Part shown: positions 1-44,259 of the stretch, piece by piece
How positions within the stretch are numbered: the stretch's first letter is position 1
Layout of the letters: each line of letters starts with the position of its first letter
From: Fibrobacter sp.
GTDB lineage: Bacteria > Fibrobacterota > Chitinivibrionia > Chitinivibrionales > Chitinispirillaceae
Direction: 5' to 3'
Length of the DNA: 44,259 nucleotides
NCBI GenBank assembly: GCA_012523595.1
Contig: JAAYIG010000255.1
Span: 1 to 44,259, forward strand
Program-made: the position numbers and the translations under genes
Notes under the pieces: model-generated
What the model saw: only the letters and a program-made list of their open reading frames with translations
Databases searched by the model: none
What the model was told of the DNA's origin: nothing

Positions 1-239
1 ACAGGGTTGGTGCCTGCATAAACAGGAAAAGAGAAGAACTGATTGATCACAGCGGCCGAATTAATGAGATCTCCACTGCCAGAGAGATCTTTGCACTGGT
101 TGGAGTCAGCCACTTTGGTTTTTCCTGCATCAATCTGGCCACCTATCTGGGAGTAAGTGGATCAGCGGTTTCGAAGATGATCTCCAGGAGCAGCAGGATA
201 AATGAACTGGACTTTTTAAAAGAGATGGTTTGCACGTAG
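1..239 (+). CDS. C-terminal fragment of a REP-associated (RAYT/Y1-like) transposase
   Basis: The frame starting at base 3 is open from the window edge to the TAG at 237-239, about 78 codons. The visible part contains a region starting near INEISTAREIFALVG followed by LATYLGVSGSAVSKM, which looks like the DnaA-like helix-turn-helix tail common at the C-terminus of Y1-type transposases of the RAYT group. These single-strand transposases act on short palindromes, and five such palindromes follow immediately downstream. The catalytic HUH part lies outside the window, so the identity rests on the tail and on the context. An unrelated DNA-binding protein with the same kind of tail is the main alternative. 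Confidence 0.55.
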   Translation, partial: RVGACINRKREELIDHSGRINEISTAREIFALVGVSHFGFSCINLATYLGVSGSAVSKMISRSSRINELDFLKEMVCT

Positions 240-423
240 GCTACGCTTTTCCGCTGCAGCCATAAAGTCCGGCATTGGTTATTGCCCGTTCTCCACTATT
301 GTTAAAGCCTCCCTTTTTTAACCTCTAATTGGACGACAACAGGAATTGTGTGTGTTCATGCCTGAAGATTTTGGGAATTATTTGTGGAATTGAGAAAAAA
401 AATGGGATTTGATGTCTGGTAAT

Positions 424-640
424 ACACCTGTGAGGTGAAACAATGAAATAAGGCAGAGTCCTAAGAGCACCTCCGGGGTAAAATAAGGATCAAAGATAAA
501 GTCCCTAATTCTCCTCTAGGGTGAAATAGAGAGATCCAAACCAGAATCCCTATTTCATCTCTGAGGTTAAAGCCCCAGATATAAAAAACCGCCCCCCCAA
601 AAAAACCTTAATTCCCTAATTCACCCCGGAGGTGAACCAA
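424..640. repeat. Five REP-like imperfect palindromes
   Basis: Five copies of a roughly 30-base imperfect palindrome lie at about 424-453, 459-490, 502-532, 545-572 and 612-640. The core is TTCACCTC-YRG-GAGGTGAA, with outer arms resembling CCCTAATT and AATTAGGG. The cleanest cores are CACCT-gtg-AGGTG (425-437) and TTCACC-ccgga-GGTGAA (620-636). Copies differ by substitutions, often on both arms, as expected of REP elements. They sit directly after the RAYT-like transposase tail. No gene is visible between 240 and 735. The first roughly 180 bases of that gap (240-423) show nothing recognisable. Confidence 0.6.
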
Positions 641-735
641 CCCCCAGATTTCTAATGCTTATCTCCCACTCCACCGATATAATATGTAATGATCATAGGA
701 AACCACAAAACACAATTCTATCCAGCAGTAAGATA

Positions 736-3666
736 ATGCAAAAACGCCTCTACCTCATATTTACAGCACTGCTATTAACCGTACAAACATGTCTTTCCTC
801 CGGATACGACTGGTTCACCAATCTCAGAGGAGAGAACTCAGGACGCAGTGTCTGCACTTTCCTTACCATGCCCGTATCGGCGGTAGAACTTGCCCGAGGC
901 CCTGCTTCCTCACCGGGGGCAGGCGATGCCACAGATCTGCCTCTTTTCAGCGCCGGATCGGCAGCCTCAAACCGGAATAACTTCGCTGCAACTCATCTGG
1001 AATGGTTTATGGGACTGCGAAAAGAGTACCTGGGTGGATATTTCCCAATACTTGATTTCGGATCAATCGGATTCTACTCACAGCTCTTTACTCCAGGGAA
1101 ATTTGAGAACGCACGTGATATCGACGAGAAGGTCTCGGATCCCTCCTTTGTGGAGGCATCTTTTGGTATCTCTTTCTCAAAAGTCTTCTTTGACGGGAAG
1201 CTGAACACAGGTGTTGTTCTCTCTTATATAGAGAGCCATCCTGCGGATGAGGCCGGACGTGCCCTGGCGGGTGCTATGGATATCCTTTACAGACCATTAG
1301 ACTGGTTTTCATCAAGACTCTACTTTGCCAATCTGGGTACAGGTGTGACTTATGTACATAAATCTGAACCTCTCCCTCTGCGTGCAGGTTTATCATTTCT
1401 GTTCAAACCTCTGCCTGAAACGGTTCCTCTAAAGTCATTTCTTGACTTCGATATAGGGGTAGGAATGATCAAGACTGCCGATGAACCTCTTACCGGTGGG
1501 ATAAGCAGTGAGGTAAGTATAGGAAAGCATCTCCTTCTTCGCGGTGGTTACGAATATGCTCTGGGCAGAGGACATTCAGTGTCGGGCCTTGGTCTTGGAG
1601 CGGGAGTTCAGGTTGGAAAATACGGGTTTGATGCGGGCTGGAAGAATATCTCCCCGGAACTGGGTCCGGTCTGGGCTGCGACTTTAAAGATCAAGCTTGA
1701 AGAGATTCTGCCCAGAACATCTGATGATTTCTACAACACTGCAGTCAAGCATTACCTGAAAAAGAGATACGCACTCTGCCAGTACTACGCCAAAAGAGCA
1801 CTTAAGATAGATCCTAATAACTGGAAAGTCTGGGCTCTTCTCTCAAGACAAAAATCAGATATGTTAAGGAGCAGAAACCTTGAGATTTCTCTTGTTTACA
1901 CCGGCAACATCAGTGATCAGTTTCTCCCGCAAAGCTCAGGCAGCATGCTTGGAGGATTGGCAAGACATGCCACAACAATCAAAACTCTTCGCCAGCAGTT
2001 CCCTGTCTGCTTTTCTGTTGAAGCAGGTAATCTCATAAGTAAAAACGCCCATCCGCTCAGAGTTAAACTGGCCGATTTCTATCATGAACAGATAAAATTC
2101 AGCACGGCCGCAAGTGGAAGCGGAGAAATTGATTATGGTTTGAAAAGACTAATCGAGAAGGGAACAGAATTCAAACAAAAACTTATCTGCAGTAACCATA
2201 TCGAGTCTTCAAAAGAGCCGCTGATTTCTCATCAGGTGATGTCATCCGGAGGTTACAATATCTATGTGGCTTCGTATATAAACGATTCGCTGGTCAGCAG
2301 CGAAAACCGCAAGACACTTAAGAGATTCGATCCCGGTGAGCTTTTTCCTGAGCGGGCTGGAGGACACGATCTGAAGGTGCTTATAATGCATGATACCTGG
2401 GAGAACATAAAGGCCAGAGTTCCTCTGGTAAAAGCGGATATAATTATTTGCGGTAATCTCGATCAGCAATTTACTGCACCTGTCAAAATTGGATCTAAAC
2501 TGGTGCTGTCGGCCGGGAAAAAAGGTGAATATGTGGGAAATCTTGTCCTTAGATTTGATGAGAATAAAAAGCTCATTTCCGCACAGAACCATCTTATTCC
2601 CGTTTTGTCAGAGGTCAGGCCTGATTCGGCAGTACAGGAAGCGGTGGAGCGGATCACTGCCAGGATGGAACTGGAAGGGATGGGTATTGATGATCAGGAA
2701 CTGGAGAGAGGTTCAATCGAGGGGACGTTCCCATTTGTTTCCGACAGGGATGGTGTAAATGGAGTATTCCTGAAGATAGCAGAAAAAAATGCTGAGTTTC
2801 CTCTGACCCGTGGAGCAGGCAACTGTAATAAACCTGCGGTCTCATTCAAATCAGGTAAAGTGGCATACATAAACAATTCCCTTTCATGTCCCAGGCTTGA
2901 GACAGTGAGAATAAACGGAACAGGAAGACGGGTACTTCTTGACAGTACGTATATCAGAGAGGTTCAATTCTCTCCGGATGGTGCATGGGTCTATTATGCA
3001 GCCTCATCATGCGGTGATACAGTAACAGATATTTACAAACTCAGAGCCGGTGGCGGGGTCCCTCTTCCAGTTATAAAATGGGAAAATTCAACTGAGCACT
3101 CAATCACTTTTTCTCCCGACAAGAAGCATTTGCTTTTCTGCTCAAACCGTAACGGTGATTTCCAGGTTTACATCACCAATCTGGAAGGAGAGAGGCCGGT
3201 ATTATTCACCGATTCAATAGCAAAGCACCGCAGCCCATCTTTCAGTCCTGATGGCAGCCAGATTGCATACCTTTCCGACCGGACCAATTTCGGAGGACGG
3301 ATGGATCTATGGGTGTATAACCGGGAAAACGGAAAACATTCCAGGATAACCCAGAATTCAGATGTTAAGGATTACTGCTGGCTTTCAGACTGCCGAACCA
3401 TGGTTTACTCATCAGGAATAAACTTTTATGATCTCAATGTGGTTGACATAAACATTCAGCGTTACTGGAAACTTTTCCTGACAGATTCAATCAAGACTTA
3501 CAACGAATCTAACCCTGTGCCGTGTATGTTTCACGGTCTCGAAAAAGTCATCTATACCCGAGAGTACGAATCAGGAGAGAAGCAGATTTACTGGATAAAT
3601 CCTGATGGAACGGAGAATACCAGAATCGTAAACAGCAAGGGAAATGACTGGATTTACAAAAGGTAG
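736..3666 (+). CDS. PorV-like barrel / TPR / degenerate phosphoesterase / TolB-like propeller protein
   Basis: Exported protein of about 976 residues. The ATG at 736 is chosen over 655 because it begins a clear signal peptide (MQKRLYLIFTALLLTVQTC). Residues about 46-325 resemble the PorV/PorQ (UPF0164) outer-membrane beta-barrel family, beginning ELARGPASSPGAGDA. A TPR-like segment follows at about 332-370 (YYAKRALKIDPNNWKVW). Residues about 380-620 resemble a UshA/5'-nucleotidase-type phosphoesterase (GGLARHATTIKTLR, then VEAGN), but the expected metal ligands are replaced (TGNIS for a D-x-H motif, AGN for AGD), so it is probably inactive. The C-terminus from about 660 has WD40/TolB-like blades (FSPDGAWVYY, FSPDKKHLLFCSNRNG, FSPDGSQIAYLSDR). 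Likely an outer-membrane scaffold or sensor protein; function unknown. Confidence 0.75.
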   Translation: MQKRLYLIFTALLLTVQTCLSSGYDWFTNLRGENSGRSVCTFLTMPVSAVELARGPASSPGAGDATDLPLFSAGSAASNRNNFAATHLEWFMGLRKEYLGGYFPILDFGSIGFYSQLFTPGKFENARDIDEKVSDPSFVEASFGISFSKVFFDGKLNTGVVLSYIESHPADEAGRALAGAMDILYRPLDWFSSRLYFANLGTGVTYVHKSEPLPLRAGLSFLFKPLPETVPLKSFLDFDIGVGMIKTADEPLTGGISSEVSIGKHLLLRGGYEYALGRGHSVSGLGLGAGVQVGKYGFDAGWKNISPELGPVWAATLKIKLEEILPRTSDDFYNTAVKHYLKKRYALCQYYAKRALKIDPNNWKVWALLSRQKSDMLRSRNLEISLVYTGNISDQFLPQSSGSMLGGLARHATTIKTLRQQFPVCFSVEAGNLISKNAHPLRVKLADFYHEQIKFSTAASGSGEIDYGLKRLIEKGTEFKQKLICSNHIESSKEPLISHQVMSSGGYNIYVASYINDSLVSSENRKTLKRFDPGELFPERAGGHDLKVLIMHDTWENIKARVPLVKADIIICGNLDQQFTAPVKIGSKLVLSAGKKGEYVGNLVLRFDENKKLISAQNHLIPVLSEVRPDSAVQEAVERITARMELEGMGIDDQELERGSIEGTFPFVSDRDGVNGVFLKIAEKNAEFPLTRGAGNCNKPAVSFKSGKVAYINNSLSCPRLETVRINGTGRRVLLDSTYIREVQFSPDGAWVYYAASSCGDTVTDIYKLRAGGGVPLPVIKWENSTEHSITFSPDKKHLLFCSNRNGDFQVYITNLEGERPVLFTDSIAKHRSPSFSPDGSQIAYLSDRTNFGGRMDLWVYNRENGKHSRITQNSDVKDYCWLSDCRTMVYSSGINFYDLNVVDINIQRYWKLFLTDSIKTYNESNPVPCMFHGLEKVIYTREYESGEKQIYWINPDGTENTRIVNSKGNDWIYKR

Positions 3667-3683
3667 TTTGATAATACCTGGGA

Positions 3684-5358
<1,675 letters not shown>

Positions 5359-5461
5359 CTATTTGCTATTTTTTTATAATGCCGCGCGATCTTGCCGCCC
5401 TGATACTTCAGGGTGCCATCTTCAAAGCCGATATACCAAATGCAAAACGTAAAGGGTACGC

Positions 5462-7369
5462 GTGTCCACAAAACTGCTTGATACTGTTGGTTCCCCCGCA
5501 GATCTGAAAAAACTTCCGATAGAAAAACTGCCCCAGTTAGCTGAAGAGATCAGAGAATTCATGATCGATATTATCAGCCACACAGGCGGGCACCTTGCCC
5601 CAAGTCTCGGTGTTATCGAACTGACAATCGCTCTTCACTACTGCTACGACACACCGGTTGATAAACTGGTCTGGGATGTGGGGCATCAGGCTTATGCCCA
5701 CAAGATTCTCACCGGGCGAAGAGATCGTTTTCATACAATAAGACAGTATGGAGGACTCAGTGGGTTTCCAAGACTCTCGGAAAGCGAGTATGATGCGCTT
5801 TCTGCAGGGCATGCCTCAACATCTATCAGTGCGGCACTGGGAATGGCCGCGGGAAGGGATGTACAGAAGCAGAAGCATTCTGTGGTAGCGGTGATAGGCG
5901 ATGGATCACTGGGAGGCGGTCTGGCCCTTGAGGGACTCAATAACCTGGGTTCGATGGCTACCAATATGACAGTGGTGCTGAATGATAATGAAATGTCAAT
6001 AAGTAAAAACGTGGGTGCACTGTCAAGGTATCTTACACGGGTCCTCACAGACAAAAGATACAACAAAATAAAATCTGAAATCTGGGAACTTCTGGGTGGT
6101 TCCAATGTCGGAAAAAGTATCAGGGGTATTGTATCCAATCTCGATTACACTATCAAGAATATCCTGGTTCCCGGAAAACTGTTCGAGGATATGGGGTTGC
6201 GCTATCTGGGGCCCATCGATGGACACAATATAGCCGAGATGATCGAGGTCTTCCGCTCTATCAGGGATTTCTCCCCGACCCCCACTCTGGTTCATGTGAT
6301 TACCAAAAAAGGCAAAGGCTACGGATTCGCGGAAAATGATGCCACCAAATATCATGGTATAGGCAGTTTCAGCAGATTAACAGGTGATGTGATAAAAAAA
6401 ACGGGGCAGGTTTCCTCCTACAGTGATGTCTTCGGAAAAACCATTGTAGAGATGGCATCCAGCAGACCTGATCTGGTCGCTATCACAGCCGCAATGAGAG
6501 ATGGGACAAAGCTTGCGGAATTCAGCAAAATCTACCCGGAGAGATTTTTTGATGTGGGGATCGCGGAGCAGCATGCAGTTACCTTCGCAGCCGGTCTGGC
6601 ACTCAAAGGACTTTGTCCTGTGGTCGCTCTCTACTCCACATTTCTGCAGAGAGCTTTTGATCAAGTGATTCACGATGTTGCCCTCGATAATCTTCATGTC
6701 ATTTTCTGCATTGACAGAGCTGGACTGGTGGGTGATGATGGGCCAACACACCATGGAGCCTTCGACATCTCTTTTCTCAGGTCAATTCCGGGTGTGACGA
6801 TAATGGCTCCGCGTGATGTAAATCAACTGCGGAAAATGATGTATACTGCTGTTGACTGCCTCAAAGGACCTGTTTTTATCCGTTATCCGAAAGCTGGTAT
6901 CGAGGGCACAGGGATAGAAAGCGATGCTGGAACCATAGATCCAGTTCCGGAAATGATCGAACATGGCCGTGAAATAGCAATAGTTTCCATAGGTGACTTT
7001 TTCAGCACTGCAAAAGGCACATGTGAAATTCTGAAAGAAAAGGGGCTCTCTCCTGCTCTTGTCGATGCACGGTTTGCCAAACCTCTGGATAGTCAATTTT
7101 ACCTGAAACTGTTTTCAGAGTATAAGTATGTGGTTACAATGGAAAACAATGCTCTTACCGGCGGCTTTGGTTCCTCACTTCTGGAGCTTGCAGCCACTCT
7201 AGACCTGGGAAAAATGCCGAAATTTCTCTGCCTGGGTCTTCCGGACTCCTTTGTTCCCCATGGAGACACGGAAATCCTCTACAAAGAGCTCAGACTTGAC
7301 AAATATAGTGTAGCGGATCGTATAGGTAAGTTTACCGGCCTTCTCACGGAAGAGGTGGAGAAGGTTTAG
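5462..7369 (+). CDS. dxs: 1-deoxy-D-xylulose-5-phosphate synthase
   Basis: 635 residues, typical length. It condenses pyruvate with glyceraldehyde 3-phosphate to DXP, the first step of the MEP isoprenoid pathway, using thiamine diphosphate. Visible motifs are the N-terminal LLDTVGSPADLKKL, the His in GGHLAPSLG (about 44), the ThDP/Mg motif GDGSLGGG (146-153) through to Asn175, and the DVGIAEQHAV segment with the catalytic Glu of the Pyr domain. The start is the GTG at 5462, preceded by an AAAGGG-like ribosome-binding site; there is no ATG in an appropriate place. It is divergent from tgt across a 232-base gap. Confidence 0.97.
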   Translation: MSTKLLDTVGSPADLKKLPIEKLPQLAEEIREFMIDIISHTGGHLAPSLGVIELTIALHYCYDTPVDKLVWDVGHQAYAHKILTGRRDRFHTIRQYGGLSGFPRLSESEYDALSAGHASTSISAALGMAAGRDVQKQKHSVVAVIGDGSLGGGLALEGLNNLGSMATNMTVVLNDNEMSISKNVGALSRYLTRVLTDKRYNKIKSEIWELLGGSNVGKSIRGIVSNLDYTIKNILVPGKLFEDMGLRYLGPIDGHNIAEMIEVFRSIRDFSPTPTLVHVITKKGKGYGFAENDATKYHGIGSFSRLTGDVIKKTGQVSSYSDVFGKTIVEMASSRPDLVAITAAMRDGTKLAEFSKIYPERFFDVGIAEQHAVTFAAGLALKGLCPVVALYSTFLQRAFDQVIHDVALDNLHVIFCIDRAGLVGDDGPTHHGAFDISFLRSIPGVTIMAPRDVNQLRKMMYTAVDCLKGPVFIRYPKAGIEGTGIESDAGTIDPVPEMIEHGREIAIVSIGDFFSTAKGTCEILKEKGLSPALVDARFAKPLDSQFYLKLFSEYKYVVTMENNALTGGFGSSLLELAATLDLGKMPKFLCLGLPDSFVPHGDTEILYKELRLDKYSVADRIGKFTGLLTEEVEKV

Positions 7370-7378
7370 ACCTGTCCC

Positions 7379-7549
7379 TTACATTTAACACCCTCATCTA
7401 TCCGTCATTTCTGCGAAAGGGACTGGATCATAATCGCCAGGTGGAACGATTCCTGGATGCCTGTTTTCACAGGCATGACACCACAGGGTAACAAATCGGC
7501 CTTTACATGCAACACCTTCACCATCCGTCGTTCCTGCAAAAGCAGGAAC
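7379..7549. repeat. Palindromic repeat cluster between dxs and the flagellins
   Basis: Two direct copies of a sequence of about 43 bases (TTACAT..AACACC.TCA..ATCCGTC.TT.CTGC.AAA) occur at 7379-7421 and 7503-7545. The second contains the perfect stem GTTCCTGC-aaaa-GCAGGAAC (7530-7549). Between them lies another palindrome, TGCCTG-ttttca-CAGGCA (7457-7476 area). They resemble the widespread family CCGTCATTCCTGCGAAAGCAGGAATCC. The 7530-7549 hairpin sits just past the last flagellin stop and could stabilise or end that transcript. Confidence 0.6.
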
Positions 7550-7556
7550 CCGGTTC

Positions 7557-8375
7557 TTAAATTCCAAACAGCTTTAACACCGAGCCTCTCATAACGTTCG
7601 CCTGAGCCATCATAGCCAGCGAGGACTGGCTTCTGATGTCTCTTCCGACAGCTTTGACTAATTCCGCTCCTGTGTCCGTGCCTGTCAAGCGATCTTCAAC
7701 CATGGTGTTTACACTTATCTTTTTTGTAATGATATTGATGTTGGAGCGCAGCCCCTGTGAATAGGCACTTACTTTTGCCAGATAGGATGCGGCTTTATCA
7801 AGTTGATCCTGAACAGCTTTTGCATCGCCGGCCTCATCGCCTGAACCCAGAGCCAGACTGGAGACATCTGCCACCTGATGAGATGAAAAAGAGATGTCAA
7901 ATTTGACATTGATATCGTATGGATCGATACTGATGCTTCTTAATGAACCACTTCCTGTATCCTGGATCAGCAGTTCACCATCGTACCTGGCGTTAGCCAA
8001 TGTGAAGTCGGCCTGAGATTTCAGCGACTCAAACTCAGCCTTCATTCCCTCTTTTTCCTCCGGAGTTGCATTGGGATCATAATACAAATCAACCAGGGTT
8101 CTCATGCGGTTAAGAGAATTGAATACTATCTCTCCTGCATTTGAGGCTACTTCCATAAGGGATGAAGCTTCCCTTAGTTCCTGTCTTATTCGGGTATAAT
8201 CTCTCGATTCGCGGTTTATCTTGCCGGCGTAGAAGTAATCCGGGATATTTTCCCGCGGGCTGTTTACCTTTTTACCACTGCCGATATGTAAGAGATTATC
8301 GGCGTAGAGATTGTCATTTTTTCTGTAGAAAAGGGCTATATTGGCATAGCCATAGCTTAATGCGCCGGTCACCAT
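7557..8375 (-). CDS. Divergent flagellin-like protein
   Basis: 272 residues. The N-terminal HIGSGKKVNSPRENIPDY and the C-terminal SSLAMMAQANVMRGSVLKLF match the conserved D0/D1 helices of flagellins, which pack in the filament core. The central part is short (residues about 135-185), so variable D2/D3 domains are absent. It is clearly less similar to the two upstream paralogues than they are to each other, and may be a minor filament protein. The ribosome-binding site GGGAG lies in the loop of a small hairpin 5 bases upstream of the ATG. Third gene of the flagellin array. Confidence 0.8.
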   Translation of the reverse strand: MVTGALSYGYANIALFYRKNDNLYADNLLHIGSGKKVNSPRENIPDYFYAGKINRESRDYTRIRQELREASSLMEVASNAGEIVFNSLNRMRTLVDLYYDPNATPEEKEGMKAEFESLKSQADFTLANARYDGELLIQDTGSGSLRSISIDPYDINVKFDISFSSHQVADVSSLALGSGDEAGDAKAVQDQLDKAASYLAKVSAYSQGLRSNINIITKKISVNTMVEDRLTGTDTGAELVKAVGRDIRSQSSLAMMAQANVMRGSVLKLFGI

Positions 8376-8377
8376 CT

Positions 8378-8439
8378 GACACCTCCCTTGTGTATTTCCA
8401 CCATCCCTGGACGCCTGTTACCGTTGAAAGGGCTTCCCC
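8378..8439 (-). promoter_or_regulatory. Flagellin leader: RBS hairpin and upstream GGGGAAG element
   Basis: In the RNA, ACAC (8393-8390) pairs with GTGT (8382-8379), presenting AAGGGAG with the Shine-Dalgarno sequence in a 7-base loop. A second element, GGGGAAG (complement of 8433-8439), lies 58 bases upstream of the start and is itself beside a GGCTT/AAGCC stem. GGA in hairpin loops at an RBS is the binding pattern of CsrA, which represses flagellin translation in other bacteria. Confidence 0.45.
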
Positions 8440-8495
8440 AAGCCTTCCACCGGCGCGTCACCCGTTATTTCTTTTCTTTTTTTTCCGGTTCACTC

Positions 8496-9269
8496 CTAAT
8501 CGTAAAGTCTAGCCAGAGAGCTCTGGATCATATTACCCTGAGCCAGAAGAGATATTGTAGCCTGCTGGCGAATACTTAGATCAATTACCTGGTTCATCTG
8601 CTCGGCTTCATCTACATCTGATATCAGAGACATGACTGCCTGCTTGCTGGAAATTATAGTATCAGTCAACTTTATCTGCTGATCGATGATATTATTGAAA
8701 GCTTTGGCTTCTGAAAGATAAGTCAAAGCAGCGGTCAACTGAGTATCAACCGTTAAGCTGTCTTCTACATCCAGCGAGTCCGTATCGGCAATTGCAGTAA
8801 AAGTTATTGATAGACTACCGTCTCCATCCGGATCCAGATCTACTTTTTTCACCTCAGCCGTAGCGGTAACGACCGTCCCATCTACCCTGGTATTTGAAAT
8901 GATCGATTTTACTTCTTCAACAAGCGCATCAAATTCAGCCTTGAAATTCGCTTTCCTGTCATTATCTGTCTCAGAACTGTATTTAACAGCCAAATCCTTC
9001 ATCTCTGTCAGTTTTTCGTAAATGGAACTGCCGGCCTGAAGAGCTGCCGCAGTGTAAGTCTTTGCTTCAGTAAGATTCTCTTTGACCTGCTGGTATCCAC
9101 TTATATCTACCGATAAAGCTGTCGTTCTGACAAACCCCAGCAGATCCTCACCTGCATTCTGGAATTTCTTACCGGATGCAAGCTTCAGAAGTGCGTCATT
9201 GAGAGCATTTGAAGTTGTGGCATAAACAGAGCTTAAATTGGCAGAGACTGATGAAGACCCTCCAATCAT
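8496..9269 (-). CDS. Flagellin
   Basis: 257 residues, a compact flagellin. The N-terminus has LLKLASGKKFQNAGEDLLGF and the C-terminus has RQQATISLLAQGNM followed by a final LARLYD, both typical of D0/D1 helices. The central strand-rich stretch (VVTATAEVKKVDLDPDG) is Thr/Asp-rich and short. It is collinear with the upstream paralogue over its whole length, so the pair arose by tandem duplication. A strong GGGAGG ribosome-binding site sits inside the loop of a TGCAC/GTGCA hairpin. Middle gene of the array. Confidence 0.9.
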   Translation of the reverse strand: MIGGSSSVSANLSSVYATTSNALNDALLKLASGKKFQNAGEDLLGFVRTTALSVDISGYQQVKENLTEAKTYTAAALQAGSSIYEKLTEMKDLAVKYSSETDNDRKANFKAEFDALVEEVKSIISNTRVDGTVVTATAEVKKVDLDPDGDGSLSITFTAIADTDSLDVEDSLTVDTQLTAALTYLSEAKAFNNIIDQQIKLTDTIISSKQAVMSLISDVDEAEQMNQVIDLSIRQQATISLLAQGNMIQSSLARLYD

Positions 9270-9271
9270 TG

Positions 9272-9315
9272 TGCACCTCCCTTTTGTGCATAACCGTTAC
9301 CTGAAGAGCTTCCCC
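9272..9315 (-). promoter_or_regulatory. Flagellin leader: RBS hairpin and upstream GGGGAAG element
   Basis: TGCAC (9290-9286) can pair with GTGCA (9276-9272), leaving AAAAGGGAG in a 9-base loop directly upstream of the ATG at 9269. The upstream GGGGAAG element (complement of 9309-9315) is 40 bases from the start. The stem differs in sequence from those of the sister genes while the loop is retained. Confidence 0.5.
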
Positions 9316-9339
9316 ACTCCCCTGGCAACAGAAGTATCC

Positions 9340-9367
9340 CCGGAAGAAGCAGGAGCGCTCCTTCCGG
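9340..9367 (-). other. Intergenic hairpin after the first flagellin
   Basis: CCGGAAG (9340-9346) and CTTCCGG (9361-9367) form a 7-base-pair stem whose loop includes the palindrome GGAGCGCTCC. It lies 13 bases after the stop of the first flagellin. There is no U-run, so an RNA-stabilising or processing hairpin is more likely than a terminator, fitting unequal expression of the three flagellins from one promoter. Confidence 0.4.
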
Positions 9368-9379
9368 AGTACCTCAAAT

Positions 9380-10153
9380 TTACATGTACAATCTCGTGAT
9401 CGCCTGGCGAGACAGATTCGCCTGCGACAGCATAGAGATAGCTGCCTGCTGGCGAACCTGCTGATCGATAGCTTTACTCATCTCTTCCGCTTCGTCAATA
9501 CCTGAGACGAGTTGCTCAACAGCCTGTTTGCTGGCAATAATGGTATCTGTCAGCTTTATCTGCTGGCCGATAATGTTGTCAAAAGCCTTGGCTTCTGAAA
9601 GATATGTCAAAGCATTGGTAATCTCAGTATCGACCGTTGTACTGTCTTCTATATCCAGAGATGTTGCATCAGCAACAGAAGTAAAAGTCACTGAAAGGCT
9701 CCCAGTGCCATCCGGATCAAGATTCACCTTTACCACCTCAGCAGTGGCAGTGACAACCGTTCCATCTACCCTGGTATTAGAGACAATTGAATTGATTTCT
9801 TCTTTAAGGGCATCAAAATCAGCCTTATACTTTTCCTGAATATCAGTGTCGGTTTCAGCGTCGAATTTTGTAGCCAGGTCTTTCATCTTGGTAAGTTTCT
9901 CATAGATGGAGCTTCCGGCCTGAAGAGCTGCGGCAGTAAAAGCCTTGGCTTCGGTAAGGTCTTCCTTTACTTTCTGGTAACCGCTGATGTCAACTTTGAG
10001 ATTGGCGGATTTGACAAACCCGAGGAGATCTTCCGCTGCATTCTGGAATTTTTTCCCGGTAGCGATTTTTGTCAAAGTAGAAGTGAGCTGCTCAGTACCG
10101 ATACTATAAGCCCGGGCCAGCTGTGAGGACGCAGAATTAACTCCACCTATCAT
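9380..10153 (-). CDS. Flagellin (promoter-proximal)
   Basis: 257 residues. It has flagellin D0/D1 signatures at both ends: KIATGKKFQNAAEDLLGF near the N-terminus, and RQQAAISMLSQANLSRQAI near the C-terminus. It is a close paralogue of the next gene, with the same length and the same short central domain. It lies nearest the consensus sigma-28 promoter and so is probably the major filament subunit. The RBS, AAGGGAGGG, is 4 bases from the ATG. No signal peptide is present, as expected for export by the flagellar type III machinery. Confidence 0.92.
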   Translation of the reverse strand: MIGGVNSASSQLARAYSIGTEQLTSTLTKIATGKKFQNAAEDLLGFVKSANLKVDISGYQKVKEDLTEAKAFTAAALQAGSSIYEKLTKMKDLATKFDAETDTDIQEKYKADFDALKEEINSIVSNTRVDGTVVTATAEVVKVNLDPDGTGSLSVTFTSVADATSLDIEDSTTVDTEITNALTYLSEAKAFDNIIGQQIKLTDTIIASKQAVEQLVSGIDEAEEMSKAIDQQVRQQAAISMLSQANLSRQAITRLYM

Positions 10154-10155
10154 GG

Positions 10156-10212
10156 AACCCTCCCTTGTGATTAGATTTTTTGACTTCCGTGTCTTCCGTG
10201 CAGTGCTTCCCT
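10156..10212 (-). promoter_or_regulatory. Flagellin leader: RBS hairpin and upstream GGGAAG element
   Basis: AATC (10172-10169) can pair, with one G-U, with GGTT (10159-10156), leaving ACAAGGGAG in the loop over the RBS. An upstream AGGGAAG element (complement of 10206-10212) is 53 bases from the start codon. The arrangement matches the leaders of the two downstream flagellins, though this stem is the weakest. Confidence 0.4.
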
Positions 10213-10263
10213 TACCGCCCGGAGACTTACAGGGTTTTCTGGCGCCTTTATTCCCTATTTTTT

Positions 10264-10290
10264 TTATCGGCTGTTTTTAGAAAAACTTTA
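10264..10290 (-). promoter_or_regulatory. Sigma-28 (FliA) flagellar promoter
   Basis: On the minus strand TAAAGTTT (10290-10283) is followed after exactly 11 bases by GCCGATAA (10271-10264). This is identical to the enteric FliA consensus in both boxes and spacing. Transcription would begin near 10257, giving a leader of about 104 bases before the first flagellin. The rest of the gap up to 10475 contains no gene that can be supported. Confidence 0.93.
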
Positions 10291-10475
10291 GCACTTTTTT
10301 TTAATTTTTTTTCATCATCCCTGAAGCCCTCTATTTGATTGGATTCAAGTACTTAAGATTCAGAATACTGTTCAATATTGGAGCTGGAATCGGAAAGATT
10401 GCGCAGGAAGAATGTCCAGACCTATACCTGTCTTAAATGTATTTGTGAAAGGATAAGCTTTGCACAGCCCGGAAA

Positions 10476-11306
10476 CTAAAGTTGAAGGCGCTGTTTCAGT
10501 ATGCCGGTCATGGGATAATTGTCTCTGAACTGCTCGTAACATCGCAAGGCGTTGTCTTCACATAAGCTGTCATTCTCAAGAACTTTCAGACAAGTCTCAA
10601 CCAGTTTCTCATAAGGGGTAAAGCATAAATCCACTTCCGGATAGGGATTGAATGCTGATTCCTCCGATAGTGTAAAGCATCGGTTGTTAAGCAGGTATGA
10701 AACTCTGACAGCCTCAAAAATTTTAGCGGAATAGAAATGGATATTAAGTACAATTCTTGACCTGGCGATTATCTGATCCCTCTCAGGGCCATAGATACCA
10801 AAAACAGTTTTAACCTTAACACCCTCTTTTTCCAGTTTCTTCAGTATTTCACTTCTGCGTGGCCCGATACTTCCATAGAAAAGGACATCGTATTCTTTGG
10901 TTACATTTTGGGGGATCAGTTCAAGTGCCTGGTGGTAACCAACAGGGACATATCGGGAATGAATTCCTCTATTATATAGAAAAGTGATGTTCTCCTGAGA
11001 ATAATCCCACACCTCTGCAGCATTTGCCAGATATTCATCAATATATTCACCTCTGAGATTCGGGTTGTTGCAGAGTTGTTCGAGTTGATATGGAATATAG
11101 TGAAAGCATCTCAATGGCGGGAAATTCTGAATCAGATTACCTCCAAGCAGGATATTCACTCTGTCCGGTGATAATTCATTTACTGATGTATCACAGGGGA
11201 TTTGAAGAGAGTCAAAGGATGACTTGAGAAGGAGAGCCAGTTCCAGAAAACAATGGGTATGCTTATAACCAGGAGGGCTTATGATACAAATACGGTATTT
11301 ATCCAT
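10476..11306 (-). CDS. Glycosyltransferase-like protein (CgeB/GT1-like)
   Basis: 276 residues. The C-terminal half resembles the nucleotide-sugar-binding half of GT-B glycosyltransferases: DVLFYGSIGPRRSEIL at about 140-155, then SRIVLNIHFYSAKIFEAVRV with the acidic FEAVR motif near 198. The protein is short for a two-domain GT-B enzyme and the donor sugar cannot be deduced. It lies immediately upstream of three flagellins on the same strand, so a role in flagellin glycosylation is a reasonable guess, but the sigma-28 promoter lies between them and they are separate transcription units. No good ribosome-binding site is seen before the ATG. Confidence 0.6.
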   Translation of the reverse strand: MDKYRICIISPPGYKHTHCFLELALLLKSSFDSLQIPCDTSVNELSPDRVNILLGGNLIQNFPPLRCFHYIPYQLEQLCNNPNLRGEYIDEYLANAAEVWDYSQENITFLYNRGIHSRYVPVGYHQALELIPQNVTKEYDVLFYGSIGPRRSEILKKLEKEGVKVKTVFGIYGPERDQIIARSRIVLNIHFYSAKIFEAVRVSYLLNNRCFTLSEESAFNPYPEVDLCFTPYEKLVETCLKVLENDSLCEDNALRCYEQFRDNYPMTGILKQRLQL

Positions 11307-11365
11307 GGATTAATGATACATGCTCAGAAACCGGAATTCAAGGCTTCAGTACGACTGCATCCCTG

Positions 11366-11384
11366 TCTAAAGTCCCACTTTAGA
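11366..11384. repeat. Perfect short palindrome
   Basis: TCTAAAGT-ccc-ACTTTAGA forms an 8-base-pair stem with a 3-base loop in the 95-base gap between cstA and the glycosyltransferase gene. It lacks a T-run on either strand. It could be an operator, an RNA 3'-end hairpin for cstA, or neither. Confidence 0.4.
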
Positions 11385-11401
11385 GGATCAGGAGCTTCCT
11401 T

Positions 11402-13177
11402 TCAAACCGGCTGGGCAACTCTCTTCTCCTCTTCCCGCATAAGAGTACCTTTTCTGCCCCTTGACTGGTTTATTATTGATTTTACCGCAATCACAATGAG
11501 CCCCAATGAGAGCACAATCATGATTATATCTGCTATAAGCAGTATATAATTGTGCCCGGCAAGATACCTCTTCAAGAGCAATCCAAGGGAAAAAAGTGTT
11601 GTTACTATCATGAAGAAAGCCGGTACCAGCAGAAATCCACTCTTCTTCCTGTGAGCAGCCATCCATACCGCAAGGGTGATAAGTGTCAATGCCGCCATAA
11701 GCTGGTTAGCGGTGCCAAAAACTGGCCAGATCACATTAAATGCGTTGGTAAAAGCCAGAACAAGCATCAGAGAAACGGAAAGTGTCGAATTGAAAATATA
11801 AGTCTTTAAAAATCCGGGAGGATTCTTAAACAGTATAGACCAGAGCTCCTCAAAAAGATACCGGTTGATCCTTACTGCAGTATCAAGAGTGGTCGCGACA
11901 AAACCCTCCACCATGAGTATCCCGAAAACTGTGCCGAAAGCGACAGGGAAATGCAACCCTTTGTGCACAAGCCCGCTCATGGCCAGAGCAAAAGCAAGTA
12001 TCGGGTTTGATTTTCCGCTTTCAGGATAAACTATGTTTGCATACTCCTGAAAATTGATTCCACAACTCAGAGCTATAATCACTCCTACAGCCAAAACCGT
12101 CTCCAGAAGCATTCCTCCGAATCCTATTGTCCTGGCCGATTTCTCGCTTGTCACCTGTTTTGACACCGTACCACCGGCCACCAGCGCGTGAAAACCACTT
12201 ATGGCCCCGCAGGCAACCGTAATAAACAGAAAAGGCCATATCAATCCCATCTTTGCATTACCTGATGTGACATTAAATGACGGAGCCTCCACGGTAACTC
12301 CAGAAATCCCGGCTCCAATAGCTCCTGCTATCAAAAGAATAATTCCACCATATAGAATAAACACATTTATAAAATCTCTTGGCTGGAGCAGCAGCCAGAC
12401 CGGAGCCCCGGCAGCCAGTAAAGTATAAATTGACAGAATTATCATCCAGGCCTTGACATCCAGGCTGACTGGCCAGTAAAGGCCCACTGACACAGAAAGG
12501 ACACAGATAATAATTGAAACAGGGATAGTAATCTTCAGGCTTACATTTTTACGGTAATTGAGAAAACCGATCAGAGGCGCACAAAGGGTAATGAAAATTA
12601 CCGATGTCGATGCTATGCCGCCGATCTTTCCCATACTGACCCCATCCTTTACAACCGTTTTGAGCAGTGTCTGATCAGAGGGGAGTTTCATCATTTCAAG
12701 CGAAACAAGTGATGTCAGTGAAGTGGCGGAGGCGACAAGAAAAGAGGATGTAACAAGCAGTATCATTATAATCGTAAATGCGATGGTCAATGCAAATCCG
12801 GAATCTCCCAGCGATTTACGTGCTATCTCGGCAATCGATCTGCCCCTCTCACGAATCGATACGAACAATGTAACATAATCATGTACAGCACCTATGAAAA
12901 TGCCCCCTGCCAGCACCCACAGCCATACCGGAACCACCCCGTACAGCAGGGCCATTGTCGGACCGATAATCGGACCTGCTCCGGCAATCGATGCGAAATG
13001 GTGTGCGAAAACTACAGGGCCTTTTGTGGGACAGTAATCCCTGCCATCCTTGAATTCCACTGCTGGTGTCAGTCGATTTGGATCTTCACCCAGTACCTTA
13101 GAAATAAAACCGGAATAAAAATGGTACCCCAGAATCAGGATCAAAACCGCTCCCAACAGCAACCAAAGTACGTTCAT
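11402..13177 (-). CDS. cstA: CstA-family pyruvate/peptide transporter
   Basis: 591 residues from the ATG at 13177, preceded by AGGAG at proper spacing; a longer frame reaching 13204 lacks such a site. About 14-16 hydrophobic segments are visible. Family signatures include DYCPTKGPVVFAHHFASIAGAGPIIGP (read in two parts), GAVHDYVTLFVSIRERGRSIAEIA and WPVFGTANQLMAALTL. CstA proteins are carbon-starvation-induced inner-membrane carriers; characterised members take up pyruvate or peptides. It is shorter than E. coli CstA (701 residues), resembling the compact branch of the family. No histidine-kinase regulator is adjacent. Confidence 0.93.
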   Translation of the reverse strand: MNVLWLLLGAVLILILGYHFYSGFISKVLGEDPNRLTPAVEFKDGRDYCPTKGPVVFAHHFASIAGAGPIIGPTMALLYGVVPVWLWVLAGGIFIGAVHDYVTLFVSIRERGRSIAEIARKSLGDSGFALTIAFTIIMILLVTSSFLVASATSLTSLVSLEMMKLPSDQTLLKTVVKDGVSMGKIGGIASTSVIFITLCAPLIGFLNYRKNVSLKITIPVSIIICVLSVSVGLYWPVSLDVKAWMIILSIYTLLAAGAPVWLLLQPRDFINVFILYGGIILLIAGAIGAGISGVTVEAPSFNVTSGNAKMGLIWPFLFITVACGAISGFHALVAGGTVSKQVTSEKSARTIGFGGMLLETVLAVGVIIALSCGINFQEYANIVYPESGKSNPILAFALAMSGLVHKGLHFPVAFGTVFGILMVEGFVATTLDTAVRINRYLFEELWSILFKNPPGFLKTYIFNSTLSVSLMLVLAFTNAFNVIWPVFGTANQLMAALTLITLAVWMAAHRKKSGFLLVPAFFMIVTTLFSLGLLLKRYLAGHNYILLIADIIMIVLSLGLIVIAVKSIINQSRGRKGTLMREEEKRVAQPV

Positions 13178-13402
13178 ACTGTCTCCTGAAAAAGTACTCA
13201 ACAAGTAATGATACTCAGCCTCCTGCCGGCATCATTCCATTCATTCCCGTATTGTCCACAGGTAGTGACAAACTGAGGGTAGGAGTAATTGAACTGCATA
13301 TTTGTAATATTATCTTTGCCAATGAGAAGTAAAAATAAATCTGTCATCGAAAGATACCAGATGTTTCAGCAGTTACTGCAAGATCGAACCGGATGGCTTA
13401 AA

Positions 13403-13443
13403 CAAAATAAAAAAGGGAACCCTCAGGTGAGAGTTCCCTTTTT
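13403..13443 (-). terminator. Rho-independent terminator of tRNA-Glu
   Basis: AAAAGGGAAC (13411-13420) pairs perfectly with GTTCCCTTTT (13433-13442). Read on the minus strand the stem is followed by TTTTTTATTTTG. It begins at the 3' end of the tRNA, so it ends the tRNA transcript. Confidence 0.85.
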
Positions 13444-13514
13444 AGTCCCTAGGGGAATTGAACCCCTGTTGCAGGAATGAAAATCCTGTGTCCTAACCAC
13501 TAGACGAAGGGACC
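13443..13514 (-). tRNA. tRNA-Glu (anticodon TTC)
   Basis: A cloverleaf can be drawn on the minus strand: acceptor GGTCCCT/AGGGACT (with a G-U first pair), D-arm GTCTAGTGGTTAGGAC, anticodon stem CAGGA/TCCTG around TTTTCAT with anticodon TTC, and T-arm AGGGG-TTCAATT-CCCCT. The variable loop and the acceptor match bacterial tRNA-Glu closely. CCA is not encoded. It has its own promoter and terminator. Confidence 0.95.
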
Positions 13515-13533
13515 AGTTTTATGGACGGGCATA

Positions 13534-13562
13534 AATATACATTTACTTTTCCGGCAAGGCAA
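13534..13562 (-). promoter_or_regulatory. Sigma-70 promoter of tRNA-Glu
   Basis: On the minus strand TTGCCT (13562-13557), 17 bases, then TATATT (13539-13534). The predicted start is about 10-15 bases upstream of the mature tRNA 5' end, an appropriate distance. Confidence 0.55.
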
Positions 13563-13584
13563 TAGATTCCGCAGATTTAATGGA

Positions 13585-14367
13585 CTAAAGGATGATATTT
13601 ACTACTATCATGTTACTGATTAAAATAAGCACCATAGCAGCTACAACTGCTCTTTTAGTGGAATTACCTACCCCCACAGCTCCGCCATGGGTGAGAAAAC
13701 CATAGTAACATCCTGAAAGGGCAATAACACCTCCGAACACAGTTGCTTTGACCAGGCATACGACCACATCCTGAACTTTAAACAGGAGTTTAAGACCCTG
13801 GAAAAAAATAGCACTGCTGAGCCCAAGTGCGAACTGTGAAATCAACTGGGCACTGACAATAGCAAAGAAAGCGGAGAAAATAGTGAGAACAGGGAGCATC
13901 AGAACCCCGGCAATCATCCTGGGAGCAAGCAGATAGCAGTATGGATCAAGAGACAGGCAGGTCATGGCGTCTACCTGCTCGGTTACTCTCATAGTACCCA
14001 GTTCAGCAGCCAGTTTCGCCCCTACTCTTCCGGTGATAACTAGAGCTGTGAGTACCGGTCCCAGTTCGGTAAAAACAGCTTTTCCCACAGCAGCGCCCAA
14101 GTAGGTAAGCGGGACCGCATCTGCAAAGAGATACTGAACCTGCCATGCGCTTACCGCACCTACAAACACTGAGGTCAGGAGCACAATTGGAATCGATGTA
14201 ACCCCTAAAAGCATCATCTGTTCAACTATCAGGTGAAATCTTTTAAGACATGAGGGAATCGCCTGAATAATTCTCCAGAAGAAGAGTGCGATAGAACCCA
14301 ATTGCTCGACAGATTCTCTTGTGGCGGTTCCCAAAGCATCCGCCAAATCATTAAAAACAATTCTCAT
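13585..14367 (-). CDS. MlaE-like ABC transporter permease
   Basis: 260 residues, standard for the MlaE/YrbE family of lipid-transport permeases. Four to five hydrophobic helices follow an amphipathic N-terminus. Diagnostic segments are TELGPVLTALVITGRVGAKLAAELGTMRVTEQVDAM (residues about 98-133), LLAPRMIAGVLMLPVLT and GFLTHGGAVGVGNSTKRAVV. Partners normally include an MlaF-type ATPase and an MCE (MlaD) protein; neither follows, since the next feature downstream is a tRNA on the same strand. The gene begins 3 bases after the DUF2953-like gene, placing it last in the tat operon. The ATPase must be encoded elsewhere. Confidence 0.88.
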   Translation of the reverse strand: MRIVFNDLADALGTATRESVEQLGSIALFFWRIIQAIPSCLKRFHLIVEQMMLLGVTSIPIVLLTSVFVGAVSAWQVQYLFADAVPLTYLGAAVGKAVFTELGPVLTALVITGRVGAKLAAELGTMRVTEQVDAMTCLSLDPYCYLLAPRMIAGVLMLPVLTIFSAFFAIVSAQLISQFALGLSSAIFFQGLKLLFKVQDVVVCLVKATVFGGVIALSGCYYGFLTHGGAVGVGNSTKRAVVAAMVLILISNMIVVNIIL

Positions 14368-14370
14368 ATA

Positions 14371-15270
14371 TTAAATCCCTGCAGCCTTTCGCGAGCGCAG
14401 CCACAAACGCAGTGTAGTAAGATATGGAAAAGTAAACAATGCTACAAGGGCAGGCAAAATAAGTCTGCCAAAAGAACTTCTGATTCCGCTTTCTCCGGAA
14501 AAATGAAATTCATCTCTTGAAAAAACAGGTTCAAATTCAATCATGACCTTTTGAAATTGGCCGCTTAACCCGTTGCGTAAAGCCTGATAGAACCCATAGA
14601 CCATCCCTGTCACCGATGGGTCTTCCAGACCGGCCTTGATCCAAACCTGAAATTTATCCAGGGATACAATGCAAAAAAAAGAAGAAAACACCCTCAGTAC
14701 CCACCTGGTTATCTTCCCACGCCACTTACGGTTGCGCAGAAAAAAGAAAAACCTGTTCTTTTTTAACCTGTTCAATAATTTATCCCTCCGGGTAGAAGAT
14801 ATTTCCACACTTTCTTCTCCTTCTTCGGGTCCACCCTGCATACTCATCCCCTCTTCCGGAATACTATGATCAAAGTCAGTTTCCGGAATTCCCGCGGTTT
14901 CAGAAGTAAACTTGTCTTCCTCCGGAGAAAGTTTTTCCTCTTCCTCCGGTGTTTGAAAACCAGACGGTTCAGAAGCGGAAATCTCTGTATCCTGCTTTTC
15001 AACAGGTGAAGGTGGAGCAGTTGGTGTTTCCGTTTTCTTGCCAAAACTGCGAGAAAACAGTCTCAACATCATACTATTATCAGTAAAATCATAATTGACA
15101 CTGATCACCCCTGGATGAAACCACCAGAAGCGCGCACTTCCTGCGATACTGGTCCCGCTTCCGGAAAACCTGGAACCGAGATAAAAAGGAGAAAAAAGAA
15201 GAATAAACAGGAGCAGCAGGAAAAGTGCAGCAATGGCTGCTGCCGAGTATAACAGAATCATCCAGAACAT
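14371..15270 (-). CDS. DUF2953-like membrane protein
   Basis: 299 residues from the ATG at 15270, which has GGGAG five bases upstream; an upstream TTG at 15306 would overlap the preceding gene. One N-terminal transmembrane helix (residues about 2-27) is followed by an acidic Glu/Pro-rich linker (about 75-160), a basic stretch rich in Phe, and a conserved-looking block around VWIKAGLEDPSVTGMVYGFY, which recalls DUF2953 proteins. A hydrophobic C-terminal segment (about 275-292) may be a second membrane helix. Function unknown. It begins 13 bases after the TatB/cyclo-ligase fusion and is part of that operon. Confidence 0.6.
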   Translation of the reverse strand: MFWMILLYSAAAIAALFLLLLFILLFSPFYLGSRFSGSGTSIAGSARFWWFHPGVISVNYDFTDNSMMLRLFSRSFGKKTETPTAPPSPVEKQDTEISASEPSGFQTPEEEEKLSPEEDKFTSETAGIPETDFDHSIPEEGMSMQGGPEEGEESVEISSTRRDKLLNRLKKNRFFFFLRNRKWRGKITRWVLRVFSSFFCIVSLDKFQVWIKAGLEDPSVTGMVYGFYQALRNGLSGQFQKVMIEFEPVFSRDEFHFSGESGIRSSFGRLILPALVALFTFPYLTTLRLWLRSRKAAGI

Positions 15271-15283
15271 CACCACTCCCGAC

Positions 15284-16102
15284 TCACCCAGCAGGCAAAC
15301 GGTCAAGATCAGCAGCAGGCAAACGCGCCTCGGCTTGATCTATAATTAAACCGCTTTCTGTGATAATCTGGTCCATGTGTACATCGTGGTAATCGAAAGG
15401 AAGAGCTTCCTGGCTTGTCTGGCAGTCAAAAGCCAATCCAAAAAGTGGTATCTTACCCTTTAACTCACGCAGGAAACCATCGTAATAAGCTTTTCCTCTG
15501 CCAAGACGCCCACCTAAAATATCAAAAGCCACACCCGGACAGATAACAAGCTGTAAATCACTCTTGAAGAACTTATCCCTCAGCTCCTTGCGTGGTTCCG
15601 GAATATTCATCTCACCTGGCAGCAGGTCTTTCTCAGGGTCCTTGATCTCCGCAATACCCAGGCTGCGTGCCCCTGAGACACAATAAGGAACCACAACCCG
15701 CTTCCCTGCACTGAGCATATCTGAAATAGCAGTACGGGTTTCCACTTCACTACCGATACTGACATAGATCATCACCGCGGCCGCATCCCTGTATTGAGGA
15801 GTGCTTTTCAGGTGTTCAATGATCATTCTCGATTTTTCCGCACGCAGGGATAAACCAAGCCCTTTACGCAAACTGATATAGTGCTCTCTCTTCTGGTTTT
15901 TACTCTCCTGAACCGGATTCTTATCAGTAATGAACTGCTCATTCACTCCAGCAGCTTCATCGAGTTCCCTCTTCAGCCTCTCACTGTAACGCCTGAATTT
16001 GGCAAGTATTCCTGCAATCTCCCTTACAAAACGAGGGAGCTCTTTGGAACCGAAAAAAACCAGCACCAGTGTAAGAACAACCAGTACCTCAGAAAAACTC
16101 AA
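15284..16102 (-). CDS. TatB-like / 5-formyltetrahydrofolate cyclo-ligase fusion
   Basis: 272 residues in one uninterrupted frame. Residues 1-55 are a TatA/TatB-type unit: FSEVLVVL membrane helix with the early Glu seen in TatB, FFGSKELP hinge, then an amphipathic charged helix. After a linker (about 55-70), residues 71-255 form a complete 5-formyl-THF cyclo-ligase (MTHFS/YgfA), which converts 5-formyl-THF to 5,10-methenyl-THF with ATP: IYVSIGSEVETRTAI at about 112-126 and PGVAFDILGGRLGRGKAYYD at 189-208. The ATG overlaps the tatC stop by 4 bases. There is no internal Met with an RBS at the domain border, so a true fusion is favoured. This would place a folate enzyme at the cytoplasmic face of the Tat complex. 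Confidence 0.9.
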   Translation of the reverse strand: MSFSEVLVVLTLVLVFFGSKELPRFVREIAGILAKFRRYSERLKRELDEAAGVNEQFITDKNPVQESKNQKREHYISLRKGLGLSLRAEKSRMIIEHLKSTPQYRDAAAVMIYVSIGSEVETRTAISDMLSAGKRVVVPYCVSGARSLGIAEIKDPEKDLLPGEMNIPEPRKELRDKFFKSDLQLVICPGVAFDILGGRLGRGKAYYDGFLRELKGKIPLFGLAFDCQTSQEALPFDYHDVHMDQIITESGLIIDQAEARLPAADLDRLPAG

Positions 16103-16833
16103 TCCTGTATCGATTTGCCCCTCCTTCCTGCCACACCTGCCACAGCAACACTGATAAGGTATAACACCAGAAGCGGTAAGGCCATAAAGAGCTGCGAAAG
16201 CACATCAGGCGGTGTAAGCACAGCGGCAACGATAAATATGAGTACAATGGCATAGCGGAAATTACGAAGAAGAAACTTTGCACTCAAAATGCCCATTCGT
16301 GCCAGAACAAAAGATACCACAGGCAATTCAAATATTATCCCGAATGAAAAACTGATCTTCAGAAGGAAACTGAAGTAATCACCGGCTTTGAAAAACGGGT
16401 CAAGCTTCTCTGCTGCATACATTGTAAGAAACCGCATCACATAGGGAAAAGTGAGATAACTGAACATGATACCCACTATAAATAAGATTGTTGAGGCCAG
16501 AACTACAGGTAACACGACCTTTTTTTCTTTTCCATAAAGTGCGGGAGATACAAATCGCCAGATCTGGAAGAAAATCACAGGTGTCGCGACAATAGTACCG
16601 GTGGCCAGGGCAATCTTTAAGCTCAATACCACACTTTCAGCCGGAGTTGTATAAATCAGTTTTGGTGTGGGAGAAGAAAAACGGAGCGGATACAGCATTA
16701 CCAATTCGAAGATCTTTTCCCAGTATATCCATCCTGGAATAGCGAGGACCAGTACAGAAAGGGCAATCTTTATCACCCTCCATCGCAGCTCTTCAAGATG
16801 AGCCAGAAAAGGCATCTCTCCCTGTGAATTCAC
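16099..16833 (-). CDS. tatC: Sec-independent protein translocase TatC
   Basis: 244 residues, normal size, with six membrane helices. The N-terminal [14 protein letters not shown] contains the signal-peptide-binding Glu of TatC (HLEELR), and family blocks [21 protein letters not shown] and [20 protein letters not shown] are present. TatC receives twin-arginine signal peptides and assembles with TatB and TatA. The start overlaps tatA by 4 bases and the stop overlaps the tatB-like fusion by 4 bases, so translation is coupled through the three tat genes. Confidence 0.97.
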
Positions 16834-17027
16834 GAATTTCCTTTACTCCCATCCTTTGTACTTTCTGCCTTCTCGCTTGTCTCTTCTTCTATCGCTTTGG
16901 ATGCTTTTTTAAACTCCTTGATACCGATTCCCAATCCTTTGGCAAGTTCCGGGATCTTCTTTGCACCAAAGAGAAGTATAACAATGATCAGAATCAGCAA
17001 TAGTTCTTGTCCGCCTACAAAACCCAT
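16830..17027 (-). CDS. tatA: Sec-independent protein translocase TatA
   Basis: 65 residues: a short N-terminal segment, one membrane helix ([20 protein letters not shown] with the FG hinge), an amphipathic helix and a charged tail rich in Glu, Lys and Ser. TatA polymerises to form the protein-conducting element of the Tat translocase. It has a near-perfect ribosome-binding site, AAAGGAGG, 7 bases before the ATG, and is the first gene of the five-gene operon. Confidence 0.95.
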
Positions 17028-17236
17028 TCAAGCCTCCTTTGAAATCCTTGTCGCATTGTCTGTAGAAAAATATATTAGGGTCACACCAGACCCGGTTGTG
17101 ATCAACGGGTGAAACCGGTTTCTTCTCACGATAATCTTGCACTTCCACGTTTGAGACCTGAGGAAAGCTTGATTGATCAGAAGAAAGAGTACGGATTAAA
17201 TTCAAAAAAACCGAACAAAGACAAAGAAAATTCCCG

Positions 17237-17998
17237 ATGCAGCAGGAAAACTACATATATGGAATACATGCAGTCGAAGAACTGCTTCGCACAAGGCTGC
17301 AGTCGGTTGATCATGTCTATTTTGAAAAAGACAAGCGAAATCCCGCACTGTTTAATCTGCTCAAATTTTGCAGAAAAGAGCGGCTTTCCTATAATCTGGT
17401 GCCCGGTCTTAAACTGCAGCAGTTAACCGGTACAACAAAGCATCAGGGTATCGCCGCGCTCTGCAGCATTAAGCCATATTGTACTGTCGAAGAACTGCAA
17501 AAAAAACTCTCCTCAAGGCCAAACCCGCTTGTAATCCTCCCGGCATCCGTAGAAGATCCGGGGAACCTGGGATCGATTATCCGGTCAAGTGTGGCATTCG
17601 GAGCCGATGCTTTACTATTAGAGAGGAAAAACACTGCTCCACTCAATGCATCGGTTGCCAAAAGCTCTGCCGGAATGATTGAACATCTCTGTATCGGCAG
17701 ACCAAAAAATCTCGAAGCACTGGTTCAGGATTTCAGGTCAAAGAATTTCGCGGTGATCGGCGCTGAGATGAAAAAAGGAAAGAAACCTGAGGAGATAGAT
17801 TCCACCGGTCCTCTGATCCTCATTCTTGGCGGCGAACACAGAGGAATCCCTCCCTACCTCAATAAACTCTGCACAGGGTTTGTCTCTATTCCGATGACAG
17901 AGAAGACCCAGTCTTTAAATGTGTCCGCGACTGCCTCGGTATTGCTTTATGAGATAGCCAGGCAGAGGAAGTGGTCGTTTGTACAGACTAAAGGATAA
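17237..17998 (+). CDS. rlmB: TrmH/RlmB-family rRNA 2'-O-methyltransferase
   Basis: 253 residues. SpoU/TrmH (SPOUT) family: an N-terminal RNA-binding part (IYGIHAVEELLRTR), then motif 1 EDPGNLGSIIRS (Asn110, Arg116), motif 2 ILILGGEHRGI, and motif 3 SLNVSATASVLLYE. Members methylate ribose 2'-OH, RlmB at G2251 in 23S rRNA; a related rRNA or tRNA target is possible. The ribosome-binding site is weak. The 209-base gap to divergent tatA shows no convincing promoter. The TAA stop is directly followed, in the same frame, by the truncated beta-helix gene. Confidence 0.9.
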   Translation: MQQENYIYGIHAVEELLRTRLQSVDHVYFEKDKRNPALFNLLKFCRKERLSYNLVPGLKLQQLTGTTKHQGIAALCSIKPYCTVEELQKKLSSRPNPLVILPASVEDPGNLGSIIRSSVAFGADALLLERKNTAPLNASVAKSSAGMIEHLCIGRPKNLEALVQDFRSKNFAVIGAEMKKGKKPEEIDSTGPLILILGGEHRGIPPYLNKLCTGFVSIPMTEKTQSLNVSATASVLLYEIARQRKWSFVQTKG

Positions 17999-19354
17999 AC
18001 CGAGTGCTATTGGTCAATTTGTAACAAACTCTGCTTCTTTGGAGCCCATTGCGCGATCTGGGTTAACGGGACAATTATTGCAGAAGGTACTGCCAAGGAC
18101 TCGATCTATTTTACTGCACTGGACACATCTGCCGGTTGGCGCGGTGTACGGTTCCATTGGTCTCCTGCAGGCAATGACTTATCCTCTTTTTCTTATTGTG
18201 ATTTCAGTTATGGTAAAGCAGATACCACTTCAAATCTAGGCTGGGATGCCTCTGGTGGTGCACTCTTTTTTAATTATTACATTAATGGTCGCAGTAAGAT
18301 GGCATCTGTCAGGAATTGCAGTTTTCACAATAATTCTGCTGTTGGAAAAGGCGGGGCATTTTACTGCGCAAACAGAGCGGATGTTGAAATTTTCAACTGT
18401 GTTTTCCGGGATAATTACGCTCTCAATGGAGGAGCGATCGGTATCAACCATGCCTGCAGTGTTCATGTCGAAAACTGTGAGATCCGCAATAATAACGAAA
18501 CCAGAAATGGCGGTGCTGTATACATCGAGAGTAATGATAATTCACAATTTGTTAATTGTATCATTGCCGATAATTCAGCAGAGTTTGGTGGAGCTGGTTA
18601 TATTCACTTCTACAGTGATACACGATTCTATAACTGCACGATCAGTAATAACACCGCCAGTGAACGTGGTGGTGCTTTTTACATCTTTGAATTTGCTAAA
18701 CCCAGGTTCACTAACACAATTATCTGGAATAACAAGGCTCCAAAAGGCACACAGGTCTGGATATATGACCCTGATTCCCGTCCGGATTTTCATTTCTGTG
18801 TTGTAGAGGATGGGAGGCGGGGAATTGAAGGTAATGGATATGCCAGAAAATTTGATACAGTTTCTGTTGAAGATCCTTTGTTTACCGATATGTCAAAAGG
18901 AGATTATTCTTTATCTGCGAAATCACCGTGTATTAACGCCGGAACACTTGTGGTTGAGGAAGGTTGGGAATTTCCACTGAAAGATATCGCTGGCAATAAG
19001 CGGATAAACCAGGGAATTGTTGACATCGGAGCGTTGGAATACACCGGTATGGTTTCAGTGACAAACAGATTGATGTATAATACTGAAAACCATCAGAAAT
19101 TTACATATTCCAGAACAGGTGCCGGTTGTATTGCAATTAACCTGCCTGCCTTTACAGAATCCAGGCATGTAACAAATCTCACTGTAAATGTTTTTTCACC
19201 AACCGGAAGATTAGTTTACACATTATCCAGGACAAATGTTTCATCACAAAAGATAGTTCTGACGGGATTAAACAAAAATGCTTCGGGCATTTACCTTGTG
19301 GAACTGAAAGATGATTGCAAGCAGTTGGGAACTTTTCCTTTAAAGATGGATTAA
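17999..19354 (+). pseudogene. 5'-truncated beta-helix protein with type IX-like sorting domain
   Basis: The frame is open from the codon after the rlmB stop and clearly encodes protein well upstream of the first ATG at 18299: AIWVNGTIIAEGTAKDSIYF and GWRGVRFHWSPAGNDLSSF are typical of right-handed beta-helix exported proteins. No start codon, RBS or signal peptide exists in the 300 bases before 18299. The body has repeated NCxFxNNSAxxGGA-type coils, a choice-of-anchor-Q-like part ending SPCINAGT...DIGALEY, and a C-terminal 75-residue domain (VNVFSPTGRLVYTLS ... GIYLVELK) like Por/type IX secretion sorting domains. The 5' end was probably lost by a deletion joining it to rlmB. An internal start at 18299 would give a 351-residue product without an export signal. 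Confidence 0.75.
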
Positions 19355-19388
19355 AAAGTAATCAGGTTGTCTGCCTGCACCAAACTTT

Positions 19389-20168
19389 TCAAGGATTAAC
19401 CATCCTGCTTATTACCATTGTAGAACAGATAATCTTGTTTTCCAGTATCTCATTTTCTTTTTCCTGTTCCTTTATATAATCCTCAAAGAGTTTCTTATTT
19501 TCAGGATATCTTTCGATCAACTCCTGGCAGCGCCTTTTTATCCTGGGAAACATATCATCACTCATACTTTTTATCTCATCCAGGTCGCCGGTAATTTCAT
19601 CTATTAGTTTCATCCCCGCTTCTGTTATCTGTTCCATAATAGAAGATCTCTTCTGAAGTAGCGGATGTGAAAAATTACTGGCATCATCAATATATGCATC
19701 GCTGATAATGAAAAACCCGTTTGGTTTAAGACAATCTGAAAGAGTAGTTAAAGTCTGGTAGTAGTCTCCGAAAACCGGTCCGATTGAACCTAAAAAAATG
19801 ATATCAAAACCGGTTAATTTTTTAACAGCTAACCTGATATCATCTGTTTTAAACATACACAACGAACTGACCCCGAATTCTTCTGCTTTTCGCTTTGCAA
19901 ATTCTATGAACTCCCCTATTCCATCAATACCAACACAATGACATCCCAACGCACTCGCGACCTTAATCGAAACAGCGCCTTTTCCGCAGCCAAGGTCGAG
20001 CATCCTTATACTGGTGTAATCAACACTGTGGCTTTTTATTAGTCCGATTACTTCCTCCGGATCAGAACCGATCTCCCAGAGATCCTGCAGAATATAGGGA
20101 AGAAAAGGGAAAATCTGCGCATCTATTCCATCCATCGCTTTTACAACACTCTGTTCCATTGATTCCAT
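19389..20168 (-). CDS. Class I SAM-dependent methyltransferase
   Basis: 259 residues. Motif I is MLDLGCGKG (56-64), followed by the acidic end of strand 2 (CVGIDG) and motif post-I/II elements (FKTDDIR, FDIIFLGSIGPVFG). The C-terminal 60 residues are charged and helical (about 195-245). The substrate cannot be deduced; the fold is shared by small-molecule, lipid and protein methylases. AAAGGA lies 6 bases before the ATG at 20168, supporting that start; a second ATG follows three codons later. No operon partner is obvious. Confidence 0.8.
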   Translation of the reverse strand: MESMEQSVVKAMDGIDAQIFPFLPYILQDLWEIGSDPEEVIGLIKSHSVDYTSIRMLDLGCGKGAVSIKVASALGCHCVGIDGIGEFIEFAKRKAEEFGVSSLCMFKTDDIRLAVKKLTGFDIIFLGSIGPVFGDYYQTLTTLSDCLKPNGFFIISDAYIDDASNFSHPLLQKRSSIMEQITEAGMKLIDEITGDLDEIKSMSDDMFPRIKRRCQELIERYPENKKLFEDYIKEQEKENEILENKIICSTMVISRMVNP

Positions 20169-20282
20169 ATAGAATCCTTTTGTGAGGAGCCAATGTGAGA
20201 AACTGGAGAAATCACAAAATCAAATTTCTGCTGTTGCGTGGACAACAATAAAATTAGCTTAAAAGCGAAACGGAATCCAAGC

Positions 20283-21779
20283 TTATTGGCCTGTTGGCAG
20301 TACAACCCCGTCCCGCAAAGTAAACTCATAAGAGTAGCGGTCGGAAACGAAGGTCAGAGATCCTCTTTGCGGAGAATCGAAATAAAGATCACCGAACTTT
20401 GATGTCAGATCAGAATCACAGAAAAAGCAGGCTGTATCCGCTTCAGTTGTTGAGTAAACACCAGAAAAATAGCTGGTCAGGAGAGAGAACCGGTTTACAG
20501 ACATCTGCGATTGAGCCGAGTAAGAGCCATAAATCTTTCGATCACCGCCTGAATTACCGAACCGCACCTTCTGCTTGAGCATCAGTTGATTCAGAATAAA
20601 GTTGTAACTGTACTTGATTGTATCTTCATCATCCTCGATGGTGAAAGCCATGGGAAAAGAATCGGAAACGATTCGGGACCCAGACATGTCAATTTCAAGG
20701 GAATCACTCTTAACGATGGATACGATATTGGCGATGGGAAGAGGTTTTATGCTGGCCAGACCGTGGTAATTGAAAAGAATAGCATCGAATGCCGGTGCTG
20801 ATAAATTTGTTGTGTCAATCTGTGAAGCCGAGAGTGTGTACCGTCCCTCAACTTCCCTGAATCCCGAGAATTTAAGTTTGCCGATCGCAATATCCAGTGA
20901 TACACGTGGACTGAGTCTGGTGGAAACATCTACTTCGAAACCGCTTGTCAGATCCCAGAGCGGTCCGGGTTCATAAGAAAAGTAGGGCGGACTGAGCTGG
21001 ACATTTATCGACTTGATATATGAGCGGGGATCGAAGAGATCGTACTTGACTGTATCATCCTCATTATGCCCGTCAATACCCTGGCCATAGTGAAATGCCG
21101 CTTTCATTGTGAGACTACCGTTGCTCAGTGTATATACACCCTTGCTGAACGATGTTTGATATGGATTGGAAAGGGCATTGTAATCAAGTGTACCAGTAAG
21201 GTTCTTTAGGAGTTCAAAAACGAAATCGCCCAGTTCCATGCTTTCGGTTTTATTTCTGTACGTAAAATACCTGCCCATCAGTACTACAGGTCTCATGGTA
21301 TATTCGTTCTGAGTGTAAAATGCACATGTGCTGTCTATGGAAAGATCTATCTCCGGAAGCAGGATTTCCAGATTGAAAGAAGGCAGCACTATTATTGAAG
21401 CTACATCTCTGGATTTATATCCGAGCCTGTCAACCGCCTCCAGAGCGACAGAAAAGGTACCTGGCCTTTTTAAGGGTACTCCCAGACGAGTCCTTTTCCT
21501 TATTACTGTATCTATCTGCCCGTCATTTCCAAAATCCCATAAATACCTGCGGACCAGTCCCGCATCTTCCACCAGTTTTGAACTTACACCTCCGTCAAAA
21601 TAAACGGTGTCAAACTGAAAAAAAGGTCCTTTACTTGCAACTGTAATCTCTGCTTTACTTTCTTCTGTATACTCTGATGCCATGCTGTCTGATGGATTAT
21701 CAAGAGGCCACCTGCATCTTAACGAAGTTAAAATAAAGATGATAAAGAATAAAAGTAAGGGATTTTTTGTTGTAAACAT
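20283..21779 (-). CDS. Exported PKD-domain protein, putative lipoprotein
   Basis: 498 residues. An N-terminal hydrophobic segment (residues 8-20) ends at Cys22 in a poor lipobox (TSLRC), so lipoprotein status is uncertain but export is likely. Residues about 44-132 form a PKD-type beta-sandwich, with the characteristic YLWDFGNDGQID. The remainder is beta-rich, Ser/Thr/Asp-rich, and not recognised; it has repeated strands of the kind seen in cell-surface or outer-membrane-associated proteins. It sits 9 bases after a small exported protein on the same strand, suggesting co-transcription. Confidence 0.65.
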   Translation of the reverse strand: MFTTKNPLLLFFIIFILTSLRCRWPLDNPSDSMASEYTEESKAEITVASKGPFFQFDTVYFDGGVSSKLVEDAGLVRRYLWDFGNDGQIDTVIRKRTRLGVPLKRPGTFSVALEAVDRLGYKSRDVASIIVLPSFNLEILLPEIDLSIDSTCAFYTQNEYTMRPVVLMGRYFTYRNKTESMELGDFVFELLKNLTGTLDYNALSNPYQTSFSKGVYTLSNGSLTMKAAFHYGQGIDGHNEDDTVKYDLFDPRSYIKSINVQLSPPYFSYEPGPLWDLTSGFEVDVSTRLSPRVSLDIAIGKLKFSGFREVEGRYTLSASQIDTTNLSAPAFDAILFNYHGLASIKPLPIANIVSIVKSDSLEIDMSGSRIVSDSFPMAFTIEDDEDTIKYSYNFILNQLMLKQKVRFGNSGGDRKIYGSYSAQSQMSVNRFSLLTSYFSGVYSTTEADTACFFCDSDLTSKFGDLYFDSPQRGSLTFVSDRYSYEFTLRDGVVLPTGQ

Positions 21780-21788
21780 CAGATCCTC

Positions 21789-22190
21789 TTAGAAAGACAC
21801 TACAATTACAATCAAACCTGCTCCGGCAAGAATTCCTCCAGTTATCCTCATTGCATTAAACCCATTGACTTTTTTCCGGAGTTGGTCGGTATTCTCAGTA
21901 AATGCTGACTTTTTATACCGGCTATACGATTCTTTACCGACATAGTATCCGACAACAGTGAGTACGGTCCCACTTGTAATCATTAAGGAACCGACCACAA
22001 TTCCCCCTTTTTTTGGAGAACTTTGCTCATCGATGTTTATCACTGGGTTCGAACCGGAAAAGAGCTGAATTTTTTGCAGATCAAAGTTGAAAAGGGATAA
22101 TTGATCAATTGATGCCGTCTGAGCACTGGTTTTACCGGTAAAGGTAATTGTGCAGATAAGCATGATCAGCAAAGAAATTCTATTTTTCAT
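21789..22190 (-). CDS. Small exported membrane protein of unknown function
   Basis: 133 residues from the ATG at 22190, chosen because it starts a clean signal peptide (MKNRISLLIMLICTITFTG, then cleavage near TSAQ). Two Gly-rich hydrophobic segments follow (IVVGSLMITSGTVLTVVGYYVG, read in two parts, and ITGGILAGAGLIVIVVSF at the very C-terminus), separated by a basic loop. The arrangement resembles small envelope proteins with two membrane spans. No family recognised. It is probably co-transcribed with the downstream PKD protein. Confidence 0.55.
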   Translation of the reverse strand: MKNRISLLIMLICTITFTGKTSAQTASIDQLSLFNFDLQKIQLFSGSNPVINIDEQSSPKKGGIVVGSLMITSGTVLTVVGYYVGKESYSRYKKSAFTENTDQLRKKVNGFNAMRITGGILAGAGLIVIVVSF

Positions 22191-22406
22191 TACAACCCGG
22201 GTGTTTGGATAAAACTGCTTCGGATAGTGCTGTTTTGAGTAAAATAATAAAAAGTACCAGATGAGAGAGATGGAAACGCCTGACGTGTGGGTAAAAGTAA
22301 TCCCAGTCATGAAAATTTCTTACTGGGTGCAGCTGATGCCTGCGAAAAAAACAGTTGTCAGCTCTAATGATTATAATCGGATATTGTTAGACAAGAATGG
22401 TAAGCA

Positions 22407-22597
22407 ATGTCAACATATATAAACCCGGTAAGAGGAAATCCAGTTGAGCCAGGGCATATCGGTGTAACTGTGGTTGCAAGTGATACCATTACAGCAGATG
22501 CGCTTTCGACAACACTGTTTTAATGGGTTGGGAAAAAACGATCCTGGTCAAATATGTATCTTCACCCATCGGCTACAAACTCAGAAAAACAACCTAA
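22407..22597 (+). pseudogene. ApbE-like (FAD:protein FMN transferase) C-terminal remnant
   Basis: A short stretch translates to YINPVRGNPVEPGHIGVTVV then ASDTITADALSTTLF, matching the C-terminal part of ApbE: the 'INP.TG.PV' segment and the 'VTV.A...TADALATALFVMG' motif. The frame breaks at 22521 (TAA) and resumes one frame over with MGWEKTILVKYVSS and ends at 22597. Upstream of 22404 the frame is closed. ApbE attaches FMN to flavoproteins such as the NQR/RNF subunits. This is a decayed fragment; no other part of the gene is present. Confidence 0.65.
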
Positions 22598-22606
22598 GGC
22601 ATATCC

Positions 22607-23164
22607 CTATTCAACGCAAGTCACCAGCAACTCAATCTCATATTCATAAGTGGGCCGTTTATCCGATTTACCTTTCATTATGTAAGAGACAGGACAGTTA
22701 ACACCAGGAGAATATGGTTCAGTAATGACCATTTTCATTACAGGAGTATCTTTAAATATTTGTTTTATTGCAGATACCAGGTTATCCAGAAGAAAATTTC
22801 TCATTTTGGAAAATACTTCCGCCAAGTTTTCAGATTTTTGTTCAATTTTCTCCATTAAAAAATCAGCACCTTTTTTTGCAATATCTTCCATCATCTTTGC
22901 CAGCCTTCCCCCATCCCTCAATGCAGCCTGTTCCATTGCTGTTATTAACACAGGGGAATTCTTATCAATAGTCTCCTCGAAAATAATCTCTCCTGTTTTT
23001 TTGTCATCATAAGAGTATATTTTATCCGTTCCACGCTTGATTCTTCTGAATGCCCCGGAAATTTGACTTTTTCCGTTTACTGCAGTAATAAAATACAATT
23101 CATCATACTTCGGGTCCTGAGGATCTTTGCACTTAATTCTTTTTACAGCAACAATCAACTTCAT
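22607..23164 (-). CDS. Conserved-looking hypothetical protein
   Basis: 185 residues, cytoplasmic, no signal peptide. The N-terminal 70 residues look like a small beta-sandwich (MKLIVAVKRIKCKDPQ..DELYF), reminiscent of C2-like folds, but this is only an impression. A central amphipathic helical part follows (RLAKMMEDIAKKGADFLMEK, residues about 87-106), and a strand-rich C-terminus with a Cys-Pro pair. It has a good TGGAGG ribosome-binding site. No family recognised and no partner nearby on the same strand. Confidence 0.6.
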   Translation of the reverse strand: MKLIVAVKRIKCKDPQDPKYDELYFITAVNGKSQISGAFRRIKRGTDKIYSYDDKKTGEIIFEETIDKNSPVLITAMEQAALRDGGRLAKMMEDIAKKGADFLMEKIEQKSENLAEVFSKMRNFLLDNLVSAIKQIFKDTPVMKMVITEPYSPGVNCPVSYIMKGKSDKRPTYEYEIELLVTCVE

Positions 23165-23238
23165 AAGAAACCTCCATTTTACAGGGTAATTATGTAAAAG
23201 GCATTAAAACCATTAACATGTCATAATACTGCCCTTTG

Positions 23239-23268
23239 TTGATTTATTCTTAACATATGTCATATAAT
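23239..23268 (+). promoter_or_regulatory. Sigma-70 promoter for the CheW-CZB gene
   Basis: TTGATT (23239-23244), 18 bases, TATAAT (23263-23268). Transcription would begin near 23275, leaving a leader of about 270 bases before the start at 23547. The gap 23165-23546 holds no gene that can be supported; a 97-codon frame starting at 23257 begins inside this promoter's -10 region. Confidence 0.55.
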
Positions 23269-23546
23269 TTACTGTGTATTCCAAACGCAATACAAACAGT
23301 TCATATTGTGTTTTCTCAGCTTTACACCAAAATTGATTTTACCAAGACAGATTCTTGCTGTTTAAAAGCATACGGTTTAAGGAGATCCAGCACTGTTTTT
23401 CAAAGAAATTCTTTACCTGATGATACATTTACCAAAATTAAACCCAGCGGAGACTTTGGAAGAGTCATCAGGAGCGTGCCTGTTTTCAAAAACTCTTACC
23501 CATTGAATTTAATCGGGCATAAAGATAAGATTGTATCTGTATCAGG

Positions 23547-24347
23547 ATGAAAGGAATGGAAAGAAACATATCATTCAGTGTTCCATGGGTACTTTTCCGA
23601 TTGCAGAAATCGCTGTTTGGAGTTTCTGTAAGCAGTGTACGTGAGATGTTGGCAGTTCCAAAGATTGTGCCTGTACCAAAAACACCCTCTCATATCAGAG
23701 GCGTTGCGGATCTTCGCGACAATGTAACCACAATTATGGATCTCAGGGTGAGACTGGGGATGATTCCTCTTAAAAAAGAGATCGATGATTTGGTTGATTT
23801 AATGAAGCAGCGCGAACAGGATCATAGAAAATGGCTCGAAGAACTGGAGTCATCAGTGCGGCAGCAGCGGGAATTCAAGCTGGCCACAGACCCTCACAAG
23901 TGTGCATTTGGGAAATGGTACGATACATTTACAACCGACAATCTTACTCTTGGGCATGCCCTTAAGAAATTTGATCAACCCCATAAGCGGATTCACGCCA
24001 TAGCAGAAAAAGTCAGAGGTCTGGCGGACAAAGGTGATTTCAATGGAGCGTATACCATTATAGAGAGTGTAAGGCAAAATGAGCTGTCAGAGATGATAAA
24101 GTTGTTTGCAGAAACATGTTCTATATTGAATACATCATACCGGGAAATTATTATTGTACTGGAATTAATCGACAAATGCATGGGTATCAGTGTTGACTCA
24201 GTCGAAGCCGTCGAAGTACTGTCTGAAACCTGTACAGAAGATATTTCCGGTATTGCATGTGCCAGAAACGATAATTGTATTGCAGGGATATGCAAGAGAG
24301 CAAAAAGCAAGGAAGTAATTCAGTTAATCGATATAGAAAAATTGTAG
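23547..24347 (+). CDS. CheW-like coupling protein split by a CZB zinc-binding domain
   Basis: 266 residues. The first half of a CheW fold is at about 14-75 (WVLFRLQKSLFGVSVSSVRE, then RGVADLRDNVTTIMDLRVRLG) and the second at about 198-266 (IIIVLELIDKCMGISVDSVE ... VIQLIDIEKL). Between them is a complete chemoreceptor zinc-binding (CZB) domain with all four expected ligands: His93 in DHRKW, Cys119 in CAFGKW, His146 and His150 in PHKRIH. CZB domains sense zinc or oxidants such as HOCl through the Zn-Cys pair. The protein would therefore couple metal or redox state directly to the CheA array. Extra cysteines (229, 238, 244, 249) lie in the C-terminal part. The start may be 23547 or 23556. Confidence 0.88.
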   Translation: MKGMERNISFSVPWVLFRLQKSLFGVSVSSVREMLAVPKIVPVPKTPSHIRGVADLRDNVTTIMDLRVRLGMIPLKKEIDDLVDLMKQREQDHRKWLEELESSVRQQREFKLATDPHKCAFGKWYDTFTTDNLTLGHALKKFDQPHKRIHAIAEKVRGLADKGDFNGAYTIIESVRQNELSEMIKLFAETCSILNTSYREIIIVLELIDKCMGISVDSVEAVEVLSETCTEDISGIACARNDNCIAGICKRAKSKEVIQLIDIEKL

Positions 24348-24455
24348 ACTGAACACACAGATGGCCGCATCAGGTCATATCAATTCAATTTCCTCAAATC
24401 ATCCCGCCAGAAACACAGTATCTTTTTTTTGTAAAGATGATCTCAGGATAGCACC

Positions 24456-24484
24456 TTGACATCATTCCCTTTCTTCGGTACAAT
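24456..24484 (+). promoter_or_regulatory. Sigma-70 promoter for cheA
   Basis: TTGACA (24456-24461), 17 bases, TACAAT (24479-24484), with a predicted start near 24491, 27 bases upstream of the cheA ATG. It would separate cheA-cheD-cheD transcription from the CheW-CZB gene. Confidence 0.75.
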
Positions 24485-24517
24485 TCTTATGTTAATTCAA
24501 CCGGATCAGAGGTTAAA

Positions 24518-26731
24518 ATGAGTGAAAATTCCTGTCAAAGTGCATCGGAATATTTAGAAGAGCTGTCGGCAGCCTTTGTCCTGACTGATCCGACAAATCT
24601 TCAGGCACTGGCTGATCTGCACACCAGGTTTGAGAATATCTCCGGTTTTAATGTAGATAAGAAGATCCGCGACAGAGGTTCTCAGGGTGCCGCTCTTCTG
24701 GAAAAAATAATCCTGAACGAAACACCTGATTCATCAGTTGCAATGAAAACCCTCTCAGATATGATTTCTGAAATGAGACAGCTTATCCGGACAGATCCCG
24801 GGAGAGATTCAACTGAGGATACTTCCATTTTTCAAGGAAATCCGGATGAAGCCGGTGCAGAGGGTGCAACTAGTGAAATCAATAACACTGAAAAACCGGA
24901 AGAGGAAAAAGCCATAGAGCCTGCCCCCCCCCTTGAAGTAGACCTGTCAACCATTGACGGATCTCTGCTGGGTGATTTTATTTCCGAATCTGAAGAACAT
25001 CTCCACAATGCAGATAACTACCTTCTGCAACTGGAATCAACTGCTGATATCGAGAATATTAACGCACTGTTCAGGGTTTTTCACACCATCAAAGGCATAG
25101 CAGGATTCCTCTCCCTGTACTCTATTCAGAAGCTGGCCCACTCAACAGAGAATCTTCTTGACAAAGTGCGCAAAAACGAATGCCCGGTCAGCGGGCATCT
25201 TGTTGATCTGGTGTTCTCGGCTGCGGATGCACTCAAGCTGGAAATCGGTTCCCTTCGGAAAGCCCTGAGTTCAGATTCCAGGTACATCGTGAATAACGAA
25301 GTAGGATCTCTGATAAATGAACTGGACACTTTTGCTGAAAAGTCCGGTGCCCGCAAGATAGGTGAGATTCTGATAGACGAGGGCAAAACTACCCATTCTG
25401 AGCTGGAGAAGGCTCTATCCATACAACATGAGAATCCGGAAGCGAAAATCGGGGAAATTCTTGTTCAACAGGGTTCTGTTCGTCCCAGGGATGTAAATGA
25501 AGCGCTTGCTGTACAGCAGGGGAAACACAAAACAGTCTTTGTAAAAGAGTCAATAAAAGTCGATACTGAAAAGCTTGACAAACTGGTTAACACAATCGGT
25601 GAACTTGTCATTACAGAGGCGATGGTAACCGGTAATGAGGCTCTCCGGAGAAATGCTTCAACCGAAGTATTAAGAAACATACGCCTTCTTGATAAAATAA
25701 CCAGACAGCTTCAGGAGATCGGGCTTTCAATGCGCATGATTTCACTGAAATCGACATTCCAGAAAATGGCCAGACTGTCACGGGATCTGGCTAAAAAAGC
25801 CGGAAAGGAGATTAATTTCATCACCGCCGGAGAAGACACAGAGCTTGATAAAATAGTAGTTGAAAAAATCGGTGATCCGCTTGTACACATGGTAAGAAAC
25901 GCTGCAGATCATGGACTGGAAACCCCGCAGGAGCGCCTGGCAGCCGGAAAACCGGCGGCAGGTACGATTTCTCTTCGTGCTTATCAGAAAGGGGGAAGTA
26001 TCTGTATCGAACTGGAGGATGACGGTAGAGGACTCGACAGAAAGGCTATTATAAACAAGGCATTGAAACAGGGAATAATAGAGGAAGGTGAAAACATCTC
26101 CGAGCAGGAAGTCTATCACCTGGTTTTCAAGCCCGGCTTCTCCACTGCCAAAACTGTCACCGATATCTCCGGCAGAGGTGTTGGAATGGATGTAGTAAAA
26201 AAGAGTGTCGAGGCTCTGAGGGGGCATATTGAGATCAAAACTGAACAGGGAAAAGGAACACTTTTTACAATACACCTTCCTCTTACAATGGCAATTATGG
26301 ACGGCATGGTTGTCAGGGTAAATAATGAACGATACATTGTGCCTACTCTTTCAGTAATAGAGAGTTTCCGTCCGCGTAAAGAGGATATTTCCTGTATTGT
26401 AAACAAGGGTGAAGTGGTCAACACTCATGGAGAATTGATCCCTCTGATTCATCTTGCAGCCATTTTCAATGTAAACGGTGCCATAGAAAATCCAGAAAAT
26501 GGGATTGTTGTAGTACTGAAGGACATGGGAAAACGCATGGGACTTCTGGTCGATTCTATTCTGGGACAGCAGCAGACTGTCATAAAAAAAGTCGGTGATG
26601 GAATCGGCAAAATCAAAGGTGTATCAGGTGCAGCCATAATGCCAGACGGACGTATCAGCCTGATTCTGGATGTCTCCGGGATAATACGTATGTCAATGGG
26701 AACGGAGAAAAACCCATATTTAAAAGGTTGA
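24518..26731 (+). CDS. cheA: Chemotaxis histidine kinase CheA with MshEN-like module
   Basis: 737 residues. An N-terminal helical part (1-95) and acidic linker precede the HPt domain (about 147-250) with phospho-acceptor His189 in VFHTIKG. Residues about 279-333 hold two 31-residue-spaced repeats of KIGEIL..(E/Q)G......(L/V)..AL..Q, the pattern of MshEN/GspE-N modules that bind c-di-GMP in type II secretion and MSHA ATPases. The dimerisation helices follow (about 345-415, DKLVNTIGELVI), then the kinase domain (HMVRNAADHGLE N-box, DDGRG, GRGVGMDVVKK) and a C-terminal CheW-like domain (about 595-730). A P2 CheY-binding domain is not obvious. A nine-C run encodes part of the acidic linker. Confidence 0.95.
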   Translation: MSENSCQSASEYLEELSAAFVLTDPTNLQALADLHTRFENISGFNVDKKIRDRGSQGAALLEKIILNETPDSSVAMKTLSDMISEMRQLIRTDPGRDSTEDTSIFQGNPDEAGAEGATSEINNTEKPEEEKAIEPAPPLEVDLSTIDGSLLGDFISESEEHLHNADNYLLQLESTADIENINALFRVFHTIKGIAGFLSLYSIQKLAHSTENLLDKVRKNECPVSGHLVDLVFSAADALKLEIGSLRKALSSDSRYIVNNEVGSLINELDTFAEKSGARKIGEILIDEGKTTHSELEKALSIQHENPEAKIGEILVQQGSVRPRDVNEALAVQQGKHKTVFVKESIKVDTEKLDKLVNTIGELVITEAMVTGNEALRRNASTEVLRNIRLLDKITRQLQEIGLSMRMISLKSTFQKMARLSRDLAKKAGKEINFITAGEDTELDKIVVEKIGDPLVHMVRNAADHGLETPQERLAAGKPAAGTISLRAYQKGGSICIELEDDGRGLDRKAIINKALKQGIIEEGENISEQEVYHLVFKPGFSTAKTVTDISGRGVGMDVVKKSVEALRGHIEIKTEQGKGTLFTIHLPLTMAIMDGMVVRVNNERYIVPTLSVIESFRPRKEDISCIVNKGEVVNTHGELIPLIHLAAIFNVNGAIENPENGIVVVLKDMGKRMGLLVDSILGQQQTVIKKVGDGIGKIKGVSGAAIMPDGRISLILDVSGIIRMSMGTEKNPYLKG

Positions 26732-26786
26732 AACGGAAAATTAAATTCAGGGTGAAAAATCACCAACATTCGAGTGTAAGACAATA

Positions 26787-27305
26787 ATGGAAGCTGTTCA
26801 TAGAGAGACTTATTACCTGCATCCCGGATATATTTACATTTCAAGACAGCAGGAGACCATACAGACTGTTCTTGGCAGTTGTGTAGCAGTTTGTTTATGG
26901 GATCAGAGCCAGAAATGCGGCGGCATGAACCATTTCCTGTATCCTGTAACCAGAGAAGCTGCAAATGCAACTCCCCGATTTGGAAATGTAGCGATTCTGA
27001 CATTAATAAAGATGATGAATGAGGAAGGCTGCAAAAGTGAAGATCTGAAGGCCCATATTCTTGGCGGCGGCCATCCGGAGGGAGTAACCGGGGAGAACCT
27101 TGGAGATCAGAATGTAAAGATTGCACGTGAGATTCTCAAGAACAAAGGAATCTCGATCATAGCCGAGGATGCAGGCGGAAGTGTGGGCCGTAAGATAGCT
27201 TTTGATGTAATTACAGGACATGTGGCAGTTCTTAAAGTGCACAAGGTAAGAAAAGAAGACTGGCATACAGAGGAATACATGAAAACTCCTTATGAAGGGA
27301 GATGA
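26787..27305 (+). CDS. cheD: Chemoreceptor glutamine deamidase CheD (first copy)
   Basis: 172 residues. The CheD signature TVLGSCVAVCLWD contains the catalytic Cys32, and GGMNHFLYP contains His49, at the 17-residue separation known from Thermotoga CheD (Cys27, His44). CheD deamidates glutamines in methyl-accepting chemotaxis proteins and interacts with the CheC/CheX/FliY phosphatase family. It begins 55 bases after cheA. The C-terminal part (ILGGGHPEGVTGENLG, then EDAGGSVGRKIAFDV) matches the family. Confidence 0.92.
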   Translation: MEAVHRETYYLHPGYIYISRQQETIQTVLGSCVAVCLWDQSQKCGGMNHFLYPVTREAANATPRFGNVAILTLIKMMNEEGCKSEDLKAHILGGGHPEGVTGENLGDQNVKIAREILKNKGISIIAEDAGGSVGRKIAFDVITGHVAVLKVHKVRKEDWHTEEYMKTPYEGR

Positions 27306-27813
27306 GGGGTTCACATTGCCGGAGAACACTAAACGCTCAAATCTGATAGTAGGAATTTCCGATATGGTAATTTCTACTGATCCTTCTACACTACTTACCA
27401 CCTATTCACTTGGCTCCTGCCTTGGGCTCACTGTATACGATCCTGTTGCTCTTATCGGCGGGATGATTCACTGTATGCTGCCGTTATCAAGTTTAGATCC
27501 GGCAAAAGCCAGAGAAAAACCCACGATGTTTGTGGATGTAGGTGTACCGGCACTCTTTGCGGCTTTTTTCAAAGCCGGAGGGAGCAGATCACGAATGATT
27601 GTAAAGGCAGCAGGATGCGCTCAGATACTCGATCCAAGCGGTCACTTCAGAATCGGAGAAAGGAATAAACTCGTGCTTAATAAGCTTCTCACTAAAAACA
27701 ACATAGAACTTACTTCCCAGTCCACAGGCGGTTCGGTTTCACGTACAATGCAGCTTGAGATAAGTACCGGACGAACAACCATCAAATCACCCGGAATAGT
27801 GGTTGAGATTTGA
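27292..27813 (+). CDS. cheD: Chemoreceptor glutamine deamidase CheD (second copy)
   Basis: 173 residues. Cys43 in YSLGSCLGLTVYD and His60 in GGMIHCMLP keep the CheD catalytic pair with the same 17-residue separation; Thr37, six residues before the Cys, matches the third catalytic position. It shares the fold but little sequence with the preceding copy, so the two are old paralogues. The start ATG overlaps the upstream cheD by 14 bases, implying coupled translation. The pair may deamidate different receptors, or one may be mainly a CheX partner. Confidence 0.9.
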   Translation: MKGDEGFTLPENTKRSNLIVGISDMVISTDPSTLLTTYSLGSCLGLTVYDPVALIGGMIHCMLPLSSLDPAKAREKPTMFVDVGVPALFAAFFKAGGSRSRMIVKAAGCAQILDPSGHFRIGERNKLVLNKLLTKNNIELTSQSTGGSVSRTMQLEISTGRTTIKSPGIVVEI

Positions 27814-27942
27814 TCAGCCGGCGCCTGGAACGCAAAGAGGGACTCCAATCTGACAAAACCCCTGGAGGTATTTCTCTATTTTGTTTTTTTCAGACACTTA
27901 TCCCTTACCAATAGAATTTGCCGACATCTACACAATTGTTGC

Positions 27943-27971
27943 TTGACAATGATTTGTTTCTGCGATAGAAT
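27943..27971 (+). promoter_or_regulatory. Sigma-70 promoter P1 upstream of cheW
   Basis: TTGACA (27943-27948), 17 bases, TAGAAT (27966-27971). It lies in the 405-base gap between cheD and cheW (27814-28218), which holds no gene that can be supported. Confidence 0.7.
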
Positions 27972-28023
27972 GTTTTTCTGTTAGTTAATGAATCATCAGG
28001 AGTTTTCAAAGCCTGATTTCATC

Positions 28024-28052
28024 TTGACTTGCAACCTGTGAAGGGGTATAAT
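28024..28052 (+). promoter_or_regulatory. Sigma-70 promoter P2 upstream of cheW
   Basis: TTGACT (28024-28029), 17 bases, TATAAT (28047-28052), 81 bases downstream of P1 in the same orientation. The leader would be about 160 bases. Confidence 0.75.
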
Positions 28053-28218
28053 CTTAATATTATTTACGTGTTTGTTGTCTTATTTGATATGAAATATGGA
28101 TCAATTACCGGAAACCGGCAAGAATCATCAGACCCCGTAAACAACCCCATCAAAAAAAGTTCTGATCTGATTTCTGCGAAACTGTTATCCTTTACTAATA
28201 ATCATCAGAGGAGAAAAG

Positions 28219-28737
28219 ATGGCTGAATCTGGCCAGTTAGCAAATGACATAAGCGGGCTCGCAGGTAAATATCTCACTTTCCGACTTCAAAATGAAGAGT
28301 ACGGACTGGAGATACTCAAGGTGAGGGAAATCATTGGTATGATGTCAATAACCAGGATACCCCGTACACCTGAATTTGTGCGGGGAGTGATTAACCTCCG
28401 CGGCAAAGTCATACCGGTTATTGATCTGCGTAAAAAATTCGGAATGGAAGACATCGCTGACACAGAAGAAACATGTATCATTGTTGTTGATGTAAAGCAT
28501 GGCACAGATACCCTGCAGATAGGTATTCTTGTCGATTCAGTATCTGAGGTGCTGGATATAAAGGTCGATAATATCGAGGGTACGCCGTCTTTTGGAACAA
28601 ATCTGGATACTGATTTTATCCTGGGTATGGCAAAAGCGAAGGGATCTGTTAAAATTCTGCTGAATATCGAGCGGGTTCTTTCCCGCAGTGAATTGACAGC
28701 GGTTTCCGGAACTCTATCTGAAGATGAAAACAAATAG
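28219..28737 (+). CDS. cheW: Chemotaxis coupling protein CheW
   Basis: 172 residues, a single CheW domain: [50 protein letters not shown], and [23 protein letters not shown], each matching the family in order. It bridges receptors and CheA. A strong GAGGAG ribosome-binding site precedes the ATG. First gene of the cheW-mcp-cheR-cheB-cheX-cheY group, with two promoters upstream. Unlike the CZB version at the start of the locus it is unmodified. Confidence 0.95.
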
Positions 28738-28760
28738 AAACATTTACAAGGGGTATTAAA

Positions 28761-30743
28761 ATGCTGAACAGATTGAAGATTGGGCAGAAATTAATCACCG
28801 GTTTTATGGTCATGGCTTTACTTTCAGGAATAATAGGTTTTACCGGATATCTGGCCATCAGGGATCTTGGCAACTTTCGTCTTCCCGGTATCGAATCGCT
28901 CTCTACAATTAAAGAGTGCCTCAACAGGGTGATTACCGGAGAAAGAGGACTCTTAATATCGATGATTTTTGAGGATGAATCCTTGCGAACGGAACAATAT
29001 GACTGGATTAGTAAAGCATTCGAAGAGGCGGAAGTCTGGTATAAAAAATATGATAAGATGAAAAAGACCAGAGAAGATGCAGAATTATGGAATAATTTTA
29101 GGCAGAAATGGGAAGAGTGGAAGACACAGCATTCAGATTTCATGAATGCTGCGAAAGCTAAAGAATCTGCAATGAACATTAAAAATGATTCTCTTACAGA
29201 GCTCTACGATGAGGAAATGGACCTTAGAAGCCTCCAGTCCCGTAAAGGTTTCTATGCTGCATACGACGTACTCAGCAAACTGGTTGATTTGAATTCAGAG
29301 ATGGCTCAGAGTACCGCATATAAAACCAGAATGTTCATGCTCATTATCAGTCTTCTGGGTCTAATCCTGGCAATTACAATCGGCCTGTCCTTTTCAAAGT
29401 CCATTACAAACCCCCTTTCCCGCACCGTTACAATGATCCAGGAGATGGGGAAAGGACACCTGGATATGAGGCTGAAGATAGATCGTGGGGATGAGATAGG
29501 CATAATGGCAGACACTTTGGATGCATTCGCAAATGATCTTCAGAGCACGGTTATCGGCAGCATGAAAAAGATTGCCGATGGAGACCTGAATCTCAATATA
29601 GTCCCCAAAGATGACAAGGATGAAATCTCTCCGGCATTGAAACAGACAGTTGAGACCCTGAGAAGTCTTATCATAGAAGACGGTGGTGTAGTGCTGCAGG
29701 CTGCAGCAAATAAAGACCTTTCAAAACGACTGCATAAGACATACAGCGGTGATTTTGAAAAGATGAAAAGCAACATCAACACTGTAATAGAAAACCTCGA
29801 ACTGGCTGTAAACCAGGTTTCTGAAGCAGTGGAGCAGGTCACGGCAGCAAGCGGCCAGATCTCAAGCGGATCTCAGAGTCTCGCAGAAGGCGCTAACGAA
29901 CAGGCAAGCTCCCTGGAAGAGATTTCCTCTTCACTGGAAGAAATGTCCTCCATGACAAAGCAGAATGCTGAAAACGCCACTCAGGCAAGAAATCTTGCAG
30001 GTGAAGCAAAGCTGTCTGCTAACGAAGGCAATGACGCAATGGTGCACATGTCAAATGCCATTGAAAAGATCAAGGTATCATCTGATAACACAGCAAAAAT
30101 CATCAAGACAATTGACGAAATCGCTTTTCAGACAAACCTTCTCGCTCTCAATGCAGCCGTTGAAGCTGCACGGGCGGGTGAAGCAGGTAAAGGGTTTGCC
30201 GTTGTGGCAGAGGAAGTCAGAAATCTGGCTATGAGAAGTGCCGAGGCAGCAAAGAATACTGCCAATATGATAGAGGAATCAGTAAAGAATGCCGAGGGTG
30301 GTGTAAAGATAACCGAGGATGTGGCGGAGATTCTCAATCAGATAGTTGATCGTACAAATAAAGTAAATGATCTGATCGCCGAGATTGCAGCAGCCAGCAA
30401 CGAACAGTCTCAGGGCATTGAACAGATCAATACTGCTGTAGCACAGATGAATAAGGTCACACAGGCCAACGCATCCAATTCCGAAGAGTCAGCCAGTGCC
30501 GCTGAAGAGCTCAGTAATCAGGCAGAGGAACTGGCTATCATGGTCGGTGCGTTCAAGACATCTGACTCGGAAAACAGAATCCAGAACACAAAAACCAGAC
30601 TTGTTTCTCAGCAATATGTCGCCGCTTTGCCGGAAAGCAAAGCTCAATCAGTAATACCCAGAATGACTCCACGGGGAAGCAGTAAAGCGGTTCACCCGGA
30701 AGAGATAATTCCATTGAATGAGGACGAACTGAAGGAGTTTTAA
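28761..30743 (+). CDS. Methyl-accepting chemotaxis protein with multiple HAMP-like units
   Basis: 660 residues. Membrane helix 1 is at about 12-33; a periplasmic four-helix-bundle-type sensor (about 34-187) contains [12 protein letters not shown], typical of the MCP four-helix family; helix 2 is at about 190-211. A HAMP domain follows (about 212-262, ITNPLSRTV ... [10 protein letters not shown]), then one or two further HAMP-like units (263-350, e.g. [14 protein letters not shown]). The cytoplasmic signalling domain has the conserved tip [20 protein letters not shown] at about 451-470. Heptad helices carry Q/E-rich methylation sites for CheR/CheB/CheD. No terminal NWETF-type CheR tether is seen. 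It lies between cheW and cheR. Confidence 0.95.
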
Positions 30744-30803
30744 ACCGGTCAGGGAAACACATGACAAGATAATACCAAAAAGTGTAAAGTTTCTTTAGAG
30801 TAA

Positions 30804-31610
30804 ATGGACAAAAAAACATTCGATGAATTCCGGCGCGTAGTCTATGAGAAAAGCGGCATTACCCTGCATGAGGGCAAGGAGGCTCTTGTTGCTGCAAGAA
30901 CAGGTAAGCGCATGCGTGCACTTGGAATAGAAAATCACAGACAATACCTTGATTATATACTTCATGACCGGACCGGATCTGAAGTGATTCAACTGCTGGA
31001 TGTGATTTCTACCAATGTAACCCATTTTTTCAGGGAATCTACGCATTTCAATTTTCTGGGACAGCAGCTTGGAATTCTTATATCATCTGGGCAGAACAAA
31101 ATCAGAATCTGGTGTGCAGCAAGTTCAAGCGGTGAAGAGCCATACAGCATTGCAATGACATTCCTGGAAAACTGCAACGGGTTCAGAGGCGACATGCGCA
31201 TACTTGCTACAGATATCTCTACAAAAGTGCTCACAACCGCCATAAGGGGTTTTTACTCCAAAGAAAAAACCAAAGATATTCCGCCACTTCTAAAGGACCG
31301 ATATTTCGAGCCTGCCAAAGTGGATAATACAGATGGTTACCTGGTACGGAAAAGTGTCAGAGATATGATAACCTTTTCACGTCTGAATCTCTCTGCCCCG
31401 CCATTTCCCATGCACGGCCCGTTTGACTTTATCTTCTGCCGCAATGTCATGATCTACTTTGACAATGAAGTGCGAAGAAAGCTGATTGTGGAGATTCACA
31501 GACTTCTTAAACCGGGAGGATTCCTGATCGTGGGGCATGCAGAGAGTCTGACTGGTTTTCAAACACAATTAAAGAGTGTTAAACCTTCTGTTTATATCAA
31601 GGAGAAATAG
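30804..31610 (+). CDS. cheR: Chemotaxis protein methyltransferase CheR
   Basis: 268 residues. N-terminal CheR helical domain (YEKSGITLHEGKEALVAART), then the SAM-dependent methyltransferase domain: NVTHFFRES, the SAM-binding WCAASSSGEEPYSIAM (103-118), ILATDIST, and FIFCRNVMIYFDNEVRRKL. It methylates receptor glutamates with SAM. It lies 60 bases after the receptor gene and 58 before cheB. Confidence 0.96.
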   Translation: MDKKTFDEFRRVVYEKSGITLHEGKEALVAARTGKRMRALGIENHRQYLDYILHDRTGSEVIQLLDVISTNVTHFFRESTHFNFLGQQLGILISSGQNKIRIWCAASSSGEEPYSIAMTFLENCNGFRGDMRILATDISTKVLTTAIRGFYSKEKTKDIPPLLKDRYFEPAKVDNTDGYLVRKSVRDMITFSRLNLSAPPFPMHGPFDFIFCRNVMIYFDNEVRRKLIVEIHRLLKPGGFLIVGHAESLTGFQTQLKSVKPSVYIKEK

Positions 31611-31668
31611 AGTACTGCGGCCCATCATGAGTAATATTTTGAACTGAGCATTTATGGAAAAGGCGTAA

Positions 31669-32697
<1,029 letters not shown>

Positions 32698-32759
32698 AAG
32701 TATGATATGATAGATAACTGATTGAGAATTACCACTTATAAAGAAAGAGAGGCAGCATA

Positions 32760-33218
32760 GTGGATGTCCGTTATGTAAATCCATTCATTCTTTCAACAAT
32801 TGAGACATTCAATATTATGCTCAAGCTCAAAGTCACTCCGGGTAAACCGCAGCTGAAAATGGACCCTTTCCCGACACATGATATCTCCGGTATTATCGGA
32901 ATATCAGGAGACGCTGTTGGTACTATAGCCATCAGCTATCCAAGAATTGTCGCACTGAAGACAGTATCCAGATTTCTTGATGCTGAATTCAAAATTTTTG
33001 ACTATGCTGTCACGGATGCAATTGGTGAGATCACCAATATCATAGCCGGAAGCGCAAAAAAGGATCTTGGCGGACTGAATGTCCAGATATCTCTTCCCAA
33101 TGTGGTGATCGGAAGAAACCACAGGCTGGTAGGTCCTAAAAACGCGCAGAATATTCTGGTACCGCTTCAGTCTGAACTTGGTTCAATGTACCTTGAGGTA
33201 AGCTTGAAAACACCCTGA
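32760..33218 (+). CDS. cheX: CheY-P phosphatase CheX
   Basis: 152 residues, typical length. The diagnostic CheX/CheC helix DAIGEITNIIAGSAKK carries Glu90 and Asn93, the residues that dephosphorylate CheY-P, and ISGDAVGTIAISY and SELGSMYLEVSL match the flanking strands. The start is GTG at 32760 with GAGAGG upstream. It is the only CheY phosphatase visible here: no CheZ or CheC. CheX acts as a dimer in Borrelia and Thermotoga. Confidence 0.9.
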   Translation: MDVRYVNPFILSTIETFNIMLKLKVTPGKPQLKMDPFPTHDISGIIGISGDAVGTIAISYPRIVALKTVSRFLDAEFKIFDYAVTDAIGEITNIIAGSAKKDLGGLNVQISLPNVVIGRNHRLVGPKNAQNILVPLQSELGSMYLEVSLKTP

Positions 33219-33258
33219 ACAATTATAAATATTTGCAATTTAAAAGGAATGTGATTGT

Positions 33259-33627
33259 ATGACAAACATTATGCTCGTAGATGACTCAACCACACTCAGG
33301 CGTATTCAGCGGAACATCATCGAAAAACTCATGTCATGTACAATTGTCGAAGCCTCAGACGGTAAAGACGCAATAGAAAAGCTTAAAAACTTCAAGCCGG
33401 ATTTGTTTTTCCTTGATGTAAACATGCCGAATATGGATGGAATCAGTCTACTTAAACACCTCCGGAGCAACGCACAATACGCAAGTTCCAAAATTGTGAT
33501 GTGCACAAGTGAATCAGAAAAAACAAAAATAATCGAGACAATCAAACTAGGAGCAAACAGTTATATAGTGAAGCCATTCTCTCCTGAGACACTTGAGCAG
33601 AAACTTAAAGATCTCAAGGTTATCTGA
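33259..33627 (+). CDS. cheY: Chemotaxis response regulator CheY
   Basis: 122 residues, a single receiver domain. Asp8 and Asp9, the phosphorylated Asp53 (FFLDVNMPNMDG), Thr83 and Lys105 (VKPF) are all in place. It carries the signal from CheA to the flagellar switch. It follows cheX by 40 bases and ends the chemotaxis locus. No terminator hairpin is evident after it. Confidence 0.93.
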   Translation: MTNIMLVDDSTTLRRIQRNIIEKLMSCTIVEASDGKDAIEKLKNFKPDLFFLDVNMPNMDGISLLKHLRSNAQYASSKIVMCTSESEKTKIIETIKLGANSYIVKPFSPETLEQKLKDLKVI

Positions 33628-33964
33628 ATCTGGTACTCGATCTCTATCTGCCTGGTGCTTCCACAAGTGATACTGACTTTGCAAGAAGTAAATGATGATC
33701 GGGGAGTATAATTATTGCCTGATATTGTTTTGCAAATCAGCGATCTCAAGTATTATTCTTTTTTATTCAGAATTGCCTGCAAAAAGCATCTCGGTATATT
33801 ATTTCGAGGAGTATTCTTTTCCTGTAACAACGGTACCATGCCCCTACCCTGTTCTGTCCACTAATTGCCTCATTCCGACAATGCACCGGGATCATAAGAT
33901 GACACTCCCGTTCTGATATGTCTGAAACAGGATTGGAAATAATTACATTTGGAATACAGATGTA

Positions 33965-33994
33965 TTGACTTATAAAATCAATTATAATTATAAT
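33965..33994 (+). promoter_or_regulatory. Sigma-70 promoter before the lipoprotein gene
   Basis: TTGACT (33965-33970), 18 bases, TATAAT (33989-33994), in very AT-rich DNA. The start would be near 34001, about 73 bases before the ATG at 34074. The remainder of the gap 33628-34073 contains no gene that can be supported. Confidence 0.6.
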
Positions 33995-34073
33995 ATTCTG
34001 AAAAAAATATACTGCACTGTTTACAACGTAATTGCTCATCCTTAATATTTACCTTCATAAAGGGGGCCTGGAA

Positions 34074-34741
34074 ATGTCTTTAAAAAAAACACGCTCTGAT
34101 GTTTGTATTTGTATCAGGTTTACTGTTATCGATGACTGGCTGCTTTCCCACAAATACAGAAAAGGATAACGGTGATACAAATCCGACTGATATTTCAGAC
34201 AAGCTGATCAACAATGATGATCCGACAGATCTCCCGGATGATGTTGATCCCAAAGCAGATATTTCCGATGGCGGCATAGATTCAATGTTTAACGTCCTGA
34301 TTTCGCGTGTAGAAAGTCTCGAAAGCACTGAAAGCCCTTCAGATTTCTACAAAGTTGATTTTTCATCTCTCCGCCGCGGATTCGCATCTGCTATTGTCAG
34401 CAAACCATCACATGTAAAGGCTAATATCGGTTTTATTGTCTCAACTGTCCTGTCTCTGAATGCAAATCCGGACCTTCAGAAGATGATCGATACCCGTTTA
34501 TAGCAAACCTCTTCATACTACTGCATTTGATTTCCGCTTTCTGCTCTTTACTCCTTCACTGAGTGTATGCATGTCTGTCGGGCCGCTTGATATGGTTCTT
34601 TCTGCAGTTCAGCGGATTCCTATTGTACTTTCCAGTTCCCAATCAGATTCTGAGCCCACCGGTTCTGAAAGTGGATCGGGTCCAAAAAACGAGTATTCAG
34701 GCGGAACAACAGTAAAAGTATCATTTACCTGGAATATGTGA
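34074..34741 (+). pseudogene. Lipoprotein gene with two apparent frameshifts
   Basis: AAAGGGGG lies 7-8 bases before an ATG at 34074, which reads MSLKK and then meets an A8 run (34082-34089). Removing one A from the run joins this start to the frame at 34099 and gives a complete lipoprotein signal, MSLKKHALMFVFVSGLLLSMTGC. That frame continues to 34503 through an Asp-rich stretch. From about 34490 another frame, free of stops for 80 codons, runs to the TGA at 34741 (SVGPLDMVLSAVQRI ... VKVSFTWNM), which may be its continuation after a second shift. As written, the only complete product with a lipobox would start at 34099 (134 residues). Decay, phase variation, or sequencing error could all explain this. 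Family not recognised. Confidence 0.5.
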
Positions 34742-34846
34742 TTGAGGTTTTTGTGAGAACAGTACAGGCAAAATGCAGAACACAGAAGATCCAATATCTA
34801 TTTTGAAAGATTACATTTTTAGAAACCTGTCTCTGAAAGCTTATCT

Positions 34847-35680
34847 ATGATTCATGAAATTTCTCCGCACCGATTCAACAACCATTATCTCCCGGGAAGA
34901 AAAATTGGAGAGGAAGACTTTATTCTTCACTATGAAGGAAGTTCAGTTTTGCTTAAATCCATCGATGAAAACCTGGAACTTCCACGGAAAAAGGATTTCC
35001 CGGAGATTTCGGATAAAACAGAAACCGTGTTCCTTTTTACATTTGATGACATTCCGTGTTTTCTTGTATGGGATCACCTTCAGACAGACAGTCCTTCTTT
35101 GATTTACAAAGAATTAATTTTTTTCCGGACCACCAGGCAGCAGGAGATTGCATGGATCACTCTGGCGGGATTCCATCTTATGAACTGGTACTCACAAAAC
35201 AGATTCTGCGGAAAGTGTGGAGCAAGAACGCAGTTGAAATCCGATGAAAGGGCCGTGATCTGTCCGGAATGCAGCACAGTCGTTTACCCCAGGATCTCTC
35301 CTGCAGTAATCGTGGCAATCATCTGTAATGATAAAATTCTTCTTGCACGTGGTTCAAAATCTCCTGGAAACAGGTATTCCCTTATTGCAGGATATGTCGA
35401 TGTCGGCGAAACGCTCGAGGAAGCAGTGGCGCGCGAGGTAAAAGAGGAAGTAGGGCTGGATGTAAAAAATATCCGTTATTACAAAAACCAACCATGGCCG
35501 CTTTCCGGTTCAATGATGATAGGGTTTATCGCTGAAGCCGATGATACCCAACCTGTTTTAATTGATGAGGAAGAGATTTCTGAGGCGGCATGGTTTACCA
35601 GAGGAAATCTCCCGGAGCACTCTTTCACTATTAGTATTGCTGGAGAGATGATTGACAGGTTTGATAGAATGCAATTGTGA
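34847..35680 (+). CDS. nudC: NAD+/NADH pyrophosphatase (Nudix)
   Basis: 277 residues. A zinc ribbon with Cys121, Cys124, Cys139 and Cys142, a Nudix box from Gly182 to Leu204 (G-x5-E-x7-R-E-V-K-E-E-x-G-L), and the NudC-specific motif NQPWPLSGS at 214-222 (canonical SQPWPFPxS). It hydrolyses NADH/NAD+ and removes NAD caps from RNA. Its stop is 26 bases from the end of the convergent envelope operon. Confidence 0.95.
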   Translation: MIHEISPHRFNNHYLPGRKIGEEDFILHYEGSSVLLKSIDENLELPRKKDFPEISDKTETVFLFTFDDIPCFLVWDHLQTDSPSLIYKELIFFRTTRQQEIAWITLAGFHLMNWYSQNRFCGKCGARTQLKSDERAVICPECSTVVYPRISPAVIVAIICNDKILLARGSKSPGNRYSLIAGYVDVGETLEEAVAREVKEEVGLDVKNIRYYKNQPWPLSGSMMIGFIAEADDTQPVLIDEEEISEAAWFTRGNLPEHSFTISIAGEMIDRFDRMQL

Positions 35681-35705
35681 AATAGAATTAAGGAATTAAT
35701 AAAAA

Positions 35706-37523
35706 TCAGTTCAACACCATCTCATCACTGGATATTTCCAGAAGATCAGGTTCAACATTAAACAGATATTTCACCAGTTCCTGGTTTTCAGCCTGAAGGC
35801 GTACCGCAAAACGAAAATAACCTGCTCCATCAGAGAATTTTGAACTGACATCCTTGATAAAAATTGATTTTTCCGACAATAAATATCTGCTCAGTCTATC
35901 TGCAAAAGCGACATCCCCTTTCAATCTCACCAAAAGGAAATTCGCAGCACTTCTATACACTTTGTCCACGTATGGAACCGAGGAGAGAGCAGCAGCAAAT
36001 TCAGTCCGGTCACTGATTGTCTGTTCAAAAGAACTGTTCAAAGCGATTCTGTGTTTTAAAATCAGTTCCAGATAGTGTTCTGCGATGGAGTTCATATTCC
36101 AGATTGGAATGTTCTGTTTTACATAGGAATTCATTTCCTGGTTACAGCAATAAAAATAACCCAGCCGGATCCCAGGTACACCCAGAGATTTGCTTAAACT
36201 TTTGATAACCATTATGTTTGGCAGAGGCTTCTTTTCCAATAATGTGACAACAGATGGAACTCCTGAGAATTCAATAAACGATTCATCAACCAGCACCTTT
36301 TTCTGAGGAAACCTGGCAGCAAATGAATAGATCCATTCGGTATCAAGAAGGGTTCCGGTTGGATTGTTCGGATTTACAAAGGTAATACACTCTGCATTTA
36401 TTGCTTTCTGCTCGATTTCATCAACATCAAAATCGCCATCATCTTTGTAAGTATCGAAATTGTTGAATATTCTGCTGTATTCACCAAAACTGGGATAAGG
36501 GATAAGTGCAGGAGAACTGCCGAACTTAGATCCAAGAATCGGATAGATCTGCGATGCCCCATTGAGTGCAGTCACTCTCTTTTCATCGCACAAAAGAAAC
36601 CATGCCATTTTTCTGTCAAGAAGTTCCTGCCGTGACCCGTAATTGTGCATAAGATCTGTAAGCACGTTTTTCATCTCTGAAATTATCGAAGCATTGGGGA
36701 AATGCATGTTCCGGATAAAACAGAAATCTGTAAAATGGTAATTCCAGTATCCACCAAAAGCGTGTTCAAGAATCTCTTTCCGGTTTTCATTAAAGTCAAA
36801 CTCGGCAACCTGCAGATCGTTTGGATCATCTACTTCAGACCAATTCTCCCCCTGCACTATTTCTGCATGTATCGTTTCTCTTTGCATGTAAATTAAAATG
36901 CCAAGGATCAGTTCATAATAGCAGTTACGGTCAATTACATTGGCATAATAGATAAGCAGTTTCTTGAAAGAAGTATTGCAAAATTCCATGGAAAATTTGT
37001 AAATATTAAGCGTCTTGTATTTATCAGAAAAATCGAAGGATTCTGACTGCAGATGAGGCGGGATAACGTTTGTAATCACCGAATTCTCAACAGTAACCAC
37101 AGTCCCATCCATACCGATTCTGTATTTATCAACCAGTGCAGCATTTTTGTATGGTGAATTTATCAACCTCCTGATAACTTCAGGTTGGTAGAGCAGATCA
37201 GATTCGATCAGTATAATATCGCTGTCAATATTTATGTGCTCAAAGGCAAGTGCCATAGAGTAAATGTTGTTCGTTTCGCGGTATTTTGAATTATGTATAA
37301 ATTGAAAGGACAATTGCGGGTAACACTCACGCAGATAAGCCGTCAATTCATCAGCTCTGTAGCCGGTAACCACCACAATATCTACGATACCGTTCTCAAC
37401 CAGCCCGTCAATAATTCTGCAGATAATAGTTTTTCCTGCAACCTTCAGCATTGTTTTATGGCAGGAATCTGTCAAGGGTCGCATTCTGTTTCCATATCCG
37501 GCTGCCAGTATTATCGCTTTCAT
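35706..37523 (-). CDS. Cytidylyltransferase-like / PLP aminotransferase-like fusion
   Basis: 605 residues. Residues 1-245 are a sugar-/choline-phosphate nucleotidyltransferase: AIILAAGYGNRMRPLT at the P-loop-like start, GYRADEL, ETNNIYSM, a LicC/PntC-like signature, and ENWSEVDDPNDL at the end. Residues about 250-590 are a fold-type I PLP enzyme of the HisC/CobD kind: NPNNPTGT (384-391), VDESF (Asp413) and Lys445 in SLSKSLGVPGIRLG. Related architecture is known in PntC-AEP transaminase proteins of Treponema, but that aminotransferase is class V-like. A CDP-activated amino-alcohol or aminophosphonate is a plausible product. It is the last gene of the envelope operon. Confidence 0.85.
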   Translation of the reverse strand: MKAIILAAGYGNRMRPLTDSCHKTMLKVAGKTIICRIIDGLVENGIVDIVVVTGYRADELTAYLRECYPQLSFQFIHNSKYRETNNIYSMALAFEHINIDSDIILIESDLLYQPEVIRRLINSPYKNAALVDKYRIGMDGTVVTVENSVITNVIPPHLQSESFDFSDKYKTLNIYKFSMEFCNTSFKKLLIYYANVIDRNCYYELILGILIYMQRETIHAEIVQGENWSEVDDPNDLQVAEFDFNENRKEILEHAFGGYWNYHFTDFCFIRNMHFPNASIISEMKNVLTDLMHNYGSRQELLDRKMAWFLLCDEKRVTALNGASQIYPILGSKFGSSPALIPYPSFGEYSRIFNNFDTYKDDGDFDVDEIEQKAINAECITFVNPNNPTGTLLDTEWIYSFAARFPQKKVLVDESFIEFSGVPSVVTLLEKKPLPNIMVIKSLSKSLGVPGIRLGYFYCCNQEMNSYVKQNIPIWNMNSIAEHYLELILKHRIALNSSFEQTISDRTEFAAALSSVPYVDKVYRSAANFLLVRLKGDVAFADRLSRYLLSEKSIFIKDVSSKFSDGAGYFRFAVRLQAENQELVKYLFNVEPDLLEISSDEMVLN

Positions 37524-37542
37524 AATCTGCCTTAAAATCCTT

Positions 37543-39084
37543 TCAGTTACCTGCTGAAATTACCGGTTGGGATGGTTTGTCTTTTCCTTTTCCAAACTTT
37601 TGCATTGTGACCTCAAATACAGTGGAAAGAAAAGCCAGTATGTTGTTCATCGTCCAGTAAATAACCATTCCTGCCGGTGATCTGTAAAGTAGAAGAAAAA
37701 ACAGAGCCGCCATCCAATATAGATTTTTCCTCTGCTTTTTCTGAAGAGATCTGGAAAGTGAGGAATCGGCGTGTATCCATGAAGCACCAATTGTAAAAGA
37801 GGTCATTATAAATGGGAGAATATTGAAATACTCACCAAAAAAAGGAATACTGAAGGGAAACTTAAAGAGCTGATCCGGATAAGAGAGATCTTTTATCCAT
37901 AAAAAGGAGGAACAGCTTAAAACAATATGCTCACTTAGCATGTCGTAAGCCGCGAAGAAAACCGGTATCTGAATAGCAGCACTCAGCAGACTCTTCAATG
38001 AATAAAGAGGGCTTATTCCTAGTTCCTTATAAGCTTCCAGAGTTTTTCTTGTCTGCTCCTCACCCTTATACTTTCTTTTTATCTCATCGAGATGCGGCTG
38101 AATCAGTGAGGATTGACGGTTTACCTCCTTTTGCCATCTGTCGGCAATCTTAAAAAGCGGTGCCAGTACAATCTTTACACAAACAGACAATAAAATCAAT
38201 GATATCGGGACACTGTGAAGTATCCTCAACAGGAAGTCAAAAACAAGCAAAAACCCAAAGGATAACCATCTTATCCATGATGGTAAACGATAAAGAAGTC
38301 TGCCAAGCTGCGGGTCGGTTTTTTTAAGTTCTTTGTAAACTATCGGACCATAATAAACTTTCAAGCTGAAAGATTGAGAAGCATCTGAAGGCCCCTCAAT
38401 AATAAATGCACCGTCTTTATGGGATAAGGACAGACTTTTCCCTGCAGATTGAACAAAACAGCCCCAGAATCTGTTGTGAATTCCTGTCCAGTGCTTTTCT
38501 TTTAAAGTGTCGGTGTCCGGTGCTTTTTTCAAGCCGAGGGTTCTGATTTTCTTACCGAAGATTACCAGATCCTCTCCGTCTCTTATACTATCGGGAAAGG
38601 TAACCTGCAATTTAGAGAGATTCTTCGTCGGTACAGCCTCTTTATTCTCACCAATAAATCTGCCCGAGAAAACCAGAGAATAGTTGTTTTTATGGAAAGA
38701 GTATTCTTTTACTACCTGGGCACCTGATGCCAAAGGTGGTGAAAAGAAACTCAAAGAAACAGTTGTATCTGATTCGGATTGATGAAGGATATATGGTGAC
38801 AGCTTATCATTACTGTCTGAAAACAGCTCTTTTCCTGGTTCCATTCTTATTAATGGAACCCCGCCATTCTGAACCTGGAGTTTTTTATCTATTCTGACAA
38901 CATCATAGTAGTTATAGGATAACCCGATGTCAACAAGATCACCATCTGCGGTAAAGCGAATAACCTGATTCTGAATATAGAAAGAGAGCAATGTATCGGA
39001 AAGTAACTCTGTATTTTTTGAAAAAATATCAGCAGGTAAAAATATGAACAGAAGAAGGTATAAAGAGGTGAACCTTTTAAACAT
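37543..39084 (-). CDS. yidC: YidC/Oxa1-family membrane insertase
   Basis: 513 residues. An N-terminal hydrophobic segment precedes a large beta-rich periplasmic P1-like domain (about 25-260). The Oxa1 core follows with YidC features: LLSVCVKIVLAPLF, a charged coiled stretch (LIQPHLDEIKRKYKGEEQTRK), AAIQIPVFFAAYDML, and FLLLYRSPAGMVIYWTMNNI near the end. YidC inserts and folds inner-membrane proteins. The usual rpmH-rnpA-yidC-jag surroundings are absent; instead it is fourth in the envelope operon, which may mean it is a second YidC serving this system. Whether it is the only YidC cannot be told from this window. Confidence 0.85.
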   Translation of the reverse strand: MFKRFTSLYLLLFIFLPADIFSKNTELLSDTLLSFYIQNQVIRFTADGDLVDIGLSYNYYDVVRIDKKLQVQNGGVPLIRMEPGKELFSDSNDKLSPYILHQSESDTTVSLSFFSPPLASGAQVVKEYSFHKNNYSLVFSGRFIGENKEAVPTKNLSKLQVTFPDSIRDGEDLVIFGKKIRTLGLKKAPDTDTLKEKHWTGIHNRFWGCFVQSAGKSLSLSHKDGAFIIEGPSDASQSFSLKVYYGPIVYKELKKTDPQLGRLLYRLPSWIRWLSFGFLLVFDFLLRILHSVPISLILLSVCVKIVLAPLFKIADRWQKEVNRQSSLIQPHLDEIKRKYKGEEQTRKTLEAYKELGISPLYSLKSLLSAAIQIPVFFAAYDMLSEHIVLSCSSFLWIKDLSYPDQLFKFPFSIPFFGEYFNILPFIMTSFTIGASWIHADSSLSRSLQKKQRKNLYWMAALFFLLLYRSPAGMVIYWTMNNILAFLSTVFEVTMQKFGKGKDKPSQPVISAGN

Positions 39085-39102
39085 CGTGTTACTTTCGCAT
39101 GG

Positions 39103-41001
39103 TTACTGTTTAAAAAACCTGCCCACTTCACCTAATGCGGAAACGATATTAGGGCCGATCTGCGGTTTTTTTACGATCTGATATTGTTTGTCTCTGACCT
39201 CATAATATCCTCCCGGGAATTGAACTGTGATCTGGCTTGGCTCTACAATCGCAAAATTGAAATAGCTTCCTGTAAGAATCCACTCCCAGGACTCTTCTGA
39301 AAACAGATTTTTACCTGAACAGTAATCGGATTCCGGATTTTTCACCATGAACACATCTTTCATCAGTGTGGCAACAATATCATAATGAGAAGTCCTTCTC
39401 TCAACAATTCCCTTCGGTTTTCCAGGCCAGATTGTAACAAATGGAGTCCTTATTTGCCAATCACTGAAAGAACTGCCATGCCCGTTGTACCCCAGACCAT
39501 TATCATCAAATTCCTCCCCGTGATCTGAGGTAATAATTACAACAGTGCTCTCCAGTAAACCTCGTCTTGTGAGATCCTCCAGAATCGATTCTACAAGTGA
39601 ATCAGAATATTGAAGACTCACTTTGTATCTGGCAAACTTTTTTTGTGCCTCTGTCATTCCTTTATCATACTGAATTTTGTCTTTATATGCCGGAGGATAA
39701 TTCTCAGTACAGAGTGCATCATAAAACAGGAACCCGAAAAATGGCCGGTCAGTATTTCTGTGGTCCAGCCATTCTTTCCATTGATCAGTGATAGCGGAAT
39801 CATTTCGATAAGCTGCCTGAGGGTCAGGTATCACAGTTTCAAGCCTGAGATTCTCAATTTTTACAAAAGCAGTGATGTCCAGATTTGCCGGAGCATACAA
39901 TTTATAGCTGGTAAAAATCCCTATAGAATAGTTTGTCTGAAGAAGTCTGTCGATAAAAAGCGGAGAGCATTTATTGGATTCCACAAACTGCTGATAGGTT
40001 GGAGGTATTCCATAGAAAATAGAAAACGTCCCCATCTTTGTGGAGTTTCCACCGCTATAATGGTTCCTGAAAATGGTTCCGTTTCTGCTGGCGAAATCAA
40101 AACAGCGCGGTGCATTCACAGGATTCATCATATCGTATCGCATGCCATCAACAGCGATTAATAGTATGTTTTTATCAGGATTTTCAACTGCAAATTCCAG
40201 CGGTTTCTGAGGATAAGCAAACACACTTCCGCTGCTGGTTAATTTCTTAGGAAGTACTCGTCTGTTTGAGATATCAACGAGTCCATGTTTGACCATGAAT
40301 CTTTTACTGGTTGACGGATAAAAAAGCGGCAGTGTAGTGGTAAATCTGGTGATATCCACATACCCTGTAGCATCAGCCCACATGTGAGTAAAATGAGTAA
40401 AGAGCAGAAATACCAGAGTAACCGGCAGACTGACCGAAAGCCAGATCTTTTTGCGGTCAATTACAAAACGATTCCAGCATATTTTAGCCACAAACGAATT
40501 GAACACAGTAAAAATGAACAGATACAGGATTCCAAAACCCCAGGTCTTCCATCCCAGTATCTTTACAGTAAGAAGATTAAAATGGAACCGGTTGGAAGTA
40601 TACACCTGCGCATCAAGAAGTTCGACACACAATACAATGGATGTCAATGCCACACATGCAGGAATTATGAACTTCCGATAAGGCAGAAAAATGATCAACG
40701 GGAAAACAAGAGCTATCCATGCAATGATTGAAAAGGACGCAAAATGGCTGATAAAAGCGGTAAGAGTATAAGCGATGGAGAGAAAATCACCCGGGAATCT
40801 GTACGTAGTGATATAGAGTAAACCAATAAGAAGCGTCAAAACAGCAGTAATGGAAAAGAACCCCGCACTCCATCTGAAAAGTTCCAGACGTCCTTTCATC
40901 TGCCACCATGAACCCTTTAAAAATAACGATGGTTTCTTTTTTACACCTACAGCAATGGCTGATTCAGGCGACGAGCTCTCAGGTAGATTACTGGTTTTCA
41001 T
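39103..41001 (-). CDS. YejM/PbgA-like membrane sulfatase-family protein
   Basis: 632 residues. Five membrane helices (residues about 45-205) are followed by HFTHMWADATGYVDITRF and PLFYPSTSKRFMVKHGLVD, strikingly like the linker of YejM (PbgA/LapC). The alkaline phosphatase/sulfatase fold runs from about 275: VDGMRYD (Asp285), GGNSTKMG (candidate nucleophile Ser320/Thr321), SDHGEEF (Asp493, His494), GHGSS (His508). So the metal-binding set looks complete, whereas characterised YejM is a catalytically inactive or weak regulator of LPS synthesis. Phosphoethanolamine- or glycerolphosphate-type transfer is an alternative. The start overlaps the preceding gene by 14 bases. Confidence 0.85.
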   Translation of the reverse strand: MKTSNLPESSSPESAIAVGVKKKPSLFLKGSWWQMKGRLELFRWSAGFFSITAVLTLLIGLLYITTYRFPGDFLSIAYTLTAFISHFASFSIIAWIALVFPLIIFLPYRKFIIPACVALTSIVLCVELLDAQVYTSNRFHFNLLTVKILGWKTWGFGILYLFIFTVFNSFVAKICWNRFVIDRKKIWLSVSLPVTLVFLLFTHFTHMWADATGYVDITRFTTTLPLFYPSTSKRFMVKHGLVDISNRRVLPKKLTSSGSVFAYPQKPLEFAVENPDKNILLIAVDGMRYDMMNPVNAPRCFDFASRNGTIFRNHYSGGNSTKMGTFSIFYGIPPTYQQFVESNKCSPLFIDRLLQTNYSIGIFTSYKLYAPANLDITAFVKIENLRLETVIPDPQAAYRNDSAITDQWKEWLDHRNTDRPFFGFLFYDALCTENYPPAYKDKIQYDKGMTEAQKKFARYKVSLQYSDSLVESILEDLTRRGLLESTVVIITSDHGEEFDDNGLGYNGHGSSFSDWQIRTPFVTIWPGKPKGIVERRTSHYDIVATLMKDVFMVKNPESDYCSGKNLFSEESWEWILTGSYFNFAIVEPSQITVQFPGGYYEVRDKQYQIVKKPQIGPNIVSALGEVGRFFKQ

Positions 41002-42208
41002 TGTTCCTTACAGTGTTTTGGGAGCCAAGGGTGCCATCGAGTCTTTTTTGCTTCTGCATATCTGCAATTTTCATTATCTCTCTGGCCCCTGTTTCAACAC
41101 TTTTTCCGAAATTAAAAAGGATATTCTCCCGTAAATTGGAAATCTTCTTCTTGAATTGCTCGGGATCAGACAGAAGTTTCTCAATTACAAGTGGCGCTTT
41201 TTCGAGTTCATCCATCTTGAGTACGAATCCCACTTCATTACGGATACTTACCTCCATGGGCTCCAGTCCCAGTTCCTGGTATGAGGGGTTTCTTACTCTA
41301 CGGGGGACATCTATGTATAAAACCGGCTTCTCAAGGCCAAGGGCATATTCAATAGATGTAGATGACCAGTCGCACACCAGGAGATCAGAATCAAAAAGCG
41401 AATCTGTATCACCCATGCGGTTGACATATTTGAGTAAGGGGTTTTGTCCGTAAAGCCTTAAAATCTCTTCCACTACTTTGGGAGTGAGTTTAAGAGTCTG
41501 GTAGTGAGGACGCAGGGTAACCCTGAATCCGGCATTGAGTAAAACACCGACTATTTCTTTACCGCAAAGATTGAGTATCGAATTCTCCCCCCAGGTAGGA
41601 GCCAGCAGGATTGAGTAAGGTTTTTGCGGAGGTTTACACCTTTTGGCAGCTTCATTATAAAGCTCCTCTACCCTGGCATATCCATGAGGAATCAGATTCT
41701 TGGGAGCAAGCCCTTTCATCTGCTCCCGTTTACGGATCTCCCTGATCTGGTGTGGCCCTACACAAAGAATTGTGTCATAGTGATCGTAGGAGTTCTCAAA
41801 ATCAACCATGTGGGTACTGCCCATGGCATGGAACAGATATATGTAATGAACAGGATTGATAGATCGTTTGAGCTGAAAAACGTTCAGATCTATCATGGTC
41901 AGCAAAAGGCTGTCTGCTTTCAGGAACTGAAAGAGCATGATCTGCCAAAAACCAGGTTTAATGTAGAAGGGCATAAACAAGGGATGTTTTTTAGAAAGCC
42001 CCGGATCCAGAGGATCCGAACTGATATAACATACGGATCTGGAATTTGATAACAACTCTTCAATGATCTTACGGAAATGATGCCAGTCCTGGCCGCTTTC
42101 CGAATAGACCACTATGTTGCGTTGATCATCTGTAAGCTTGTTGAATGCCCTGTAATTCTGAAATGATTTAAAAAACAGGCTCAGCGAAAGGAAAGGATTC
42201 TGTTTCAC
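40988..42208 (-). CDS. CDP-glycerol glycerophosphotransferase-like (TagF-family) enzyme
   Basis: 406 residues, with a GTG start. The TagB/TagF fold is shown by FHAMGSTHM (His127), HGYARVEEL (His175), ILLAPTWGE (200-208), RPHYQT (233-238) and DSDLLVCDWSSTSIEYAL (273-290). In teichoic-acid synthesis such enzymes transfer glycerol- or ribitol-phosphate from CDP donors; in diderms they decorate capsules or LPS. It fits the neighbouring cytidylyltransferase, which could supply a CDP donor. The start lacks a strong ribosome-binding site. Second gene of the operon. Confidence 0.85.
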   Translation of the reverse strand: MKQNPFLSLSLFFKSFQNYRAFNKLTDDQRNIVVYSESGQDWHHFRKIIEELLSNSRSVCYISSDPLDPGLSKKHPLFMPFYIKPGFWQIMLFQFLKADSLLLTMIDLNVFQLKRSINPVHYIYLFHAMGSTHMVDFENSYDHYDTILCVGPHQIREIRKREQMKGLAPKNLIPHGYARVEELYNEAAKRCKPPQKPYSILLAPTWGENSILNLCGKEIVGVLLNAGFRVTLRPHYQTLKLTPKVVEEILRLYGQNPLLKYVNRMGDTDSLFDSDLLVCDWSSTSIEYALGLEKPVLYIDVPRRVRNPSYQELGLEPMEVSIRNEVGFVLKMDELEKAPLVIEKLLSDPEQFKKKISNLRENILFNFGKSVETGAREIMKIADMQKQKRLDGTLGSQNTVRNNENQ

Positions 42209-42244
42209 AATCTGCTTTCGAATTATTGTGAATGAGAATAAAAA

Positions 42245-42490
42245 TCAATTTTTCTTTTTAGATTTAAAGAAAGATGCGATTTTAAACCAGAAGGTTTTTA
42301 CTCCGAGAATTATGGTTGCGAAAATCCCCACAATAGCAGAAATTATCATTGTTCCGGTACCCGGATCCAGGTATGCAAAAGAGAACTGGGGGTTTTGCTG
42401 AAGTTCTGGAGTAAAGTATCTGGCCACAACAGTAGCTATCAGCATGAGACTAAAGATATTCAGGCGAAGATATTCCAGCTTTTTTCCCAT
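42245..42490 (-). CDS. Small YLDPGTG-type membrane protein
   Basis: 81 residues with two hydrophobic segments. The central FAYLDPGTGTMIISAIVG and the following KTFWFKI match small membrane proteins found beside sulfatase/phosphatase-like and surface-polymer genes in many bacteria; their function is unknown. It has a strong GGGAGGG ribosome-binding site and is the first gene of the leftward operon, 36 bases before the TagF-like gene. The region 42491-42795 between it and the flavodoxin gene contains no gene that I can support and no convincing promoter pair. Confidence 0.75.
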   Translation of the reverse strand: MGKKLEYLRLNIFSLMLIATVVARYFTPELQQNPQFSFAYLDPGTGTMIISAIVGIFATIILGVKTFWFKIASFFKSKKKN

Positions 42491-42795
42491 AATCCCTCCC
42501 GGCTAAAAAAGACTAATAAAATAATTCACACTCTTTGTTATTACCACTACCTCTTTTCATTTGGCCGGTTTGAAGCATTCCATCCAAAAGGAAACGCTGT
42601 TAACCGGAAGTAAAAACTATTTTCAAGAAATAGCCCGGGCAATTCAATGTAAATAACACACCTGAAGCGGGCAGATTGTCCATTTAATTCTGTAAAAATA
42701 GATGTTGCTTTAACAGGTAATTATAAAACAAGATCAGACGACAGGTACCATGTCCGGTATCGAATGAAAAATGAAAACAAAAAGGAGGTATACTT

Positions 42796-43239
42796 GTGAA
42801 AGTTGCTATTGCATACTACTCCCAGCATCATGGGAATACGAAGAAACTTCTGGATGCCATTAAGGAAAAGTATGATATAACACTGATCAATGTGGTTGAA
42901 AGTAAAGTGGCAGATTTATCCGGTTACGACCTGACAGGGTTTGCATCCGGTACATATTTCGGTAAATTCAGCAGGGAAGTTATGGATTTTGCCAGGAACA
43001 ACCTGCCGGTTAAAAAAAGAGTATTTCTTATAAATACCTATGGTGCTAATAGAGGCAACACAAAGGAGATGAAACGGATCATCGAAGAAAAGTCCGGCCA
43101 GTTGCTTGGAACCTATGGATGCAAAGGTTTTGACACATTTGGCCCTCTTAAACTTATCGGTGGAATCGCAAAAGGACATCCGGATGAAAATGATATAAAG
43201 GGCGCAATAGAGTTTTTTAAGGAGATTGTTCAAAAATAA
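42796..43239 (+). CDS. Flavodoxin-family protein
   Basis: 147 residues, flavodoxin length. The N-terminal AIAYYSQHHGNTKKLLDAI is an FMN phosphate-binding loop (S-x-H-x-G-N-T-K), and SGTYFGKFSREV and NTYGANRG are the isoalloxazine-contacting loops. It is close to the flavodoxin/EFR1-type domain. Start is GTG with a perfect AAAGGAGG seven bases upstream. The electron partner is unknown. No flavoprotein partner lies nearby. Confidence 0.88.
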   Translation: MKVAIAYYSQHHGNTKKLLDAIKEKYDITLINVVESKVADLSGYDLTGFASGTYFGKFSREVMDFARNNLPVKKRVFLINTYGANRGNTKEMKRIIEEKSGQLLGTYGCKGFDTFGPLKLIGGIAKGHPDENDIKGAIEFFKEIVQK

Positions 43240-43297
43240 AGTAGCAATTTTACTGCAGGTAAAGACAGAAATGAAGTTTCAAGAGCACTCGGTTCAT

Positions 43298-43350
43298 AAA
43301 AAAAAGCAGCGGTCTTATTCTGGAGCTTCTTGCGCAGGATAAGGCCGCTG
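43298..43350 (-). terminator. Rho-independent terminator of the acidic gene
   Basis: A 16-base-pair stem with two G-U pairs, CAGCGGCCTTATCCTG with CAGAATAAGACCGCTG in the minus-strand RNA, loop of 12 bases, followed by CTTTTTTTT. The orientation fits the gene ending at 43369. Confidence 0.9.
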
Positions 43351-43368
43351 TAATGTAAACAGACAGAT

Positions 43369-44259
43369 TTAGAGTTTGAAGAAAGCATCAATCTTACTGG
43401 CGATATCATCACCAGTCAGCATATCATGATCTTCACTCCCTTCACTCTTCGCCTTTTCTTCAGGTTTCTTTTCCTCATCCGCCTGATCTTTTATCTCAAA
43501 GACTTCAATACCCGACTCTTCTTCCTGCAATTCATAAGCAGGACCGATCACCTCACCCCCATGAGACTGCAGTGAGGCTATTTCCTGCTCTGGTTCACCT
43601 CCGACTACCTTTTCTTCGGCTTTTACCTGTGTTACGGTGCCATAATCAGTGTCGGTCTTTTCAGAAATGGAAGCTTCAATCTCTTTAAAGTTATCCTCAA
43701 ACTCGGAAAGTTCAGCCTTTTTTTCAGGCATGCGAAGTTCGCTCGGTAACTCCTGAGGAGAACGAGGAATCCGGCTTATATCCAGATCCATTATTGTTTC
43801 CATTGTGAACTCTTCATCCTCAGATTCCTGCTCACTCTCTATCGGTTCATCAGCAGGGGTTGCAGAGGCCTCCACATCTTGCTGGACTTCATCGATTTTA
43901 CTCTCTTCAGGAACATCCTGAGAGATCTCCGGCTCAGCAGGGATCTCCGCATCAACACCCTCTTCTGACTTTTCCCCCAGAGTTATTTCAACAAATTCCT
44001 GCTCCTCTTCCCCCTCCTCTTTGATCCCATCTTCAACCGCAGATATTTGAGGTTCCTCTTGCTTAGCAGGCTCCTCAACAGCTTCCTCTTCAGGCTCAAA
44101 TTGCAATTCCCAATCAACCGCTTTTACTTCCTCTTCCGGGGCAATCACTGCAGCAGGTGAATCCTGGGCTTCCGCTTTTTCTTCAACCTCAACCGCTTCC
44201 TCTGATTCCTGCTGAACCGGTTCTGATGAGATCTCCTGATCCGGTTCCTGATCCTTAAT
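43369..44259 (-). CDS. Glu-rich acidic protein, N-terminus beyond the window
   Basis: At least 296 codons, open to the window edge (the in-frame GTG at 44148 is internal; the same Glu/Pro/Gln-rich composition continues upstream). The protein is extremely acidic with many EEE/EPE runs, low complexity, and no hydrophobic segment, so it is predicted to be disordered. The last 25 residues (HDMLTGDDIASKIDAFFKL) look like a short helix and could be a binding motif. No function can be assigned. It is followed by a strong terminator. Confidence 0.7.
   Translation of the reverse strand: MKDQEPDQEISSEPVQQESEEAVEVEEKAEAQDSPAAVIAPEEEVKAVDWELQFEPEEEAVEEPAKQEEPQISAVEDGIKEEGEEEQEFVEITLGEKSEEGVDAEIPAEPEISQDVPEESKIDEVQQDVEASATPADEPIESEQESEDEEFTMETIMDLDISRIPRSPQELPSELRMPEKKAELSEFEDNFKEIEASISEKTDTDYGTVTQVKAEEKVVGGEPEQEIASLQSHGGEVIGPAYELQEEESGIEVFEIKDQADEEKKPEEKAKSEGSEDHDMLTGDDIASKIDAFFKL

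Follow-up and report, generated by a model that had tools for sequence, protein, structure and literature searches.

Introduction

In the Pnt pathway of T. denticola, a cytidylyltransferase fused to a class V aminotransferase (6PD1) activates a small amine headgroup with CMP for the cell surface. Glu104 of PntC is positioned so that it can bind AEP's primary amine, and the tailoring of bacterial surfaces with phosphonates has later steps that have been called enigmatic (PMC6697681). The Lic pathway shares the cytidylyl activation logic, using LicC, a CTP:phosphocholine cytidylyltransferase, together with LicD. Two PLP enzymes of C. jejuni yield small amine phosphates: Cj1436 forms ethanolamine-P by decarboxylating L-serine-P, and Cj1437 forms (S)-serinol-P by transamination of dihydroxyacetone phosphate (PMC11800397). 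E. coli YejM/LapC is needed for regulation of LpxC (PMC7730581).

The operon described here, from a Fibrobacterota genome, follows the headgroup-tailoring logic of the Lic and Pnt pathways, with a transfer module that was found nowhere in the literature searched. I propose, as the reading that its sequence makes on balance probable, that it encodes a cell-envelope headgroup-tailoring pathway in which CDP-ethanolamine would come from phosphoserine, a TagF-like enzyme would transfer the headgroup, and a YejM-like protein would carry out a periplasmic step.

The operon and its core module

The window, meaning the whole stretch of 44,259 nucleotides that was analysed, holds the five ORFs of the operon, all on the minus strand. 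On recomputation their order is as first described, with spacings of 36, -14, 18 and 19 bases. The first four encode a small membrane protein, a TagF-like protein, a YejM-like protein and a YidC paralogue, here called the core module, and the last encodes a cytidylyltransferase/PLP fusion. Pfam matches above the curated cut-off exist for four of the five proteins, the small one being the exception. Scans for promoters (22, against 18.7 in shuffles) and for terminators (8, against 6.3) gave counts at shuffle level.

A comparison of gene neighbourhoods, which the initial annotation had suggested as a check, finds the operon intact, with the same order and content, in five genera, all belonging to one Fibrobacterota family, at protein identities of 43-86%. 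The core module occurs also in Gammaproteobacteria, in one Desulfobacterales genome and in Rokubacteria. Conservation across the five genera, and the renewed grouping of four of the genes in other phyla, show that the arrangement is not a matter of chance. The operon is confirmed, and the initial annotation's idea of one pathway is largely borne out by the co-conservation of its genes. I infer that the TagF-like, small, YejM-like and YidC proteins make up a transferable module. In a tree of TagF-like proteins the five fusion-linked sequences cluster with others from Fibrobacterota, and the nearest outsiders to that group are one PEP-mutase-linked sequence and one from Desulfobacterales.

It is in the supply genes that the phyla differ. 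Among the proteobacterial loci, counted only where the flank was adequate (n=30), phosphonopyruvate decarboxylase (PPD) and AEP transaminase (AEPT) are present in 29 and PEP mutase in 26. PntC-like cytidylyltransferases accompany these phosphonate synthesis genes, and at one locus (L089) the phosphonate families were confirmed above NCBIfam equivalog cut-offs. Outside Fibrobacterota, 32 of the 44 genomes with the module have a PEP mutase above cut-off, and several others have fragments of one at contig ends; none was found near the module loci of Rokubacteria, which counts against the proposal. That the same four attachment genes are fed by different supply genes across phyla points to a shared machine for surface tailoring that has yet to be described. 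A literature search for YejM or YidC mentioned alongside phosphonates found no paper describing such a gene set.

A fusion enzyme with a proposed role in headgroup supply

The last gene of the operon (37523-35706, minus strand) encodes a protein of 605 aa with NTP_transf_3 and Aminotran_1_2 domains. Full-length homologues are found in relatives, and distant fusions (34%) in Fibrobacter adjoin LicD transferases. Residues 1-245 form a PntC/LicC-like cytidylyltransferase (CT) domain, whose profile scores best against Tde-PntC (6PD1, 156 bits) and lower against LicC (1JYK, 98 bits). Within the nucleotidyltransferase consensus GXG(T/S)RX4-8PK, R13 and K23 (R15 and K25 of the Tde protein) are invariant in 18 sequences, and the window's fusion deviates in having N for T/S and H for P. 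E107 aligns with Glu104 of PntC; as for the second residue that contacts the amine, Glu196, the profile alignment sets E204 of the fusion opposite Glu194 instead. In sequence the CT domain is closer to the AEP-specific PntC than it is to LicC; its predicted specificity for CTP and headgroup is drawn indirectly from this closeness and from E107. As the initial annotation had it, and as the domain homologies support, the fusion would be expected to produce a small amine headgroup activated with CMP or CDP.

The remainder of the protein (residues about 250-605) is a PLP domain resembling CobD and SMUL_1544. It scores 151.5 bits against the model of the threonine-phosphate decarboxylase CobD (TIGR01140, equivalog cut-off 290.55) and 129.3 bits against that of the histidinol-phosphate transaminase HisC (TIGR01141, cut-off 276.55), and so would be a relative of CobD rather than CobD itself. 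Its best PDB match is 6OUX, a 'threonine phosphate decarboxylase-like enzyme', which from the shared product name I take to be SMUL_1544. A predicted structure of the whole fusion, from an alignment of five sequences, has an overall pLDDT of 50.1. With CobD scoring above HisC, the 'aminotransferase' of the initial annotation is a transaminase less probably than a phospho-amino-acid decarboxylase. In the proposed pathway it would decarboxylate O-phospho-L-serine, giving phosphoethanolamine (the oxygen counterpart of AEP), and the CT domain, clear as to family, would turn what is presumably phosphoethanolamine into CDP-ethanolamine.

The CobD and HisC scores are close, so transaminase activity is conceivable, and with it the same pathway carrying another headgroup: a transaminase or a threonine-P enzyme would provide serinol-P or 1-amino-2-propanol-P, and the donor would be CDP-serinol or CDP-aminopropanol. 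Both models do match the domain, Cj1437 offers a precedent in making (S)-serinol-P from dihydroxyacetone phosphate (PMC11800397), and in the Desulfobacterales module genome a clearly HisC-like PLP gene lies beside a cytidylyltransferase-like gene and a Glyphos_transf gene. I nevertheless regard this alternative, the strongest of those considered, as unlikely. In the PDB ranking SMUL_1544 comes first, followed by a HisC-named entry and then two CobD-type decarboxylases, and the exchange of the fusion for AEP genes on the same module favours a headgroup shaped like AEP.

Proposed transfer and periplasmic step

The TagF-like protein (42208-40988, minus strand; 406 aa, GTG start) is the presumed transferase of the CMP-activated headgroup. 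Its match to PF04464 (Glyphos_transf) is marginal, at 26.4 bits over a cut-off of 22.1, and its AF2 model (pLDDT 90.7) has a GT-B fold. By Foldseek and structural alignment the model matches TagF (3L7I) at Z 18.9 over 343 residues and TarL (8VA1) at Z 18.7, a comparison that cannot tell TagF from UDP-GlcNAc 2-epimerases, which tie at Z about 20, or from other GT-B enzymes. The model and the TagF alignment are in keeping with a TagF-like transferase. Residues H127, H133, R233-P234-H235 and W281-S282 are invariant in 37 sequences. The gene is preceded by that of the small membrane protein (42490-42245, minus strand; 81 aa), which has no Pfam or NCBIfam match and carries the motif AYLDPGTGxMIISAIVGI. 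In 48 of 50 loci (proteobacterial 37/39, Fibrobacterota 6/6, Rokubacteria 5/5) the small-protein gene is found upstream of the TagF-like one.

The YidC/Oxa1-family protein (39084-37543, minus strand; 513 aa) scores 102.3 bits against PF02096 (60KD_IMP; cut-off 35). It is the second YidC of its genome, the canonical copy lying on another contig (C32) near a gene that looks like mnmG, and the paralogue and the YejM-like gene share the same set of genomes, so that the notion of an extra YidC tied to the operon holds up. An arginine in the groove is important in the canonical YidC insertase. At this site, placed by eye, the genome's canonical YidC has Arg; the window's paralogue has Lys, and most relatives have Lys, Asn or Gly. 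With the groove residue altered, the initial annotation's suggestion that this YidC inserts the membrane parts is conjectural.

The YejM-like protein (41001-39103, minus strand; 632 aa) joins a DUF3413 membrane domain (PF11893, 132.8 bits) to an alkaline-phosphatase/sulfatase-fold domain (PF00884, Sulfatase, 115.8 bits). These domains and a full-length alignment to E. coli YejM (5I5H) support its naming, and its score against the LapC/YejM model NF038282, 257.7 bits, is far below the cut-off of 825. The metal site is complete: in an alignment of 35 sequences D285, D493, H494 and H508 are at least 95% conserved, with S/T at 321. An intact site is not a trait peculiar to the module, as unlinked copies have the same one.

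In the pathway proposed here, the TagF-like enzyme, placed by its Pfam family and GT-B fold, would act on the cytoplasmic side, taking phosphoethanolamine off CMP and attaching it to a hydroxyl linked to the membrane. Assembly or flipping may be helped by the YidC paralogue and the small membrane protein. The YejM-like protein, whose metal site is complete like that of EptA and LtaS, would work on the product in the periplasm, where its likeliest task is to pass the headgroup to its final acceptor. CMP-aminoethylphosphonate would feed the core module in Proteobacteria, and in this Fibrobacterota lineage the fusion would supply the C-O-P analogue instead.

No PS decarboxylase was found in the operon-bearing genomes, so transfer of phosphoethanolamine from PE made in the usual way looks unavailable. 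A more detailed and rather speculative version of the model sees the core module as a novel type of lipid-headgroup machine and has the GT-B enzyme making an aminoethyl-phospho(no)lipid directly from the CMP-headgroup, which in this order would replace Psd-made PE; a repurposed YidC with an altered groove would flip it, and the YejM-like protein, with its catalytic site complete, would hand the headgroup to a periplasmic acceptor. The fusion is not a general compensation for the absence of PS decarboxylase, as most of the order is without Psd whether the fusion is present or not.

One might instead see several pathways here, the YejM-like, YidC and TagF-like genes serving LPS quality control and only being co-transcribed with the fusion, given that E. 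coli YejM/LapC is required for LpxC regulation (PMC7730581). The fusion gene is unlinked to the core module in one genome (G022), and in two others (G050 and G064) it is present while no TagF-like, YejM-like or YidC paralogue was found, so the fusion can serve another purpose. In some Lysobacterales modules, moreover, the YejM-like gene is missing from the operon and present as a single copy elsewhere with the same complete motif, so the protein may have wider duties. This view is nonetheless improbable: LpxC is present in 24 of 24 genomes tested, whereas DUF3413 is present in just 9 of 42, all nine with the full-length fusion, and the module is repeatedly linked to headgroup-activation genes in distant phyla. 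That the fusion makes CMP-AEP or the like, with the C-P bond genes elsewhere or absent from the assembly, would fit a CT domain nearest to PntC and a module with phosphonate-linked relatives, but is very improbable, as a TIGR02320 search for PEP mutase gave no match in the window's genome (99.5% complete) or in the operon-bearing G048, G024, G074, G044 and G022 (each listed as at least 90% complete), and a phosphonate product was rejected for this genome. The initial annotation's 'amino-alcohol or aminophosphonate' was well aimed, because proteobacterial copies of the module adjoin AEP synthesis genes, but the absence of these PEP mutase matches leaves its second half unsupported here.

If CDP-ethanolamine is the donor, as I favour, a C-P supply (PEP mutase, PPD, AEPT) has been exchanged in nature for a predicted C-O-P supply, the fusion, on one module, so that specificity for the headgroup can be tested directly. 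For phosphonate tailoring in Gammaproteobacteria, the core module is a candidate for the transferase set that has been missing. A YejM relative whose metal site is intact, along with an additional YidC whose context is defined, should be useful for studying the roles of these proteins beyond E. coli.

Comparison with described systems

The T. denticola fusion resembles the window's in size and in combining a CT domain with a PLP enzyme, and proteobacterial versions of the present module carry the PEP mutase, PPD, AEPT and PntC-like genes of the Pnt pathway. The PLP domain of the T. denticola protein, however, is class V, whereas that of the window's fusion is class I/II and CobD-like; the Pnt pathway needs the PEP mutase for which this genome has no match; and the PntC paper (PMC6697681) makes no mention of YidC, a sulfatase or a glycerophosphotransferase. 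LicC has a homologous CT domain (1JYK), with Asp near the amine where the window's fusion has Glu. The Lic pathway uses LicD, which this operon lacks, and imported choline, while the headgroup here is apparently made from an amino-acid phosphate.

Cj1436 and Cj1437 are comparable to the PLP domain of the fusion in yielding ethanolamine-P or serinol-P, but neither they nor Sulfurospirillum SMUL_1544 are fused to a cytidylyltransferase, and they serve capsule amidation or norcobamide synthesis. The teichoic-acid transferases TagF and TarL have the Glyphos_transf family and the GT-B fold in common with the window's protein, with a very weak sequence match; their systems make teichoic acid, whereas the host here is Gram-negative (it has LpxC) and the operon is without teichoic-acid genes. 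E. coli YejM/PbgA/LapC has the same full-length architecture of DUF3413 and hydrolase domain as the YejM-like protein, which has Asp-His in the place of its Gly-Arg (R451).

Conservation of the operon in relatives

The operon occupies 35706-42490 of the window, on the minus strand, as five open reading frames whose spacings of 36, -14, 18 and 19 bases, recomputed from the sequence, are just those given in the initial annotation. A family scan finds no match for the small membrane protein, PF04464 (score barely above cut-off) in the TagF-like protein, DUF3413 and a sulfatase domain in the YejM-like protein, 60KD_IMP in the YidC paralogue, and NTP_transf_3 with Aminotran_1_2 in the fifth protein, a fusion. 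Convergent with this last gene is a NAD(+) diphosphatase of the NudC-type Nudix kind (34847-35680). The window also holds an ordinary chemotaxis run on the plus strand (24518-33627: CheA-like kinase, MCP, CheR-like and CheB-like ORFs, CheX, CheY-like) and a strongly acidic ORF, rich in Glu, that matches no family and runs off the end of the window (43369-44259). The presence of LpxC in the host genome (4.1 Mb, 99.5% complete; the window is its contig C255) makes an LPS outer membrane likely.

The neighbourhood was looked for in relatives, as the initial annotation had suggested, and it is there: G048, G024, G074 and G044, which represent different genera of the same family, share all five genes and their order. 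The operon-bearing named relatives, labelled Fibrobacter sp. and Chitinispirillaceae, belong to the phylum Fibrobacterota. G022 has the first four genes together (the module) and the fusion on a separate contig. In G054, G068 and G016 the gene after the YejM-like one encodes a short YidC (~230 aa) lacking the periplasmic domain, the small protein and TagF-like gene of G016 lying on a separate contig. DUF3413 occurs in 9 of 42 genomes, the TagF-like protein in seven, all within those nine, and the YidC paralogue in ten, the nine plus G066. All nine carry a full-length fusion, close (at least 62%) or distant (~34%) in type; two other genomes (G050, G064) have a fusion and no module. The hypergeometric value, 5e-5, is a guide only, ignoring shared ancestry and how the genome set was chosen.

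The module in other phyla

When the TagF-like alignment was used to scan 84,980 species genomes, 50 loci emerged, many of them in Gammaproteobacteria and the others in Fibrobacterota, Rokubacteria and one Desulfobacterales genome. In 48 of the 50 the TagF-like gene is preceded by that of the small protein, and YejM and YidC both lie downstream in every scorable Fibrobacterota and Rokubacteria locus and in 20 of the 24 proteobacterial loci with enough flank. The system is real and widely conserved.

Of 30 proteobacterial loci whose flanks are long enough, 29 have phosphonopyruvate decarboxylase and aminoethylphosphonate (AEP) transaminase beside the module and 26 have PEP mutase. LicC-like nucleotidyltransferases, one or two per locus, accompany these genes, and a PhyH dioxygenase is often present as well. 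At L089 all three AEP enzymes exceed NCBIfam equivalog cut-offs. Counted by genome, PEP mutase is above cut-off in 32 of 44, and several of the remaining 12 have PEP mutase fragments at contig ends; genome search gave no over-cut-off match in Rokubacteria or in G152. Four Rokubacteria loci (L085, L096, L105, L113) have a divergent nucleotidyltransferase and a PhyH dioxygenase adjoining the module, and none of the three AEP genes near it. In Lysobacterales (L107:12450-13591 and similar loci) the genes after the module encode a PhyH dioxygenase and a DUF6165 protein; this PhyH resembles methylphosphonate hydroxylase, with a score below cut-off, and may hydroxylate AEP.

A model of headgroup supply

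I propose that the module is best read as a headgroup-transfer unit, because its neighbours in proteobacterial loci are AEP genes and genome search found no PEP mutase in the Fibrobacterota operon genomes. In Proteobacteria the donor should be CMP-AEP, the product of a PntC-type enzyme (PMC6697681). In the window's lineage the fusion is the sole candidate supplier within the operon. Its cytidylyltransferase half scores 156 bits to Tde-PntC versus 98 to LicC, and it has Glu, where LicC has Asp, at the position of PntC Glu104, a residue positioned to bind AEP's primary amine (PMC6697681). For its PLP half the closest matches are SMUL_1544 and enzymes of the CobD type. Keller et al., in 2016, reportedly found L-serine phosphate to be a substrate of SMUL_1544. 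The C. jejuni enzyme Cj1436 converts L-serine phosphate to ethanolamine phosphate (PMC11800397). The fusion would supply CDP-ethanolamine as the predicted donor, and this would suit the transferase presumed to use CMP-AEP, since phosphoethanolamine is AEP's oxygen analogue. The chemistry of the system is plausible, and well constrained by this exchange of suppliers.

The distant fusions of Fibrobacter (34%; L042, L045-L051) and that of G108 adjoin LicD-family transferases and octopine-dehydrogenase-like or ornithine-cyclodeaminase-like genes, a context that suggests activation and transfer of an amine headgroup, possibly N-carboxyalkylated first, perhaps yielding N-carboxyalkylated ethanolamine. 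In G108 the same cluster includes PEP mutase and a TPP decarboxylase.

Phosphatidylserine decarboxylase was not found in the operon genomes, and it is absent from nearly the whole order around the window, whose members are Gram-negative. Each operon genome has two or three CDP-alcohol phosphatidyltransferases and may therefore possess an alternative route to phosphatidylethanolamine.

Module proteins compared with known enzymes

Insertases of the YidC paralogue's superfamily are reported to scramble lipids (PMC10491306), so a flipping role for the paralogue is worth testing; it may just as well act as the insertase of the small protein. The groove position of the paralogue holds Lys, Asn or Gly, where the canonical YidC encoded by that genome has Arg.

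The YejM-like proteins retain D285, S/T321, D493-H494 and H508 in alignment, and at the position where EptA and LtaS have His, E. coli YejM carries R451. These comparisons point to an active transferase or hydrolase. E. coli YejM itself is reported to be a weak Mg-dependent phosphatase (PMC7576196). The idea that the complete metal motif is peculiar to the module was rejected: unlinked Lysobacterales YejM copies carry it too.

Two module-bearing genomes, G151 (L134) and G152 (L135), possess a separate trio of a HisC-like PLP enzyme, a LicC-like cytidylyltransferase and a Glyphos_transf enzyme, a set that parallels the fusion and TagF with the two halves of the fusion as separate proteins. The TagF-like protein of the module is confidently predicted (pLDDT 90.7) to adopt a GT-B fold; the model matches TagF and TarL with Z near 19 and long coverage, values that other GT-B enzymes tie. 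Across phyla it keeps 44-85% identity and 46 invariant positions, including R233-P234-H235, H127 and H133, and TagF needs two histidines of this kind.
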